Origin: Coleofasciculus sp. FACHB-T130
GTDB taxonomy: Bacteria; Cyanobacteriota; Cyanobacteriia; Cyanobacteriales; FACHB-T130
Length of the DNA: 64,000 bases
Assembly (NCBI RefSeq): GCF_014695375.1
Contig: NZ_JACJOG010000028.1
Span: forward strand, 1 to 64,000
Reading direction: 5' to 3'
The notes beneath the pieces are model-generated. The model made no database searches. It worked only from the letters and a program-made list of their open reading frames with translations, and had not been told where the DNA came from. The position numbers and the translations under genes are program-made. Below are positions 1-64,000 of this stretch, in pieces (positions within the stretch are counted from its first letter, which is position 1; the number at the start of each line of letters is the position of its first letter).

Positions 1-240
1 AGTTGAGACGGCGACGGTGAGGAAGTTGCAGCCTTCGAGGTACGAGGAGGCGAGTCCGTGGGTGTACCAGGAGGTGACGAAGGTGGTGCCGGTGAGCCAG
101 CCGCCTAGCGCTAAATAGGCGCAGGGGAATAGCAGTAGGCCGGACCAGCCGACAAATACGAAGCGATCGCGCTTGAGCCAGTCGTCAATGGCGTCAAACC
201 ACCCTCTTGAACTTGGCGCGCGTCCGACTGCAATGGTCAT
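1..240 (-). CDS. psbD: Photosystem II D2 protein (5' part only)
   Basis: D2 is one of the two reaction-centre core proteins of photosystem II and sits in the thylakoid membrane. The 80 codons read from the ATG at 240 begin [16 protein letters not shown] and continue with [20 protein letters not shown] and [17 protein letters not shown], the highly conserved D2 amino-terminus and first membrane helix. An AGAGGA Shine-Dalgarno lies about 7 nt upstream. The gene is cut by the window edge; the remaining roughly 270 codons lie to the left. In cyanobacteria psbC usually follows and overlaps psbD, which cannot be checked here. It is divergent from ycf4 across a 436-bp gap. Confidence 0.97.
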
Positions 241-676
241 TTCAAATCCTCTTACTATTGCGTCAAATCGTCTGAACTTGAGCAATTAACATTATTTATT
301 TGACACGACCCACGTCAGACAGTAGTGGGATATTTTGGAGAAGTTTGCCGGGTTCTGTCTTCAATAGACACACTCGCTTGATTCCCCTGCGTGTCAATTT
401 CCACTAACCTGTCGCCCTGATACCGGGTTTCAGGCTACTGTTATTTGGGAATGGGGCGCTTTTTGTCCCCAAAGTAAAACCCTAGGGTTCTAGCACGTGT
501 CCTCTATGATAAGAAAATATCAGAATTTTTACAATCTGACACGTACTTCTCATTAATCTCTAGCTCAGTTAGATTGCTAAATCAATAGCATAAATCCCTG
601 GGAAGCTAGATAATCTGAATCAGTCCGATCTTAAAAATTTTCCTTAACAACTTTGGCGAACACAGAGTTTTCTTTC
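241..676. promoter_or_regulatory. psbD / ycf4 divergent promoter region
   Basis: This 436-bp gap separates the divergent psbD and ycf4 genes and must hold promoters for both. It is AT-rich with no convincing reading frame. A TTGACA-like hexamer occurs near 299-304 on the plus strand, but I cannot assign a matching -10 with confidence. No RNA gene was recognised. Confidence 0.5.
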
Positions 677-1243
677 ATGGCTGCACCGACAACATCCACA
701 AGTAACCGCGTTCTCCGTCAAGAGGTTTTAGGCTCTCGTCGTTTGAGTAACTATTGGTGGGCAACCGTAGTCTCCTTGGGAGCTACAGGCTTTTTATTGG
801 CCGGAATTTCAAGTTACCTAAAAGTTAATCTTCTCCCTTTTGCTGACCCCACCAAGTTACTTTTTATCCCTCAAGGGATAGTCATGGGACTTTACGGGTT
901 AGCCGGGTTACTCGTAGCGCTCTATCTATGGATGATGATTCTTTTAGACGTAGGGGGCGGTTACAACGAGTTTAATCAAGAAACCGGATATATTCGGATC
1001 TTTAGATGGGGCTTTCTCGGCAAAAACCGCCAAATTGAAGTCGGCTGTCGCATACAAGATGTCCAAGCGATTCGGGTGGAAATTAAAGAAGGTCTCAACC
1101 CACGCCGGTCGATTTATCTGCGCGTCAAAGGACGCCGCGATATTCCCCTGACGCGAGTTGGGGAACCTCTACCCTTGTCAGAGCTGGAAAATCAGGGTGC
1201 CCAACTGGCTCGCTTCTTGGAAGTGCCCATTGAAGGTCTCTAA
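677..1243 (+). CDS. ycf4: Photosystem I assembly protein Ycf4
   Basis: Ycf4 is a thylakoid membrane protein that helps assemble photosystem I. The product matches the family in length (188 aa) and layout: a short amino-terminus with SRRLSNYWWATVVSLGATGF, two transmembrane helices at about residues 25-45 and 65-90, then a soluble domain containing GGGYNEFN and FRWGFLGKNRQIE, which are Ycf4 hallmarks. A TTG at 653 would add eight residues, but the ATG at 677 gives the normal family length, so I chose it. The neighbouring psbD adds photosynthetic context. Confidence 0.95.
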   Translation: MAAPTTSTSNRVLRQEVLGSRRLSNYWWATVVSLGATGFLLAGISSYLKVNLLPFADPTKLLFIPQGIVMGLYGLAGLLVALYLWMMILLDVGGGYNEFNQETGYIRIFRWGFLGKNRQIEVGCRIQDVQAIRVEIKEGLNPRRSIYLRVKGRRDIPLTRVGEPLPLSELENQGAQLARFLEVPIEGL

Positions 1244-1312
1244 CAATTCTTGGTTGAGCCTCCCAATATCTGCATAAGATGATTCAGTAGCTCTGGCTAC
1301 CAATTAGGTGAA

Positions 1313-2071
1313 ATGAAAATGCAGATACAAATCCGGCACTGGTTTATATTACTTTTTGCGATCGCAGGACTGATGTTGGGGGGATGTACCACCGAGCAGG
1401 CTACTTCCTCGGATACCAGCCCCTCAGCAACTGAAACAACCTCAGCATCTGCCACTCCAGCGAGTAGTCCCAAAACAAGCAGTTTGCCTCGCCTAGAAGG
1501 TAAAGCCACCGTAGACATGACGGTTAAAGGCTCGCTAATTACGATTGAAGTCGATGGCACTAATGCCCCGATTACATCTGGGAATTTCGTCGATTTAGTT
1601 CAAAGAGGTGTCTATAACGGACTGGTGTTTCACCGCGTAGTGCGGCAACCGCAACCCTTTGTTGCTCAGGGTGGCGATCCGCAAAGTAAAGACCCGAATG
1701 TGCCCACAGAACGTCTGGGGATGGGCGGTTTTATCGATCCAGCGACGGGTCAAGCGCGTTATATTCCCCTCGAAATTAAGCCCAAAGGGGCGGAAAAACC
1801 CGTTCTCAGCGAAACGCTCAAAAGTGCGGGTGTTTCTCAACCCCCGCAGTTGCGACATACTCGTGGCGCTGTCGCAATGGCTCGCTCATCTTTACCCGAC
1901 TCGGCTTCGTCGCAGTTTTACATTGCTTTAGCCGATTTGCCGTTCTTGGATGGTGACTATGCTGTTTTTGGCTATGTAACCAAAGGGATGGAGGTCGTTG
2001 ACAAGATTCAGCAGGGCGATCGCATTGAATCGGCTAAGGTGACCAAAGGTGCGGAAAATCTCAAGAAATAG
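1313..2071 (+). CDS. Cyclophilin-type peptidyl-prolyl isomerase, lipoprotein
   Basis: Predicted peptidyl-prolyl cis-trans isomerase exported and lipid-anchored. Residues 1-25 form a signal peptide ending in a lipobox LMLGGC; a Ser/Thr/Ala-rich linker follows to about residue 60. The cyclophilin domain occupies about 65-250, with VFHRVVRQPQPFVAQGGDP (catalytic Arg region), the ASSQFYIALAD motif and FGYVTKGMEVVDKI. It carries the insertion between these blocks that is usual in cyanobacterial homologues. Likely role is protein folding in the periplasm or thylakoid lumen. The next gene starts 25 nt downstream on the same strand. Confidence 0.92.
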   Translation: MKMQIQIRHWFILLFAIAGLMLGGCTTEQATSSDTSPSATETTSASATPASSPKTSSLPRLEGKATVDMTVKGSLITIEVDGTNAPITSGNFVDLVQRGVYNGLVFHRVVRQPQPFVAQGGDPQSKDPNVPTERLGMGGFIDPATGQARYIPLEIKPKGAEKPVLSETLKSAGVSQPPQLRHTRGAVAMARSSLPDSASSQFYIALADLPFLDGDYAVFGYVTKGMEVVDKIQQGDRIESAKVTKGAENLKK

Positions 2072-2096
2072 CAATTGGCGATTCGCTGGGTAATCG

Positions 2097-3257
2097 GTGG
2101 AGATTGTCGTTACTGGGATTGGTTTAGTCTCGGCTTTGGGTAACAGCTTGCAGACGAGCTGGCAACGTTTAATCGCCGGTCAATCTGGCATTCAGTTGCA
2201 TCAACCCTTTCCAGAACTTGCCCCCCGACCCTTAGGATTGATAGGGAAACAACCCGCTGAGTTAGCAACCCTGACTCAGCGGGTTGTCGCTATGGCGCAG
2301 GAAGATGCTGGTTTGGTTTCGCCTTTGCCCGATTGTGGAGTCGTCATTGGTTCGAGTCGCTCTTATCAGGCATCTTGGGAGAAATTGGCGCGGGAGTTCT
2401 ATCGGGATGCCGAACCAGTAAAATCGCCGCTATACAAACACCTGCCAACCCAGGCTTTTTTGGAGACGCTGCCCCACATGAATGCGATCGCAGCCGCTCG
2501 TCAAATCGGGGCAACTGGGTCAGTCTTGGCACCAATGGCGGCTTGTGCAACTGGAATTTGGGCGATCGCACAAGCAGCGTCGCTCTTGGAAACTGGGCAC
2601 TGTCAGCAAGTCATTGCTGGAGCCGTGGAATCATCGATTACACCGCTGACCCTGGCAGGGTTTCAGCAGATGGGCGCTTTAGCTCAAACGGGCGCTTATC
2701 CTTTTGATCGGCGGCGGGAAGGCTTAGCCTTGGGAGAGGGGGGAGCCGTCTTGGTACTGGAATCCGCAGAATTGGCAAAGCGTCGCTCAGCACGGATTTA
2801 TGGTCAAGTGCTGGGATTTGGCTTGACATCGGACGCTTATCATACGAATACCCCTGAGCCAGGAAGTCGGAGTGCGATCGCGGCGGTCAAGCAATGTTGC
2901 GATCGCAGCAACCTTTTCCCTGCAGACATCCATTACATCCACGCTCACGGTACCGCTACCCAGCTCAACGACCAAAATGAGGCGCACTTAATTCAGTATC
3001 TCTTTCCTCAAACAGTGCCAGTCAGTTCTACTAAGGGAGCCACAGGTCATACATTGGGAGCATCTGGAGCCTTAGGTGTCGCTTTCTCCCTAATGGCATT
3101 GAAGCATCAAATCTTGCCACCGTGTGTGGGGTTAAAGGAACCAGAATTTGATTTAGATTTAGTTAAAGTCCCGCGTCAAGGTGAAATTAAACAGGTGCTT
3201 TGTTTCAGCTTTGGTTTCGGAGGGCAGAATGCAGTGGTAGCTTTGGGGAAAAAGTAG
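2097..3257 (+). CDS. Beta-ketoacyl-ACP synthase (FabF-like)
   Basis: Thiolase-fold condensing enzyme of fatty-acid or related acyl-chain elongation. The Cys-His-His set of KAS I/II enzymes is present: Cys150 in APMAACATGIW, His284 in IHAHGTATQLND and His318 in STKGATGHTLG, with the glycine-rich FGFGGQNAVVAL tail. At 386 aa it is shorter than typical FabF (about 410-415), so it is probably the second, divergent ketosynthase seen in cyanobacteria rather than the main housekeeping FabF. The GTG at 2097 is used because the conserved IVVTGIGLVSALG begins at residue 3. Confidence 0.88.
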   Translation: MEIVVTGIGLVSALGNSLQTSWQRLIAGQSGIQLHQPFPELAPRPLGLIGKQPAELATLTQRVVAMAQEDAGLVSPLPDCGVVIGSSRSYQASWEKLAREFYRDAEPVKSPLYKHLPTQAFLETLPHMNAIAAARQIGATGSVLAPMAACATGIWAIAQAASLLETGHCQQVIAGAVESSITPLTLAGFQQMGALAQTGAYPFDRRREGLALGEGGAVLVLESAELAKRRSARIYGQVLGFGLTSDAYHTNTPEPGSRSAIAAVKQCCDRSNLFPADIHYIHAHGTATQLNDQNEAHLIQYLFPQTVPVSSTKGATGHTLGASGALGVAFSLMALKHQILPPCVGLKEPEFDLDLVKVPRQGEIKQVLCFSFGFGGQNAVVALGKK

Positions 3258-3260
3258 CCG

Positions 3261-3314
3261 AACGCCTTCAGGCGTTATGCCACCTAAAAAAATAGAGTGG
3301 TATATACCACTCTA
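3261..3314. terminator. Two hairpins between convergent genes
   Basis: Two perfect inverted repeats lie between the convergent ketosynthase and sigma-factor genes: AACGCC-TTCA-GGCGTT at 3261-3276 and a 22-bp palindrome centred on TATATA at 3293-3314 with arms TAGAGTGGTAT. They likely act as a bidirectional terminator; neither has a long U tract. Confidence 0.55.
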
Positions 3315-3391
3315 CAAACTCTCTACTAATTTTTAACTGGCGACTACTTCCCAAACAAGCTGTCTTGCTTGTAATTCTTTCCAGGAAGCCT

Positions 3392-4177
3392 TTAACTAGC
3401 CAAACGCTCGGTTGATTGAGGTTGCAACAGCGATACCAACTGCTCAACTCCTCTTTGAAGATGCCGTGTCACCGTCATCGGGCTGACACCAATTCGCTTA
3501 GCCGCTTCTTTCCGAGGAAGATCTCGTACCAACACCAACTCAATTGCTGCTTGAGTTTTGTTGTCCAAATAACTCATTGCCCCTTCCAGCTCTTGCCGTT
3601 CTTCTTCTTGACTTTGCCAGGATTGATAGCGAGGGTCAGGGAGTGTTTCCGCCAACGTCACCTGAAAGTCAGACTGCTCAAAAACGACACTATCTAAACT
3701 TAATGGTCGGCAGTTTTGAGCCGCAACCTTGCTTTCACTCCACTCTTCTAGAGATACTTTAATTGCTTGGGCAATTTCAGCTTCTTTTGGCGATCGCCCT
3801 AAAGTTTGTGCCAACTCTTTTCGCGCCTTTTGTCCTTCCTGCTGGATTTCCTGCCACCGACGAGGCATTTTCATTACGCCGCTTCTGTCGCGTAAATAAT
3901 GCAGCATCTCGCCGCGAATGTAAGGAACCGCAAAGGAACTAAAAGCATAACCTTGATGGGGATTGAATCGCTCAATCGCCCGAATCAAACCGAGATAGCC
4001 GAGTTGTTCCAAATCTTCATAAGGTTCCGCACACTGATAGCTGACTCGATGAGCCATCTTCCGAACCAGTCCAGCATTCAACTGCACCAGTTGATTGCGA
4101 ACTTCAACTGATGGATTTTTATAGTAAGCAATCAAAAGTTCCATCGAATCGGAGCTGCAAGAAGATTGAGTCGCCAT
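3392..4177 (-). CDS. Group 3 RNA polymerase sigma factor (SigF/SigB type)
   Basis: Alternative sigma-70 family factor of the SigF/SigB/FliA branch that redirects RNA polymerase to specific promoters. Region 2 is seen in NAGLVRKMAHRV, YEDLEQLGYLGLIRAIERF and AFSSFAVPYIRGEMLHYLRD; region 3 in MPRRWQEIQQEGQKARKEL; region 4 helix-turn-helix in LPRKEAAKRIGVSPMTVTRH. From the ATG at 4177 the protein is 261 aa, close to cyanobacterial SigF, and AGAGG lies 8 nt upstream; the longer frame to 4330 has no Shine-Dalgarno. In cyanobacteria SigF controls pilus and motility genes; that role here is inference. No anti-sigma gene is adjacent. Confidence 0.85.
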   Translation of the reverse strand: MATQSSCSSDSMELLIAYYKNPSVEVRNQLVQLNAGLVRKMAHRVSYQCAEPYEDLEQLGYLGLIRAIERFNPHQGYAFSSFAVPYIRGEMLHYLRDRSGVMKMPRRWQEIQQEGQKARKELAQTLGRSPKEAEIAQAIKVSLEEWSESKVAAQNCRPLSLDSVVFEQSDFQVTLAETLPDPRYQSWQSQEEERQELEGAMSYLDNKTQAAIELVLVRDLPRKEAAKRIGVSPMTVTRHLQRGVEQLVSLLQPQSTERLAS

Positions 4178-4505
4178 TGTCAAAGCCTCTGTAAAACCAC
4201 CCCGTTTGGGAGATTGGGAAATCGCTATCTCTTCATTTCGTCTAACTGAATTCATTTTCTGTATAGGCGCTTTCAACAACCATCGTTGGAATACGGAACT
4301 CACAGAGAGCCTCTCCAGGAATGTCAGCATATATACGTAAGTTGCAGTTTGATGTAGCCAAAAACTAATCCTTACTTCAAAAACAAACCGTAAGCGTTTG
4401 CTTCGTGAAACCCACCCTTCTAAGGACTCCGGCTCTACGTCACAATTGAATTAGACTGGCGATCGCATAAATGTAAATGACTCGTAATATTTCTGAGGAA
4501 GCTTC

Positions 4506-5234
4506 ATGAGTAACACCAGTAACTTCCGTCAAGCGATGCGTGAGGCTAAAAATCACGCACTCGTTGGCCCCAACGTTATTGCCAACGCCCTCCCCTACGT
4601 CGGCGGTGGCCTTGTCTTAACTGCACTTGGCACCTACGGGGGTCTTGGCGTTCTCCGTTCCAACCCAGGGCTATTCATGCCAACCTTCTGGGTTGCCCTG
4701 ATTGCAGAATTTGCCCTTTTCTTCGTTGCCCAAAACGTTGCCATTAATGGCAAGAAAAGCGTTGCTCTGCCCCTTCTGGCTACCTACAGTCTGTTGTCGG
4801 GCTATACCCTGAGCGGATTGATATTCGTGGCTCTGAGGACACCAGGGGTCGGTGTGGCAGGAATTGGTTTTGCCGCCCTCGGCTGTGGCGTTACCTTTAT
4901 TGCTGCAAGACAGATTGGCTCCAATCTGTCGGATCAAGACGGTATGGCTCTAACGAAAACAGTACAGCTAGGCATTATTGCCTTAGTTGTTGTGCTAGTG
5001 GGTCAGCTGCTGTTGTCTTTGTTTGGTGTCTATACACCCACCTGGCTAGAAATTGCCATTTCTGGAATTGGCGTGTTTTTGTTTGCCGGTGCTGCTGTGG
5101 TGGATTTCTATATCCTGCCCCGTGCTTACCGCGATGACCAATATCTGCCTGCTGCTTTGTCGATGTATCTGACTTACATCAATTTGTTCATTTTCATTCT
5201 GCGGTTGCTGAACGCGCTCAATAGCCGCGACTAA
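4506..5234 (+). CDS. Bax inhibitor-1 / YccA-family membrane protein
   Basis: Seven-helix integral membrane protein of the BI-1 family (UPF0005), whose better-known members are pH-sensitive Ca2+ leak channels. Evidence is the string of hydrophobic segments from about residue 30 onward and the C-terminal signature AVVDFYILPRAYRDD followed by LPAALSMYLTYINLFIFILR, which aligns with the BI-1 ALSLYLDFINLF motif. Length (242 aa) fits the family. Start ATG 4506 follows GAGGAA by 6 nt. The gene stands alone and is followed by a strong terminator. Physiological role in this organism is unknown. Confidence 0.85.
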   Translation: MSNTSNFRQAMREAKNHALVGPNVIANALPYVGGGLVLTALGTYGGLGVLRSNPGLFMPTFWVALIAEFALFFVAQNVAINGKKSVALPLLATYSLLSGYTLSGLIFVALRTPGVGVAGIGFAALGCGVTFIAARQIGSNLSDQDGMALTKTVQLGIIALVVVLVGQLLLSLFGVYTPTWLEIAISGIGVFLFAGAAVVDFYILPRAYRDDQYLPAALSMYLTYINLFIFILRLLNALNSRD

Positions 5235-5267
5235 AAGGCAAAAGTTTCATTAAGCGCACACATTTTG

Positions 5268-5295
5268 AAGCCGTGGTTTCCCACGGCTTTTTTTG
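5268..5295 (+). terminator. Rho-independent terminator
   Basis: GCCGTGG (5270-5276), loop TTTC, CCACGGC (5281-5287), then seven T. A classical intrinsic terminator 35 nt after the BI-1 gene. Confidence 0.9.
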
Positions 5296-5639
5296 GAACT
5301 GGACATTTACCAACAAACTTAGATAAATTTGATTGCAGTGCAATATGAGCAGCGCTCAAGAAAAAGCGCTAAAGCAATGCTGGAAATCATAGACATCCAA
5401 CGTGAAGTAGAAACGTTGTCTTAGCATCTGGATCAAGATCAAGACTATCTTTAACTTTCAGCAGTTACTCCACAAATTCAATCTTAATGGGGTAATGGGT
5501 AAGGGATAATTGGTAACTTCCCCTGTTCCTCTCCTTCGCTTTCTTTGTTCAGGTCTTAGTGATTGGGAGAGAGACTCCAGCTAAGATCGAAAAGAGTGCA
5601 ACTTTACTACCAAGCGCTCATCGGAAAAAGCTCAAAACA
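5296..5639. other. Intergenic region upstream of prfB
   Basis: This 344-bp gap holds the decayed prfB 5' duplicate (5352-5485) and then about 150 bp with no recognisable gene, which presumably contain the prfB promoter. No tRNA or small RNA was recognised. Confidence 0.5.
5352..5485 (+). pseudogene. Decayed duplicate of the prfB 5' end and frameshift site
   Basis: This stretch mirrors the start of prfB 263 bp downstream. GCGCTC lies 25 nt before an ATG at 5377 (26 nt in prfB). From that ATG the codons line up one-to-one: GAC-ATC/ATT, GAA-GT(A/C)-GAA-ACG-TTG at codons 10-14, and GAC-TAT-CTT followed by a stop at codon 26 in both copies. Here the stop at the frameshift position is TAA (5452-5454) rather than TGA, and a premature TAG occurs at codon 16, so no release factor can be made. 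Similarity fades after about 5485. It is a relic of a local tandem duplication, or conceivably a retained leader peptide region. Confidence 0.75.
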
Positions 5640-6750
5640 ATGATTGAACTCCTAGACATTAAACGCGAAGTCGAAACGTTGTGCGATCGCCTGGGTAAAA
5701 CCCAGGACTATCTTTGACGTTCCTGCTCTAACTGCCAAAATTCAAGACTTGGAGCAAGTCGCGGCGCAACCGGATTTTTGGGACGACCAAACGAGTGCCC
5801 AACAAACCCTCCAAGAACTCAATGACCTCAAATCCCACCTGGAACAATTTCACCAGTGGAAAAACAGCCTGGAAGACGCTAGGGCGGTTGTGGAACTGCT
5901 GGAATTAGAAGCTGACGAGTCACTGCTTTTGGAAGCTGAAAGCAACATTACCAAGCTCAATCAGGAACTTGAGCGATGGGAATTGCAACAGATGCTTTCC
6001 GGTACTTATGACCAAAGCGGAGCCGTTTTAACCATTAATGCCGGAGCGGGTGGCACAGACGCCCAAGACTGGGCGGAAATGTTGTTGCGGATGTACACTC
6101 GCTGGGCAGAAAACCACGGTTACAAAGTTACCTTAGCGGAAATCTCCAAAGGAGAAGAAGCGGGGCTTAAGTCAGCCACCTTAGAGATTGAAGGGCGTTA
6201 TGCTTATGGCTACCTGAAGGCAGAAAAAGGAACCCACCGGCTGGTGCGGATATCGCCTTTCAACGCCAACGACAAGCGCCAAACAAGCTTTGCTGGAGTG
6301 GAAGTAATGCCAACTCTGGATAGATCCGTGACTCTGGACATTCCAGATAAGGATTTAGAAATCACCACCTCTAGGGCTGGTGGTAAAGGTGGACAAAATG
6401 TCAACAAAGTGGAAACAGCGGTGCGGATTGTTCATATTCCCACCGGGCTTGCCGTGCGCTGTACTGAAGAGCGAAGTCAGCTGCAAAACAAAGAAAAAGG
6501 TCTTGCCATCCTCAAAGCTAAGTTGCTGATTGTCGCCCAAGAGCAACGCGCCAAGGAAATTGCGGACATTCGAGGGGATATGGTAGAGGCAGCTTGGGGC
6601 AACCAAATTCGTAACTACGTTTTCCACCCGTACCAGATGGTCAAGGATCTGCGGACAGGTGTGGAAACGACTGCCATTAACGATGTGATGAATGGCGACC
6701 TCGATTCGTTCATTGAAGCCTATCTGCGCCAAGAAAATCAGCTTACCTAA
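5640..6750 (+). CDS. prfB: Peptide chain release factor 2, programmed +1 frameshift
   Basis: RF2 terminates translation at UGA and UAA. Translation starts at ATG 5640 and reads 25 codons to an in-frame TGA at 5715-5717 in the context TAT-CTT-TGA-C, the canonical RF2 autoregulatory shift site, with AGGA a few bases upstream as the stimulatory element. A +1 slip at CTT continues as GAC-GTT-CCT in the frame ending at 6750, giving about 369 aa, the normal RF2 length. The GGQ loop is present ([20 protein letters not shown]) and the codon-recognition domain precedes it. When RF2 is scarce, slow termination favours the shift and restores synthesis. Confidence 0.95.
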
Positions 6751-6834
6751 AAGCTGCGCCGTTGGGTCTTTAGGATAGCCTCAGTGAGAGTGTTACTTAG
6801 CTACCAAGACACCAAGAAATTAGTAACATCGGGT

Positions 6835-6862
6835 GGACAAAGGAGCGATCGCTCCTTTGTCC
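6835..6862. terminator. 28-bp perfect palindrome centred on HIP1
   Basis: GGACAAAGGAGCGA and its exact reverse complement meet at a HIP1 site (GCGATCGC), followed by TTTACTT. It lies 84 nt after prfB and can form a 12-13-bp stem; it may terminate prfB transcripts, or simply be a HIP1-derived palindrome. Confidence 0.45.
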
Positions 6863-6988
6863 TTTACTTGCTGATTCGGTGATTTGCCATCAATTGCGAA
6901 ACAAACTGTTACATTGTTGGAAGAAAAGTTTATCCCTGGCTTATCATCAGCTGGAAAAACCACTTTTGAGTCTTCAGTAATTATCCTT

Positions 6989-7201
6989 ATGAGCAACTCC
7001 TCTTCAACGCCACAAGCGGCATCACAAACTCCAGAACCCATTTCTGAATCGACACCCGCCTCGACAGAGCCTCAACCCAGCTACGTGAAGCTGGCAATGC
7101 GAAACATGGTACGAAAAGGAGGCACTTCGTTAAAACATTTTGCCCTGTCAACCATTGGTCTTGTGGCGCTGCTGATCGGTCTTTCTTACCTGACTCGTTA
7201 A
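6989..7201 (+). CDS. DUF3285 family small membrane protein
   Basis: Small cyanobacterial protein of unknown function. From ATG 6989 it is 70 aa: a Ser/Thr/Pro-rich amino-terminus of about 35 residues, then PSYVKLAMRNMVRKGGTSL and a single transmembrane helix ending in GLSYLTR. The block YVKLAMRNMVRKGG followed by one helix is what I recognise as the DUF3285 family. The frame extends upstream to 6884, but those residues do not resemble the family, so I use the internal ATG. ybeY begins 16 nt downstream, suggesting co-transcription. Confidence 0.75.
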   Translation: MSNSSSTPQAASQTPEPISESTPASTEPQPSYVKLAMRNMVRKGGTSLKHFALSTIGLVALLIGLSYLTR

Positions 7202-7217
7202 TCCGGAACACGGTTGT

Positions 7218-7730
7218 ATGGGCATAAACATAGAAGTTAGCATCCAAGACTATTTCTTCTCGTCCAATCCAGCAGATGCCAGTGCCCAAGAAGAAATTTC
7301 ACCTGAAACTTGGGAAACTTGGTTCCATCGTTGGATGGAAACGCTGCATCTAGATCTTCCTCAAGCGGATGCCTATGAACTGAGTTTGCGCCTCACGGAC
7401 GATAAAGAAATACAGACCCTCAACGCCCAGTATCGTCATCAAAATAAACCGACAGATGTATTAGCTTTTGCATCCTTAGAGGTAGACTGTCCTCAGCCGA
7501 TGGATTTTTTAGAGGATACACCTCTGTATCTTGGTGATATCGCCATCTCCGTTGAGACTGCGACTCGGCAGGCTCAACAACAGGAACATCCCTTAAAAAC
7601 AGAGCTAGCCTGGTTAGCGGCTCACGGTTTGCTTCATCTACTCGGCTGGGATCATCCCGATGAAGATAGCCTGACTAAAATGTTGAACCAGCAGGAAACT
7701 TTACTCCAGGTTATTGGTCTTACTATCTAG
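7218..7730 (+). CDS. ybeY: Endoribonuclease YbeY (16S rRNA maturation)
   Basis: YbeY is a single-strand-specific zinc endoribonuclease that acts in 16S rRNA 3'-end maturation and ribosome quality control. The zinc-binding signature H-G-x-L-H-L-x-G-x-D-H is intact as HGLLHLLGWDH at about residues 135-145, and the family block YRHQNKPTDVLAFAS precedes it. Length 170 aa fits. In many cyanobacteria ybeY is followed by the diacylglycerol kinase gene, as here, with an 80-bp gap. Confidence 0.95.
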   Translation: MGINIEVSIQDYFFSSNPADASAQEEISPETWETWFHRWMETLHLDLPQADAYELSLRLTDDKEIQTLNAQYRHQNKPTDVLAFASLEVDCPQPMDFLEDTPLYLGDIAISVETATRQAQQQEHPLKTELAWLAAHGLLHLLGWDHPDEDSLTKMLNQQETLLQVIGLTI

Positions 7731-7810
7731 CCTAGCTATACCCAATAGCCTTCATCTGTACTTAGATTCAAGACTTAGATTCAAGTTTCGCCCACGCGCC
7801 AGCCGGAGCG

Positions 7811-8299
7811 ATGGTTCATGCCCTTCAGCCCCGTAAAACCCTTGCCATGTCTCAAGAAATTTCCACACCTTCTTTGAACCACTCAGATGTAGTGAAACCA
7901 AACCGGGATTTAGCTTGGCGAATTGCGCCGAACTTAATAATTAGTTTTAAATATGCTTGGGCCGGACTTCGATATGCCTTTATTACCCAACGCAACTTTC
8001 GCATCCATGTAGTTATAGGCACCCTAGCCATTGGTTTGGGTGTCTTTTTGCAGTTGAAGGCAGTCGAAATGGCGGTGATTGGAATAACAATTGGGCTAGT
8101 GTTGGCGCTGGAGTTATTGAATACGGCAATTGAGTCAGTTGTTGACTTAACGGTTAAGCAGGCTTACCATGAGCTTGCCAAAATTGCTAAAGACTGTGCT
8201 GCTGGTGCCGTTCTGGTTTCGGCACTCGTGTCGGTATTGGTAGCTGGTTCGCTGCTTTTGCCACCCCTTGTAATTCGGATTCAGTCGATGCTGCGCTAA
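7811..8299 (+). CDS. dgkA: Diacylglycerol kinase, DgkA type
   Basis: Small integral membrane kinase that phosphorylates diacylglycerol (or undecaprenol) with ATP and recycles lipid precursors. The DgkA signature is present as ALELLNTAIESVVDLTV with the catalytic Glu, followed by HELAKIAKDCAAGAVLVSAL; three transmembrane helices lie at about residues 60-80, 82-105 and 130-155. The amino-terminal 40 residues are an extension; an ATG at 7847 is a plausible alternative start. It sits directly after ybeY and before the amidotransferase gene. Confidence 0.9.
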   Translation: MVHALQPRKTLAMSQEISTPSLNHSDVVKPNRDLAWRIAPNLIISFKYAWAGLRYAFITQRNFRIHVVIGTLAIGLGVFLQLKAVEMAVIGITIGLVLALELLNTAIESVVDLTVKQAYHELAKIAKDCAAGAVLVSALVSVLVAGSLLLPPLVIRIQSMLR

Positions 8300-8349
8300 G
8301 TAGTTTTGAGTTTTGAGTTGAAGGCTTCTGACTCACAAGGAGTTTACAT

Positions 8350-8937
8350 TTGATTCTGGTTATTGATAATTACGACAGTTTTACCTATAACTTGGTGCAG
8401 TATCTGGGAGAACTTGGCGCTGAACTGCCCGTAGCATCTGAAATTCAGGTGTATCGCAATGACCAAATCTCCCTTGAGCAAATCGAAAAGCTTAAACCCG
8501 ATGGAATTGTGATTTCGCCGGGACCAGGGCGTCCAGAAGATGCGGGAATTTCCCTGGAGTTAATTCAAAAGATGGCTTCCGGGGTACCCATTTTGGGCGT
8601 TTGCCTGGGACATCAAGGCATTGGTCAAGTATTCGGCGGTGAAATTGTTTCTGCACCCATGTTGATGCATGGCAAAACTTCTCCAATTCATCACACAGGT
8701 GTAGGCGTATTTCGAGGATTAGATAATCCCTTTACCGCTACCCGGTATCATAGTTTGGTGATTGACCGACACAGCTGCCCAGATGTCCTGGAAATTACGG
8801 CTTGGGTAGACGACGGAACCATCATGGGCGTCCGGCATCGGAACTATCCGCATATTGAGGGCGTCCAATTTCATCCGGAGAGTATTCTGACGGCTTCAGG
8901 AAAGCAATTGCTGCGAAACTTCCTGGAATCGCTTTAG
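8350..8937 (+). CDS. Anthranilate/aminodeoxychorismate synthase glutamine amidotransferase
   Basis: Class I glutamine amidotransferase subunit that supplies ammonia to anthranilate synthase (tryptophan) or 4-amino-4-deoxychorismate synthase (folate). The opening [21 protein letters not shown] is diagnostic; the nucleophile Cys is in GVCLGHQ and the His-Glu pair in [10 protein letters not shown]. At 195 aa it is a stand-alone TrpG/PabA. The two roles cannot be told apart by sequence alone, and many bacteria use one protein for both. The start is a TTG at 8350 with a strong AAGGAG 7 nt upstream. Confidence 0.9.
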
Positions 8938-9028
8938 TGCTAATGGCTAATGGCTAATTGTTCATTGGTCAATTAAGCATTAGCGATTAGCAAAGGACTA
9001 ATGACTAATGACTGAGGACTAAATTCTG
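8938..9028. repeat. Short CTAATG-type direct repeats
   Basis: The gap between the amidotransferase and the MBL-fold gene is built of repeated variants of GCTAATG and ACTAATG, a heptanucleotide-like short tandem repeat common between cyanobacterial genes. A shorter run recurs near 9847-9866. Confidence 0.6.
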
Positions 9029-9808
9029 ATGAAACGGCGACAGTTGATGCGCTATGCTGGGGCGGGTTTGCTTACAGCATTAGGAACAGGCTTGGCTTCT
9101 GGATTTCAGACTTATCAGGCGGCAACACCTGGTGGATCTGTGTCTGTTAAATGGCTGGGGCATACCAGCTTTTTGTTTACTGGAAGTGGTAAACGAGTCT
9201 TGGCGAATCCCTTTCAGAAGCTGGGCTGTACGGCTGGGTATCGTTCATCGAAGGTGCCAGCGGATTTAGTGTTAGTCAGCAGCCTATTACTTGATGAAGG
9301 GGCGGTGGAAGGGTTGCCAGGGAATCCCCAGTTTTTATATAAACCGGGAGTTTACCAAGTTGACAACCTAAAAATTCAAGGAATGAGCATTAACCACGAT
9401 CGCAACGGTGGACGCCGGTTTGGCACGAACGTGGCTTGGCGTTGGACGCAAGGAGGAATCAATATTCTGCATTTAGGCGGTGCAGCAGCACCGATTGATA
9501 TTGAGCAAAAAATCCTGATGGGACGTCCCGATGTATTGTTAGTACCTGTAGGCGGAAGTGACAAAGCCTACACGCCTCAGGAAGCCATGCAGGCAGTACA
9601 AGTCCTCAATCCCAAATTGGTGATTCCCACGCATTACCGTACCCAAGCCGCCGATGCTGCGAGTTGCGATATTGTCTCTGTGGATGAATTTTTGGCATTG
9701 ATGGATGGAATGCCGGTGCGTCGGGTCAATAGTGATACTTTGACGGTTAAATCAACGGATTTGCCAGAAAATGGCACTGCGATCGCAGTGATGAGTTATA
9801 AGTTTTAA
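9029..9808 (+). CDS. MBL-fold (UlaG-like) protein lacking the metal motif
   Basis: The fold is recognisable: VSVKWLGHTSFLFTGSGKRVLANPF, ADLVLVSS, ILHLGGA, PDVLLVPVGG and LNPKLVIPTHYRT are the blocks of UlaG-like metallo-beta-lactamase hydrolases. The HxHxDH segment that should follow ADLVLVS reads SLLLDEGAVEG and has no histidines, and the later HLGD is HLGGA. Metal-dependent hydrolysis is therefore doubtful. The amino-terminus (KRRQLMRYAGAGLLTALG) looks like a twin-arginine signal, so export is likely. Probably an exported non-enzymatic or re-purposed member of the fold. Confidence 0.72.
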   Translation: MKRRQLMRYAGAGLLTALGTGLASGFQTYQAATPGGSVSVKWLGHTSFLFTGSGKRVLANPFQKLGCTAGYRSSKVPADLVLVSSLLLDEGAVEGLPGNPQFLYKPGVYQVDNLKIQGMSINHDRNGGRRFGTNVAWRWTQGGINILHLGGAAAPIDIEQKILMGRPDVLLVPVGGSDKAYTPQEAMQAVQVLNPKLVIPTHYRTQAADAASCDIVSVDEFLALMDGMPVRRVNSDTLTVKSTDLPENGTAIAVMSYKF

Positions 9809-9858
9809 ACAATCATGCGTGATGAGTCCCTAGTTATTATTTAGTGAATGGCTAATGA

Positions 9859-11196
9859 CTAATCAGGATGCCCCGATTGGATTGCCGCATAAAGTTGATT
9901 AAAATCCTCATTGGGTAACAATCCGGTGGGATCTAGGGAAAAGCATTTTTTGAGGCGGGTGACAAGATACATATCAATGTCACCCTTATTTTTTGCATTG
10001 ACTTTTCCCCGATATTCACAATCAAAAAAATTTTTCACTAACTCAAACGTGGCTTTTGAAATATTAATGTTGCCACAAACTCCACAGGATTCCATTCTGG
10101 AGGCAGTATTAACCGTATCGCCCCAAACATCATAAGAAAATTTATTATGACCAATCGCACCCGCTAGCAAGGGTCCTGAGTGGATGCCGATGCGGACTTC
10201 CCAATAGGGATGATTATTTTTGATTTTTTCGAGCCGCCGCCATTGCATAAAGGCTTGAATTTGTAAGGCGGCTAGTACAGCATCAATTGCATGAGTGCGG
10301 TTAGGAGTGGGAATTCCTCCAACACACATATAACTGTCACCAATTGTTTTTAATTTCTCTAACTTGTGGGTTTCAATGAGCATATCGAAGCAAGAAAAGC
10401 AATAATCTAATTCATTGACTAAATCTTCGGGAGTAAGTTGTTCGGCTAATTGAGTGAAATCTTTAAAGTCGGTAAACAATACTGAGGCAGAGTCATAATG
10501 CACGGGTTTAACTCTGCCAGTGCGTTTTAATTCATCGGCTACACGTACAGGAAGTACGTTCAGTAACAGTTGCTCAGATTTGCGTTTTTCTGCCTCTAGT
10601 TGGGCATATAGCTGATTTAATTGGGCGAAGCCACTGGCGTTACGAATTGCTGCCGATACTTGCAAGGCTAGTAAATAACTAATGCGTAAATCTTCCAGTG
10701 TGTAAGCGTGGGCTTGGGTAGTCGCAAAGTTGATAGTACCAATGACTTGGCGATCGCTCTGTAGGGGGACGAATATTTGGGAAGCATAAGAGTGCAGAAA
10801 AACAGATGGAGAGCCTTCTCGAATCAGTTGCGATTGACCTGTTTTCATTGCACGACCTAAAGGGCTGTCCTCTGCGACAATCGTGGCAGTCAACTCTACA
10901 GGATCGCCAAATAGGGTTACGAGGCGGCAAGAACTGGTATCGGTGCAGATATAGACACTACAATGCTCGAAATCCAAGAGCCATTTAGCTTGTTTACCAA
11001 CAACCCGCAAAATCTCGTCTATATCCAGGGTACGGTTAATCGCTGTCGCAATTTCATTGACAGCGGCGATGCGGCTGGAAAGAGCTTGGGCTTCCGCAAG
11101 CAGACGGCGGGCTATCAGCAGTAGTGGTTCGCGAGCTTGTTTTTCTAGCTCATTGCTACTATCAAACGGAGGGAAAGAGTCATGGGTATTGCCCAT
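9859..11196 (-). CDS. GAF-domain class III adenylate cyclase
   Basis: Predicted cytosolic cyclase making cAMP. A GAF domain spans about residues 45-190, a short coiled linker follows, and the class III catalytic domain covers about 215-420. Metal-binding aspartates are Asp243 (FTDFKDFT) and Asp287 (KLKTIGDSYM). The purine-selecting pair is Lys283 and Asp356 (SYDVWGD), which is the adenylate-type combination; Asn363 and Arg367 (TVNTASRM) complete the transition-state residues. So adenylate rather than guanylate cyclase. The GAF domain lacks an obvious bilin Cys and may bind a cyclic nucleotide or another small ligand. Confidence 0.9.
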   Translation of the reverse strand: MGNTHDSFPPFDSSNELEKQAREPLLLIARRLLAEAQALSSRIAAVNEIATAINRTLDIDEILRVVGKQAKWLLDFEHCSVYICTDTSSCRLVTLFGDPVELTATIVAEDSPLGRAMKTGQSQLIREGSPSVFLHSYASQIFVPLQSDRQVIGTINFATTQAHAYTLEDLRISYLLALQVSAAIRNASGFAQLNQLYAQLEAEKRKSEQLLLNVLPVRVADELKRTGRVKPVHYDSASVLFTDFKDFTQLAEQLTPEDLVNELDYCFSCFDMLIETHKLEKLKTIGDSYMCVGGIPTPNRTHAIDAVLAALQIQAFMQWRRLEKIKNNHPYWEVRIGIHSGPLLAGAIGHNKFSYDVWGDTVNTASRMESCGVCGNINISKATFELVKNFFDCEYRGKVNAKNKGDIDMYLVTRLKKCFSLDPTGLLPNEDFNQLYAAIQSGHPD

Positions 11197-11276
11197 TATT
11201 GGGATGATTCTGTTTTTCCTGAAATTTAACGAACGACATTCTCAAGAAAATACGGACTCACGAGAAAACTGGCAAT

Positions 11277-11819
11277 TTACAATTGGTCAATTTCGAGAGC
11301 GATCGCATCTGTGTATCGATTTATGCTGGTAAATAAGTCAGCAGTGGAAATAATCTCGAAGATTTCTGAGTCATCTAGCCCCAACTCTCGTAGATTTTGG
11401 TAATCTTTTGCGGTCAGTTCGTGGGGTTTAGTCCCGGCAAGTAAGCCAAAACGAATGACCGCTTTTTCGCGCTTGGGAAGCGGACAGGCAGCAAAGTCTG
11501 AAACCAGTGTCCGGAGAACTTCTTCACTCATTCCTAGCGCTGATAATCCATGCAAGTGAACGTTGAGGGCATAGGGACTGTTGTGAGCCTGAGAGATGGC
11601 AACTCCCACCATTTCCTTCAGGGTGCGGGGCACATCTCCTTGCAGGATGGTAGCGCGGAATTTTTTCCAATTCGCTTCCAGCACACCGGGATTTATCGCC
11701 ATTGATTTGAAAATGTTGGGAATGATCCCAAACCCTAATTCAGACAAAATTTCGTTATATACTGTTTTGACCTTTAAATCTGTGACTTCATCTTGTTCTT
11801 GAAGGGGGAAGCGAGTCAT
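11277..11819 (-). CDS. Carboxymuconolactone decarboxylase-family protein (no CxxC)
   Basis: Helical AhpD-like protein. The core EMVGVAISQAHNSPYALNVHLHGLSALGMSEE aligns with the CMD/AhpD motif in which peroxidatic members have C-x-x-C followed by H; here the two cysteines are Ser and Ala (NSPYALNVH), leaving only the His. Peroxidase activity by the usual thiol route is therefore unlikely. About 180 aa. I start at ATG 11819 because AGAGG lies just upstream, although a second ATG exists at 11834. Function unknown; it is transcribed toward the cyclase gene with an 80-bp gap. Confidence 0.75.
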   Translation of the reverse strand: MTRFPLQEQDEVTDLKVKTVYNEILSELGFGIIPNIFKSMAINPGVLEANWKKFRATILQGDVPRTLKEMVGVAISQAHNSPYALNVHLHGLSALGMSEEVLRTLVSDFAACPLPKREKAVIRFGLLAGTKPHELTAKDYQNLRELGLDDSEIFEIISTADLFTSINRYTDAIALEIDQL

Positions 11820-12136
11820 AGTTGCCTCTATCATTCGTTTGTAAAATTGCTAAGCGAGATGGAAGCGGTTTTTTTGTTATTTGAAATATTTTTGTTCTCA
11901 TTTAATAGATGCAAGAGTCGATCGGGAGTATCGTTCCGTCGAATCCAGTCATTAGCGATCGCGCAGCCAATCCCCTGAAAAAATCGCTAACGATTCAGAA
12001 AATTTTAATTTGAGTTGTATTCGAGTACACCCTATAAAGATTTGTTACCAAATCTCTCATAGTATAACCTTGAAAATATATTGGTCAATTTGATTGACTC
12101 GACCACCTAGAAAAACAAAGATACGTAGTTGAGATT
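11820..12136. other. Intergenic region between divergent genes
   Basis: 317 bp between the CMD-family gene and pepP, AT-rich, presumably carrying promoters for both. I see no RNA gene, repeat or convincing reading frame in it. Confidence 0.4.
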
Positions 12137-13426
12137 ATGCAAGCAGAATACGCAGCGCGTCGCGAGCAGTTGATGGCGAAAATTGGCAACGGCACTGCCA
12201 TCTTTCGGAGTGCCCCAGTGGCTGTCATGCACAACGATGTTGAGTACACTTTTCGGCAGGATAGTGATTTTTATTACTTAACTGGATTTAATGAACCAGA
12301 GGCGGTGGCAGTTTTAGCGCCCCACCATCCAGAACACCGATTTGTATTGTTTGTCCAGCCAAAGGAACGAGATAAGGAAGTTTGGACAGGATATCGGGTC
12401 GGGGTGGAAAAGGCAAAAGAATTCTATGGGGCGGATGAAGCTTACCCGATTGCAGAACTAAATGAGAAACTACCTCAGTATTTAGAAAAAGCCGACCGGA
12501 TTTATTATCATTTGGGACGCGATCGCGATTTCAATGAAACGATTCTCACCCACTGGCAGCGGTTGATGGCGGGTTATCCCAAGCGGGGGACAGGGCCAAT
12601 TGCCATTGAAGATACTAATCCGCTGCTTCATGCGATGCGACTGGTGAAGAGTCCATCTGAGATAGAACTCATGCGTCGTGCAGCTGACATCTCAGCAGAA
12701 GCTCACAACTGGGCGAGAGAATTCGCGCAACCGGGGCGTTACGAGTACGAAGTGCAGGCGGAGATAGAACACATCTTCCGAAAACGGGGTGGAATGGGGC
12801 CAGCTTATCCCTCAATTGTTGCCTCTGGCGCGAATGCCTGCGTGCTGCACTACATTGAGAATAATCGGCAGATGCAGGATAACGAGTTACTGCTGATTGA
12901 TGCGGGTTGTTGCTACGACTACTACAACGGTGATATCACGCGCACATTTCCGGTCGGGGGCAAGTTTACGCCAGAACAGAAGACGCTTTATGACATTGTA
13001 TTAGAAGCGCAGTTACAGGCGATCGCGCAAGTTCAACCCGGAAATCCCTACAACTTAGGTCACGACACGGCAGTGCGCGTTTTGGTCGAAGGTTTAATCG
13101 ATGTAGGACTCCTCGCGGGTGATATTGAAGAAATTATCAAAGAGGAGAAATATAAACCCTTTTATATGCACCGCACCGGACATTGGCTGGGTTTAGATGT
13201 CCACGATGCCGGTGTTTATAAGCACGGGGAAGAAGTTTGGCAGAGTTTGCAACCCGGTCATGTGCTAACAGTGGAACCAGGTCTATATATTGGACTGGAT
13301 GTAGAACCAGCCGAGGGACAACCTGCAATTGATGACAGGTGGCGTGGCATTGGCATCCGCATTGAGGATGATGTGTTAGTGACTGAGTCAGGGCATGAGG
13401 TACTGACGGCGGGGGTTCCCAAGTAG
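12137..13426 (+). CDS. pepP: Xaa-Pro aminopeptidase (aminopeptidase P)
   Basis: Dinuclear manganese pita-bread peptidase that removes an N-terminal residue preceding proline. Metal ligands fall in the expected places: Asp in LLIDAGCCYDYYNGDITRTF, His in MHRTGHWLGLDVHD, and Glu in TVEPGLYIG and GIRIEDDVLV. The amino-terminal creatinase-like domain (YTFRQDSDFYYLTGFNEPEAV) is typical of aminopeptidase P. Length 429 aa is normal. Cytosolic; stands alone between intergenic regions. Confidence 0.95.
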   Translation: MQAEYAARREQLMAKIGNGTAIFRSAPVAVMHNDVEYTFRQDSDFYYLTGFNEPEAVAVLAPHHPEHRFVLFVQPKERDKEVWTGYRVGVEKAKEFYGADEAYPIAELNEKLPQYLEKADRIYYHLGRDRDFNETILTHWQRLMAGYPKRGTGPIAIEDTNPLLHAMRLVKSPSEIELMRRAADISAEAHNWAREFAQPGRYEYEVQAEIEHIFRKRGGMGPAYPSIVASGANACVLHYIENNRQMQDNELLLIDAGCCYDYYNGDITRTFPVGGKFTPEQKTLYDIVLEAQLQAIAQVQPGNPYNLGHDTAVRVLVEGLIDVGLLAGDIEEIIKEEKYKPFYMHRTGHWLGLDVHDAGVYKHGEEVWQSLQPGHVLTVEPGLYIGLDVEPAEGQPAIDDRWRGIGIRIEDDVLVTESGHEVLTAGVPK

Positions 13427-13660
13427 ATTGGATTAAATCTTAAACTTCATCAAAATCCCTGATTATCCGCAAATCCACGGGTTTAGTGAGGGTATCTTTT
13501 TTTCGGAAACAGCCGAGGCGGAATTGGTTTGTTCGTTTCCAACTCGCGCCATCAGTCAAGCAGAATTACAGTTTTGTGTCGCAAAGCCCATATTTTCCCC
13601 CTTATCTGGGTAAAATCGCTGATAGGGGCAGCGTTGGGAGCAAGGCGGAGGTCTATGGTA

Positions 13661-15268
13661 ATGCAAGGTGTAGAGAATTCCTCTAAGCAGGCGGAGCAGT
13701 TTCAACTGCTTCAAGCCCAACTGCGCGATCGCTGGCAGGGAGTCGATTTGTTCGACAGCGATGACTACGATATTTTAGTGATTCCTTCGGTCAGCCTCGA
13801 TCAGCGGGAACTGCTCAAAATTCAGGGCTTTCTCAATTATGAAGAGCGGCTGCTCTTTTCTTTAATTCGCCTGCGACACCCGCGCACGCGGCTGATTTAT
13901 GTAACTTCACAGCCGTTACCGCCGATTGTGATTGATTACTACTTGCAACTGTTGCCGGGAATTCCGTTTTCTCATGCACGCGATCGCTTGTTACTATTTT
14001 CCACCTACGATTCCTCAGCCAAACCTCTGACTCAAAAGATTTTAGAGCGCCCTCGCTTGATGGAGCGGATGCGGCAAGCCTTGCGCCCCGAAAAATCTTA
14101 CATGATCTGCTATAACTCGACCATGCTAGAGCGAGACTTGGCAGTACAGATGGGCATTCCCCTTCTGGCGCTCGATCCCGATTTACTCACCTGGGGCACC
14201 AAAAGCGGCAGCCGGAAAATCTTTGCCGAGTGTGGGGTTCCTCATCCCGATGGCAGCGACAGTGTCTGGAATGCAGAAGACTTGGGTGTAGCAGCAGCCG
14301 AATTATGGGAACGCCAACCGCAGTTAAAGCGGATGGTTGTCAAACTCAATGAAGGATTTTCCGGCGAGGGAAATGCGCTACTGGATCTCAGACCGATCAA
14401 AAATGTAGCACCCGGAGAAGCCTCCCATGCCGAAAGGGTTGCCGCGATCAGCGATCGCTTTTCTTCCTTGAGCTTTCAAGCCAAAGCAGAAACTTGGGAA
14501 AATTTTTCCAGCCGTATCCCAGAGTTAGGGGCAATTGTAGAAGCTTTTATTGAAGGAGAGCATAAGCGATCGCCCAGCGTTCAAGGTCGCATTGACCCCA
14601 ATGGAGAAGTCGAAATTCTCTCCACTCACGACCAAATTCTCGGTGGCCCGGATGGTCAGATTTATCTCGGTTGTAACTTTCCAGCAGATGAAGCTTACCG
14701 CCTGCGCTTGCAGGACTTAGGATTGCGTGTGGGGCGAAATTTGGCAAAAAAAGGAGCTTTAGAACGCTTTGGGGTGGACTTTATCGCCTGTCATCACCCC
14801 GAAAAATCTGGCGAGCAGTGGGACATCCAAGCGATTGAAATCAATTTGCGGAAGGGCGGGACGACCCACCCGTTTATGACCCTCAAGTTTTTAACTAACG
14901 GTCGCTATGACAGTTCCACGGGTTTGTTCTACAGCCAACAAGGTCGCCCAAAATACTATGTTGCTACCGACAACCTCCAAAAAGAACGTTATGTAGGGCT
15001 GTTGCCGAATGATTTGATGGATATTATTGCCCACCAACGGCTGCACTTTGATACCAGTACAGAAACCGGAACTGTATTCCATCTCATGGGTTGTCTTTCC
15101 GAGTTCGGCAAGCTGGGATTAACCAGTATTGGTGATTCTCTGCAACAGGCAGAAGAAATTTACAACAAAGTTGTGAAAGTCCTAGACGAAGAAACGAAAA
15201 CTCGCCCTAGTGCTTCTTACTCGGCATCCTATCCCAGTCCTCCGATTGCTTGGAGTGGAAAGAGTTAA
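13661..15268 (+). CDS. ATP-grasp peptide ligase-like protein (PGM1-related)
   Basis: Resembles the family annotated as PGM1-related peptide ligase, named after the pheganomycin ATP-grasp enzyme. The middle has MVVKLNEGFSGEGNALLDL (ATP-binding lysine and glycine loop), GAIVEAFIEGEHKRSPSVQG and IQAIEINLRKGGTTHP (the Glu-x-Asn metal ligands of ATP-grasp enzymes); the PGM1-type C-terminal domain follows (YYVATDNLQ, FHLMGCLSEFGKLG). About 535 aa. Start ATG 13661 has GGAGG 9 nt upstream; the frame is open to 13529. Substrate unknown and no biosynthetic partner genes are adjacent. Confidence 0.75.
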   Translation: MQGVENSSKQAEQFQLLQAQLRDRWQGVDLFDSDDYDILVIPSVSLDQRELLKIQGFLNYEERLLFSLIRLRHPRTRLIYVTSQPLPPIVIDYYLQLLPGIPFSHARDRLLLFSTYDSSAKPLTQKILERPRLMERMRQALRPEKSYMICYNSTMLERDLAVQMGIPLLALDPDLLTWGTKSGSRKIFAECGVPHPDGSDSVWNAEDLGVAAAELWERQPQLKRMVVKLNEGFSGEGNALLDLRPIKNVAPGEASHAERVAAISDRFSSLSFQAKAETWENFSSRIPELGAIVEAFIEGEHKRSPSVQGRIDPNGEVEILSTHDQILGGPDGQIYLGCNFPADEAYRLRLQDLGLRVGRNLAKKGALERFGVDFIACHHPEKSGEQWDIQAIEINLRKGGTTHPFMTLKFLTNGRYDSSTGLFYSQQGRPKYYVATDNLQKERYVGLLPNDLMDIIAHQRLHFDTSTETGTVFHLMGCLSEFGKLGLTSIGDSLQQAEEIYNKVVKVLDEETKTRPSASYSASYPSPPIAWSGKS

Positions 15269-15284
15269 AGAGTGTGGAGCTAGC

Positions 15285-15327
15285 GCAACGCTTGACTGAC
15301 TCAGATAAAAGTGATGTTAAGCGTTGC
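15285..15327. terminator. Weak inverted repeat between convergent genes
   Basis: GCAACGCTT (15285-15293) and AAGCGTTGC (15319-15327) flank a 25-nt loop just after the ATP-grasp gene. The remainder of the gap to 15531 contains repeated CTCAGTC/CTCAACC units and no gene. Confidence 0.35.
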
Positions 15328-15531
15328 AGTGCAAAGCAAGGACTAAGTATATTTCCTTAACGCCATTGAGACTGGAAATAATCACACGAGAATTTCTTTG
15401 GGCTGCGCCAGAATAGAAACAACTCTTTTTTCTTGATCGCTAAATAATGGTGCTTTAAACGATTAGTTACTCAGTCCTCAGTCCTCAACCCTCAGCCCTA
15501 TTTTAAGCGGCAAAAACTGAGCGCCAAAAGC

Positions 15532-16452
15532 CTATACTAAACATCGCTCAATCGTTGATAGAACAGATTTCGCTAATGATGAGAGGTCATAACCGCCCTC
15601 AAGACCAAAAACAATGCGACGAGTTACTTGCAGACAATAATCGGTTAATAACCCATAATCTTGCGGTTGCAGGTTAATACTAGCTAATGGGTCATCTGCA
15701 TTCGCGTCATAACCAGCACTGACTATCAGCAAATCTGGCTGAAAATTGGTTAAAAAGGGTACAATCTTCTGCTCAAAAAGCGGTTGGTATTCAGTGATTG
15801 TGCTGCCAGGAAACATGGGGAAATTCAGCACATTGTTGTGGATACCGCGTTCGGAAGCTTGTCCGGTGCCGGGATAGCAAGGAGATTGGTGCAAGGAACA
15901 GTAGGCAATTTGGGGGTGGGTTTCTACAATATTTTGCGTGCCGTTGCCGTGATGAACATCCCAGTCGAGGATAGCAACGCGATTGATGCTGGGTTGTTCG
16001 AGGGCATAGTAGGCTGCGATCGCTGCATTGGAAAATAAGCAAAACCCCATGCCATAATTGCGTTCTGCATGGTGTCCGGGAGGACGTGCCAGCACAAAAG
16101 CTGGGTTATTGGTAGCGAGGACGCGATCTACCCCATCCAGCCACGCGCTGGCTGCAAGCATTGCCACATCGTAACTCCGAGGGGAAACGAGGGTATCGCC
16201 ACCATCCAAATATCCGCCACCATTCTGGGCAATCTGCCGGACTTTCTCAATGTGTTGTTGAGTGTGGACTTGTTGTAAAATCGGCGCGATCGCACGGTTC
16301 TCTACTGGCGTTGGCAGCTGCCATTCAATTTGAGCTGCCCAAGGCGCAGCTTTTAAAGCGTTCACAATTGCCGTCAGGCGTGCGGGTCGTTCTGGGTGGG
16401 ATCGACCCGTGTCGTGATCGAGAAACTCATCTGAGTAGATTACAGGCAGCAT
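15532..16452 (-). CDS. Histone deacetylase-family protein
   Basis: Zinc hydrolase of the arginase/deacetylase fold (class II HDAC / acetylpolyamine amidohydrolase relatives) that removes acetyl groups from lysines or polyamines. Visible motifs: RPPGHHAE with the tandem catalytic His, ILDWDVHHGNGT with the zinc ligands Asp and His, LLIVSAGYDANADDPL with the second zinc Asp, and the C-terminal LEGGYDLSSLA carrying the transition-state residue of the family (Tyr). Start ATG 16452 gives MLPVIYSDEFLDHDTG, the usual family beginning; the frame extends to a TTG at 16500. Confidence 0.9.
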   Translation of the reverse strand: MLPVIYSDEFLDHDTGRSHPERPARLTAIVNALKAAPWAAQIEWQLPTPVENRAIAPILQQVHTQQHIEKVRQIAQNGGGYLDGGDTLVSPRSYDVAMLAASAWLDGVDRVLATNNPAFVLARPPGHHAERNYGMGFCLFSNAAIAAYYALEQPSINRVAILDWDVHHGNGTQNIVETHPQIAYCSLHQSPCYPGTGQASERGIHNNVLNFPMFPGSTITEYQPLFEQKIVPFLTNFQPDLLIVSAGYDANADDPLASINLQPQDYGLLTDYCLQVTRRIVFGLEGGYDLSSLAKSVLSTIERCLV

Positions 16453-16527
16453 AGTCCGAGAAAGGTTGGCAACACCAGGATCAATCATAGGCAGCATCAA
16501 TGCTTTCTGGCATTATCTGCACCTTGC

Positions 16528-16746
16528 TTAATCCCGTTTCAAATCATCCCTCAAATCTTCACCTTCGTTGTACATTTGAGGTGCCACCGCCGGGTTATTC
16601 TTCAGTTCACCTGGCTCTACATTCAACAGAGTTTCGTTGATTGACGGAGGCTGTTTGATCTTAGCGATCGCTTCTTTCACTTCTGGGTCTAGTGCTTCTT
16701 CTTGTTCGTTCATCTCTTCATCTTGAGAAACTTGTTCAGCGCTCAT
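16528..16746 (-). CDS. Small acidic hypothetical protein
   Basis: A 72-aa acidic protein (many Glu/Asp) with no cysteine, no membrane segment and a predicted disordered composition; I do not recognise a family. It contains the string IKQPPSINETLLNVEPGEL and ends in DLRDDLKRD. It lies 75 nt upstream of the deacetylase gene on the same strand and may be co-transcribed. It could be a real conserved small protein or an over-called frame; no strong ribosome binding site precedes it. Confidence 0.5.
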   Translation of the reverse strand: MSAEQVSQDEEMNEQEEALDPEVKEAIAKIKQPPSINETLLNVEPGELKNNPAVAPQMYNEGEDLRDDLKRD

Positions 16747-17041
16747 ATATATTTACCCAAATAGGTTTAACTGTCCGTGACTCAGCTTAAACTCCTCCGT
16801 GGGGAGACATACACTGTCTTGAGGCTTAAATTTTAAAATGCCGTCTGCCTTATCCGTCCTCTCTCGCTTCTCCTGGATCATCCAACAGAAACTTATCGCG
16901 TAGATAAGTTGTTCATAACTAACCTCAAAATTTTGTATCTTATGATTCAATTTATGAATAAAAAAGTATAACTTTTACGCCCGATTGCGGAGTCTGGGCG
17001 GAGGAGAAAACTCTTTTACCTGCAATAGCGAGGAAATAGCA

Positions 17042-18340
17042 GTGTCACCAAAAAAGCCCAACCCCCCCGATCGCACTCAACGCTGGAGATTTCCTCAACT
17101 TTTTGGCTTGGCAAAGCGAAATCCTCTGATGATTTCACGCTGGGTCTTACGCTGGACGGTTCTCGGTACTGCTTGTGGCTTATTCGCTGGGTTGTACTGG
17201 AACGTTCTGGAGTTCTTGATTCACATCCTTAACCGGGTTGAAGGGCCGACTCTACTGCTGGTGATGCCACTTGCCGGGTTGCTAATCGGCTTGGTGATTT
17301 ATTTTCTAGGGAATCCCGGTGAAATTGCCGTACTTGTTGATAATATCCACTTTCGCGGCGGACGCCTGGATGCGACCAAAAATCCCTCGATGATTCTGGC
17401 GTCCCTATTGAGCATCTCGGCTGGGGGCAGTGCTGGCCCAGAAGCACCGCTGGTACAAGTCACTGGCTCCTTGGGAACTTGGGTCGCTGACCGCTTGAAT
17501 TTGCAGGGAGAAGACCTGCGATCGATGAGTTTGGCGGCGATGGCGGCGGGCTTCACTGCTTTATTTGGCGCACCTCTGGGCGGTGCCATGTTCGCCTTAG
17601 AGATTTTGCATCATCAACACGTTTTGGAGTATTACGAAGCAATTCTGCCAGCAATTGTGGCGAGTTGCGCGAGTTATCTAGTTTTTGCGGCAATTACCAA
17701 ACTAGGGATTGCCCCAACTTGGCATTTTCCTCAGTACACTCTCGACAACATTGATGATTTTGCGATGGCGATCCTGTACGGAGTGATTGGAGCCGTAGCC
17801 GGATGGCTGTTCATGAGCATTTTTCGAGGATGCGATCGCCTTTTAGCTCGAATTCCCGGCCCCATTTATGTACGGACGACTTTTGCAGGGTTAGGATTGG
17901 GCATTTTAGCGACTCTTTTGCCTCTCACCCGTTATTTTGGACACGAAGAGTTAGCAGAAGTCCTCGATCGTGATTTTTCAATCGCTTTCTTGCTAACGCT
18001 CGCGATTGCCAAAATGGTGGCAATTTCCATCACAGTCACGGGTGGTTGGCGGGGTGGTTTTATCATCCCAATCTTTTTCACGGGTGCTTGTATCGGCAAA
18101 GCGATCGCCCTATTGATTCCAGGATTGAATCCTGCCCTTGCCATGATTTGCGTCATGGCGGCTTTCAATGCATCGGTAACGCGGACGCCCGTAAGTACAA
18201 CTTTACTGTTGACAAAACTAACGAACATAAGTCCGTTAACGCCTGTCTTGTTTGCCAGTTTGATTGGCTTTTTTCTGGCTCCCAAAGCACCTCTGATTAC
18301 GGCTCAACTCAAAACGAACCAAGAAGCGATCGCAGAGTAA
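17042..18340 (+). CDS. ClC-family chloride channel / transporter
   Basis: Integral membrane protein of the ClC family, catalysing Cl- movement or Cl-/H+ exchange. The anion-pathway motif appears as GGSAGPEAPLVQ (GxEGP-like region) and the second as GGWRGGFIIPIFFTGA (GxFxP-like); about ten hydrophobic segments are visible, with the ATPVSTTL-like RTPVSTTLLLTKLT near the end. No C-terminal CBS domains. In the first motif the usual gating Glu position follows GP as PEAP. Start is GTG 17042 with GAGGA 7 nt upstream, giving about 432 aa; a TTG start at 16985 lacks one. Confidence 0.85.
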   Translation: MSPKKPNPPDRTQRWRFPQLFGLAKRNPLMISRWVLRWTVLGTACGLFAGLYWNVLEFLIHILNRVEGPTLLLVMPLAGLLIGLVIYFLGNPGEIAVLVDNIHFRGGRLDATKNPSMILASLLSISAGGSAGPEAPLVQVTGSLGTWVADRLNLQGEDLRSMSLAAMAAGFTALFGAPLGGAMFALEILHHQHVLEYYEAILPAIVASCASYLVFAAITKLGIAPTWHFPQYTLDNIDDFAMAILYGVIGAVAGWLFMSIFRGCDRLLARIPGPIYVRTTFAGLGLGILATLLPLTRYFGHEELAEVLDRDFSIAFLLTLAIAKMVAISITVTGGWRGGFIIPIFFTGACIGKAIALLIPGLNPALAMICVMAAFNASVTRTPVSTTLLLTKLTNISPLTPVLFASLIGFFLAPKAPLITAQLKTNQEAIAE

Positions 18341-18582
18341 CCACAGTCCGTTAAAAGATTGCTAATTGAAGATTGTTCGTGACTCGTGGCAAAACGCATT
18401 ATTAACCACGAACGATTCGCCATTCTTCCATCAGCAATTAAGCCTTAAATAATGACTGATAAAGACCAAAATGTGATAGAATTTTAATAGAATTTGTCAT
18501 TATTTGGAATTAAGGCGGAACTTATTGCAAGCCTTTGCATATTATCTGCCATTTTTCTATACTTTTGGAGCTTTTTCACAGT

Positions 18583-21165
18583 ATGACCACTTCCCCGGAG
18601 CGGATTATCCCCACGGATTTAGGGAGCGAGATGTCCCGGTCTTACCTGGAATACGCGATGAGCGTAATTGTTGGTAGGGCACTCCCAGACGCTAGGGATG
18701 GTCTGAAACCTGTACACCGGCGGATTCTCTACGCCATGAATGAGCTGGGTCTTACCCACGATCGACCTTTCCGCAAATGTGCCCGTGTGGTGGGGGAAGT
18801 GCTGGGTAAATACCATCCTCACGGTGATACAGCGGTATACGACGCCCTAGTGCGGATGGCGCAGGATTTTTCCATGCGCGACCCGCTGATTAACGGACAC
18901 GGCAACTTCGGCTCGGTGGACAACGATCCACCAGCGGCAATGCGATACACCGAATGCCGCTTGCAAGCCCTCACAGGGGTTGCTCTCCTCCAGGATATTG
19001 AAGCGGAAACAGTAGACTTTGGGGATAACTTCGATGGTTCCCAGCAAGAACCGCTGGTATTACCCGCACGCATTCCCCAGATGTTGCTCAATGGTTCTTC
19101 GGGGATTGCCGTGGGAATGGCAACAAACATTCCCCCACATAATCTGGGAGAGTTAATCTCTGGATTGATCGCCTTGATCCACAATCCAGAAATTACTGAC
19201 CTGGAGTTGATGCAGTATATTCCTGGCCCAGACTTTCCGACAGGCGGACAAATTCTGGGAGTTTCTGGGATTAAGGAAGCCTATACGACTGGGCGCGGCT
19301 CGATTACAATGCGGGGCGTTGCCCAGATAGAAACCATTGAACATCGGGGGCGTCCTGACCGGGAAGCAATCATTATCACTCAGTTGCCTTACCAAACGAA
19401 TAAGGCGGCGCTGATTGAGAAAATTGCCGAAATGGTGAATGAGAAGCGGCTGGAGGGAATTGCCGATATTCGGGATGAAAGCGATCGCGATGGAATGCGG
19501 ATTGTCGTAGAACTCCGGCGAGACGCTTATCCCCGCGTTGTCCTGAATAACCTCTACAAGCAAACGCCCATCCAAGCAAACTTTGGGGCGAATATGCTGG
19601 CGCTGGTAAATGGGGAACCCCAGTTACTCAGTCTCAAGAAATTCCTCACCGTTTTCCTAGATTTCCGGATTGAGTGCATCACCCGTCGCACCCGCTACGA
19701 ATTGCGGAAAGCAGAAGAACGAGATCATATGCTGCAAGGGCTGCTGATTGCCCTGTTGCACCTGGATGCAATGATTGAGCTAATCCGCAGAGCCGCCGAC
19801 ACCCCAACCGCCAAAGCGGAAATGATGGAAACTTACGGGTTGTCTGAGTCGCAAGCGGATGCGATTTTGCAGATGCAGTTGCGACGCCTGACAGCACTGG
19901 AAGCTGAAAAAATTCGCTTAGAACACGAAGAGTTACAAGCGCAAATTGCCGATTTGCAGGATATTTTGGCGAACAAAAGTCGCATCCTGGAAATCATTGA
20001 AAATGAAGTGTCGCAAATCAAAACCACCTTCGCAACACCGCGACGAACCACCATCGAACACGCGGAAGGTGAGATTGATGACACCGATTTAATTGCCAAC
20101 GAAAAAGCCTTAATTCTGCTAACAGAGCAGGGTTATATCAAACGGATGCCAGTCAACACTTTCGAGGCGCAAAGCCGCAATACGAGAGGGAAGAAAGGCA
20201 CTGGCATGAAAGAGGATGATGGCGTTGAGCATTTCCTCACCTGCTGCGACCACGATAGCGTTCTATTTTTTAGCGATCGCGGTGTCGTTTACTGCCTCAA
20301 GGCGTACCAAATCCCAGCTTCGTCTCGCACGGCGCGGGGTATCCCGATTGTGCAAATGCTGCCCATCCCGCGAGACGAGAAAATCACCTCCATCGTGCCG
20401 GTTACAGAGTTTACCAGCGATGAATATCTGGTGATGCTGACCAAGGGTGGTTACATCAAAAAGACAGAACTGTCTGCTTTCGGCAATATTCGGGCAAATG
20501 GTTTGATTGCGATTTCCCTGGAAGAAGGCGACCAGTTGCGGTGGGTGCGAAGAGCGAGAGCCGATGACAGCATCATCATTGGATCTCGGCAAGGAATGGC
20601 AATTCACTTTAGAACCAATCACGAGCAACTGCGTCCCCTCGGTCGCGCCACGCGAGGCGTTCGGGCAATGGCTCTCCGCAATGCGGATGAGCTGATCAGC
20701 ATGGATATCTTGCCAAGTCAGGTGGTTGCGAAGATCGTCGAGAGTGAGGAGTCGGAAGCATCGGAAGCATTGGAAGCAACCAGTGAAGACGCCCCTATCA
20801 CCAATGGTCAAGGGCCGTGGGTGTTAGCGATTACAATGGGTGGATACGGTAAGCGAATCCCGGTTTCTCAATTCCGCCTGCAAAATCGCGCCGGGATGGG
20901 GTTAGTGGCGACGAAGTTCCGGAAGCCGAAGGATCGACTCGCCGCATTGCGGGTGATCAATGAAGGCGATGAGCTAATGATGGTGACGAACCGAGGCATT
21001 ATCATCCGTCAAGCAACCGATGCGATTTCCCTGCAATCCCGGATGGCAACTGGAGTCCGGGTGCAACGCCTAGATGAAGATGATGCGATCGCTGCTGTTG
21101 CATTAGTACCCCCCTCGACTGACTCGACTGACTCGACTGATGATGAGGAAGAAGTAGAGAATTAA
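18583..21165 (+). CDS. gyrA: DNA gyrase subunit A
   Basis: Type IIA topoisomerase A subunit that cleaves and rejoins DNA. With the ATG at 18583 the catalytic Tyr is residue 122 (AAMRYTE), matching E. coli numbering; the quinolone-determining region reads [19 protein letters not shown], with Thr83 and Asp87. The C-terminal beta-pinwheel repeats follow from about residue 510. The GyrA-box is degenerate ([12 protein letters not shown] instead of QRRGGKG), so wrapping activity cannot be read off directly, but as cyanobacteria usually carry one A subunit gyrase is the best call. The tail is acidic and repetitive ([14 protein letters not shown]). An upstream ATG-less extension to 18535 is unlikely to be used. 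Confidence 0.93.
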
Positions 21166-21167
21166 AC

Positions 21168-21229
21168 ATTAAAAATGCAAAATTAAAAATGAAGAAACTA
21201 CTTTTAATTTTTAATTCTGCATCTTTAAT
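21168..21229. repeat. Palindromic AT-rich repeat spanning the lnt start
   Basis: Left arm 21168-21194 and right arm 21201-21229 are near-perfect inverted copies around ATTAAA(A/G)ATGCA(A/G). It begins right after the gyrA stop and supplies the lnt start codon and about the first 13 lnt codons. Confidence 0.75.
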
Positions 21230-22862
21230 TTCTCTGCTAGGTGGCATCTTGATGGGGGTGACAACAGCTCCCATCCAAGCATGGCCTCTCGCTTGGATTG
21301 CCTTAACTCCTCTGTGGATTTTAATCGTTAAAAAGGGAGAATTGAAACTTAAGAAAGGAGGAGAAACTTCTTCATTTTTAAGTTTTAATTCTCCCTTTTT
21401 AATTGGTTTAGCGTGGGGGATTGGCTATCACGGCGTTGCTTTATCTTGGATTACCGGGATTCACCCGATGACATGGTTGGGGGTTCCCTGGCTGGCAAGT
21501 TTAGCGATCGCATTCTTCTGTTGGACTTTCATCACCCTTTGGGGAGCCGGATTAGTTGCAATTTGGGCGGCTGTTCTGGCTTTCCTCTGCAAGCCAGCAA
21601 GCAAAACATCTTCATCCTTGCTTCGTCTTTTGATTGGCATTGTTTTGTGGTGCGGACTTGAAAGCCTTTGGGGTTCTGGATCGCTATGGTGGACTTCCCT
21701 TTCTTATACCCAAAGTCCTCACAATCTAGCCATTTTACACCTTGGTCAAATCTCTGGCCCTAATACAGTAACCGCAGCAATTGTAGCTGTTAATGGCTTA
21801 ATTGCCGAAGCATGGATTAACCGCAAACAACACATAAGATATAAAGAAGAAATAGATTCTTCCAGTATTTCCTCTGCGCCTAAAGCGGGAACACGGTTCG
21901 TTCTTCATCCAGGTTATTTAAGCATTGCGACTGGGTTATTAGTAGCGTTACATCTAATCGGATTTGGGCTGTATAGCCGTCCCTTGATTCAACCTCCCCA
22001 AACTGCATTAAAAGTAGGAATTATTCAAGGAAATATTCCCAATAAACTCAAATTCGATCCGATTGGCTGGCGTCGTGCAATCGAAGGCTATACCAGCGGC
22101 TACAAAACTTTAGCGGACGAGGGAGTTGATGCTGTTTTAATACCAGAAACAGCATTGCCCGTCCAATGGACGCAACCCAGTTGGATTCGAGATTCTTTCT
22201 TACAAGCAATTTTGGATAAAGGTGTAGTTGCTTGGATAGGAACCTTTGGGGAAGCGGGAAATGATTATACAAATAGTCTTTATACGATTATTGGTACTGG
22301 TGAAACTTTTAGCCGCTACGACAAGACTAAGCTAGTGCCTTTAGGGGAATTTATTCCCTTTGAAAAAGTTTTAGGGAAACTAATTGACAAACTTTCTCCT
22401 CTCGATGCTCACCTAATTCCTGGCAAAACAAATCAGATATTTGATACACCTTTTGGGCGTGCAATTGTGGGTATTTGCTATGATTCCGCCTTTCCCGAAC
22501 TTTTCCGGCGTCAGGCGGCTGCGGGTGGGGAATTTATCCTCACAGCGTCTAACGATGCTCATTACACCTCATCAATGATGGCGCAGCATCACGCTCAAGA
22601 TTTGATGCGGGCAATTGAAAGCGATCGCTGGGCTGTCCGCGCTACGAATACTGGATTTTCTGGCGTGATAGATCCTCACGGGAGAACTTTGTGGATATCT
22701 AAAATGAATACTTACCAGCTACACGTAGCCACAATTTATCGACGACAAACACAGACTTTATATGTGCGTTGGGGCGATTGGTTAACACCCGTTTTGTTGG
22801 TGTTGGGAGCGATCGCTTGGTTCTTCACTATCTTCTGGCGAGATAATCAGCGTGGAAGATGA
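21189..22862 (+). CDS. lnt: Apolipoprotein N-acyltransferase
   Basis: Membrane enzyme adding the third acyl chain to the N-terminal cysteine of lipoproteins. A multi-helix membrane part fills the first 250 residues or so, followed by the nitrilase-type domain with its Glu (PETALPVQW), Lys (DKTKLVPLGEFIPFE) and Cys (GICYDSAFPE). The conserved GSGSLWWTSLSYTQS block is present. At 557 aa it is somewhat long, partly because two palindromic repeats contribute coding sequence at residues 1-13 and 47-71. It starts 23 nt after gyrA and is probably co-transcribed with it. Confidence 0.92.
   Translation: MKKLLLIFNSASLISLLGGILMGVTTAPIQAWPLAWIALTPLWILIVKKGELKLKKGGETSSFLSFNSPFLIGLAWGIGYHGVALSWITGIHPMTWLGVPWLASLAIAFFCWTFITLWGAGLVAIWAAVLAFLCKPASKTSSSLLRLLIGIVLWCGLESLWGSGSLWWTSLSYTQSPHNLAILHLGQISGPNTVTAAIVAVNGLIAEAWINRKQHIRYKEEIDSSSISSAPKAGTRFVLHPGYLSIATGLLVALHLIGFGLYSRPLIQPPQTALKVGIIQGNIPNKLKFDPIGWRRAIEGYTSGYKTLADEGVDAVLIPETALPVQWTQPSWIRDSFLQAILDKGVVAWIGTFGEAGNDYTNSLYTIIGTGETFSRYDKTKLVPLGEFIPFEKVLGKLIDKLSPLDAHLIPGKTNQIFDTPFGRAIVGICYDSAFPELFRRQAAAGGEFILTASNDAHYTSSMMAQHHAQDLMRAIESDRWAVRATNTGFSGVIDPHGRTLWISKMNTYQLHVATIYRRQTQTLYVRWGDWLTPVLLVLGAIAWFFTIFWRDNQRGR
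21328..21402. repeat. In-frame palindromic insertion inside lnt
   Basis: Arms TTAAAAAGGGAGAATTGAAA (from 21328) and its inverted copy ending at 21402 match over about 24 bp with one mismatch. The element is 75 bp, exactly 25 codons, and encodes the hydrophilic stretch KKGELKLKKGGETSSF between membrane helices of Lnt. Confidence 0.75.
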
Positions 22863-22965
22863 TGGCAACCCTACCGCTACCCGTTTATTTTTCGCTTAGT
22901 GTAGTCATAAAGAATAGCGATCGCTCCCTCCGTTAAAACCATCTTGGGATGGTAGATTAAATAAC

Positions 22966-23007
22966 CTTGTTTGTAGAGACGCGATGAATCGCGTCTCTAC
23001 AAACAAG
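22966..23007. repeat. Perfect 20-bp-arm palindrome (dispersed repeat)
   Basis: CTTGTTTGTAGAGACGCGAT at 22966-22985, a 2-nt spacer, and the exact reverse complement at 22988-23007. It lies between convergent lnt and the DUF4142 gene, where it could terminate both. Its core AGACGCGAT-GA-ATCGCGTCT recurs inside priA near 56808. Confidence 0.8.
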
Positions 23008-23075
23008 AGCGATCGCACTCTCCCGTAGGAAAATGCGATCGCTCTATAGTATTGCCCGATGTTACTGGTTCAATG

Positions 23076-23891
23076 TTACTGGTTCATCTGCGTCCCACGG
23101 TTCATCTGCATTGGGGTCGTCTGTGTTCCAGGACTCATCTGCGTCCCAGGAGTTGTCTGCATTCCCCGGTTCATCTGCATATTCGGGGTTGTCTGCGTCC
23201 CCTGGTTCATCTGCATCCCCCGGTTCATCTGCGTCCCCCGGTTCATCTGCATCCCAGACATTCCAGGCATTCCAGGCATCGCATTGTCTGTCTCAGCCAC
23301 CTTGGCACCTGTCATCGAAGCAGCCATTTCTAAATGACCCTGCACCCTTGGCAAGATTTTGTTAGCAAACGCTTTTAAATCGGGATCTTGTCCCAGTCCA
23401 ACTTGACGCTGGTACACGGCGGCACTTTCCAAGTGACCGTTCAGCCCGCCCTCCATCATATAGGCTTGGTCGAAGCTCTTTCCAGACAACTGCTGAAGCC
23501 GCATCATTGCCGCTTCATACTTTGGCCCCGGAGTGGTTGGAGGCGTGACTCCCTTCTGAGCCGCTAACTCCATCAGCTCTTGGTTCGCCCGTGTGTGCTC
23601 CTGAATCATCTGCTGCGCGAACTGCTTTACATTCGGGTCGGTTGACTTTTCTAACGCCAGTTGCCCTAGTTGTACTTCTGCCATTCCCCCGTGGGCGGCG
23701 TCCATAATAAACTGCCTATCTAGGGCAGTCAACTGGCTGTTGCGTGAGGGCGTTGCCTGTCGGTTTGACGGCGTTGCCGGTCGGGTTGATGGCGTTACGG
23801 GGCGGGTGGTCTGAGCTACGGCTGAGAAGCCCAGAGACGTAAATAATCCAACTGCTACAAGGGCAGCAGTTACTGTTGTTCGTTTCATCAT
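23076..23891 (-). CDS. Secreted DUF4142 protein with Met/Gln/Thr-rich tail
   Basis: Exported protein with a signal peptide at residues 1-27 (ALVAVGLFTSLGFSAVAQ). Residues about 50-200 form a DUF4142 domain, a ferritin-like helical fold of unknown function, seen in DRQFIMDAAHGGMAEVQLG, KSTDPNVKQFAQQMIQEH and the paired helices ending AASMTGAKV. The last 60 or so residues are imperfect repeats of MNRGTQ, MNQGTQ and TTPG units, very rich in Met. The gene end is a low-complexity repeat, and further decayed units continue past the stop at 23076. GGAG 8 nt before the ATG supports the start. Confidence 0.8.
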   Translation of the reverse strand: MMKRTTVTAALVAVGLFTSLGFSAVAQTTRPVTPSTRPATPSNRQATPSRNSQLTALDRQFIMDAAHGGMAEVQLGQLALEKSTDPNVKQFAQQMIQEHTRANQELMELAAQKGVTPPTTPGPKYEAAMMRLQQLSGKSFDQAYMMEGGLNGHLESAAVYQRQVGLGQDPDLKAFANKILPRVQGHLEMAASMTGAKVAETDNAMPGMPGMSGMQMNRGTQMNRGMQMNQGTQTTPNMQMNRGMQTTPGTQMSPGTQTTPMQMNRGTQMNQ

Positions 23892-24678
23892 GGTTAAATC
23901 TCCAGGAAATACTTTTGTTTGCTAGGGCTGACCGTAGGTTTGTTAGCCAAAAAAGAGCTAACAAATTCAGGAAAGTCTTGATGCACTAAATTTTTTTTCT
24001 CAACTCAGCGATCATTTACATCTGAGCAGGTATACATCTACTAATACTGCTTAATCTTTCTTCAACTACCTCTCTCTTTAGATATGTTTGCTTACCGAGA
24101 GAGCTAATCGTATCAATTCATTCTTAAAAACCGTACTTGCTGCTAAAGATTACTTTGTAGCTTCACTGGAAATTCCAAAAAACATATTACAGCGCCGTGT
24201 CTATCAGATGCGATCTCTAGCTTGCTCTAAATTGCAACTAAATCTCGATCGATATTTGTTTTTTAGAATAAAAATGAATTTAATCTATTTCTGTTCGGTT
24301 TTATACAGGATAATGAAATTAAAAACTAGGCTAAAGTAAGGGATTTTCAGAACTAAAAACATCTCATTAGGTAGAGGCTTATTCACCGATCCCTTAGGAA
24401 ATTAGGATTTATTCGCAGCGCTACTGCAATCAAAATCCGAAGCACTACCAATAGCGGGAATTTGCTGCACTGCTAGCTATAGAAAAGTGCAGATGCTGAC
24501 TTGAATCGCCATCTAATTCAACAGGGGGATTCGAGTAGAGTAATATTTATCGCCTTTTCGGGATAGGCTAGAGCGATCGCTTGTTCTGACTGCCGCCAGA
24601 AAAGCTTGCAATGAACAATTTGAGAGTGGTAGCGTCGGAGAGCTAGCTAGATATACGTAGAAGCTGAAACGTCTAAAC
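23892..24678. other. 787-bp intergenic region
   Basis: A long AT-rich gap between divergent genes. It contains an 83-codon open frame (24088-24339, plus) with no family resemblance or ribosome binding site, and one HIP1 octamer near 24575. I recognise no RNA gene, repeat family or transposon remnant. Confidence 0.4.
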
Positions 24679-26697
24679 ATGAAGCGATCGCTCCTTAGCC
24701 TGACTCTAGGCTTAACATTGCTAGAATCATTCACTCCAATTGCTTTGGCAGCACCCCCCAGAAACCCAGATCAAACAGTGGAGTGTGAAATCTTGGTCGT
24801 TGGAGGGGGACTCTCCGGTGCGGCGACTGCCTACGAAGGCTTATTGGCGGGGCGAACCGTTTGCCTCACCGAAATTACCGACTGGGTAGGAGGACAAATT
24901 TCCGCACAGGGAACTTCCGCACTGGATGAACGCCCTACCCAACGGCAAAAGCTGTTATATTCTCGCGGCTACCTGGACTTGCGACAGCGAATCAATCGCA
25001 AATATGGAGAACTCAATCCTGGCGATTGTTGGGTTAGTGAATCCTGCTTTCTTCCCCGCGATGCTCACAAACTGCTGTACGACCAATTGCAAGATGCTGC
25101 CAAAAGAGGCAGAGGCAAGCTGAAATGGTTTCCCTCGACGGTAATCAAAGAACTGAACATCGACCAAGCGGGCAATTTGATTCAAGGTGCGATCGCTATC
25201 CAGCATCGCCCAGCTAAAGGCGCATCCCCTCTCAACACCTTGCCGCTATCGCAAACGATTGAGGATTCTTATCGCTACGAGAACTCGCCTCAGTTTGAAA
25301 AAAGCATTGTGCGCTTTGTACCCCAGCCAGCGAAAAAGCCAGCACCCGCAGCCCCAAATTGGTACGTGGTTGACGCCTCAGAGACCGGCGAACTGATTGC
25401 CCTGGCTGACGTTCCTTACCGGCTGGGTATCGACCCCCGTTCTTACCTGGAACCATCTTCGTCGAGTGAAAAGGGCGATCGCTATTGCACCCAAGGCTTT
25501 ACCTACACCTTTGCAATGGAGGCAACCAAACAACCACAAACCCATACCCCGCCACCGTTCTATTCTCAATATGAACCCTACTACAGCTATGAATTAAAGC
25601 GACTAGCGGACTTTGGGCTAGTCTTCACCTACCGACGCATTTGGAGTCCTAAAGCTGGAGAAACAACCAAATTCGGGGGTCTTTCCTATACGGGGCCCAC
25701 TCCCGGCGACATCTCCATGCAGAACTGGACTTGGGGCAACGACTACCGCCCCGGAAACGCCGAAGATAACTTAGTTTACACTCGCGACCAGTTGCAAGCC
25801 GCTGGACAGCTACAGCCTGGAGAATGGATGGGAGGATTGCGAACCGAAACCCTCCGCAAAGGCGAGGAAAACGCGCTGGGATATTTTCACTGGCTGGTTG
25901 CTGGAACCACCGACTCTCAACTTGGCCCAGGAGTTAAGCAGGCGAAACCCAATAACCGTTACCTGAGTGGGTTAGATTCCCCAATGGGAACGGTGCATGG
26001 GTTATCTAAGTATCCTTATATGCGGGAAGGACGGCGAATTATTGGACGCCCCACCTTGGCTTATCCTCAAGGTTTTAGCATTTGGGAAATTGATATTTCT
26101 CGCCGTAACTACAAAGACGACTACTACCGTCAAACATTGTCACCAGATACCTATCGGAGACTACAGGCATCGCTTGCAGGACTGGAAGTAGCGTCTGTAC
26201 TGAGCGGCACCAAGCCGCCGGAACAAGTCATGCGGCGCACTCGTTCCACCATCTATCCCGACGCTGTGGGGATTGGTCACTATGCCATTGACTTCCATCC
26301 TTGCATGACCCAAAGCCCCGCAGAAGCTCCAGGAAACACCGAACGGGAAGGTGAACGACGGGGTGCAGGTCAAGCTTATCCGTTCCAAATCCCTCTCAGA
26401 GCGATGATTCCCCAAAAAATCAACAATATGCTCGTGGCAGGGAAAAGTATTGCGACCAGTCATATTGCCGCCGCTGCCTATCGAGTGCATTCCTTTGAAT
26501 GGTCGGCGGGGGCTGCTGCTGGAACAACAGCCGCTTTTGCCTTAGAAAATGCGATCGCGCCTTATCAGCTAGTGGATGAACTGCCACGCGCCGAACCACA
26601 ACTAGAAGCGCTGAAACGTCGATTGGATAAGAATAACAATCCGACTGTCTTTCCAGACACCTCAATTTTCAACCAGAATTGGGAAGATTGGAAATGA
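24679..26697 (+). CDS. Exported FAD-dependent oxidoreductase
   Basis: A 672-aa flavoprotein of the FAD_oxidored family (PF12831-like). Residues 1-25 are a signal peptide (LLSLTLGLTLLESFTPIALA). The dinucleotide-binding fold follows at once: CEILVVGGGLSGAATAYEG, then EITDWVGGQISAQGTSALDE. The C-terminal FAD-contact block appears as NNMLVAGKSIATSHIAAAAYRVHSFEW split over the usual region, ending AAGTTAAFAL. Homologues are annotated from polysaccharide-related contexts, but the substrate here is unknown. No partner gene adjoins it. Confidence 0.83.
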   Translation: MKRSLLSLTLGLTLLESFTPIALAAPPRNPDQTVECEILVVGGGLSGAATAYEGLLAGRTVCLTEITDWVGGQISAQGTSALDERPTQRQKLLYSRGYLDLRQRINRKYGELNPGDCWVSESCFLPRDAHKLLYDQLQDAAKRGRGKLKWFPSTVIKELNIDQAGNLIQGAIAIQHRPAKGASPLNTLPLSQTIEDSYRYENSPQFEKSIVRFVPQPAKKPAPAAPNWYVVDASETGELIALADVPYRLGIDPRSYLEPSSSSEKGDRYCTQGFTYTFAMEATKQPQTHTPPPFYSQYEPYYSYELKRLADFGLVFTYRRIWSPKAGETTKFGGLSYTGPTPGDISMQNWTWGNDYRPGNAEDNLVYTRDQLQAAGQLQPGEWMGGLRTETLRKGEENALGYFHWLVAGTTDSQLGPGVKQAKPNNRYLSGLDSPMGTVHGLSKYPYMREGRRIIGRPTLAYPQGFSIWEIDISRRNYKDDYYRQTLSPDTYRRLQASLAGLEVASVLSGTKPPEQVMRRTRSTIYPDAVGIGHYAIDFHPCMTQSPAEAPGNTEREGERRGAGQAYPFQIPLRAMIPQKINNMLVAGKSIATSHIAAAAYRVHSFEWSAGAAAGTTAAFALENAIAPYQLVDELPRAEPQLEALKRRLDKNNNPTVFPDTSIFNQNWEDWK

Positions 26698-26700
26698 TAT

Positions 26701-26746
26701 TTGCGAATCGGGAATGGCTATCCAATTAGCCATTCCCGATTCGCAA
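26701..26746. terminator. Strong bidirectional hairpin
   Basis: TTGCGAATCGGGAATGGCTA at 26701-26720, loop TCCAAT, and the exact reverse complement at 26727-26746. It fills the 52-bp gap between the convergent FAD oxidoreductase and hydrolase-like genes. Confidence 0.75.
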
Positions 26747-26749
26747 TGA

Positions 26750-27763
26750 CTACTTTGCTGGCTTCTCTAGCGACCAAATAGGAAGTTTATTCACCTCTTG
26801 GAGGGTTAACTCTACATAAGTCATGTCCTCCGGCTTAGCAACTTCTAGACCAAAATAACCTTCAGGGCCATCGTGAGCGTGGGAGCCACTGCTCCGGGCT
26901 GAATAATGCCCTTGCAAACGAGCTTGATTAAATTGGGAACTCACGTTCCACAGCCACCGAGAGGGGAAGACAATACCGCCGAGATCCTCAACCCAGTCTC
27001 GACTCCCTCGCAGGTGATAGAAACGAGCCGCCTGAAAGCCCGACCTCCCATTAAAGACCCCACCCACAGAGACGATAGTGATTTTTGTATCTAGCCATTG
27101 GTTAAGATAGGGAGCCGCACCCAAGGCAACTTGTACGCCACCACTCGTTCCAACGAGAATGATGTCAAGCGGTTGACCCCCTTTACGGGAAATGGGCTGC
27201 CCACTATTCATCCGCTCGATGATGGCATTGGCAATCCCCTGATTATAAATAGAGCCATAGCGAGGATCGGCGGAAATCGCAAATCGCCAGAGATTGCGGA
27301 TTTTGATCAGCACGCTGGCGATTCCCATCCCACCATTTCGATTCGCAAAGTGCCATACGGGACTTAATAACCGCTGTCCTCCTAGACCCTTGTTCTCTGC
27401 TGAGTATGGGAAAACATCTCCTACGGCTACGCAGTTAGGATGACTCTCAACAATCCGGTCTAAAAAGACTTCTTCCCCCGGTGTTAATTCATTGGCAGAA
27501 AAATCTCCTACTCCTGTCAAAAACACAATGTAACAATTGATTGGGGAGGATTTGGCATCAGGATTTGAGTCATTGTTGGGTGGCAAGATCGAGCTTTGGT
27601 TTTTCTTCAAACCTAAAGTTTCTGCTCCTTGTTCCAGCCACCATACTACAGTCCCGACTGGCGAAGTAATACCCCAGATTATGAGTATAAAGACCGCTAG
27701 GAGCAACAGCTTCAAGGTTCCCCCTCGAAGCCATACAAGTATCCGCCAAATCAATCGCAGCAT
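26750..27763 (-). CDS. Membrane-anchored alpha/beta-hydrolase-like protein
   Basis: A 337-aa protein with one strong transmembrane helix at about residues 15-38 and a soluble domain outside or inside the membrane. The domain carries LDIILVGTSGGVQVALGAAPYL, a G-x-S-x-G nucleophile elbow after a beta strand, and a later SHAHDGPEGYFG that could provide the catalytic His; this is alpha/beta-hydrolase-like. I know no characterised homologue. It looks like a conserved cyanobacterial protein of unknown substrate. Confidence 0.6.
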   Translation of the reverse strand: MLRLIWRILVWLRGGTLKLLLLAVFILIIWGITSPVGTVVWWLEQGAETLGLKKNQSSILPPNNDSNPDAKSSPINCYIVFLTGVGDFSANELTPGEEVFLDRIVESHPNCVAVGDVFPYSAENKGLGGQRLLSPVWHFANRNGGMGIASVLIKIRNLWRFAISADPRYGSIYNQGIANAIIERMNSGQPISRKGGQPLDIILVGTSGGVQVALGAAPYLNQWLDTKITIVSVGGVFNGRSGFQAARFYHLRGSRDWVEDLGGIVFPSRWLWNVSSQFNQARLQGHYSARSSGSHAHDGPEGYFGLEVAKPEDMTYVELTLQEVNKLPIWSLEKPAK

Positions 27764-27913
27764 TCAAGAATATCTAGTTGCTTACTGTTACTGTCTTAAC
27801 GTCAATTAATTTCGGTCAGGAAGTGAATTTTTTTGGTGATTGGCTCCCTGGGGCATCCCTGACGCAGTATCCTATCCAAAGTTGTCATCAATCGTGAGTA
27901 GTAAGGATTCAAC

Positions 27914-28480
27914 GTGAGCAGCGAGGAATCAAAAGTAAGCTTGGGCACGACCCTTTGGAATGCACTTGCTTTAGATGGAAATTTTTATGAAAATGCTCGA
28001 AATACGCCTAAAACCTATCGAATTGCCCAAACTATTGTGATTTTAGCAGCACTGTCCCATGCTTTGGGTAGTGCTGTTATTTTATTAATTAACCTGGCAA
28101 CGCTGCCCGTAATGCTGCTGGCGCTTCTGATTGATGGGATGAGCATTGTGGGAGGCTACTATTTCTGGACGCTTACCATTTGGAAGATTGGGGAGTGGCG
28201 AAAACCAAATCACGTTACCTATAGGGATTTGATGATTCCGATTGGCTTTGCCTATGCTCCGCAAGTGCTGAATTTCTTAACGCTGATTCCTTTGTTCGGA
28301 CAACCACTTGAGCGGGTGCTAGCCGTTTGGAGTTTGCTAGCGGTGATTGTGGCAGTCCGCCAAGGGTTAGATATCAGCACTCGCAATTCGGCGTTAATTT
28401 GTTTGGTCGGATGGCCTTTGGTACAGCTGGCGGTTGGATTTATACAACGCTTTGAACAATTCCTGGTAGAGGGTTTCTAG
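27914..28480 (+). CDS. Yip1-like integral membrane protein
   Basis: A 188-aa protein with about five hydrophobic helices beginning near residue 38 (TIVILAALSHALGSAVILLI) and ending near 175. The arrangement, with WKIGEWRKPNHVTYRDLMIPIGFAYAPQVLNFL, resembles YIP1-family proteins found in cyanobacteria. Start GTG 27914 yields MSSEESKVSLGTTLWNALALDGNFYE. Function unknown; it precedes clpS by 176 bp on the same strand. Confidence 0.6.
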   Translation: MSSEESKVSLGTTLWNALALDGNFYENARNTPKTYRIAQTIVILAALSHALGSAVILLINLATLPVMLLALLIDGMSIVGGYYFWTLTIWKIGEWRKPNHVTYRDLMIPIGFAYAPQVLNFLTLIPLFGQPLERVLAVWSLLAVIVAVRQGLDISTRNSALICLVGWPLVQLAVGFIQRFEQFLVEGF

Positions 28481-28656
28481 GTTTTGTTGACATTTTGCCA
28501 AAACTTTGCACCAAATCCCGCTCTGGTTTTGCTTGGTTGTCACAGGAAACGAAGATGATTCTGACTTAACCTGTTACTTTCGGGGATTCAGGATTGTTAA
28601 AATAGAGCAAAATACTTGTAAATTAATTTTGTTAAGGTCTTTTCGCAATCTGCCTT

Positions 28657-29019
28657 ATGACTAGGAGACTTTCAGCCGCTGTTGGCGCGATCGCCTCCGG
28701 TATAACTTTACCGACCGCCGCTGCACCGATTCAAGCTCCTGTTCAGACTCCTGAACGATCTAGTCAAGTTGTCCGCAAGTTATATCCTAATTACAAAGTG
28801 ATCGTGTTAGACGATGATTTCAATACTTTTGAACACGTTCACGAGTGTTTGGTGAAATATATCCCTGACATGACAAGCGATCTCGCTTGGGAACACACCT
28901 ATCAAATCCACTTTGAAGGTCAAGCGATTGTTTGGGTGGGTCCCCAAGAGCAAGCAGAACTTTACCACGAGCAACTCAGCCGCGCTGGGTTGACAATGGC
29001 TCCTCTAGAGGCGGCTTAA
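28657..29019 (+). CDS. clpS: ClpS-type adaptor (second cyanobacterial form)
   Basis: ClpS adaptors bind N-degron substrates and hand them to ClpC for degradation by ClpP. The domain begins at about residue 40: YPNYKVIVLDDDFNTFEHVHECL, then HFEGQAIVWVGPQEQAELYHEQL and the LTMAPLEAA tail, which I recognise as the second ClpS type (ClpS2) of cyanobacteria. It has a 38-residue amino-terminal extension rich in Ala and Pro (AIASGITLPTAAAPIQAPVQ) that is not part of the fold. An internal start cannot be excluded. Confidence 0.85.
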   Translation: MTRRLSAAVGAIASGITLPTAAAPIQAPVQTPERSSQVVRKLYPNYKVIVLDDDFNTFEHVHECLVKYIPDMTSDLAWEHTYQIHFEGQAIVWVGPQEQAELYHEQLSRAGLTMAPLEAA

Positions 29020-29021
29020 AA

Positions 29022-29084
29022 AAGTTATGAGTGTGAGTTAGCATTCTTAATTCAAAACTCAACACTCATAACTCATAACTTTCC
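29022..29084. terminator. Inverted repeat between clpS and argD
   Basis: AAGTTATGAGTGTGAGTT (from 29022) pairs imperfectly with the ACACTCATAACT/CATAACTTT segment near 29061-29083. It sits between convergent genes; likely a bidirectional terminator. Confidence 0.5.
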
Positions 29085-29090
29085 GATTCC

Positions 29091-30368
29091 CTACGCGGTT
29101 ACGATTGCCATCGCCCGTTCAACGGCTTGCAGCGCTTGGTCTACCTCTTCGGCAGAGACAATCAGCGGCGGCACAAATCGAATCACCTTCGGGCCTGCTG
29201 GCACCAGCAATAAGCCGTCGGCGATCGCTGCTTTAACGACATCGGCTGAAGTTAAATCAATCTCTGCCTTCAACTCCATGCCGCTGATTAAACCCCAGCC
29301 ACGCACTTCACTAATTTGGTCGGGATATTTAGATGCGATCGCACTCAATCCAGCTCGTAATTGTTCGCCGCGATCTTGTACATTTTGCAGAATATTATCC
29401 CGTTCTATCGTCTGACAGACGGTTAACGCAGCCGCACAGGCAAAAGGATTGCCGCCATAAGTGCTAGCATGATCTCCCGGCTGAAAAACATCACAATGTT
29501 TCTTGCACAAGGTTGCACCGATGGGAATGCCACCGCCTAATCCCTTGGCAGACGTGAAGATATCCGGCTCAATTCCCAAATTCTCGTATCCCCAGAACTT
29601 GCCGCTGCGACCCATGCCAACTTGCACTTCATCTAAAATTAGCAAGATGTCGTTGTCATCGCAGATTTTCCGCAATTCTTGGAAGTATTTGACATCGCCG
29701 GGACGCACACCGCCTTCTCCCTGCAAGGCTTCCAGCATAATTGCGGTGACGCCTTGATCGCCTTCGTCGAGGGTAGCGATCGCATTCTTGATCGCCCCAA
29801 TATCGTTGTAAGGCACATAGTAAAAACCAGGCATCAACGGGGCAAAATTTTTCTGGTACTTCGGTTGACCTGTAGCGGTAATCGTCGCCAACGTGCGCCC
29901 GTGGAAGCTGGCGTGAGCCGTCAAAATAATCGGCTTTTCGATCCCTTTGACCGTGTGGGCATATTTCCGAGCCAGTTTGATTGCCCCTTCATTCGCCTCA
30001 GCACCGGAATTGCAGAAAAACGCCCGATCCGCGCAGGAATGGTCGATCAACCATTTTGCCAATTCCCCTTGTACCGGGATGTAATACAAGTTAGAGACAT
30101 GGTGCAGCGTCTGGATTTGGCGAGTTACGGTTTCCACCAAAGCTGGGTGAGCGTGTCCGAGGGTACAAGTGGCAATCCCGGCAACAAAGTCCAGATATTC
30201 GCGCCCCTCGCTATCCCACAGGCGGCAACCCGCACCCCGTTCTAAAGCTAGGGGATAGCGCCCGTAGGTACTCATCACCGAGGCGTCAAAGCCTTCTGGG
30301 TCATACGGAACGGACACGCCTGACTCTGCCGGAATTGAGGAATTTTCAACCAGAGTTTCTAGACTCAC
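29091..30368 (-). CDS. argD: Acetylornithine aminotransferase
   Basis: PLP-dependent class III aminotransferase converting N-acetylglutamate semialdehyde to N-acetylornithine in arginine synthesis. Motifs: FCNSGAEANEGAIKLARKY (PLP phosphate loop), LILDEVQVGMGRSGKF (Asp binding the pyridine N), and TSAKGLGGGIPIGA with the Schiff-base Lys. Length 425 aa fits ArgD. Start GTG 30368 has AGGAG 7 nt upstream. Relatives include ornithine and GABA transaminases, but ArgD is the best match. Confidence 0.9.
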   Translation of the reverse strand: MSLETLVENSSIPAESGVSVPYDPEGFDASVMSTYGRYPLALERGAGCRLWDSEGREYLDFVAGIATCTLGHAHPALVETVTRQIQTLHHVSNLYYIPVQGELAKWLIDHSCADRAFFCNSGAEANEGAIKLARKYAHTVKGIEKPIILTAHASFHGRTLATITATGQPKYQKNFAPLMPGFYYVPYNDIGAIKNAIATLDEGDQGVTAIMLEALQGEGGVRPGDVKYFQELRKICDDNDILLILDEVQVGMGRSGKFWGYENLGIEPDIFTSAKGLGGGIPIGATLCKKHCDVFQPGDHASTYGGNPFACAAALTVCQTIERDNILQNVQDRGEQLRAGLSAIASKYPDQISEVRGWGLISGMELKAEIDLTSADVVKAAIADGLLLVPAGPKVIRFVPPLIVSAEEVDQALQAVERAMAIVTA

Positions 30369-30581
30369 TGCTTACTCCTGAAATTTTTTATCCTTATTTG
30401 GCAATCTTAAAGGGAATTTTCAAAAAGTTCTGTTTAAAGGGAACTATAAACCCTGAGAAAACAGAAACAGGCTTACTTGCGAAAGGTTAGCTGAGGCGGT
30501 TAACATCGTCCACGCGACTCCAGGTTGAGTCTAAGATTGACCGCGAGCATTGCACTTGATCCAATCGGCTCGTCTGACAGG

Positions 30582-32291
30582 ATGATTTTGGGAAAGTTTA
30601 AGTTGCGATCGCTCCTCATTTTTGTTTGTCCCAATCAGCTAAATCAGATGATGCATCTTTTATCCTTAGCAAAACTCCCCGTCTGGTGCTTTCCGCAGCC
30701 GTTTGTTCTCGCTAATCTTAACCAAACAAACCAGCAGCCTCAAGCAAACATTGCAGAATTAGTCCCAATTCTGATTATTCTCCTGCTAATTGCCACAGTT
30801 GTTGCCCTGGTGACACAGCGGCTTCGCGTTCCCTATGTCACGGGTTTAGTGTTGGCAGGTTTACCAATCACGGAACTATTTTCTCGCCGGATTGGACTCG
30901 ATCCTTCCTTAGTATTGAATCTTTTCCTGCCAATTCTCATCTTTGAAGCTGGCATCAATACAGATGTTAGCCGTCTCCGAAGCACGTTTAAACCAATTGC
31001 CCTTTTAGCGGGTCCAGGGGCGATACTTTCCTCGGCGATTATTGCCGTTCTGTTGAAATTTGGGCTAGGGCTAGATTGGATACCCGCACTACTAATTGGA
31101 GTTATTCTCGCAAACACTGATACGGTTTCCATGATTGCCGTTTTTAAGGAGATACCTGTACCCTCCCGGCTTTCCACGATCGTTGAAGGAGAAACCCTCT
31201 TCAACGATGCTGCCGCCCTAGTTTCATTTAACCTGATTCTGACAGTGTATTCGACAGGTTCGCTCACAGTATTAGAAGGAATCCAACAACTATTATTTGT
31301 TGCCGTGGGAGGCAGTCTCGTTGGCTTAGTCTTGGGCTATTTAAGCATCCCTGTATTTCTTCGTTTACACGATCCCCTTAGCAGTCTCTTGCTAACCGTT
31401 GCAGTTGCATTAGGAACCTTTCAAATCGGGCAATCTTTAGGGGTATCCGGTGCTGTGGCTGTGGTTGTAGCTGGATTAATTTTCGGGAACGTTGGGCTTT
31501 CTCGCAGCACGTCTGCTTCCGATCGGATCGCGTTGTTAAGTTTTTGGGACTATGCCAGTTTTGCAGTCAATACCTTTATTTTTCTGCTGATTGGTGTAGA
31601 AATAAACCCGGTGACGTTCTGGAGGACTTTGCCAGCGGTTCTGCTTGCCGTTTTGGCTTACCAAATTGCGCGAGTCCTCACTGTCTATCCGCTGTTGGCT
31701 GGAGTGCGTTGGTTTGACCGTCCGATTCCATTGCGCTGGCAGCACGTCCTGTTTTTAGGTAATATCAAAGGCTCTCTTTCAATGGCTCTTGCCCTTAGCT
31801 TACCTACAACACTACCGGGGCGAGAGCAGTTGATTGCTTTAGTGTTTGGTGCGGTGTTGTTATCTCTCGTAGGGCAGGGCGTAAGTTTACCTTGGTTTGT
31901 ACGCCGGTTGCAACTCTCTCGCTTCTCAGATTCTCGCCAACAAATTGAGGAATTGCAGGCTCAGTTAATTGCTTCTAAGGCAGCTCAAGATGAATTGGAT
32001 AGTCTATTGAAAAAAGGGGTTTTGCCAAAAAGTGTTTATGAAGAAATGCGAGCCGTTTATCAGGTGCAAGTTGCCGGGGCAGAAAAAGCGCTGCGGAATC
32101 TTTATAATCGTCGTCCGGGACAATTAGTTGAAGGCGATCGCTCAAAACTTGACGCCATTCGACGACGATTACTCTTGGCAGAAAAAGGGGCGCTAAATGA
32201 GGCGATCCGGCAGCGAATTCTCTCTGAGGAAATTGTGCAAGGGCGAATAAAAACAATTGATGAACAACTGATGAAACTAGAAGATGATTAG
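30582..32291 (+). CDS. CPA1-type Na+(K+)/H+ antiporter
   Basis: Membrane exchanger of the NhaP/CPA1 group, exporting Na+ or K+ in exchange for H+. About twelve helices cover the first 400 residues; the ion-site region reads ILANTDTVSMIAVF and GETLFNDAAALVSF, the ND motif of electroneutral CPA1 exchangers. A soluble tail of roughly 140 residues with heptad-like Glu/Gln/Lys follows. The start is uncertain: a TTG at 30525 and an ATG at 30648 are in frame. Its stop overlaps the stop of a convergent TrkA-N gene by 4 bp, and a K+ channel follows, forming an ion-homeostasis cluster. Confidence 0.85.
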   Translation: MILGKFKLRSLLIFVCPNQLNQMMHLLSLAKLPVWCFPQPFVLANLNQTNQQPQANIAELVPILIILLLIATVVALVTQRLRVPYVTGLVLAGLPITELFSRRIGLDPSLVLNLFLPILIFEAGINTDVSRLRSTFKPIALLAGPGAILSSAIIAVLLKFGLGLDWIPALLIGVILANTDTVSMIAVFKEIPVPSRLSTIVEGETLFNDAAALVSFNLILTVYSTGSLTVLEGIQQLLFVAVGGSLVGLVLGYLSIPVFLRLHDPLSSLLLTVAVALGTFQIGQSLGVSGAVAVVVAGLIFGNVGLSRSTSASDRIALLSFWDYASFAVNTFIFLLIGVEINPVTFWRTLPAVLLAVLAYQIARVLTVYPLLAGVRWFDRPIPLRWQHVLFLGNIKGSLSMALALSLPTTLPGREQLIALVFGAVLLSLVGQGVSLPWFVRRLQLSRFSDSRQQIEELQAQLIASKAAQDELDSLLKKGVLPKSVYEEMRAVYQVQVAGAEKALRNLYNRRPGQLVEGDRSKLDAIRRRLLLAEKGALNEAIRQRILSEEIVQGRIKTIDEQLMKLEDD

Positions 32292-32965
32292 GCACAACCA
32301 TTAATAAAATCAATGGCTTGATGTAATGACCCTGGCTTCGTCACCATTAATATCGTCGCTCCTGGCTCTAATACTGTACTTCCGTTGGGAATTTCTAAAT
32401 CCATGTGGGGATGGGATTGATAACCAATAATTAAAGAGCCTGTAGGAAATTGGGGTTCTTGAGCGATTTCAGCAACGGTAAGACCGACAACATAGCACTT
32501 TTGGGGAATCGAGAGTTTTAAAACTTCAATTTGACCCTGCTCAAAATGCATCATTGATTCTACTTGCGGATACTCAATCGCATTCACCATTGTAGAAACT
32601 CCCAAATCAACAGTACTGATGATATGAGAAGCCCCAACAATGCGTAGGGGTTCGGCAAAATCCCGGTGGCGCACTCGACTCACAATATGGGAAACGCCGT
32701 AGTGTTTAGCAAGCGTGACCATTGCTAGATTTAAGGCATCATGACGGAGAACGGCTGCGACGGCATCAGCTTTGTGAATCCCGGCTTCTAGCAGCACCTC
32801 GGTACTGACAGCACTGCCTTCAAATGCCATTGCGCCGACTTGTTCGCGGACATACCGGCAAGCACTTGGATCGATATCAATTACGGCGACGGTATGCCCC
32901 AGGTCTACCAGCCGTTGCGCTAAATCCAACCCAACAAGCCCGGCTCCACCAATGAGTACAAACAT
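32288..32965 (-). CDS. TrkA-N (RCK) NAD-binding regulatory protein
   Basis: Soluble regulator of K+ transport. MFVLIGGAGLVGLDLAQRL and TVAVIDIDPSACRYVRE form a Rossmann fold binding NAD(H) (TrkA-N/RCK), followed by a TrkA-C-like region near residues 150-225 (GSTVLEPGATILMVTKPG). About 225 aa from ATG 32965; the frame runs to a GTG at 33001. It probably gates a partner K+ channel or antiporter, and both candidate partners lie on either side. Confidence 0.83.
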   Translation of the reverse strand: MFVLIGGAGLVGLDLAQRLVDLGHTVAVIDIDPSACRYVREQVGAMAFEGSAVSTEVLLEAGIHKADAVAAVLRHDALNLAMVTLAKHYGVSHIVSRVRHRDFAEPLRIVGASHIISTVDLGVSTMVNAIEYPQVESMMHFEQGQIEVLKLSIPQKCYVVGLTVAEIAQEPQFPTGSLIIGYQSHPHMDLEIPNGSTVLEPGATILMVTKPGSLHQAIDFINGCA

Positions 32966-33066
32966 AGCTGTCTCTCTAAGAATATTGACTCTGTGCTTCA
33001 CTTTACAAGTCGAGAGCGGTTATCCTGCGAGGGTATCCTCCACATTTTTTTCTAAAATTGACTTAG

Positions 33067-34155
33067 GTGACTACAGGCAGTGTAAGCAACGATCGGACAG
33101 CACTTGAGCAAAAATATGAACGCCTTCGTCAAGAGTTGATTGGCGGTGCGATCGCACTCTTTGGTGTCGCCCTGCTCGGCACTTTATGGTACAAGCTGGT
33201 GGAGGGTTGGTCGTGGTCAGATGCCGCCTATATGACTGTGATCACGCTAGCAACTGTGGGGTATGGAGAAACTAATCCGCTGGGTAATCGCGGTCGCTTG
33301 TTTACGATCGCCCTGATTTTAACAGGTGTGGTCAGCATCGGTTACATCGTCAATCGGTTTACAGAAGCCCTGATTCAAGGCTACTTTCAAGAGGGAGGAC
33401 GACTGAGGCAGCGGCGGCGTTTGGTAGATTCTTTAAATGAACACTATATCCTTTGTGGCTTTGGACGCACCGGGCGTCAGATTGCTAAAGAGTTTAAGGC
33501 GGAAGGCATTGCGTTTGTGACCATAGACTCTCAGATGGAGCCGGTAGAGGAGGCGCTACAGTTGGGTTATATCGCGGTGCAAGGCGATGCGACGCTGGAT
33601 GACACGCTTCACAGGGTAGCGATTGAACGGGCGATTTGTCTGGTGGCGGCGCTGCCTTCGGATGCAGAAAATCTCTATACGGTGATTTCGGCGAAAACGC
33701 TCAATCCAAACATTCGAGCGATCGCGCGGGCAAGTACAGAAGAAGCGGTGCAAAAAATGCAACGCGCCGGTGCTGATGCCGTGGTTTCCCCCTATATTAC
33801 TGGCGGCAGGCGCATGGCAGCAGCAGCGCTTAGACCCCAGGTGATGGACTTTGTGGATGGTATCCTCACGGGAACCGATCGAGCTTTTTATATGGAAGAG
33901 TTCCTGATCGATCCTCAAAGTTGTCCCGTTGTGAGACAAAGCCTAAGAGAAGCCCGGTTGCGATCGCAATCGGGCGCTTTAGTTCTCGCCATTCGTCGCG
34001 CCGATGGCACCCTCATCGGGGGTCCCACGGGAGAAACTCAATTACTGGCGGGAGATTTGCTCATTTGCATGGGTACAGCAGAACAACTGCGAATCCTCAG
34101 CCAAATCCTCATTCCCATTAGTTCTGGGAAGCTGCGTCCGCCCAAGCATACCTAA
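33067..34155 (+). CDS. Two-helix K+ channel with TrkA-N domain
   Basis: Ligand-gated potassium channel of the MthK/Kch kind. Residues 24-100 contain two transmembrane helices and a pore loop with the selectivity filter TVGYGE (ITLATVGYGETNPLG). A RCK domain follows (HYILCGFGRTGRQIAKEF, FVTIDSQMEPVEEA), and TrkA-C occupies the last 90 residues (GALVLAIRRADGTLIGG). Start GTG 33067. The gene ends only 8 bp from the convergent Argonaute gene with no visible terminator. Confidence 0.9.
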   Translation: MTTGSVSNDRTALEQKYERLRQELIGGAIALFGVALLGTLWYKLVEGWSWSDAAYMTVITLATVGYGETNPLGNRGRLFTIALILTGVVSIGYIVNRFTEALIQGYFQEGGRLRQRRRLVDSLNEHYILCGFGRTGRQIAKEFKAEGIAFVTIDSQMEPVEEALQLGYIAVQGDATLDDTLHRVAIERAICLVAALPSDAENLYTVISAKTLNPNIRAIARASTEEAVQKMQRAGADAVVSPYITGGRRMAAAALRPQVMDFVDGILTGTDRAFYMEEFLIDPQSCPVVRQSLREARLRSQSGALVLAIRRADGTLIGGPTGETQLLAGDLLICMGTAEQLRILSQILIPISSGKLRPPKHT

Positions 34156-34163
34156 TAAAATGC

Positions 34164-36383
34164 TTATAGCCAGAATTGGCGATCGCCTTCCATCACACTA
34201 GGACGAATACCTTGTAAACGCAGATAAGCCATGCGGTCAGATCCGTACAGCGGCATAGGCAAGCGAGGCTCTTTTAACGCTCCATGATGCAGGAGTGTCA
34301 GTTTTAAAGTAGTTTCCACAATCTGTTCAATTGAGGCTTGGTGTCCTTCTTGATGAACTGTCAAACGTAGGGGACGAGCCAAACCGACTTTCTCTGAAAC
34401 TTTAGTTGTTACCAGAATTGCTTCCCGATGCGATAAGCGAAGTGCTAAACCTTGTGATGGTGCCATCACCTCTTTCTGATTGATATTGTAAAGTCGAGGA
34501 ACACCAGATTTTTTACACTCTACCAAGATAAAATTAGAGCCAATTGCTTCAGCACGTTTTACTAAATAATCGACTTCTTTGCCAACAAAGGAGCCATCGC
34601 GGTAAATTAGGACAGTTTTATTTTTTAATTTAGCTGCTGGTAACAATCGCTCTAGCAGGCGGGGCGGTATTTCTTCACCTTCAACTAGATCATCTTCCAG
34701 TTGGTAGCGAATAAATTCCCCTCGTTTACCATACAAACGCACACTCGCACAAGCATTCATCGTCCCTGATTGCGTTGGCTTTTTTTTGATACTTCTAGAA
34801 ATATCTAAACCAATGAAATAATCAGCAACCTCTAAAGGTTCAGCCAAAATAAAGGGTAAATTACCTAACTTTGCCAGAATACCTGGAATCACCTGATTTA
34901 AGACATACTGATAGTTATTAGAATTACTCAAAGTATCGTCATAAATTATTTGACTGGCAATCTGACGGCGGAGCAGCTGCGAGTAGATTTGAAAATAAAA
35001 ACTTCCCTCATCTTTGTAATCTGAAGCGCGATCGCTCTGGGGTAAAAATGTCAAAACAATATCATGTGGTATATCAATTAATTCATTAACAGCTTTCTCA
35101 ACTGCTGCTCTTGCATCAGCTACACTCAAGTTATTGACTGACAAACCTTTCCTGGTAATCACTTCACTTTTAAATCCATAGCTTTTCAGACGTTGCTTAA
35201 CCTGCTCCAGAAACCGATCTACCTTTAAATCGCCAAGCTTGAGTGCTGCAATATAAATTGTTTTTGATTTATCTTGATAATCATTGTGACGGTGATAAAC
35301 ACCACCTCTTAATAGTCCTTTAAGAATTTCTCCTCTTTTACCAGTAACGCCATTACCAAAAATTAGAGTAATTTGTTCTAGCGGAACTTCAGGTTTCCAG
35401 AATAAATTTGGATGCTGACTGCTATTAACACCACGTTCTAGTTGAAATCCATAAGCTGCTAAAGCACTACTCGCTATTTGCTTATAGGAAGCCACAAGTT
35501 GTGTTCTATCTTTATGTGTAATTTTAGTTGCTTTGAGTAGATCCCCATAATCCACCTCAAATTGGTCAGCCGTTTCAGAGGTAACGCATGGACGTAAAGC
35601 CGCCATAGCATAGTGAAACTGCTTTGGATTTTTACCAAATTTTACAGCCACAACAGGTTGATTGTTTGGGGCTTCACGTAGTGCTTGCTTACTGGTTGAA
35701 CCAGTCGCTTTCTCAAGCAGTTCTTCTCTGTGTTCTTCCATAGTTCCGACAAGGCCGATAATTGTGGCTTTACCGCCCCGTTCAATCTCTTGAACTTTCA
35801 AACCGATTAAAAGTTGTTCAGGGTTTTGCCGATAGGGATGATTTTCGTAGAAATCTGCCAAATTTTCCCGAAAGACAATACGGCTGCAAACTGTTAAACC
35901 AAGCGCAGGCTGTAACTCACCTTGCAATTCGATAGTTTCTGCCCAAAAATCCGGCTCTCTCCTGACTTCAACTCCGTTATCAGACAAAGCAACTAAATAG
36001 TCAAATTTAGTTTTATTCAACACCTGAACAGCTAACTGGGAAAGAATCGAGGGCGTTAGCTGTGGCTGACGTACCCATTGAAACGACAAGAAGCGATCGC
36101 TAAAATCATCTACTTCATCTTGAATATTTTTCAGCGCATCCCGCAACTCATCTTGGCTTGGTAGTTGTCTATTAGATACCGCCAAAACCCAAAAATAAGG
36201 CTTTTGCCAGATAACAACAGTATCAGGTAGCTTTCGACTAAAATGGTAGCTTAAGCGGTTGCCATCCTTACGCTCTACTTCAGGAGTCAATCGAAAACAC
36301 ATTAACTTGAGTTGTGAGGTTTTTAGCGGAAAAACTTCACTAAAAGATGTGTAACTGTGGGTAGATGCAATAGTATTAGTCAT
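34164..36383 (-). CDS. Long-A prokaryotic Argonaute nuclease
   Basis: Guide-directed nuclease of the PIWI superfamily, likely an anti-plasmid/anti-phage enzyme using small DNA or RNA guides. At 739 aa it has the size of the characterised Synechococcus elongatus Argonaute. Visible order: N domain and linker, PAZ-like middle from about 165 to 290, MID at about 430-515 (QIASQIIYDD and ILAKLGNLPF, the 5'-phosphate pocket), PIWI from about 520. The catalytic tetrad looks complete: Asp527 (FIGLDISRS), a glutamate finger in EDDLVEGEEIPP, Asp596 (IYRDGSFVG) and Asp716 (YGSDRMAYL). The ATG at 36383 overlaps the nuclease stop (ATGA), implying translational coupling. Guide type is not deducible. Confidence 0.93.
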   Translation of the reverse strand: MTNTIASTHSYTSFSEVFPLKTSQLKLMCFRLTPEVERKDGNRLSYHFSRKLPDTVVIWQKPYFWVLAVSNRQLPSQDELRDALKNIQDEVDDFSDRFLSFQWVRQPQLTPSILSQLAVQVLNKTKFDYLVALSDNGVEVRREPDFWAETIELQGELQPALGLTVCSRIVFRENLADFYENHPYRQNPEQLLIGLKVQEIERGGKATIIGLVGTMEEHREELLEKATGSTSKQALREAPNNQPVVAVKFGKNPKQFHYAMAALRPCVTSETADQFEVDYGDLLKATKITHKDRTQLVASYKQIASSALAAYGFQLERGVNSSQHPNLFWKPEVPLEQITLIFGNGVTGKRGEILKGLLRGGVYHRHNDYQDKSKTIYIAALKLGDLKVDRFLEQVKQRLKSYGFKSEVITRKGLSVNNLSVADARAAVEKAVNELIDIPHDIVLTFLPQSDRASDYKDEGSFYFQIYSQLLRRQIASQIIYDDTLSNSNNYQYVLNQVIPGILAKLGNLPFILAEPLEVADYFIGLDISRSIKKKPTQSGTMNACASVRLYGKRGEFIRYQLEDDLVEGEEIPPRLLERLLPAAKLKNKTVLIYRDGSFVGKEVDYLVKRAEAIGSNFILVECKKSGVPRLYNINQKEVMAPSQGLALRLSHREAILVTTKVSEKVGLARPLRLTVHQEGHQASIEQIVETTLKLTLLHHGALKEPRLPMPLYGSDRMAYLRLQGIRPSVMEGDRQFWL

Positions 36384-37201
36384 GCAGAAACCTCAGAAAC
36401 AGAAAATTTACAAATTGAGTTGAATTGGCAGTTACGACAATTAAAGCCAGGATTGGCTGGAAAGATTTGGGCAAAGTTAGAAGGGTTTTCCTTGTAACGG
36501 CGTAACTCTTTCTGATGTTGTTCAGCTATGCGTACCAACTCAATCTGAATTGCATTGAGCTGGGCATCTGTGGCAGTAATACGGTCAGACCACTTGTTAG
36601 TTTCCAAGTTATAGAATGAAGCAACAGCTTTTTGTTGAGGGTAGAGATAGGTAGCTGCCAAAAGGTAAACAAATGCTTGTCGTCTGTCAAAATCAGATTT
36701 GCCTGTTTTGAAATCTAAAATGTGTAGCTTACCGTCTAAATCAACAAAGATGCAGTCAATAGCCGCAAATAAGTTGAAAAAATAGTTGCCATTACGAATA
36801 AGAATTGGTTCTGGAATACCCTCATCTCCTCGGCTAAGTTTGATGATATTTTTCCCAGCCAGAATAGGATTTTTGTAGTAGTTTTGCAGAATTTGAATAA
36901 CTCGCTGCTGAACTTCAGATGGCTCTTTGCTTAATTGCAGAATCTCTGCCATTCGCTCCACACCATTAGATGGTTGTAACAGCTCTATATCCTGATGAAA
37001 CTCGTAAACCGCCTTCTGTGCCAGCAAACCAATATGCTGAGGTGTAGTGTCTTGCTCCAAAAGTGCTTTCACCAGTGGTTCTTTCTTTCGCGCTCTGGCA
37101 AAACCTCGCTTCATGTCACAGTGCCAGTGTTCTTGCCCCACAGATGGGGCGAACTGTGACCAAATGTTAAAACTCACATACGGTCGCCAAGGTGTTCCCA
37201 T
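36380..37201 (-). CDS. Cas4/AddB-like PD-(D/E)XK nuclease with Fe-S cysteines
   Basis: RecB-family nuclease of 273 aa. The active site reads AAIDCIF (Asp149), then LHILDFKTGK (Asp163-x-Lys165) and QAFVYLL (Gln175, QxxxY motif). Cys28 near the start plus Cys255, Cys258 and Cys264 at the end (FNCRNCQFNSICKF) form the 1+3 cysteine pattern of Cas4 and AddB [4Fe-4S] clusters. Start ATG 37201 has GGGAG 9 nt upstream and lies 4 nt after the preceding stop; the frame is open to 37258. Such nucleases are known neighbours of long Argonautes and may make or trim guide-source DNA ends; the role is inference. Confidence 0.88.
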   Translation of the reverse strand: MGTPWRPYVSFNIWSQFAPSVGQEHWHCDMKRGFARARKKEPLVKALLEQDTTPQHIGLLAQKAVYEFHQDIELLQPSNGVERMAEILQLSKEPSEVQQRVIQILQNYYKNPILAGKNIIKLSRGDEGIPEPILIRNGNYFFNLFAAIDCIFVDLDGKLHILDFKTGKSDFDRRQAFVYLLAATYLYPQQKAVASFYNLETNKWSDRITATDAQLNAIQIELVRIAEQHQKELRRYKENPSNFAQIFPANPGFNCRNCQFNSICKFSVSEVSA

Positions 37202-37205
37202 TGGT

Positions 37206-37823
37206 TTAAACTCCCAAACTAGATAACTGCAAATCTGTTTTTGGCTGCTTCCAACCATGCTGAGCCGCTACTTTTTTTAGGACAGATTTGATAGTTTTTG
37301 GGGAAGCAGAAGACATCAAGATACTCGGATAAACTGCCGTCCCCCACTTGGGATGCTCTAGTACACGACAGTTGTTGTGAATTACTGGAAAGTCCAACAG
37401 AGCTTTCACCGCAGCTGTGTCATCGTGGGGGATTTCACCTATGCGTGAAAGCAACGGATAGCCAGTGCGGGGGTCAATCAAGTCTGTCAACAATCCGCGA
37501 TCGCGTAGATCAAATGCCACATCAAAGCCAAAGCGCATGAACTTCTCCCGAAGCCGCTCTTTTTCCCTCTCGACATGATCTGTGCTTTCCGCCAAATAGT
37601 ATCGAGATTGCTGCAAGACAACCACAACCCACAAAACAGGCAAATTCCAATCTGGGATAACTCGCTCCAAGTTTTGAACCATGAACGGACTGGGCTGATG
37701 AGTGGAAATCTGAACTCCCTGTCCCGTCTGCGTGACTTGATGGATGATACTGCCTTGCTGACCAGTGTTCTGCGGCTCCAAATTATGTGCTTTATATTCA
37801 GCTTTTTTTCTAGCGTAGACCAT
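37206..37823 (-). CDS. MMADHC-family protein, first gene of the Argonaute operon
   Basis: Member of the family annotated as methylmalonic aciduria and homocystinuria type D protein, in humans a cobalamin-trafficking chaperone with a nitroreductase-like fold. I recognise it from VQISTHQPSPFMVQNLERVIPDW, FGFDVAFDLRDRGLLTDLIDP and GEIPHDDTAAVKALLDFPVI. The first 25 residues are a charged extension, so the true start may be internal. About 205 aa, no membrane segment. It precedes the nuclease by 4 nt and is the leading gene of the Argonaute operon. Its job there is unknown. Confidence 0.75.
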   Translation of the reverse strand: MVYARKKAEYKAHNLEPQNTGQQGSIIHQVTQTGQGVQISTHQPSPFMVQNLERVIPDWNLPVLWVVVVLQQSRYYLAESTDHVEREKERLREKFMRFGFDVAFDLRDRGLLTDLIDPRTGYPLLSRIGEIPHDDTAAVKALLDFPVIHNNCRVLEHPKWGTAVYPSILMSSASPKTIKSVLKKVAAQHGWKQPKTDLQLSSLGV

Positions 37824-37955
37824 ATATAGCGTTTTAAAAAGTTGTTTTTTTATTCAACCACATACATAGTAGCAGCGTGTTGTTTTTTTCGTCAACAAAA
37901 GTTGATTTTTTCGCCAATCCTTAGTAAGATTCGTTAGTAAGTAAGGGAAAAAGAC
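37824..37955. promoter_or_regulatory. Divergent promoter with three candidate operators
   Basis: Between the Argonaute operon and the XRE regulator. Two 18-bp inverted repeats share GTTGTTTTTTT and CAAC ends: GTTGTTTTTTTATTCAAC (37841-37858) and GTTGTTTTTTTCGTCAAC (37879-37896). A third, GTTGATTTTTTCGCCAAT (37901-37918), keeps the left half and CAA. They are the obvious candidate binding sites for the adjacent XRE protein and could control both directions. Confidence 0.65.
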
Positions 37956-38306
37956 GTGGCTCAGAGTTTTGGTCAGCTTATCCGTCAAGCCCGTAAGGAT
38001 AAGGGATACAGTCAGCGTGACCTAGCGAAGCTAATAGAGCTAGATTTCACCTACCTGTCTAAATTAGAAAATGATCGCGCAGACTATGCCCCCAAAGAGG
38101 ATGTCATTCGGTCGCTGGCACGTAATCTAGATTTGGACGAAGAGGAGTTGATTTTCCTTGCGGGTCGTATCCCTCAGCGCGACGAGGATTTTCTCAAGAA
38201 AAATTATCAAGCAATGCCTGCTTTGTTCCGTCGAATGCAGGAAAATCCTGATTTTGCCAACAAAGTCTTTCGAGAAGCTACACAACCAGAAAATGGAGAG
38301 AAGTAA
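37956..38306 (+). CDS. XRE-family transcriptional repressor
   Basis: A 116-aa DNA-binding protein. The helix-turn-helix is at about residues 6-60: LIRQARKDKGYSQRDLAKLIELDFTYLSKLEND, with a further helical stretch (RSLARNLDLDEEELIFLAGRIPQ). The C-terminal part contains FLKKNYQAMPALFRRMQENPDFA. Start GTG 37956 is preceded by AAGGGA. It is followed after 2 nt by an ImmA/IrrE protease gene, the pairing typical of ImmR/ImmA of mobile elements, in which the protease cleaves the repressor. Confidence 0.88.
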   Translation: MAQSFGQLIRQARKDKGYSQRDLAKLIELDFTYLSKLENDRADYAPKEDVIRSLARNLDLDEEELIFLAGRIPQRDEDFLKKNYQAMPALFRRMQENPDFANKVFREATQPENGEK

Positions 38307-38308
38307 GG

Positions 38309-38971
38309 TTGAGTATAATCAAGCCCTATCGCTACATTAAGAAAGAAGAAATTGAGCATCTAGCTAATCACCTGCTTAGCCAGATGCAACAAAATCCTAA
38401 GTACACTCCTACATGGCCTTTTGATGCTACTCGTGTAGCGGACTTTCTCGATATAGGTGTGTTCTGGGATAAAATACCCCCTGACGAGAAAGGATCAATA
38501 GCAGCTATGATTCTGCCCGTAGAGCGTCAAATTGTGATTAAGGAAGATATTCCAGGGCTACGGGGAGGCTTTGGGCAATCAACAATTGCTCATGAAATTG
38601 GACATTTATTACTTCATATTGATAAAAATACAGTTGATAAATTTGTAGAAAGGCTAGAGCAGGGTATTGAGATAGATATGCAGCCTTTCTTATGTCGTAG
38701 TGTTAGCGGTCAACTCGAAAAAATTGAGTGGCAAGCTCAGTATTTTGCTAGTTGCTTACTAATGCCTCGGCATATCTTGGGAGAAGTCCAAAAGGGACGT
38801 GATTTAACTAGGGAATCTCACCTTGATGCAATGGCACATGAACTTGGAGTAACAAAACGCAATCTGAAACATCGGTTAAAAGATATTAGCTGGATTCATA
38901 TTCCTGAGCCTTCTAAGACAATTTATCTGGGTGAGGCTGCGCCAAGTAGGAATAAACGGGCGATTGGGTAG
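38309..38971 (+). CDS. ImmA/IrrE-family metalloprotease
   Basis: Zinc-dependent endopeptidase of 220 aa whose best-known relatives cleave XRE-type repressors (ImmA on ImmR, IrrE/PprI on DdrO after DNA damage). The HExxH zincin motif is HEIGH at residues 95-99 and the third ligand is probably Glu140 in KIEWQAQYFASCLLMPR. Start TTG 38309 lies 2 nt after the regulator stop, with AAGG just upstream. The expected target is the adjacent repressor, giving a stress- or invasion-triggered switch for the divergent Argonaute operon. Confidence 0.88.
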   Translation: MSIIKPYRYIKKEEIEHLANHLLSQMQQNPKYTPTWPFDATRVADFLDIGVFWDKIPPDEKGSIAAMILPVERQIVIKEDIPGLRGGFGQSTIAHEIGHLLLHIDKNTVDKFVERLEQGIEIDMQPFLCRSVSGQLEKIEWQAQYFASCLLMPRHILGEVQKGRDLTRESHLDAMAHELGVTKRNLKHRLKDISWIHIPEPSKTIYLGEAAPSRNKRAIG

Positions 38972-39002
38972 GGAGCGATCGCCCCACCCAATCGGTTTTT
39001 TT
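38961..39002 (+). terminator. Intrinsic terminator at the end of the immA-like gene
   Basis: CGATTGGGT (38961-38969) pairs with ACCCAATCG (38986-38994), the loop holding a HIP1 site, and a run of seven T follows. The left arm overlaps the last codons of the protease gene. Confidence 0.85.
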
Positions 39003-39020
39003 ACCCAGCGATCGCTTTAA

Positions 39021-39227
39021 TTAATCCAGCTTCAGGGAATTCACTGGCACCTCATCCCAAGAATCAACCGTTCGCAATCTGGCGATCCAACCGGACTCCT
39101 TTTGGAAATCGGTTAAATTTTGCTGGTAGGACTCATGACAATCTTTTGCCTGCGCTTCATCACAACAGGCAATACAGGCATGGATCATCCCAGACGGATC
39201 GATCTGTTCGTTTACCCAAATCGTCAT
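39021..39227 (-). CDS. Small conserved cyanobacterial protein
   Basis: A 68-aa protein of unknown function with IWVNEQIDPSGMIHACIACC, a Cys pair, and TVDSWDEVPVNSLKL at the end; I recognise this from cyanobacterial genomes as a conserved small protein without an assigned role. Start ATG 39227 has GGGAG about 8 nt upstream, so the upstream open frame (to 39269) is not needed. It reads toward the ImmA/IrrE gene and is separated from it by the terminator. Confidence 0.65.
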   Translation of the reverse strand: MTIWVNEQIDPSGMIHACIACCDEAQAKDCHESYQQNLTDFQKESGWIARLRTVDSWDEVPVNSLKLD

Positions 39228-39763
39228 AGGGCATTCTCCCTGAATTTTAAATGCATAGACTGCTTGCAACTCGACAAAAACGCTTACCTCTGGGCTGCGA
39301 TCGCGTTACCGAAGCGAGGCGTTAGCCTAGCGCTGACTTGTCAGTTCGCGCTGGGAAAGAGCAATCTGTTGATTGGTGCTGATTTAATACTTATACCAAG
39401 TTGCATTGTCACATCCTTCAAATCCAATGGCAACGCCAAGGTGTTTTACATTTGTTGGCTCTCTAGCGCTAAGGAATCGACCCGCTTCGATCCCCACACC
39501 CTCCACTAAAGATATAGAACAGATGGTGAAAACCCGGAGAAAATCGGGAATTCTAAGAAGGGTACTGATGCAAACTCTAATCATTGCAGGTCATCCTTGT
39601 CGGCGATCGCTTAATTCTTGAGTTAGCGAGAGCTAAAACTAAGGGATGACAAGGCTTTGAGCCAATAGAAGCACTAGAGTTGAGACCGAACTTTCGTAAA
39701 GCTGTCGATCGGTTCAGCGATAAAAGGCAGCATAACCCCAGTTAAGTCAAAAAAATAGTTTCT
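39228..39763. other. 536-bp intergenic region
   Basis: Contains a GC-rich stretch near 39298-39345 with the cyanobacterial dispersed motif GCGAGGCGTTAGCCTAGCGC, and a HIP1 site at 39601-39608. The other frames here are unsupported by any family resemblance. The promoter for the following binding-protein operon should lie in the last 100-200 bp. Confidence 0.4.
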
Positions 39764-40759
39764 ATGAAATCTCGACTTTTCCGCTTCGTGTCTCTTTTTT
39801 TGCTCAGTATTGTGCTGATCGCAGCCTGCAATAGCACGACGGTGACTTCCCAAAAAGAGACTCAGCCCCTTACCGTCGGCTACAATTTGTGGCCTGGGTT
39901 GTTCCCGATCGCGATCGCTCAAGAAAAAGAATTCTTCACGGCTCAAGGGGTCAAAGTCAAACCCGTCTATGTCCAAAACTTTCTAGAATCGGTGTCTGAA
40001 TTCAGTGCTGGACAATATGATGGAGTTGCCATCACAGTAAGTAGCTTGATGAGCATCATTGAGAAAAACCCGGATTTACAGATTGCGATGGCAACTGATG
40101 AATCGGCTGGTTCTGACTCAATAGTAGTTCGCCCAGAGGTTAAAAGTGTCGCTGACTTGAAAGGCAAGCGCCTCGGAGTCAGGTTAGGTGATGGAGAATT
40201 ATTTGTCAGCGAAATGCTCCAGAAACATGGTTTGACTAGCGATAATTTGACCCTAGTCAACGTAGAAGGAGAAGCGGTTCCAGCACGTTTTAAGAGCGGG
40301 GATATTCAAGCGGGACATACTTGGGAACCGTACTTATCTGAAGTAACCAAATCTGGAGGGCGAGTATTATTCACCAGTAAGGACACACCCGGCTTAATTT
40401 CGAGTGTAATCGTGTTTCGCTCCTCAGTAGTACGCGATCGCCCAAAAGACATTCAAGCATTTATTCGCGCCTGGTTTCAAGCACAAGATTACTGGCAGGC
40501 AAATCCCGAAGAAAGTAAAGCACTGATTGCGAAAACGCTCTCCATCAAACCTGAAGAAATTTCCACTGAGGGTGTCAAGTTGTACACCTTAAAAGACAAC
40601 TTAAAAGCATTTACTCCTGGTTCTACAACCGAGTCGTTGTACCATACCGCCAAATTGTACGCCGACTTCTATATTCGCACCGGAGGATTAAGCACCGCGC
40701 CAGATATTCAAAAAATGATTAATCCTTCTTTTGTGCAGATGTCGCAGGCAGGAAATTAA
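39764..40759 (+). CDS. NMT1/ThiY-like solute-binding lipoprotein, copy 1
   Basis: Periplasmic type II binding protein of the NMT1/THI5/SsuA group (331 aa), anchored by a lipobox IVLIAACNST near residue 24. The ligand-binding start is TVGYNLWPGLFPIAIAQEKEFF, followed by SVADLKGKRLGVRLGDG and the conserved tail GSTTESLYHTAKLYADFY and GGLSTAPDIQKMI. It is the first of three close paralogues in tandem; no permease or ATPase gene adjoins. Ligands of this group include pyrimidine precursors, sulfonates and nitrate-like ions; the ligand here is unknown. Confidence 0.88.
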   Translation: MKSRLFRFVSLFLLSIVLIAACNSTTVTSQKETQPLTVGYNLWPGLFPIAIAQEKEFFTAQGVKVKPVYVQNFLESVSEFSAGQYDGVAITVSSLMSIIEKNPDLQIAMATDESAGSDSIVVRPEVKSVADLKGKRLGVRLGDGELFVSEMLQKHGLTSDNLTLVNVEGEAVPARFKSGDIQAGHTWEPYLSEVTKSGGRVLFTSKDTPGLISSVIVFRSSVVRDRPKDIQAFIRAWFQAQDYWQANPEESKALIAKTLSIKPEEISTEGVKLYTLKDNLKAFTPGSTTESLYHTAKLYADFYIRTGGLSTAPDIQKMINPSFVQMSQAGN

Positions 40760-40809
40760 CGAGAAAAAAAGCGTTATTCCATGCAGTTAAACATCAACAG
40801 TTTTTCAAG

Positions 40810-41811
40810 ATGAAATCTCGATTTCTCCGCTTTGCGTCTCTTTTTTTGCTCAGCCTTTTCCTGGTTACAGCCTGCAATGGCAGAACCTTTATAACCTCTA
40901 AACCTGAGCTTCCACCACTGCGAATTGCCTACAATCTGTGGCCTGGATATTTCCCAATGGAGATTGCTTCAGAACAAGGATTTTTCGCAGAACAGGGGGT
41001 GGAAGTTGAACCTGTGTATTCAGAAAACTATTTAGGAGTTGTTTCTGATTTTAGTGCAGGTAAATATGATGGCATCATCGTAACATTGGGTGGTGTGATG
41101 AGCATCATTGGGAAAAACCCAGATATCCACATTGTCTTGGAAACCGATCAATCGGCTGGTGCTGATACCGTAGTGGTGCAACGCGATATTAAAAGTGTAG
41201 CTGACTTGAAGGGCAAGCGACTCGGCGTGAAGTTAGGCGACTACGGAGAATTGTTTGTTGTCAAGATGCTGGAGAGCAATGGTCTTACTACCGATGACGT
41301 GACGCTAGTCGATATAGAAGGGGAAGCAATTCCAGCACACATAAAAAGCGGTGATATTCAAGCCGGACAAACTTGGTATCCCTACACATTAGAGGCAGTG
41401 AAAGCCGGAGCGCAGGTACTATTTACCAGTAAGCAAACACCTAGGTTGATTCCGAATGTCATCTTGTTTCGCAGCAATGTAATACGCGATCGCCCTGGAC
41501 AGATAAAAGCATTTGTCCGAGCTTGGTTCCAAGCCCAAGATTACTGGAAAGCCAACCCAGAAGCAAGCAAATCACTGATTGCTAAGCGGCTGAAGATTAA
41601 ACCGGAGAGCGTTTCAACCGATAACATTCAGCTGTCCACCTTAAAAGAAAACTTAAAAGCGTTTACTCCAGGTTCCACAGAAGAGTCGTTGTACCATACC
41701 GCCAAATTGTACGCCGATTTCTCGATTCGCACTGGAGGATTAACCGCTGCGCCAGATATTCAAAAACTGATCGATCCGTCTTTCGTACAGCAGTTGCAGC
41801 CAGGAAGTTGA
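40810..41811 (+). CDS. NMT1/ThiY-like solute-binding lipoprotein, copy 2
   Basis: Second paralogue (333 aa), starting with KSRFLRFASLFLLSLFLVTACNG: lipobox Cys at about residue 22. IAYNLWPGYFPMEIASEQGFF and SVADLKGKRLGVKLGDYGE parallel copy 1, and the tail GSTEESLYHTAKLYADFS is almost identical. Copies differ most in the pocket-lining middle (e.g. copy 2 YSENYLGVVSDFSAGKYDG). It lies 50 bp after copy 1 and 34 bp before copy 3, so all three are probably one transcript. Confidence 0.88.
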   Translation: MKSRFLRFASLFLLSLFLVTACNGRTFITSKPELPPLRIAYNLWPGYFPMEIASEQGFFAEQGVEVEPVYSENYLGVVSDFSAGKYDGIIVTLGGVMSIIGKNPDIHIVLETDQSAGADTVVVQRDIKSVADLKGKRLGVKLGDYGELFVVKMLESNGLTTDDVTLVDIEGEAIPAHIKSGDIQAGQTWYPYTLEAVKAGAQVLFTSKQTPRLIPNVILFRSNVIRDRPGQIKAFVRAWFQAQDYWKANPEASKSLIAKRLKIKPESVSTDNIQLSTLKENLKAFTPGSTEESLYHTAKLYADFSIRTGGLTAAPDIQKLIDPSFVQQLQPGS

Positions 41812-41845
41812 CCGTTTTCAGTCACACACATCAACAGGTTTTAGC

Positions 41846-42847
41846 ATGAAATCTCGATTGCTACGCTTTGTATCTCTTGTATTACTCAGCATTGTGCTAA
41901 TCACCGCCTGCAATGGCACGACAACCGTAACTTCCAGCCCACAGTCTTTGCCTCTTAGGGTCAGCTATAATCTTTGGGCTGGACAGTTTCCGATGGCGAT
42001 CGCCCAAGAAAAAGGATTCTTCCAAGCGCAGGGTGTTAAAGTCGAACCCATTTTTTCAGAAAACTATCTCCTACCCCTGTCTAACTTCAGTGCTAATAAA
42101 AATGATGGGGTTGCGCTGCCATTAGGTAGCGTTATGAGTAGGCTTGGGCAAAACCCAGATGCAAAAATTGTTTTAGTCACCGATCAATCAGCGGGTGCTG
42201 ACGCAATGGTAGCTCAGCGCCATATAAAAAGCGTGGCTGATTTGAAGGGTAAGCGGATCGGCACTAAGTTAAATGATTTTGGAGAACTGTTTGTCACTAA
42301 GATACTAGAAACGAAAGGTCTTTCTACTCAAGATGTCAGCTTAGTCAATATAGAAGCGGAAGCAATTCCAGCTTTCTTAAAAAGTGGTGAAATTCAAGCA
42401 GGACAAACCTGGGGACCCCATTTGTCTCAAGCAGTCAAATCTGGGGCTAAAGTGCTATTCACCAGTAAGCAGACTCCTGGGTTAATTCCAGATGTCATCG
42501 TGTTTCACAGCAATGTGCTACGCGATCGCCCTCAAGATATAAAGGCATTTATTCGCGCTTGGTTCCAAGCCCAAGACTACTGGAAAGCGAATCCAGAAGA
42601 AAGCAAAGCAATAATTGCCAAAACCCTCAATATCAAACCTGAAATTATTTCAACAGATGGCATCCAGTTGTCTAATTTGCAAGACAACTTAAAGGCATTT
42701 ACTCCAGGTTCAACAACAGAGTCGCTGTATCATACAGCCAAATTGTACGCCGACTTTTATACTCGTACCGGAGGGCTAAGCGCTGCGCCGGATATTCAAA
42801 AACTAATCGATCCGTCCTTTGTGCAGCAGTTACAAAAGGTAAATTGA
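41846..42847 (+). CDS. NMT1/ThiY-like solute-binding lipoprotein, copy 3
   Basis: Third paralogue (333 aa) with lipobox IVLITACNG, VSYNLWAGQFPMAIAQEKGFF, SVADLKGKRIGTKLNDFGE and GSTTESLYHTAKLYADFY. The pocket region differs again (SENYLLPLSNFSANKNDG). Its TGA (42845-42847) overlaps the possible TTG start of the sensor kinase, so binding protein and kinase are translationally coupled. This strongly suggests that the binding proteins present ligand to the kinase rather than to a transporter. Confidence 0.88.
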   Translation: MKSRLLRFVSLVLLSIVLITACNGTTTVTSSPQSLPLRVSYNLWAGQFPMAIAQEKGFFQAQGVKVEPIFSENYLLPLSNFSANKNDGVALPLGSVMSRLGQNPDAKIVLVTDQSAGADAMVAQRHIKSVADLKGKRIGTKLNDFGELFVTKILETKGLSTQDVSLVNIEAEAIPAFLKSGEIQAGQTWGPHLSQAVKSGAKVLFTSKQTPGLIPDVIVFHSNVLRDRPQDIKAFIRAWFQAQDYWKANPEESKAIIAKTLNIKPEIISTDGIQLSNLQDNLKAFTPGSTTESLYHTAKLYADFYTRTGGLSAAPDIQKLIDPSFVQQLQKVN

Positions 42848-45471
42848 CTGTGAAACAGCTCCAACTTTATACCCTACGCACTAAGCTGATTTTTTCTTTC
42901 TTGGGTGTGGCACTCCTCCCCTTAGCATTACTAGCCTTCTTGAATCAGCGAGCCACACAAAAGACGCTGACGAACAATGCTAACCAAACCCTCTTAACAT
43001 CTGCTTCTCAAACTGCCCTGAGTATAGATGCTTTTATAAACTCGAATCTGGATGCTGTCCGAGTTGAAGCTCAGTTGCCAGTCTTCGCCAAGTACTTAAG
43101 TTTACCTGCTAACCAGAGACAAAGTATCGCTTCAGAAGTCGAGGGCGCTTTACGTTCGCTCAGCCGTAAAGATACTTTGAATATCTCGTCCTACGCGCTG
43201 CTCGATAGTCAGGGGCGAGATGTAATTGATACCTATACACCAGATATCGGTACAGATAAATCTGACCAGAATTACTTTCAGCGACCGTTTAAAACTGGCT
43301 TACCCTATGTCTCGCCCATCGTGTTTTCTCCAAGTACTAATGAGATCGGTTTGTACTTCAGTAGTCCGGTACGAAATGCGTCGGGAAATACTATCGGTGT
43401 CTTACGTATCCGTTATAACGCTGCTGCTGTCCAGCGATTGGTTAGTCAAAATACCGACCTAGTGAGAGGAAGCGCTTCCTTTGCGATTTTGCTAGACGAA
43501 AACCATATTCGTTTAGCTCACGGGAACTCACCTGAGTTAAATTTTAAATCGGTTACACCGCTCCCACCGGCTAAAGTGAAGGCTCTGCAAGCAGAAGGAC
43601 GGTTGCCCAAGGGGAAAACGGCAGACTTTTCGACAAATTTGCCTGATTTTGAGCAAGGTCTAGATAACGCTGCAACATCCCCTTACTTTACAACCGCCTT
43701 ATCCTCTACAAACAACGAGCCGAACGCAGCAGCAGTTACCAAGCTAAAGACGCGACCGTGGTTTGTGGTTTTTGTCCAACCGAAAGCGGTATTTCTAGCG
43801 CCTATCGAAGCCCAAGCCCGCGACACGCTGTTACTGGCTGCGATTATTGCAGGTGTAGTCATTATCGCGGCGATTACGATCGGAGAACTACTGGCTAAGC
43901 CACTGATTAATCTCGCTGGAACAGTGACTCAATTCACTGCTGGCAACCTCAATGCTCGTACTTCTATCCAATCAAAGGATGAAATTGGGGTGCTAGCGTT
44001 GAGTTTCAATGGGATGGCAGAACAAGTCGGTAAATTGCTTCAAGGCCTAGAAGAGCGTACCCGCGAACTGGAAGTTAGTCAGCACGTTACGGTTGCCGTC
44101 AGCGAGCTGTCGAAAGCGATTATAGACCCGGAAAAGCTGTTGCGCGAAGCGATCGCCCTAATGCAGAATCGCTTCGGCTTGCACTACGTGCAAATTTATC
44201 TGTTAGATCAAACCACGAATCAACTCATCCGGCGGGCTGATTCTGGCAATCAGGGTATGCTTGGGCATGATGAAAGCGCCTGTCTGTCTCTTGACGATCG
44301 CAGCTTAGTCGCCCTTGCTGCCCGAAAGCAGCAAACGATCTGGGTGGATAAACAGGACAGTGCAGGGCTAGCAGGAGACTTGAAACCCATCCAAATGGGT
44401 TCTTCCGCAGTGGTGCCCTTAGTCGCCCGTGGGGCGCTACTAGGAGTGCTGGACATTCAAGACAAGGAAAGCGATCGCTTCAGTCAAACGGATCTAGAGA
44501 CGTTCAACACCCTCGCCGGACAAATCGCCACGGCTTTAGAAAATGCCCGCTTGTTTGAAGAAATTCAAAAGGCTGAAACCCAATACCGAGACAAAGCTCA
44601 AGAGTTACAACAAACTCTATCTGAATTGAGACAAACTCAAACTCAATTAATTCAAACTGAAAAAATGTCTAGTTTGGGTCAACTGGTGGCTGGAGTTGCA
44701 CATGAAATTAACAATCCAGTCAACTTCATTTATGGCAACATCACTCCTGCCAATGAATATCTGGAAGATTTGCTCAAACTCTTAAAGTTGTACCAACAAT
44801 GCTACCCCAATCCCACCCCGGAAATTCAAGACTATATCGAAGAAGTCGAACTCGACTTCCTGCTCCTTGATTTTCAGAAAATTCTATCTTCCATGAAGTT
44901 TGGAGCCGAACGGATTCGTCAAATTGTTCTATCTCTAAGAAACTTCTCCCGTTTAGATGAAGCGGAGATGAAAGCCGTTGACATTCATGAGGGTCTTGAG
45001 AATACGCTAGTAATTTTACAGAATCAATTAAAAGATAAGCCGGGACATCCGGAGATTCAGGTGATTAAAGAGTATGGCAACTTACCTTTAGTAGAATGCT
45101 ATGCCGGACAACTGAATCAAGTGTTTATGAATTTACTTACAAATGCAATTGATTCTCTCGATGAGTTTAATCATAAACGCTCGATCGAAGAAATTAAAGG
45201 CAATCCCGCTACCATCTTAATTCGCACCAAAGTCGCAGGGAACAATCAAGTAGAAATCCGAATAATTGACAATGGTTCAGGGATTTCAACTGAGGTTCAG
45301 TCAAGACTTTTCGATCCTTTCTTCACAACGAAAAACGTTGGCAAAGGGACTGGGCTGGGTCTAGCGATTAGCTACCAAATTGTAACCGAAAAACATGGGG
45401 GACAGTTGGAGTGTACTTCAGCACCCGGTCAAGGGGCTGAGTTTGCTATCAAGATTCCAATTAGAGTTTAA
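42844..45471 (+). CDS. dCache-HAMP-GAF sensor histidine kinase
   Basis: Membrane sensor kinase (875 aa). Helix at 15-34; an extracytoplasmic double-Cache region about 35-325 (QNYFQRPFKTGLPYVSPIVF); second helix about 328-350; HAMP about 350-402; GAF about 425-570; a coiled coil; then HisKA with His620 in [19 protein letters not shown] and a HATPase domain ([29 protein letters not shown]). It has no receiver domain and no adjacent response regulator. Start may be TTG 42844 or GTG 42850. Position after three binding proteins suggests it senses their ligand. Confidence 0.88.
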   Translation: MTVKQLQLYTLRTKLIFSFLGVALLPLALLAFLNQRATQKTLTNNANQTLLTSASQTALSIDAFINSNLDAVRVEAQLPVFAKYLSLPANQRQSIASEVEGALRSLSRKDTLNISSYALLDSQGRDVIDTYTPDIGTDKSDQNYFQRPFKTGLPYVSPIVFSPSTNEIGLYFSSPVRNASGNTIGVLRIRYNAAAVQRLVSQNTDLVRGSASFAILLDENHIRLAHGNSPELNFKSVTPLPPAKVKALQAEGRLPKGKTADFSTNLPDFEQGLDNAATSPYFTTALSSTNNEPNAAAVTKLKTRPWFVVFVQPKAVFLAPIEAQARDTLLLAAIIAGVVIIAAITIGELLAKPLINLAGTVTQFTAGNLNARTSIQSKDEIGVLALSFNGMAEQVGKLLQGLEERTRELEVSQHVTVAVSELSKAIIDPEKLLREAIALMQNRFGLHYVQIYLLDQTTNQLIRRADSGNQGMLGHDESACLSLDDRSLVALAARKQQTIWVDKQDSAGLAGDLKPIQMGSSAVVPLVARGALLGVLDIQDKESDRFSQTDLETFNTLAGQIATALENARLFEEIQKAETQYRDKAQELQQTLSELRQTQTQLIQTEKMSSLGQLVAGVAHEINNPVNFIYGNITPANEYLEDLLKLLKLYQQCYPNPTPEIQDYIEEVELDFLLLDFQKILSSMKFGAERIRQIVLSLRNFSRLDEAEMKAVDIHEGLENTLVILQNQLKDKPGHPEIQVIKEYGNLPLVECYAGQLNQVFMNLLTNAIDSLDEFNHKRSIEEIKGNPATILIRTKVAGNNQVEIRIIDNGSGISTEVQSRLFDPFFTTKNVGKGTGLGLAISYQIVTEKHGGQLECTSAPGQGAEFAIKIPIRV

Positions 45472-45855
45472 GCTAACAAATCTTCATCAAGCGCGATCGC
45501 ACTGAGGGATTTTAGACCTGACCGATACCACGACCCCTAACTCGATAATCCTCAGCCCTAAGCTGTTCAGGAGAAATTAGAAGGCTCAAGATGCGTTTAG
45601 GGAGGCGAGAAAGTTAGAAACCTTAGCTGGATAGAATTTTAGCAACTCATTTTCTAAAAAATCCCTAAATCTACAGCATTATTTTAAAACCCGATTTCAA
45701 ACTTGCTCGAAAACATATATATAGCAATCCTATTTTAGTTGTGAGACAAACCTTCAGATCCTGACTTCTTTCTCGAAGTCGGGAATCGCACCTTCACGAA
45801 TCATTTCAGATTGGTATAGAAACTAATTTTAAAAAAAAGTTCCATATTTTCACGT
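45472..45855. other. Intergenic region with repeat copy 1
   Basis: 384 bp between the two kinases. It holds one copy of a dispersed repeat (45721-45819) and about 250 bp upstream of it with one HIP1 site near 45494 and no recognised gene. Confidence 0.45.
45721..45819. repeat. Dispersed repeat, copy 1
   Basis: Starts ATAGCAATCCTATTT and ends with TATAG, with an internal hairpin GACTTCTTTCTCGAAGTC. It matches 48746-48847 in order and spacing: ATAGCAATCCTATTT, TTCAGA, GACTT...GAAGTCGGG, CGCC/GCAC-CTTTA/CTTCA, GAATCATTT. The two copies bracket the second kinase gene. Confidence 0.7.
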
Positions 45856-48762
45856 ATGGCTGAACTTAGTCAGTACACCGAAAATAGATACAGTGCGGAA
45901 AAAGGCACAAATATTATAAGCGTAGTGGATGAAAAAATGACCATCAGTAAAAATACGCAAGTTTTAAAGCCAGAATTACAGTCAGAATTAGAGCGGGAAG
46001 GATTGCTGCACCGAATCACTAACCGGATTCGTCAATCCTTGGAATTACAAGAAATTTTAATCGCAACGGTGGCAGAAGTCAGTTCGTTACTAGAAGCAGA
46101 CCGAGTCATGGTCTATCGGTTTCATGCTGATGAAAGTGGAGAAGTGATTGCCGAATTTATTTATAAAAATCGCCTTCCGTCTTTAAAAGGTTTGAACTTT
46201 CCAGCGGATGACATTCCTCCCCAAGCACGCGAACTCTATCAGAAAGTGCGTCTGCGTTCGATTGTGAATGTTGCGTCAGGACTCATTGGTTTATCGCTAA
46301 TGGATTCTCCAGAAACCGGAGAATCCCTAGAAACCAGAAAGATCCACTATCGCCCTATAGACCCTTGCCATGTGGCATATCTCAAAGCAATGGGCGTGCA
46401 GTCTTCTCTGGTGGTGCCGATTCTGCATGGCAATCGCTTGTGGGGGCTTTTAGTCGGTCACTACTCGCAACCGCAAGTAATCTCAGAACGGGAACTGGAA
46501 ATTGTCCAGATGGTAGCCGATCAAGTGTCGATTGCGATCGCTCAATCTACTTTACTCACCCAAACCCGCGAAAAAGCTCAGCGGGAAGTCACGCTTAACC
46601 GTGTTGCTACCCTGCTGCATACACTCCCTACCATTGAGCTGCAATCCGCCCTGGAGGAAACCGTTAGCGCGCTGCAAGGTTCTGGCGGCAGACTGTACAT
46701 CGCCCCAGAAACTACTGGCTTGTCAGCGATAGTGTACACCTGTGGCGATCAATTGAAGCTCGTAGAACCGGGAGTGGTAGCAGTACCTGCCTCATCCGTT
46801 CTAATTGAGCAGCATCCTCTGTGGCAAGAATGGTTAAAAGGCGGAGCAAATTTAAACCCTGTCGCTACCGCAAATACTAGGGGTAGTAGTGGCATCATTG
46901 CGATCGCTGACTTGTATAAACAAACGTATTTACAATCGATTGAAACTGTATTTCAATCTACTTTGATTCGGGGCGTACTGATTGTACCCCTCCAACACCG
47001 TCAACAGTTGGTCGGATACTTGACAATTTTTCGAGATGAAATTGACACAGAAACCTTATGGGCTGGGCATTTTGACCCGGATGCGCGACAAGTTCATCCC
47101 CGGAAATCTTTTGAACTTTGGCGACAGCTAAAAAGAGGCCAATCGCGCCAATGGACTCCGGAAGAGATTGAACTCGCTGATACTTTAGGCGATTGCTTCT
47201 CAATGGCGATTGAGCAGTATGGACTGTACCAAAAGGTGCAGCGTCTGAATGCCAACCTCGATTGTCAAGTCCAAGAGCGTACAGTCAAGTTACAACAATC
47301 TTTGGAGTGGGCAAGCGTTCTTAAGCAAGTCATCGACCAAATCCGCAGCACTTTGGAGCTAAAAACAATCCTGCAAACCATCGTGCGCGAAGTCCGAAAC
47401 CTGTTAGATACAGATCGAGTGATCGTTTACCAGTTCACCCGGCGTTGGCAAGGCCAGGTGGTTGTCGAAGAGGTCACTGGCAAAACGAAATCGATTCTGG
47501 GGCAGGTATATGACGAGAACTGCTTTCCCTTAGAGTACGCAATCTTATACCAGGGGGGACGGGTTCGGGCAATGAACGACGTGCATCAAGCTTCTTTGCA
47601 AACTTGTCATGTCGAATTCTTGGAACAGATTCAGGTGAAAGCCAATTTAGTCGTCCCGATTCGCAGAGGGGAGCAACTGTGGGGGCTACTGGTTGCCCAT
47701 GAGTGTCATGCGCCAAGAGTTTGGAAGGCGGAGGAAGTCGATCTGCTACAACAACTTGCCGATCAAGCTGCGATCGCGATTCAGCAAGCCGAACTCTACC
47801 AACAGCAAGCGGAATTCCTCGCGCAAACCCAGCAGCAAGCAGAACAACTCTCTAGTGCCCTCCAAGAGTTACAGAAAACCCAAAGCCAGCTAATTCAAAC
47901 CGAAAAAATGTCGAGTTTGGGTCAACTGGTTGCCGGTGTCGCTCACGAAATTAATAATCCGGTTAATTTTATCTACGGCAATATCAGCCACGTTGATGAG
48001 TATACCCAAGATATGCTCAAACTCATGGAACTCTACCAAAGCCATTACCCGAATCCCCATCCTGAAATTGTGGATCGAGCAGAGGCGATTGACATCGAGT
48101 TCCTGACTTCGGATCTTCCGCAGATGCTCTCATCAATGAAGGTTGGAGCTGATCGCATCCGCCAGATCGTTCTGTCTTTACGCAATTTCTCCCGGCTGGA
48201 TGAGGCTGAGCGGAAACCTGTCGATATCCACACGGGCATCGACAGCACTCTGTTAATCTTGCAACATCGACTCAAAGCCAAGCCAGACCATGCCGAGATC
48301 GACGTGGTGAAAGAGTATGGAGACTTACCGCCTATCGAGTGCTACGCCGGTCAGATGAATCAAGTTTTTATGAACGTGATCGGCAACGCCATTGACGCTC
48401 TAGAGCAACGCGATGAAACGCGATCGCTGGAGGAAATTAAAAACTTACCCAGTCAGATTACCATTCGTACTTTTCTGATGCAGGACAACCCAGCTGGTGT
48501 CCCCCGCGTTGTTATTCAGATTCGTGACAATGGCCCTGGCATGAGTGCAGGCGTGCAGTGCCAAGTTTTCGATCCCTTTTTCACCACCAAGCCGGTTGGG
48601 AAAGGAACGGGTCTGGGACTTTCCATTAGCTACCAGATTGTGGTAGAAAAACACGGCGGTTCCTTTAAATGTATGTCTCAACCCGGTCAGGGTACTGAGT
48701 TCTGGATAGAAATTCCTCTGAATCGCCAGTTAGCACAAAGCTGCTATAGCAATCCTATTTGA
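45856..48762 (+). CDS. Bilin-type GAF photosensory histidine kinase
   Basis: A 968-aa soluble sensor kinase. GAF1 (about 62-235) has the phytochrome-like [14 protein letters not shown] and Cys171 in [13 protein letters not shown], the position that binds bilin. A second GAF-like region lies at 245-455. GAF3 (about 490-648) is cyanobacteriochrome-like: [25 protein letters not shown] with Cys584-His585, plus Cys556 (ENCFP) near the DXCF position. Then a coiled coil, HisKA with His697, and HATPase ([13 protein letters not shown]). Two light-sensing domains in one kinase are likely. Kinase core closely resembles the upstream kinase. The final SCYSNPI is encoded by the flanking repeat. Confidence 0.88.
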
Positions 48763-48847
48763 GTTTTAAGATGCCAGCGGTTCAGACCTCCGACTTTTCC
48801 AAGAAGTCGGGGATCTCGCCTTTAGGAATCATTTAGGAGCGCTATAG
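48746..48847. repeat. Dispersed repeat, copy 2, overlapping the kinase 3' end
   Basis: Second copy of the element at 45721-45819; its first bases supply the kinase's last codons and stop. It has the same internal stem (GACTTTTCCAAGAAGTC). Confidence 0.7.
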
Positions 48848-48863
48848 AACGCCTTGTACTCGG

Positions 48864-48900
48864 AAACCTCCTTTCCTTGCAGGGAAGGAGGTTTGGTTTT
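48864..48900 (+). terminator. Intrinsic terminator after the photosensory kinase
   Basis: AAACCTCCTTTCC (48864-48876), loop TTGCA, GGGAAGGAGGTTT (48882-48894), then GGTTTTT. One wobble in the stem. Confidence 0.75.
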
Positions 48901-48977
48901 TCAAGTGAAAAATCTGAATTTTCCCGACATCCTCAGCATCGGTTAAGAAAAAATTAAGCTAGAATTAATAAACAATT

Positions 48978-49005
48978 ATTGATATAAATATAAGTTAATA
49001 TCAAT
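48978..49005. promoter_or_regulatory. Candidate ArsR-family operator
   Basis: ATTGATAT (48978-48985) and its exact reverse complement ATATCAAT (48998-49005), 12 nt apart, lie 51 nt before the ArsR-like start codon. The symmetry and AT content fit ArsR/SmtB operators, suggesting autoregulation. Confidence 0.45.
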
Positions 49006-49056
49006 CTCGATCCAGGGCAAGCCTGGGTTGGTTCCCAACTTCACACAGGTGAATCC

Positions 49057-49371
49057 ATGAGTACCCAAAAAGTCTCATCGCAGTCCTTTTGTGCCCAAAA
49101 ACTGAAAACTTTGGCAGATTCAACGCGGCTTGAGGTTTTAGAACTGCTGATGAGTGGCCCTAAGCACGTTGGCGAGATGAATGCGGTGCTGGGGTTGCAA
49201 CAGAGTTTGCTATCGCATCATCTAAAAGTTTTGCGAGAAGAGGGTTTTGTGACGGCGACGCGAGATGGCAAGGCGGTGCTTTATCAGCTAGATCCTGCAA
49301 TCCAGAGGACAAATGCTGATCGGGCGATTGACTTGGGATGTTGCCTGGTTTCGTTTGATTCCAACACATAA
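49057..49371 (+). CDS. ArsR/SmtB-family transcriptional regulator
   Basis: Winged-helix repressor of 104 aa. KLKTLADSTRLEVLELLMSGPKHVGEM and LLSHHLKVLREEGFVTATRDGKAVLYQL form the DNA-binding domain. Possible metal or metalloid ligands are Cys12 near the start and the GCC pair near residue 94 (DLGCCLVSF), but the classic ELCVCDL motif is absent. It lies 21 bp before pstS, so it may regulate phosphate uptake, perhaps in response to arsenate-type stress; that link is inference. Confidence 0.85.
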   Translation: MSTQKVSSQSFCAQKLKTLADSTRLEVLELLMSGPKHVGEMNAVLGLQQSLLSHHLKVLREEGFVTATRDGKAVLYQLDPAIQRTNADRAIDLGCCLVSFDSNT

Positions 49372-49392
49372 AAAACTTCAATTACATAACTG

Positions 49393-50247
49393 ATGAAGAA
49401 TCTAAGAATGCTTGCGCCGCTTTCTCTAGGGTTGGCTGCCTGCTTTTGGCTGCAATCTTGCGGGAAGCCTCCAGAAGGGGCAACCCAATCATCCGATAAG
49501 TTACAAGGCAAGCTGGTTTTGACGGGATCGAGTACGGTAGCACCTCTGGCGGCTGAGATGGCCAAGCGCTATGAAACTCAACATCTGGGAGTCCGGATTG
49601 ACGTGCAAACAGGTGGGTCTTCGCGGGGAGTCGCAGATGCCCGTCAGGGGGTGGCAGATATTGGGATGGTTTCCCGAAGTCTCAAAGACAGCGAGAAGGA
49701 TTTGCAAGCTTTTACCATTGCTAACGATGGCGTCTCGGTCATTCTTAATCAAGAGAATCCAGTTAAAAATCTGACGGACAAGCAAATTGTCGATATCTAC
49801 ACCGACAAAATCAATAATTGGAAACAAGTCGGCGGGAAAGATGCCCCAATTACGGTGGTCAATAAAGCTGAGGGTCGATCCACGCTGGAACTGTTTGCCG
49901 ACCACTTCAAATTAAAGACAACCGATATTCGTGCCGATGTGGTGATTGGCGATAACGAACAAGGAATCAAAACCGTAGCAGGGAATCCCAACGCGATCGC
50001 TTATGTCTCCATTGGTTCTGGCGAATATGGTGTCACTCACAATACTCCGATCAAATTGTTGCCAGTCGAAGGGGTAGACGCCTCCATCGCCAACGTCAGC
50101 AACGGTAAATTTCCGCTTTCTCGTCCACTCAATTTAGTGACGAAAACTACACCCACCGGATTGCAAAAAGAATTTATTGATTTTGCCCGTTCTAAAGATG
50201 TGCAAGACATTGTGAAGGAGCAGTATTTTGTCCCAGTCGCGAAATGA
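49393..50247 (+). CDS. pstS: Phosphate-binding lipoprotein PstS
   Basis: Periplasmic phosphate-binding component of the high-affinity Pst transporter. Signal peptide with lipobox LQSCGK; LVLTGSSTVAPLAAEMAKRYE and VQTGGSSRGVADARQGVADIGMVSR are the PstS phosphate-binding strings, and VNKAEGRSTLELF and AGNPNAIAYVSIGSGE follow. About 284 aa. The gene overlaps pstC by 20 bp. Pst operons are normally induced by phosphate starvation through a PhoB/SphR-type regulator; I do not see a clear Pho box. Confidence 0.95.
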   Translation: MKNLRMLAPLSLGLAACFWLQSCGKPPEGATQSSDKLQGKLVLTGSSTVAPLAAEMAKRYETQHLGVRIDVQTGGSSRGVADARQGVADIGMVSRSLKDSEKDLQAFTIANDGVSVILNQENPVKNLTDKQIVDIYTDKINNWKQVGGKDAPITVVNKAEGRSTLELFADHFKLKTTDIRADVVIGDNEQGIKTVAGNPNAIAYVSIGSGEYGVTHNTPIKLLPVEGVDASIANVSNGKFPLSRPLNLVTKTTPTGLQKEFIDFARSKDVQDIVKEQYFVPVAK

Positions 50248-51082
50248 AGCCATCCTCGTCTGGATGTTGCGGGGAATGGCGATTATTTCGGGCGCGATCG
50301 CTCTTTTAATTCTGCTATTCCTCATCTGGGAAACCTTGCCCATCCTGCAAAATATTGGGCTGACACGTTTCTTCAACGACCCCTCCTGGCATCCCGCTAG
50401 CGAAGAATTTAACCTAATGCCGATGTTGTGTGGGTCGCTATTTGTGACGGCGGGATCTGTGCTAGTCGCAACACCTCTGGGTATTCTCTCCGCAGTTTTC
50501 TGCCACTATTACGCACCTCCCGCTTTAGCCACAATTTACCGACGCCTGATTGAGCTTTTAGCAGGGATTCCCTCAGTCGTTTATGGCTTTTGGGGTTTAG
50601 TCGTACTGGTGCCAATTATTGGGCGGATGCACCCACCGGGACCAAGTTTATTGGCCGGGATTTTAATCCTAACGCTGATGATTTTGCCTACCATTGCTCT
50701 CGTCGCCGATGCCACCTTTGCCAACGTACCCGCAGATTATCTGCGGGGTGCGGCGGCGCTGGGATTGGGACGCTGGGCAATGGTGCGTGGTGTGGTTTTT
50801 CCAGCAGCAAAATCAGGGCTATTAACGGGGATTATCTTGGAAACGGGACGGGCGATTGGCGAAACAATGGCGGTGTTAATGGTTTGCGGTAACGTCGTGC
50901 AGGTACCAAAGGGTGTATTTGAGCCAGTGCGGACGTTGACAGCAAATATTGCTTTAGAGATGGCTTATGCCGTGGGAAATCACCGCGCCGCCTTGTTTGT
51001 CAGCGGGTTGATATTGATGGCGATGATTGTGGTTTTAGTCGTTGCTGCCGAAATGATTAATCAAGGGCATCTTTATGAGTGA
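50228..51082 (+). CDS. pstC: Phosphate ABC transporter permease PstC
   Basis: Integral membrane permease of the Pst system with six helices. PLGILSAVFCHYYAP, the EAA-like ADYLRGAAALGLGRWAMVRGVVFPAAKSGLLTG and GRAIGETMAVLMVCGN are typical. 284 aa is normal. It overlaps pstS by 20 bp and pstA by 8 bp, indicating coupled translation. Confidence 0.95.
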   Translation: MSQSRNEAILVWMLRGMAIISGAIALLILLFLIWETLPILQNIGLTRFFNDPSWHPASEEFNLMPMLCGSLFVTAGSVLVATPLGILSAVFCHYYAPPALATIYRRLIELLAGIPSVVYGFWGLVVLVPIIGRMHPPGPSLLAGILILTLMILPTIALVADATFANVPADYLRGAAALGLGRWAMVRGVVFPAAKSGLLTGIILETGRAIGETMAVLMVCGNVVQVPKGVFEPVRTLTANIALEMAYAVGNHRAALFVSGLILMAMIVVLVVAAEMINQGHLYE

Positions 51083-51992
51083 ATCCTTTGAGAAGACAAA
51101 CTTACAAAAACAAAAGGTGCAAGAAAAAAACAATTTTTCGCCTTTTAATTGTTTGCCTTCTTCTGAATTGCTTCCGACTGCAATCCTCTGGGCATCTGTC
51201 GCTTTAATAACAGCTTCGCTGTTGTGGCTATTGAGCAATATTTTTGTTTCTGGTATCGGTCAAATTAGCTGGGAATTTTTGACAACTGCACCGCGTAATG
51301 CTGGGCGAGATGGAGGAATCGCACCCATTTTAATCTCTACCGCGCTAATCGTAGGAGTGTGCATGGCGGTTTCGATTCCGTTGGGAGTAGGGACTGCGAT
51401 ATTGCTGGCTGAATTTACCTCAAACCAGAGTATTTTAGGGCGGTTAGTGCGACTGAGTTTGGATGTTTTAGCAGGCGTCCCTTCAATTGTTTTTGGTCTT
51501 TTTGGGAACGCTTTCTTCTGTAAAACATTGGGAATGGGCTTCTCTATTCTTTCCGGTGGGTTGACGCTGGCGTGTATGGTGCTGCCGATTTTGATTCGCT
51601 CAACCCAGGAAGGTTTTCGAGGCGTACCGGATGACTACCGACGTTCGGCGGCGGCGCTGGGACTCTCTCGTACAGCCACATTATGGGAGTTACTGCTACC
51701 AGCGGCAATGCCTGGATTAGTCGTGGGGTTGCTGTTGGGTTTAGGGAGAGCGATCGCTGAAACGGCTGCTTTAATCTTTACCAGTGGTTACGTCGATCGG
51801 ATGCCAGAGTCCTTGTGGGATTCCGGGCGATCGCTCTCGGTTCACATTTACGATCTCGCTATGAACGTCTCTGGCGGCGAACCAAATGCCTACGCCTCTG
51901 CTCTCGTATTAGTCAGCTTTCTATTACTCATTAATGCTGCAATCTCTTGGCTCGCAGAACGGTTTCGGCAATCCCGAATTTGGGTAGCGTAA
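51075..51992 (+). CDS. pstA: Phosphate ABC transporter permease PstA
   Basis: Second Pst permease subunit (305 aa). The amino-terminus has a polar run, then helices from about residue 38; PLGVGTAILLAEFTSNQS and the EAA loop DYRRSAAALGLSRTATLWELLLPAAMPGLVVG and GRAIAETAALIFTSG identify PstA. It overlaps pstC by 8 bp; pstB follows after 60 bp. Confidence 0.95.
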   Translation: MSESFEKTNLQKQKVQEKNNFSPFNCLPSSELLPTAILWASVALITASLLWLLSNIFVSGIGQISWEFLTTAPRNAGRDGGIAPILISTALIVGVCMAVSIPLGVGTAILLAEFTSNQSILGRLVRLSLDVLAGVPSIVFGLFGNAFFCKTLGMGFSILSGGLTLACMVLPILIRSTQEGFRGVPDDYRRSAAALGLSRTATLWELLLPAAMPGLVVGLLLGLGRAIAETAALIFTSGYVDRMPESLWDSGRSLSVHIYDLAMNVSGGEPNAYASALVLVSFLLLINAAISWLAERFRQSRIWVA

Positions 51993-52052
51993 ACCAAGCT
52001 TACCTCGCGTTCTTTTTTTGCGTACTTCGCGTCTTTACAGTTTAAATTCTTC

Positions 52053-53357
<1,305 letters not shown>

Positions 53358-53422
53358 TCATCAGTCAGCGATCGTTTGGTCAATCATAAAACGAATGACT
53401 AATTACCGATCGCCAACAACTT

Positions 53423-54622
53423 TTAGGTGAGCCATCCTTTCAAGCGTTTGGCAACCTGGGGACGCCGCAGTTTCCGCATCGCTTTACTTTGAATTTGACG
53501 CACTCGTTCGCGGGACAAATTAAATAGACAGCCCACTTCTTCTAACGTGTAGGGTTCGCTGCTGGTTAAACCATACCGCAGAGAGATAACATCTTTTTCC
53601 CGATCGGTGAGAACGTCGCCTAACACTTCCCAAATTTCCTGGCGCATCATGGCTTCGCTCATCTGCTCTTCAGGAGATTGATTATCACCATCTTCGAGCA
53701 GATCCATCAGTTCCGTCTCTTCTCCCTTCCCGATGCGATGGTTGAGAGAAAGCGATCGCCTTCTAAGTTGCAACAACTGACGCAACTGCGAAGCCTCAAT
53801 ATCTAAAGATTGCGCCAATTCCTCTTCTGTCGGATTGCGATGCAGTTCTTGCTTGAGTTCTCGCTGCGCTTTTTTGAGCTTATTTAACTTCTCGACAATG
53901 TGAATTGGCAATCGAATCGTGCGCGCATCGTTAGCGATTGTCCGCGTGATTGCTTGCCGAATCCACCAATAGGCATAGGTAGAAAACTTATAACCTTTGT
54001 CGGGATCAAACTTTTCTGTAGCGCGATTTAATCCCAGCGCCCCTTCCTGAATTAAATCGAGGAATTGAACACCTCGGTTCAAATATCGTTTAGCAATAGA
54101 AACAACTAATCTCAGGTTCGAGCGAATCATCTTCCGTTTCGCCACCCGTCCGCGATACAGTTGATGTTCCATCTGCCGTTCCGAAAGCCCATCTGCTGCC
54201 GCCAGTTCTGCTTTCGTGGGAGCGCGATCCAACTCTTTTTGTAATTTTTCTTGGAGCGCTTCTATCTTGACTAAATATTGGACGCGATGGGCTAACTCGA
54301 CTTCTTCATCTGGTTTCAGAAGGGGATAGCGTGCCATCTCCTTAAAAAACGCTCCTACAGTATCATCGGAGACAGTTTTGCGGTATTCAGAGGGGCGACC
54401 ACCGGCTAATTTATCAATTTCGTCTGAAATTTCATCTTCAACACTGACGATTTCTATTTCAGTGGTTTCTTCCATTTGCTGGTCGGTAATATCTACAAAA
54501 TCCCGATCGGATGTAGATTCCACGTCGCTTCGGTTCAAGTCAGCAATATTCATAGCAAGGTCTGAGTCGGTATTGGATAAAGCGAGTTGATGGGAACGGA
54601 TGCTCTCTTTGTACATATCCAT
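53423..54622 (-). CDS. Group 2 sigma-70 factor (SigC-like)
   Basis: RNA polymerase sigma factor of 399 aa. DDTVGAFFKEMARYPLLKPDEEVELA is region 1.2, YLNRGVQFLDLIQEGALGL and YWWIRQAITRTIA are regions 2.2-2.4, SLDIEASQLRQLLQLRR is region 3, and TLEEVGCLFNLSRERVRQIQSKAMRKLR is region 4.2. The acidic amino-terminus lacks the long region 1.1 of the primary factor, and the ending QVAKRLKGWLT is like SigC of cyanobacteria; I am fairly, not fully, sure of that subgroup. Start ATG 54622, with an ATG two codons on. Confidence 0.85.
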   Translation of the reverse strand: MDMYKESIRSHQLALSNTDSDLAMNIADLNRSDVESTSDRDFVDITDQQMEETTEIEIVSVEDEISDEIDKLAGGRPSEYRKTVSDDTVGAFFKEMARYPLLKPDEEVELAHRVQYLVKIEALQEKLQKELDRAPTKAELAAADGLSERQMEHQLYRGRVAKRKMIRSNLRLVVSIAKRYLNRGVQFLDLIQEGALGLNRATEKFDPDKGYKFSTYAYWWIRQAITRTIANDARTIRLPIHIVEKLNKLKKAQRELKQELHRNPTEEELAQSLDIEASQLRQLLQLRRRSLSLNHRIGKGEETELMDLLEDGDNQSPEEQMSEAMMRQEIWEVLGDVLTDREKDVISLRYGLTSSEPYTLEEVGCLFNLSRERVRQIQSKAMRKLRRPQVAKRLKGWLT

Positions 54623-55361
54623 GACGGACTGAAGACAGGCTCTACGAGCATAGACTCAAGGGTCAACTTTATTTTTACTGTCTGCATTCTTTGCTAATTT
54701 TGAGCTTCATTTATCCGCTCGTGGCAACACCAGATCGGGTACCCACTTTGGAACACTCAAAATTTATTCAACCTTTCAATTTACAAATAGCTTTTTAAGG
54801 CTACCAGAAAATAGTTTTTTGATTGTTTTCCTGATTACATTTCTCGATTCCAGAATCTAGAAGCGCTTTAGATTGGGTATGCGTCTTAAGAAAAAATCAG
54901 GAAACATGAAGGTGATGCCCTAGTCTATTAGAAGCTTGCCGTCAGCTGTGATGCCGTAGATAAATTTCAATTAAATTAAACTTAAATCAATGCCAAGTCT
55001 GGGGTTTCTTTCCATTTTTTCTGGCTCCTAATTAAGGAAAGTTTAAAGTTTTTTAAATTTCCCATGCTATTCACACAGGATCTCATATACTTGTGAGCTT
55101 TCCTCTCTATCGATAGGGAGAAAGTAGGCATCCGCGCTCTGCACAATAGATAGAGGATAGCAAGTATACTCACATACAAGCATCCAAGCGAGACATTTGT
55201 ATCCTAACTTCTATCCTCTTGGTTGCGACCTCGGATGTTGTTGAATTTCAAGTCTCTCAAGCGTCTACAGCCAGCTAAAATTAACAGGTCTACAGTAAGC
55301 GACAAGCATGGCGGTCTGGAAAGCTGGCTGTAGTATCCGGCTGCCAAGGGAGAGGGGGAAT
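54623..55361. other. 739-bp intergenic region
   Basis: Long AT-rich gap between the divergent sigma-factor and priA genes. It contains one minus-strand frame of 65 codons without family resemblance, an inverted repeat CTACAGCCAGCT (55265-55276) / AGCTGGCTGTAG (55322-55333), and a TCTATCGATAGG-type symmetry near 55108. No tRNA or known structured RNA was recognised. Confidence 0.4.
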
Positions 55362-57974
55362 ATGTCGTTAAATCCCAATGTCGGGCGTTCGGGCATTGTG
55401 CTGGAGAGTAGAGCATCCTACGACCAGTCTGATTCTGGACAGAATCGATGGATAGAAGTGCTGGTGGATTGTCCAGAAGCAGAAGCGCAGAAGCGGTTGT
55501 ATACCTATCGGTTGCCTGCCCAGTTGCAAGTGCAGCCGGGGGATATTCTGAGCGTACCGTTTGGGGCGCAAGTTTTGGGAGCGATCGCGATTCGGATTTG
55601 CGATGCACCGCCGCCAGATTTGAACCCAGCCAAAATTCGGGATGTAGAGGATGTAGTCAGTGCTGGGTTTTTCCCGCCGACCTACTGGCAACTGCTGAAC
55701 CAAGTCGCCCAATACTACTACACCCAGCTGATTCAGGTGATTCGAGTCGCGCTACCGCCGGGATTACTGGGGCGATCGCAGCGTCGCCTCCGGCTTGCCC
55801 AAGGCGAAGGCGAAAACGGGGGACAAGCGGGAAGTGCCCATTACCTGAGTCCCACTGCCTGTAAGATTCTGGAACTTCTGCAAGCTCAACCCTCTGGAGA
55901 CTACAGCTTCGTCTACCTCCAGCGTCAAGTTAAAGGAGCCTATCGATCGATCCGGGAGCTATTGCGGCTCAAGTTAGTCGAAAGTTACCTGGAACCGCCC
56001 AGAACCCAGCGACCGAAGTTACAGAAAGCCGTGACGCTGGTTGTCGATGTTTTTCCCCTCGACTTAACGCAGCGCCAACGGGAAATTTTGGAAGTGCTGC
56101 GGCGGCGCGGCGGCGATTTGTTGTTAACGGAGTTGCTGCAAATCTGCAACGCCAGTTCATCCACCATCAAGACGCTGGAGCAAAAAGGCTGCGTGGTTAT
56201 TCAAGAACGGGAGATGTTGCGGACTTCCGCAGAACCGCTCTTGGCTGGGGATCAACCGAAAGCATTAACACCGGCTCAATCTGAGGCGCTAGAAGCGATC
56301 GCGTCTTTATCCGGTTTTGCGAAGGTGCTGTTGCACGGAGTCACGGGTTCCGGGAAGACAGAGGTGTATTTACAAGCGATCGCCCCCATCTTAGAACGGG
56401 GACAATCCGCCCTCGTCCTCGTCCCGGAAATTGGTTTGACACCCCAACTCACCGACCGATTTCGCGCCCGTTTTGGCAACAAAGTCTGCGTCTATCACAG
56501 CGCCCTTTCCGATGGCGAACGCTACGACACTTGGCGGCAAATGCTGGCGGGTGCAGCCCAAGTTGTGATTGGCACCCGTTCAGCTATCTTTGCCCCACTG
56601 CCACGCCTAGGGCTAATCGTGTTGGATGAGGAACACGACTCCAGCTTCAAGCAAGACCAACCCGCACCCACTTATCACGCCCGTACGGTCGCTACTTGGC
56701 GTGCTGAGTTGGAAAACTGCCCCCTCGTTTTAGGTTCCGCTACTCCTTCCCTAGAAACCTGGATAAATATTACGAGTCCGGAGTTAACCGCTTCAACTCA
56801 AAACTCAGACGCGATGAATCGCGTCTCTCCAACTCAAAACGCGCTTACCCATTACCTCTCATTGCCAGAACGCATCCAATCGCGCCCGCTACCGCCGGTA
56901 GAAGTGGTGGATATGCGCCAAGAGTTGCAGCAAGGGAATCGCTCAATTTTTAGCCGATCGCTTCAGGAAGGCTTACAGCAGCTGCAAGATCAGGGGAAAC
57001 AGGGAATTTTATTTATCCATCGGCGGGGACATAGTACTTTTGTTTCTTGTCGCAGCTGTGGGTATGTGATTGAGTGTCCTCACTGCGATGTTTCGCTGTC
57101 GTATCACCACACCCATGAAGAAGCCGCTGAATTATTGAGGTGTCATTACTGTAATTTTGTGCGATCGCATCCTCAATCCTGCCCCGAATGCGGTTCTCCC
57201 TACCTGAAATTTTTTGGCAGCGGCACCCAGCGAGTCGCCCAAGAATTAGCGCAGCAGTTCCCTCAGTTGCGCTATATCCGGTTTGATAGTGACACCACTC
57301 GCACCAAAGGCGCTCATCGCACGCTGCTGACACGCTTTACCAACGGAGAAGCCGACTTATTAATTGGGACTCAAATGCTCACCAAAGGGCTAGATATATC
57401 CCAGGTGACACTGGTGGGAGTGGTTGCTGCTGATGGGTTGCTGCATCTCCCCGACTATCGGGCATCCGAGCGAGCATTTCAAACCCTAACTCAGGTGGCA
57501 GGTCGTGCCGGTCGCGGCGACGATCCCGGTCGAGTCATTATTCAAACTTACTCCCCGGAACACCCAGTCATTCAGGCAGTACGGCGACATCAGTATCAAT
57601 CTTTCATCGAGACAGAGTTAGAACAACGAGAGGCGCTGAATTATCCCCCCTACGGGCGTCTTATTTTGTTGCGGCTAAGCAGCACCGATGCCGCAGAAGT
57701 GCAGGAAACTGCTGAGATGCTAGCTGCGGGGCTAGCTTCCAATACACCCCAGAGGGATAGCAGTTCAGATGCTCACCCCACCAGCCCAGTGTATGAGGTG
57801 TTAGGGCCAGCACCAGCGAGTATCTTACGGGTGGCGAATCGATATCGATGGCAGATTATGCTGAAGTTTGCGCCTAATTCGCTGCCAGAATTACCGGATT
57901 TCAACGAGTTGCGCCTTTTGTGCCCGTCCTCAGTCAGCTTGACAATAGACGTTGACCCGCTGAATTTGATGTAA
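55362..57974 (+). CDS. priA: Primosomal replication helicase PriA
   Basis: 3'-5' superfamily 2 helicase that restarts stalled replication forks. The amino-terminal DNA-binding part has WIEVLVDCPEAEAQKRLYTYRLP; Walker A is LHGVTGSGKTEVYLQA, motif II is VLDEEHDSSFKQ, and the zinc module has CRSCGYVIECPHC, LLRCHYCNF and SCPECGSPY. Start ATG 55362 is preceded by AGGGAGAGGGGG; the ATG at 55308 has no such site and sits in an inverted-repeat loop. About 870 aa, long partly because of a repeat-derived insertion near residues 480-495. Confidence 0.94.
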   Translation: MSLNPNVGRSGIVLESRASYDQSDSGQNRWIEVLVDCPEAEAQKRLYTYRLPAQLQVQPGDILSVPFGAQVLGAIAIRICDAPPPDLNPAKIRDVEDVVSAGFFPPTYWQLLNQVAQYYYTQLIQVIRVALPPGLLGRSQRRLRLAQGEGENGGQAGSAHYLSPTACKILELLQAQPSGDYSFVYLQRQVKGAYRSIRELLRLKLVESYLEPPRTQRPKLQKAVTLVVDVFPLDLTQRQREILEVLRRRGGDLLLTELLQICNASSSTIKTLEQKGCVVIQEREMLRTSAEPLLAGDQPKALTPAQSEALEAIASLSGFAKVLLHGVTGSGKTEVYLQAIAPILERGQSALVLVPEIGLTPQLTDRFRARFGNKVCVYHSALSDGERYDTWRQMLAGAAQVVIGTRSAIFAPLPRLGLIVLDEEHDSSFKQDQPAPTYHARTVATWRAELENCPLVLGSATPSLETWINITSPELTASTQNSDAMNRVSPTQNALTHYLSLPERIQSRPLPPVEVVDMRQELQQGNRSIFSRSLQEGLQQLQDQGKQGILFIHRRGHSTFVSCRSCGYVIECPHCDVSLSYHHTHEEAAELLRCHYCNFVRSHPQSCPECGSPYLKFFGSGTQRVAQELAQQFPQLRYIRFDSDTTRTKGAHRTLLTRFTNGEADLLIGTQMLTKGLDISQVTLVGVVAADGLLHLPDYRASERAFQTLTQVAGRAGRGDDPGRVIIQTYSPEHPVIQAVRRHQYQSFIETELEQREALNYPPYGRLILLRLSSTDAAEVQETAEMLAAGLASNTPQRDSSSDAHPTSPVYEVLGPAPASILRVANRYRWQIMLKFAPNSLPELPDFNELRLLCPSSVSLTIDVDPLNLM
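56794..56840. repeat. Palindromic repeat inserted in priA, with flanking direct repeats
   Basis: AGACGCGATGAATCGCGTCT at 56808-56827 is a perfect palindrome and is the core of the intergenic element at 22966-23007. An 11-bp direct repeat CAACTCAAAAC flanks it at 56794-56804 and 56830-56840, like a target-site duplication. The frame stays open and encodes NSDAMNRVSPTQN in PriA. Confidence 0.8.
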
Positions 57975-58002
57975 TACCCAAGCCTGAACTCAGGTTCTGA
58001 TT

Positions 58003-58731
58003 TCACACTAATTCATCGGGGTTGATGCCCATTGCCCTCAAGCGTTCTGCCAAGCGCTCAGCGCGTTCTTCTGCAAGCTGTGCGATTTCCGTACCATCTA
58101 GCAGCAAGTTTCCCTGAGTATCCCACCAGCGCAACCAGGGAAATTCCATATTTGTGTATCGTCCCTGCCAAATCCCCAACTCTACCCCTAAAGGCTCGAT
58201 GGGATAGTGTCCGCGCTCGTTAGGCTGCATCATCTGATAGCGCCCGTTAATTAATTGGTACACTTCCACTCGTGCCAGATTGACTTCATAGATGCCATAG
58301 AAGGGAACGCGAATCGCCTGCTCGTAAACCCAAAACTTGCCAGTTATCGGCGTTCTGTCTCGTTCTTGGGAACCATCCCCAGAGACAAACTCCAACACAA
58401 TCAGCGGCGCAACGTATTCTTGCCACAAGACATAAGAACGTCGGTATTGACCGTTCAAAGTCGGCGGGACATTCGGCACATAAAACCAATCTGGTGCTTC
58501 TGCTCCTCTTTCAGGCGGTTCCGTTATCCGCCAATAGATCCCGCTATCCCGACCGATACAGTATTGTCCATCGGGATGAATTTGCTGCAAAACTGGTTCT
58601 ATACAATGGGTCAGCAAATCGCCTTGGGGCGGTTCTTGAAAGTTTTTCACAAATGTGCCATCGGAGTCTGGTAACTGGGTATGGTCTGGGAGAGTGAAAC
58701 CGACGGCAAATGGTATCTCTGCTGAGGTCAT
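58003..58731 (-). CDS. Uma2-family endonuclease-like protein
   Basis: Protein of the Uma2 (DUF820) family, a PD-(D/E)XK restriction-endonuclease-fold group greatly expanded in cyanobacteria. PLIVLEFVSGDGSQERDRTPITGKFWVYEQ includes the conserved Glu and acidic residues, and the tail LLDGTEIAQLAEERAERLAERLRAMGI is a typical Uma2 coiled C-terminus. 242 aa; GGAGG 5 nt before ATG 58731 supports the start. Cellular role is not established for the family. Confidence 0.88.
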   Translation of the reverse strand: MTSAEIPFAVGFTLPDHTQLPDSDGTFVKNFQEPPQGDLLTHCIEPVLQQIHPDGQYCIGRDSGIYWRITEPPERGAEAPDWFYVPNVPPTLNGQYRRSYVLWQEYVAPLIVLEFVSGDGSQERDRTPITGKFWVYEQAIRVPFYGIYEVNLARVEVYQLINGRYQMMQPNERGHYPIEPLGVELGIWQGRYTNMEFPWLRWWDTQGNLLLDGTEIAQLAEERAERLAERLRAMGINPDELV

Positions 58732-58768
58732 GGAAACCTCCTACTATATATAAATGAATCTTGATTAA

Positions 58769-59449
58769 TTATTCTTGTAGTAACAAATCTGCGGCTACTA
58801 ATCTTTCTTGAATTGCCAAGATAGCGGCTTGAGTGCGATCGCGCACTTCCAATTTTTGTAAAATGGCATGGACGTGAACCCGAACTGTACCCAAGGCAAT
58901 ATGCAGCCGTTCGGCAATTTCTTGATTTGTCTTCCCAGCGGCAATTAATGCTAAAATTTCCTGCTCCCGACTGGTAAGCGGAGTTGCTAAAGGTTCAGCG
59001 GTTTTGGATGAAGTTGGTGTCGGTGTATCGTCAAATGCGGCGCGAATTTCTGCTGTACCCGTTTGATCCCACCATGAGGCACCTGCGGCGACTGAACGCA
59101 GTGCTAAAATTAACACCTCAGCTTCAATTCCTTTGAGACAATAGCCATGAGCGCCAGCCGCAATTAACCGTTCAATCAAAGGCTTTTGGGAATGAGAAGT
59201 TAAAACCAAAACGGGCATTTTTGGATGACGTTGTTTGATTTGGCGACACGCTTCAACGCCTCCTAACCCAGGTAGTCCCACATCAAGCAGCACTACATCT
59301 GGTAAATGGCAATTCGTCAATTCCACAGCGGTTTCGCCATCAACTGCTTCACCAACGACTTCTAACCCTGCCTGTTGCAACCGCATCCGCAGTCCCAGGC
59401 GAAACAGTTCATCATCTTCCACCAACAAAATCCGCAGTGAAGGTTTCAT
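58769..59449 (-). CDS. NarL/LuxR-family response regulator
   Basis: Two-component DNA-binding regulator (226 aa). Receiver domain at about 1-125 with the phosphoacceptor Asp in PDVVLLDVGLPG and Lys in VLVLTSHSQKP; C-terminal LuxR helix-turn-helix with LTSREQEILALIAAGKTNQEIAERLHIALGTVRVHVHAI. It follows a histidine kinase by 45 nt, forming a standard kinase-regulator pair, divergent from kdpA. Confidence 0.92.
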   Translation of the reverse strand: MKPSLRILLVEDDELFRLGLRMRLQQAGLEVVGEAVDGETAVELTNCHLPDVVLLDVGLPGLGGVEACRQIKQRHPKMPVLVLTSHSQKPLIERLIAAGAHGYCLKGIEAEVLILALRSVAAGASWWDQTGTAEIRAAFDDTPTPTSSKTAEPLATPLTSREQEILALIAAGKTNQEIAERLHIALGTVRVHVHAILQKLEVRDRTQAAILAIQERLVAADLLLQE

Positions 59450-59494
59450 TTCAAAGGTCTTGGAGTTTTGGTCGGAAAACCGAAAAAAGGTAAT

Positions 59495-60619
59495 TTATCC
59501 TTTTTTATTTTCAATTTCCACTAAGTGGGGAGGCAATCGGAAGCCAAACATTGCCCCGCGTGGTTTCTGGTTTTCTCCCCAAATTGTACCGCCGTGCGCT
59601 TCAATAATCTGACGAGTCAAATATAAACCCAGTCCCGATCCTGTGGCAACGCGATCGCTATGTCCTTGATAAAATCGCTCAAATAGGTGGGGTAACTCTT
59701 CTTCGGTGATGCCCTGCCCATTATCGATAATTTTCACAATTTGATAATTAGCATGGTACTCCAGTATGACTTCCACCTTACCGCCACGCGGGGAATGATT
59801 AATGCCATTAGTGAGTAAATTTATAAAGACTCGCTGTAATTGCAAGGCATCTCCATTCACCCACAAAAAGCGGTGAAAATCGGTTGAACCATGACGGAGA
59901 GTAATATACACCCGACGCGAAGAAGCTAAATCTGTCAATGTAGCGATCGCTTCAGTAGCCAAGGTAACTAGATTCACAGGCGATCGCACCAGTTTTAGTC
60001 CTTTGGTATCGTTACGATATACATCCAGCAGCGTCTCCACCAGATGTAATGTCGAAGTGTGAGAACGAACCATCATCGCCAAAACTGTTTGTTGCTGAAG
60101 CGTACAATCACCGAAGTGTCCTAATTGGAAAGATTTAATCGTTTCAATCGCGCCTAACAATGGAGTTTTGAGATCGTGTGTCAAAGTAGAGGCAAAATCT
60201 TCACGAATACTTGCCAGTTGTTGTTGCGATCGCAATTGCGCCTGTTGTCTCTGAATCGCCTCTTCATAATGCTGGTTTCGACGCAGCAACCAGCAAGTTA
60301 CCGCCAACGCCATCACTGCAATCAATCGGTTTGCCACTGTTGACGGTTGGATCGGTTCAAGAGCAGGAGAAAACAAATTTAAGATAGTTAGACTAGCAGC
60401 AGAAAGGGTGAGTATAAGCGTTGCAGGGTGACTCAAGCGTGAATTCGTTAGTAAAATTGGTCCGATATAGAGGTAGCCAAACACATAGGATGGAGGTGTG
60501 GAAAACTCCAGCATAATCAAGACAGTAAATGCCCCTACAATTAGCAAACGCATAGTTGAGTGCTGATTTTTAGTCACAAGATTTGCTTTGATAGCTACCA
60601 AGGTGCGTAACCTCCTCAT
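59495..60619 (-). CDS. Membrane sensor histidine kinase
   Basis: Predicted partner of the downstream NarL-type regulator. Helices at about residues 25-45, 45-70 and 75-115 form a short membrane sensor, then a coiled linker, HisKA with the His in FASTLTHDLKTPLLGAIE, and HATPase (NLLTNGINHSPRG, DNGQGI, GSGLGLYLTRQII). It lacks the KdpD N-terminal and Usp domains, so it is not KdpD. The start is uncertain; I use ATG 60619, with a GTG at 60652 also in frame. Confidence 0.85.
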   Translation of the reverse strand: MRRLRTLVAIKANLVTKNQHSTMRLLIVGAFTVLIMLEFSTPPSYVFGYLYIGPILLTNSRLSHPATLILTLSAASLTILNLFSPALEPIQPSTVANRLIAVMALAVTCWLLRRNQHYEEAIQRQQAQLRSQQQLASIREDFASTLTHDLKTPLLGAIETIKSFQLGHFGDCTLQQQTVLAMMVRSHTSTLHLVETLLDVYRNDTKGLKLVRSPVNLVTLATEAIATLTDLASSRRVYITLRHGSTDFHRFLWVNGDALQLQRVFINLLTNGINHSPRGGKVEVILEYHANYQIVKIIDNGQGITEEELPHLFERFYQGHSDRVATGSGLGLYLTRQIIEAHGGTIWGENQKPRGAMFGFRLPPHLVEIENKKG

Positions 60620-60868
60620 CAGATGTATTTTCCAACTGATGAATGGCACCACATGACATATACTATATCCTCACTTTAGCGATAAACCTGAATCTATACT
60701 TGCAGGTATAGAAGGTGTATTAATACATATATATCTAGGTTATATATCTAATCTAATTGTGGTATTTCTCTTCTACGTATTAGAATGCTAGTCGGACAAA
60801 TTAAAGATTTGTTTGTCTAATTTATCTGCAAAAAAATCGTATAGCTTCGATTAAATTAGGTTTAATTT

Positions 60869-62560
60869 ATGTGGCAAGGCTTATTTCAAATTGTTATTAA
60901 CTTACTGATTGTGGTGGCAATCAGTAAGTTTTTTGGTAGTTACATAGCTAGTGTATTTAAAGGAGAGAAAACCTTTCTTGACCCAATAATGGTACCAATA
61001 GAAAAAACTATCTATGCACTAGGGGGCGTGCGAAACAAAGAGAATCAAACGAGTTGGCAGTATGCCCGTGCCTTGCTTTACACCAACTTGGTCATGGGTG
61101 TATTAGTTTATCTAATTCTCATACTACAGCAATTCCTGCCCCTAAATCCTACCGGATTAAGTGCCCCTAGTTGGGATTTAGCACTCCATACAACAATCTC
61201 ATTTTTGACCAATACAGACCAGCAGCATTATTCTGGCGAAAATACCTTCAGCTATGCCAGTCAGATGTTAGCACTGGGTTATCTAATGTTTACCTCAGCC
61301 GCGACCGGATTAGCTGTGGCAATCGCCTTTATTCGCGGCTTAACTGGCAACTCGTTAGGTAACTTTTACGTTGATTTAATTCAATCCATTACCCGGATAT
61401 TGCTACCTCTGTCCATCTTAGGAGCGCTATTATTAATCATTCTAGGCGTTCCAGAAACCTTAGCTGGGCCGCAGACAGCTACGACGTTAGAAAATGGAAT
61501 ACAAATCATTGCCCGTGGTCCTGTAGCCCATTTTGAAAGTATCAAACAGTTAGGAGAGAATGGCGGCGGATTTTTTGCCATCAACTCCGCCCATCCATTT
61601 GAAAATCCAAATGGTTTCTCCAATCTGCTAGAAACAATTGCGATGGTTTGCATTCCAGCGTCGCTGATTATAACTTACGGCATCTTTGCCGATAACAAAA
61701 AACAGGGATGGCTGCTGTTTGGGATGGTATTTATTATCTTTACCATTCTGACTATCATTACTGCCATTGGCGAATATCAAGGAAATCCTCTAGTGAATAA
61801 TCTCCTAGGAGGACAGCAATCTATTCCTAACTTAGAAGGCAAAGAAGTTAGATTTGGTTGGGCACAGACAGCACTTTGGGCAATTACGACAACCGGAACT
61901 ATGTGCGGTGCTGTCAACGGGATGCACGATTCCCTAATGCCTCCTGGAGGCTTTTCTACCCTCTTTAATATGTTCCTTCAAATTGTCTGGGGCGGTCAGG
62001 GAACTGGAACAGCTTACTTGTTCATCTACCTAATTTTGACCGTATTTCTGACCGGCTTGATGGTGGGAAGAACCCCAGAATTTTTGGGGCGAAAAGTTGA
62101 GAAAAAAGAAATCGTTCTTGCCAGCGTCGTGCTACTCATCCACCCGATAGCAGTATTAATTCCCTCAGCCATTACTCTTTCTTTTCCTAACACCCTCGCT
62201 GGAATCAGCAATCCCGGCTTTCACGGCATCTCCCAAGTCGTCTACGAGTACACTTCAGCCGCTGCCAACAACGGATCGGGCTTTGAAGGATTGGGCGACA
62301 CTACCCTGTGGTGGAACTTGAGTACCTGTTTCAGCCTCTTACTCGGTCGCTATATCCCGATTATCGCCATGCTGCTGTTAGCTGACAGCATGGCTCACAA
62401 ACAACCAGTACCCGAAACTACCGGAACCCTCCGCACCGATACGCTTCTATTTACCGCCGTCACCGCGGGAATCCTCTTGATTTTAGGCGCGTTAACCTTC
62501 TTCCCAGTTTTAGCACTTGGTCCGATAGCCGAAGCCTTCCAAATTGCTAAAGGAGGATAA
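60869..62560 (+). CDS. kdpA: K+-transporting P-type ATPase subunit KdpA
   Basis: Potassium-binding channel-like subunit of the high-affinity Kdp pump (563 aa, normal length). The four degenerate selectivity-filter loops are visible: [59 protein letters not shown] and [14 protein letters not shown]. Start ATG 60869. Usually induced by K+ limitation or osmotic stress. The divergent kinase-regulator pair is a candidate controller. Confidence 0.97.
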
Positions 62561-62620
62561 ATAAACCCTACTTTCCTCCTCTGTGTGCGTTCTCTGCGGT
62601 TAGTTTCTCCCTGACTACTT

Positions 62621-64000
62621 ATGACATCTGAAAATTCGACTTCGCCTCAACAGATTCGCCAACCACGCCAACCACGTTCTTCGCGTAAACATACCTCCAA
62701 GGTAAATACCAAAGGGCTTTATCAGAGAGCCTTCCGGGATGCTTTTGTCAAGCTCAACCCACGAATGATGCTGAAAAATCCAGTCATGTTTCTAGTGTGG
62801 GTTGGTACCATCATCACTGCACTGGTAACAATTGACCCAAATTTGTTTGGCACAGTACCGGGCGAAAACCAGCGCCTATTTAATGGTCTAATTACCGTAA
62901 TTCTGCTATTTACCCTGCTATTTGCTAATTTTGCGGAAGCGGTGGCAGAAGGACGCGGTAAGGCACAAGCTGACTCGATGCGGGCAACAAAATCCGACAC
63001 AACTGCTCGGAAATTATTGCCCGATGGCTCAATTGAAGAAGTCTCTTCAACTAATTTAAGGCAAGGCGATCGCATAAAAGTGATTGCTGGTGACACCATC
63101 CCCGCCGATGGGGAAGTAATTGCGGGTGTCGCCTCCGTTGATGAATCGGCAATTACTGGGGAATCTGCGCCAGTGTTGAAAGAACCCGGCTCAGATATTG
63201 CGAGTTCTGTTACCGGCGGCACGAAAATTATCTCTGATCAACTAACTCTGCGAGTAACATCCGACCCAGGTAAGGGATTTTTAGACCGGATGATTGCTTT
63301 AGTGGAAGGCGCAGAACGTAGCAAAACACCCAACGAAATCGCCTTGACGGTATTGCTGGCAGTTCTGACTCAGGTGTTTCTGATTGTCGTAGCAACGCTG
63401 CCATCATACGGAAACTACGTTAATAATCCGGTGGGCGTAGCCACGCTGATTGCTCTGTTAGTGGCGCTGATTCCTACCACGATTGGCGGCTTGCTGAGTG
63501 CGATCGGGATTGCCGGGATGGACAGAGTAGCCCAGTTTAACGTGGTAGCGACATCTGGACGAGCCGTAGAAGCGTGTGGCGATGTCAATACCCTGATTTT
63601 GGACAAAACGGGCACGATTACCTTAGGAAACCGTTTAGCTGAGGAATTCATCCCAGTTAACGGTCATTCGATGGATGAGATTGCCAAAGTTGCTCTGGCT
63701 GCCAGCGTATTTGATGAGACGCCAGAAGGCAAGTCAATTGTCAGACTCGCAGAGAAGTTAGGGTCAACAGTAGATTTTGACCGCAATGCAGCTGAAGCAA
63801 TCGAATTTTCTGCCAAAACACGCATGAGCGGTACGGATTTGCCCGATGGTCGTGAAGTCCGTAAGGGTGCGGTAGATGCGATCAAGGGATTTGTGCGTTC
63901 CCGTGGCGGTAATCTGGCACCAGACCTCGATGCCGCCTACGAAAAAGTTTCCCGGCTCGGTGGTACACCTCTAGCCGTTTGTCAAGGCAGCGACATCTAC
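62621..64000 (+). CDS. kdpB: K+-transporting P-type ATPase subunit KdpB (5' part)
   Basis: Catalytic subunit of the Kdp pump, cut by the right edge after 460 codons. Start ATG 62621 encodes MTSENSTSPQQIRQPRQPR, a basic extension before NPRMMLKNPVMFLVWVG. Signatures seen: DTIPADGEVI and DESAITGESAPV in the actuator domain, and the phosphorylation site ILDKTGTITLGN with Asp328. It begins 60 bp after kdpA. The full protein should be about 700 aa. Confidence 0.96.
   Translation, partial: MTSENSTSPQQIRQPRQPRSSRKHTSKVNTKGLYQRAFRDAFVKLNPRMMLKNPVMFLVWVGTIITALVTIDPNLFGTVPGENQRLFNGLITVILLFTLLFANFAEAVAEGRGKAQADSMRATKSDTTARKLLPDGSIEEVSSTNLRQGDRIKVIAGDTIPADGEVIAGVASVDESAITGESAPVLKEPGSDIASSVTGGTKIISDQLTLRVTSDPGKGFLDRMIALVEGAERSKTPNEIALTVLLAVLTQVFLIVVATLPSYGNYVNNPVGVATLIALLVALIPTTIGGLLSAIGIAGMDRVAQFNVVATSGRAVEACGDVNTLILDKTGTITLGNRLAEEFIPVNGHSMDEIAKVALAASVFDETPEGKSIVRLAEKLGSTVDFDRNAAEAIEFSAKTRMSGTDLPDGREVRKGAVDAIKGFVRSRGGNLAPDLDAAYEKVSRLGGTPLAVCQGSDIY

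Follow-up and report, generated by a model that had tools for sequence, protein, structure and literature searches.

Tandem binding lipoproteins and a dCache sensor kinase as a candidate multi-input sensing module in cyanobacteria

What do three tandem binding lipoproteins of an importer-like kind do beside a sensor kinase, in a cluster that has no transporter gene? Such an array lies in a 64,000-nucleotide stretch of Coleofasciculus sp. FACHB-T130 (positions 1 to 64,000 of contig NZ_JACJOG010000028.1, hereafter the window). The host genome comprises 6.2 Mb in 60 contigs, and the closest named relatives met in our searches were the cyanobacteria Trichocoleus sp. FACHB-40 and Kastovskya adunca. 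We asked whether the lipoproteins serve the periplasmic dCache domain of the kinase or a transporter, and whether they are likely to bring it different ligands.

The array and its sensor kinase

Three same-strand open reading frames followed by one of 875 residues bear out the initial annotation, which had described tandem NMT1-type lipoproteins ahead of a kinase. SBP1 (type T1; 39764–40759, forward strand, 331 residues), SBP2 (type T2; 40810–41811, forward strand, 333 residues) and SBP3 (type T3; 41846–42847, forward strand, 333 residues) are NMT1/SsuA-like putative lipoproteins. Each scored above the Pfam cut-offs for both NMT1 and NMT1_2 (1.9e-22 for SBP1 with NMT1_2; 9.3e-21 for SBP2 and 4.7e-23 for SBP3 with NMT1), and each carries a lipobox-like cysteine at residue 22. 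The gaps are 50 nt between SBP1 and SBP2, 34 nt between SBP2 and SBP3 and −4 nt between SBP3 and the kinase (42844–45471, forward strand, 875 residues), these values and the underlying gene starts being those of the longest open reading frames. The overlap of the last lipoprotein gene with the kinase start, which had also been claimed, thus holds given a TTG start at 42844; a GTG six bases downstream would leave none. No permease or ATPase gene occurs among the open reading frames of the cluster, again in agreement with the earlier description. The downstream neighbour, a 968-residue GAF/PHY kinase at 45856, was left out of the unit because it lies 384 nt beyond the sensor kinase and is missing from the Trichocoleus stretch.

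The sensor kinase has the order dCache–HAMP–GAF–HisKA–HATPase_c, with dCache_1 (58.7 bits against a cut-off of 45), HAMP, GAF and HATPase_c above their Pfam cut-offs and HisKA a weak match below its own; Pfam found no receiver domain in the 875 residues. Its catalytic motifs are recognisable as what we take to be the H, N, G1, F and G2 boxes. Two hydrophobic segments (residues 11–35 and 323–358) flank the periplasmic part, and the dCache region between them (residues 36–322; 42949–43809, forward strand) is the proposed docking site for the lipoproteins. The AlphaFold model of this domain (pLDDT 88.8) gave the sensor domain of DctB as its best structural match (Z 23.6), and its nearest solved relatives, DctB, PctA and Tlp3, bind ligands directly. 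When the dCache alignment was used as a profile against PDB sequences, no match was returned at E 0.01. LuxQ had no entry among the best 50 structural matches listed for the model, which does not in itself exclude a likeness to LuxQ.

Divergence of the lipoproteins and their possible ligands

The lipoproteins had been described as having nearly identical ends and different pockets. Over their full length, SBP1, SBP2 and SBP3 are 66–67% identical to one another. When the mature protein was divided into bins of 26 residues, the share of positions identical in all three was 88% at 261–286, 73% at 209–234, 69% at both 105–130 and 183–208, 65% at 287–312 and 46% at 1–26, with a minimum of 35% at 53–78. 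Type-specific positions, defined as fixed within a type and different between types, accounted for 16 of 66 positions in the pocket-lining loops against 35 of 246 elsewhere (not significant, p=0.07), these loops being approximate, as they derive from the TauA alignment and from residues named in passages of PMC6906117. The description therefore survives for part of the C-terminus, whereas the N-terminal bin, the overall identity and the degree of pocket enrichment do not bear out its remainder.

Recent gene conversion was rejected as the source of the similar ends of the SBP3 pairs, for which C-terminal dS was 1.01 (SBP1–SBP3) and 1.38 (SBP2–SBP3), values that point to selection on those ends; by this reading the C-terminal likeness appears to be kept mostly by selection. 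Local gene conversion is possible in SBP1–SBP2 (dS 0.60) and in the T1–T4 pair of Trichocoleus (dS 0.22).

Among near relatives the lipoproteins fall into four types, T1 to T4, which are 80–96% identical within and 65–74% identical between types, each forming a supported clade. Relatives of T1 were found in three other genomes (88–93% identity), of T2 in two (93–96%) and of T3 in two (88–95%). The window holds T1, T2 and T3, genome G389 holds T1, T2, T4 and T3, and a genus-mate (G388) holds T1 and T4; another member of the family, G386, gave no lipoprotein match at E 1e-80. The types represented by SBP1, SBP2 and SBP3 are thus old and separately conserved, which suggests at least partly different ligands and makes plausible the earlier view of the three as interchangeable, multi-input ligand receptors.

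The AlphaFold model of SBP3 (pLDDT 92.4) gave TauA and SsuA as its best structural matches. Its hinge residue Asp98 is invariant in 53 of 53 aligned proteins and aligns with TauA Glu106, the taurine-amine residue, whose loss abolishes taurine binding according to a passage of PMC6906117. Because of this alignment and invariance we offer an amine or cation as a weak guess at the lipoprotein ligand. Single loop residues at the equivalents of taurine contacts vary by lipoprotein type.

These data bear on a reading that we regard as less likely but worth serious weight, in which the lipoproteins are coupled to the receptor as proposed but share one ligand or a narrow range of related ligands, the array then providing dose, a range of affinities or redundancy. 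The invariance of Asp98, the lack of significant concentration of type-specific positions in the pocket loops and the variation in copy number, with only T1 and T4 in the genus-mate, would all fit it. The age and clade support of the types and the type dependence of the loop residues speak against it, and we lean slightly towards ligands that differ between at least two of these lipoproteins.

Pairing with the dCache receptor across relatives

A lipoprotein profile matched 47 of 386 genomes of the phylum at E 1e-60, with scores in two groups, above 320 bits and between 205 and 236 bits. We mapped 48 stretches, which represent all listed places of the higher-scoring group in the genome samples searched. 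A dCache receptor lies downstream on the same strand in 43 of the 48, with no open reading frame of at least 80 residues wholly between lipoprotein and receptor, and the gap is 9 nt in 17 of these stretches, −4 nt in 11 and 0 to 386 nt in the rest. Because it recurs across the order, the lipoprotein–kinase arrangement is beyond chance. Three of the five stretches without a downstream receptor (L086, L121 and L134) stop at a contig edge; the other two (L044 and L045) are real cases from one genome, G008, whose dCache kinase (L149) is unlinked and has no adjoining lipoprotein. Stretches hold one to four lipoproteins, and 15 of the 48 have at least two of at least 200 residues; these copy numbers are lower bounds, only the five best first-look candidates having been scored in many of the phylum and order genomes. 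Some lipoprotein copies contain internal stops.

Co-occurrence followed the same pattern. Among the 388 genomes of the order sample, the dCache domain (E <1e-100) was present in 44, the lipoprotein (E 1e-80) in 42 and both in 41 (Fisher p about 1e-50, uncorrected for kinship, which inflates co-occurrence). In the single lipoprotein-only genome (G635) the copies lie at a contig end. The three dCache-only genomes (G539, G599 and G626) encode an 843-residue receptor that has response-regulator-like genes on its upstream side and is not adjoined by a close lipoprotein, and weaker relatives of the lipoprotein are present in them; together with G008, these four genomes with a receptor and no adjoining binding protein count against a receptor role for the lipoproteins. 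Upstream of a more distant set of dCache matches (11 in 8 genomes) we found a different lipoprotein, either intact or fragmented as judged from shared sequence, and both of the two tested with Pfam were SBP_bac_1/SBP_bac_8.

The pair is found with changing outputs. By best-matching query, the 43 receptors comprised 13 with GGDEF, 10 with a GAF-type kinase core, 9 hybrid kinases, 5 with SpoIIE and 6 without a class, one of which is cut off. Pfam, applied to 20 of the 43, agreed with every class given and identified two unclassed receptors (L109 and L114) as Guanylate_cyc, so that five output classes stand behind the same pair: histidine kinase, hybrid kinase, diguanylate cyclase, SpoIIE phosphatase and nucleotide cyclase. 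Across 42 pairs, the pairwise distances of lipoprotein and dCache domain were correlated at r=0.96, a value reached by 0 of 2000 permutations, compared with 0.57 for lipoprotein and receptor tail and 0.59 for dCache domain and its own output tail, genome kinship adding to all three correlations. The dCache domain thus tracks the neighbouring lipoprotein better than the enzyme to which it is fused.

It could be argued from the direct ligand binding of DctB, PctA and Tlp3, and from the three genomes that retain a receptor without an adjoining close lipoprotein, that the kinase senses directly through its dCache domain while, as co-transcribed scavengers or regulated neighbours, the lipoproteins never contact it. 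We consider this improbable, as lipoprotein and dCache remain paired when the output changes and their divergence is closely matched, and a lipoprotein from another SBP family lies upstream of the more distant dCache set.

We also looked for an ABC permease partner elsewhere. A single SsuC-like query (E 1e-10) detected an SsuC-type permease in none of the 48 close-lipoprotein stretches and in all six of the mapped loci of the low-scoring, guanidine-type group, the query's own locus included. This query finds the Nrt/Cmp-like permeases of the genome (64–68 bits) and misses the Pst-like permeases of the window, so the exclusion covers the SsuC type only. The genome yielded five SsuC-type permeases, and none of them is an orphan: each (L010, L012, L087, L088 and L089) lies near its own binding protein, and all five of these binding proteins are NMT1_2 by Pfam. 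ATPase-like genes occur near some of the 48 stretches. The nearest transporter genes to the array, 5 kb downstream at 49393–52874 (PBP_like_2, two BPD_transp_1 and ABC_tran), form a set that is complete with its own binding protein and that we read as Pst-like. A linked permease and ATPase, the hallmark of SsuA/TauA-type importer binding proteins, are absent from the array, and with the NCBIfam model SsuA_fam the three lipoproteins scored 134–153 bits, below the cut-off of 163.5, compared with 230.7 for the guanidine-operon protein. Although the lipoproteins have the fold of TauA and SsuA, and SBP genes distant from transporter genes are noted in a passage of PMC9602780, the pairing of every SsuC-type permease found with its own binding protein, the absence of such permeases from the related stretches and the sub-threshold SsuA_fam scores make it very improbable that they supply an ABC transporter encoded elsewhere and stand beside the kinase by chance or co-regulation.

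The proposal of the initial annotation that the lipoproteins feed the dCache domain of the kinase, and not a transporter, is well supported at the sequence level by conserved adjacency, co-occurrence, co-divergence and output swapping, with the four genomes with unaccompanied receptors counting against it. Beyond gene neighbourhood, the case rests on the pair surviving changes of output, on the matched divergence of its two members and on the lack of a transporter of fitting type.

Proposed signalling and comparison with known systems

We propose that the unit would serve periplasmic signalling and not transport. Each of the three lipoproteins would close around a small ligand and, once loaded, dock onto the dCache domain of the co-encoded kinase, as NspS does with MbaA. 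Docking would change the state of the kinase, the signal reaching the catalytic core by way of HAMP and GAF and passing from there to a response regulator encoded elsewhere, and the three lipoproteins would act as alternative inputs to one receptor. We infer the docking on dCache, its dependence on ligand, the difference between ligands, the sign of the response and the regulator. That the lipoproteins act on this receptor in some way is, in our view, likely. More tentatively, and with somewhat more doubt than belief, we suggest a plug-in cyanobacterial sensing module in which several paralogous lipoproteins that differ in ligand compete for a single dCache receptor and the same input pair is wired to at least five enzymes. 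If so, a single receptor would read out a chemical mixture, and arrays of two to four lipoproteins would be naturally suited to testing how several chemical inputs are combined by one receptor. Most bacterial sensor kinases respond to signals that have yet to be identified, and because one lipoprotein–dCache pair is linked to many outputs, a single ligand assignment could explain dozens of cyanobacterial receptors.

The nearest transporter-linked homologue that we met is the binding protein of the cyanobacterial guanidine importer (GdmH operon), which has 40 strongly conserved positions in common with the lipoproteins, including Asp98. One copy of the guanidine-type binding protein is present in this genome (L010:7704–8723). 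Unlike the lipoproteins of the array, it is accompanied by genes for a permease, an ATPase, a ureohydrolase, HypA and HypB and by a Guanidine-I riboswitch, which we found at L010 and L058; the L010 layout is that described for guanidine use in Synechocystis in a passage of PMC12186494. The four guanidine-operon proteins aligned are 28–32% identical to SBP3, and they depart from the receptor-linked group at 36 positions that this group conserves. Guanidine was rejected as the ligand of the array on account of pocket loops unlike those of the guanidine-operon protein and the lack of a riboswitch (no Rfam match at positions 37500–50500 of the window). A docking patch drawn from the 36 positions was likewise rejected: the densest 26-residue stretch (start 205–216) held 8 of them, which random placement equalled in 23% of trials.

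Passages of PMC9602780 and PMC11113362 describe it as widespread for SBPs to activate kinases, diguanylate cyclases and chemoreceptors, the latter paper also showing that adjacent SBP and kinase genes can encode proteins that do not interact. NspS–MbaA, a polyamine sensor of Vibrio cholerae with homologues in Sinorhizobium, is alike in that the binding-protein gene adjoins the membrane receptor gene, the two coding regions overlap and NspS controls MbaA output (from a passage of PMC8967002); it has one binding protein per receptor, a c-di-GMP output and polyamines as ligands, whereas here up to four NMT1/SsuA-like proteins accompany a receptor and the outputs fall into five classes. In BctC–BctE, the loaded SBP binds the periplasmic domain of the kinase and the genes lie close together (from passages of PMC9602780 and PMC11113362), the proximity of SBP and kinase genes (PMC9602780) being the likeness; BctC, however, is part of the transporter BctCBA, whereas here there is no linked transporter and several SBPs accompany one kinase. 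In Salmonella, arginine sensing jointly requires ArtI and the dCache_1 diguanylate cyclase STM1987 (from a passage of PMC8846402), again a periplasmic binding protein paired with a dCache_1 receptor, but ArtI is a putative arginine-binding protein and that passage mentions neither direct docking nor tandem arrays. No paper among the matches listed from the open-licence literature described tandem SBPs sharing one cyanobacterial dCache receptor. SBP-activated receptors are already known; new here are the several binding proteins per receptor and the re-use of one sensing pair on five outputs.

Neighbours of the lipoprotein–kinase array

Just upstream of the three lipoprotein genes and the dCache histidine kinase gene lies a forward-strand gene pair (window 37956-38971), one member encoding an HTH regulator and the other an M78 peptidase. 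The reverse strand at 34164-37823 carries a 739-aa Piwi-domain (Argonaute-like) protein and two further ORFs; a PD-(D/E)XK protein adjoins the Piwi-domain protein, and the third ORF matches MMADHC.

Other binding proteins in the FACHB-T130 genome

Binding protein genes also stand directly upstream of HAMP histidine kinase genes on two other contigs of the same genome, one NMT1-like (contig C52, stretch L011:8035-10814) and one phosphonate-binding-like (contig C30, L013:4757-7638); a permease was absent from both stretches as read. Two further loci are linked to transporters. On contig C5, a 669-aa protein in which a LysR-type regulator is fused to an NMT1_2-like domain (L012:3042-5051) adjoins an ABC transporter whose binding protein is NMT1-like. 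The guanidine operon on contig C35 (L010:5148-10478), which supplies the nearest transporter-linked homologue encountered for the array lipoproteins, has a Guanidine-I riboswitch and encodes an ABC importer together with a ureohydrolase, HypA and HypB.

Unlinked and distant relatives

Close lipoprotein and dCache receptor genes usually adjoin in relatives, with one cyanobacterial genome, G008, among the exceptions: its two solitary lipoprotein relatives (L044 and L045) and one solitary dCache kinase relative (L149) are all unlinked to one another. The members of a more distant group of dCache hybrid kinases (stretches L150-L159) lie downstream of a lipoprotein unlike those of the array, identified as SBP_bac_1/SBP_bac_8 in both cases tested. 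Several of the genes for this other lipoprotein appear fragmented.
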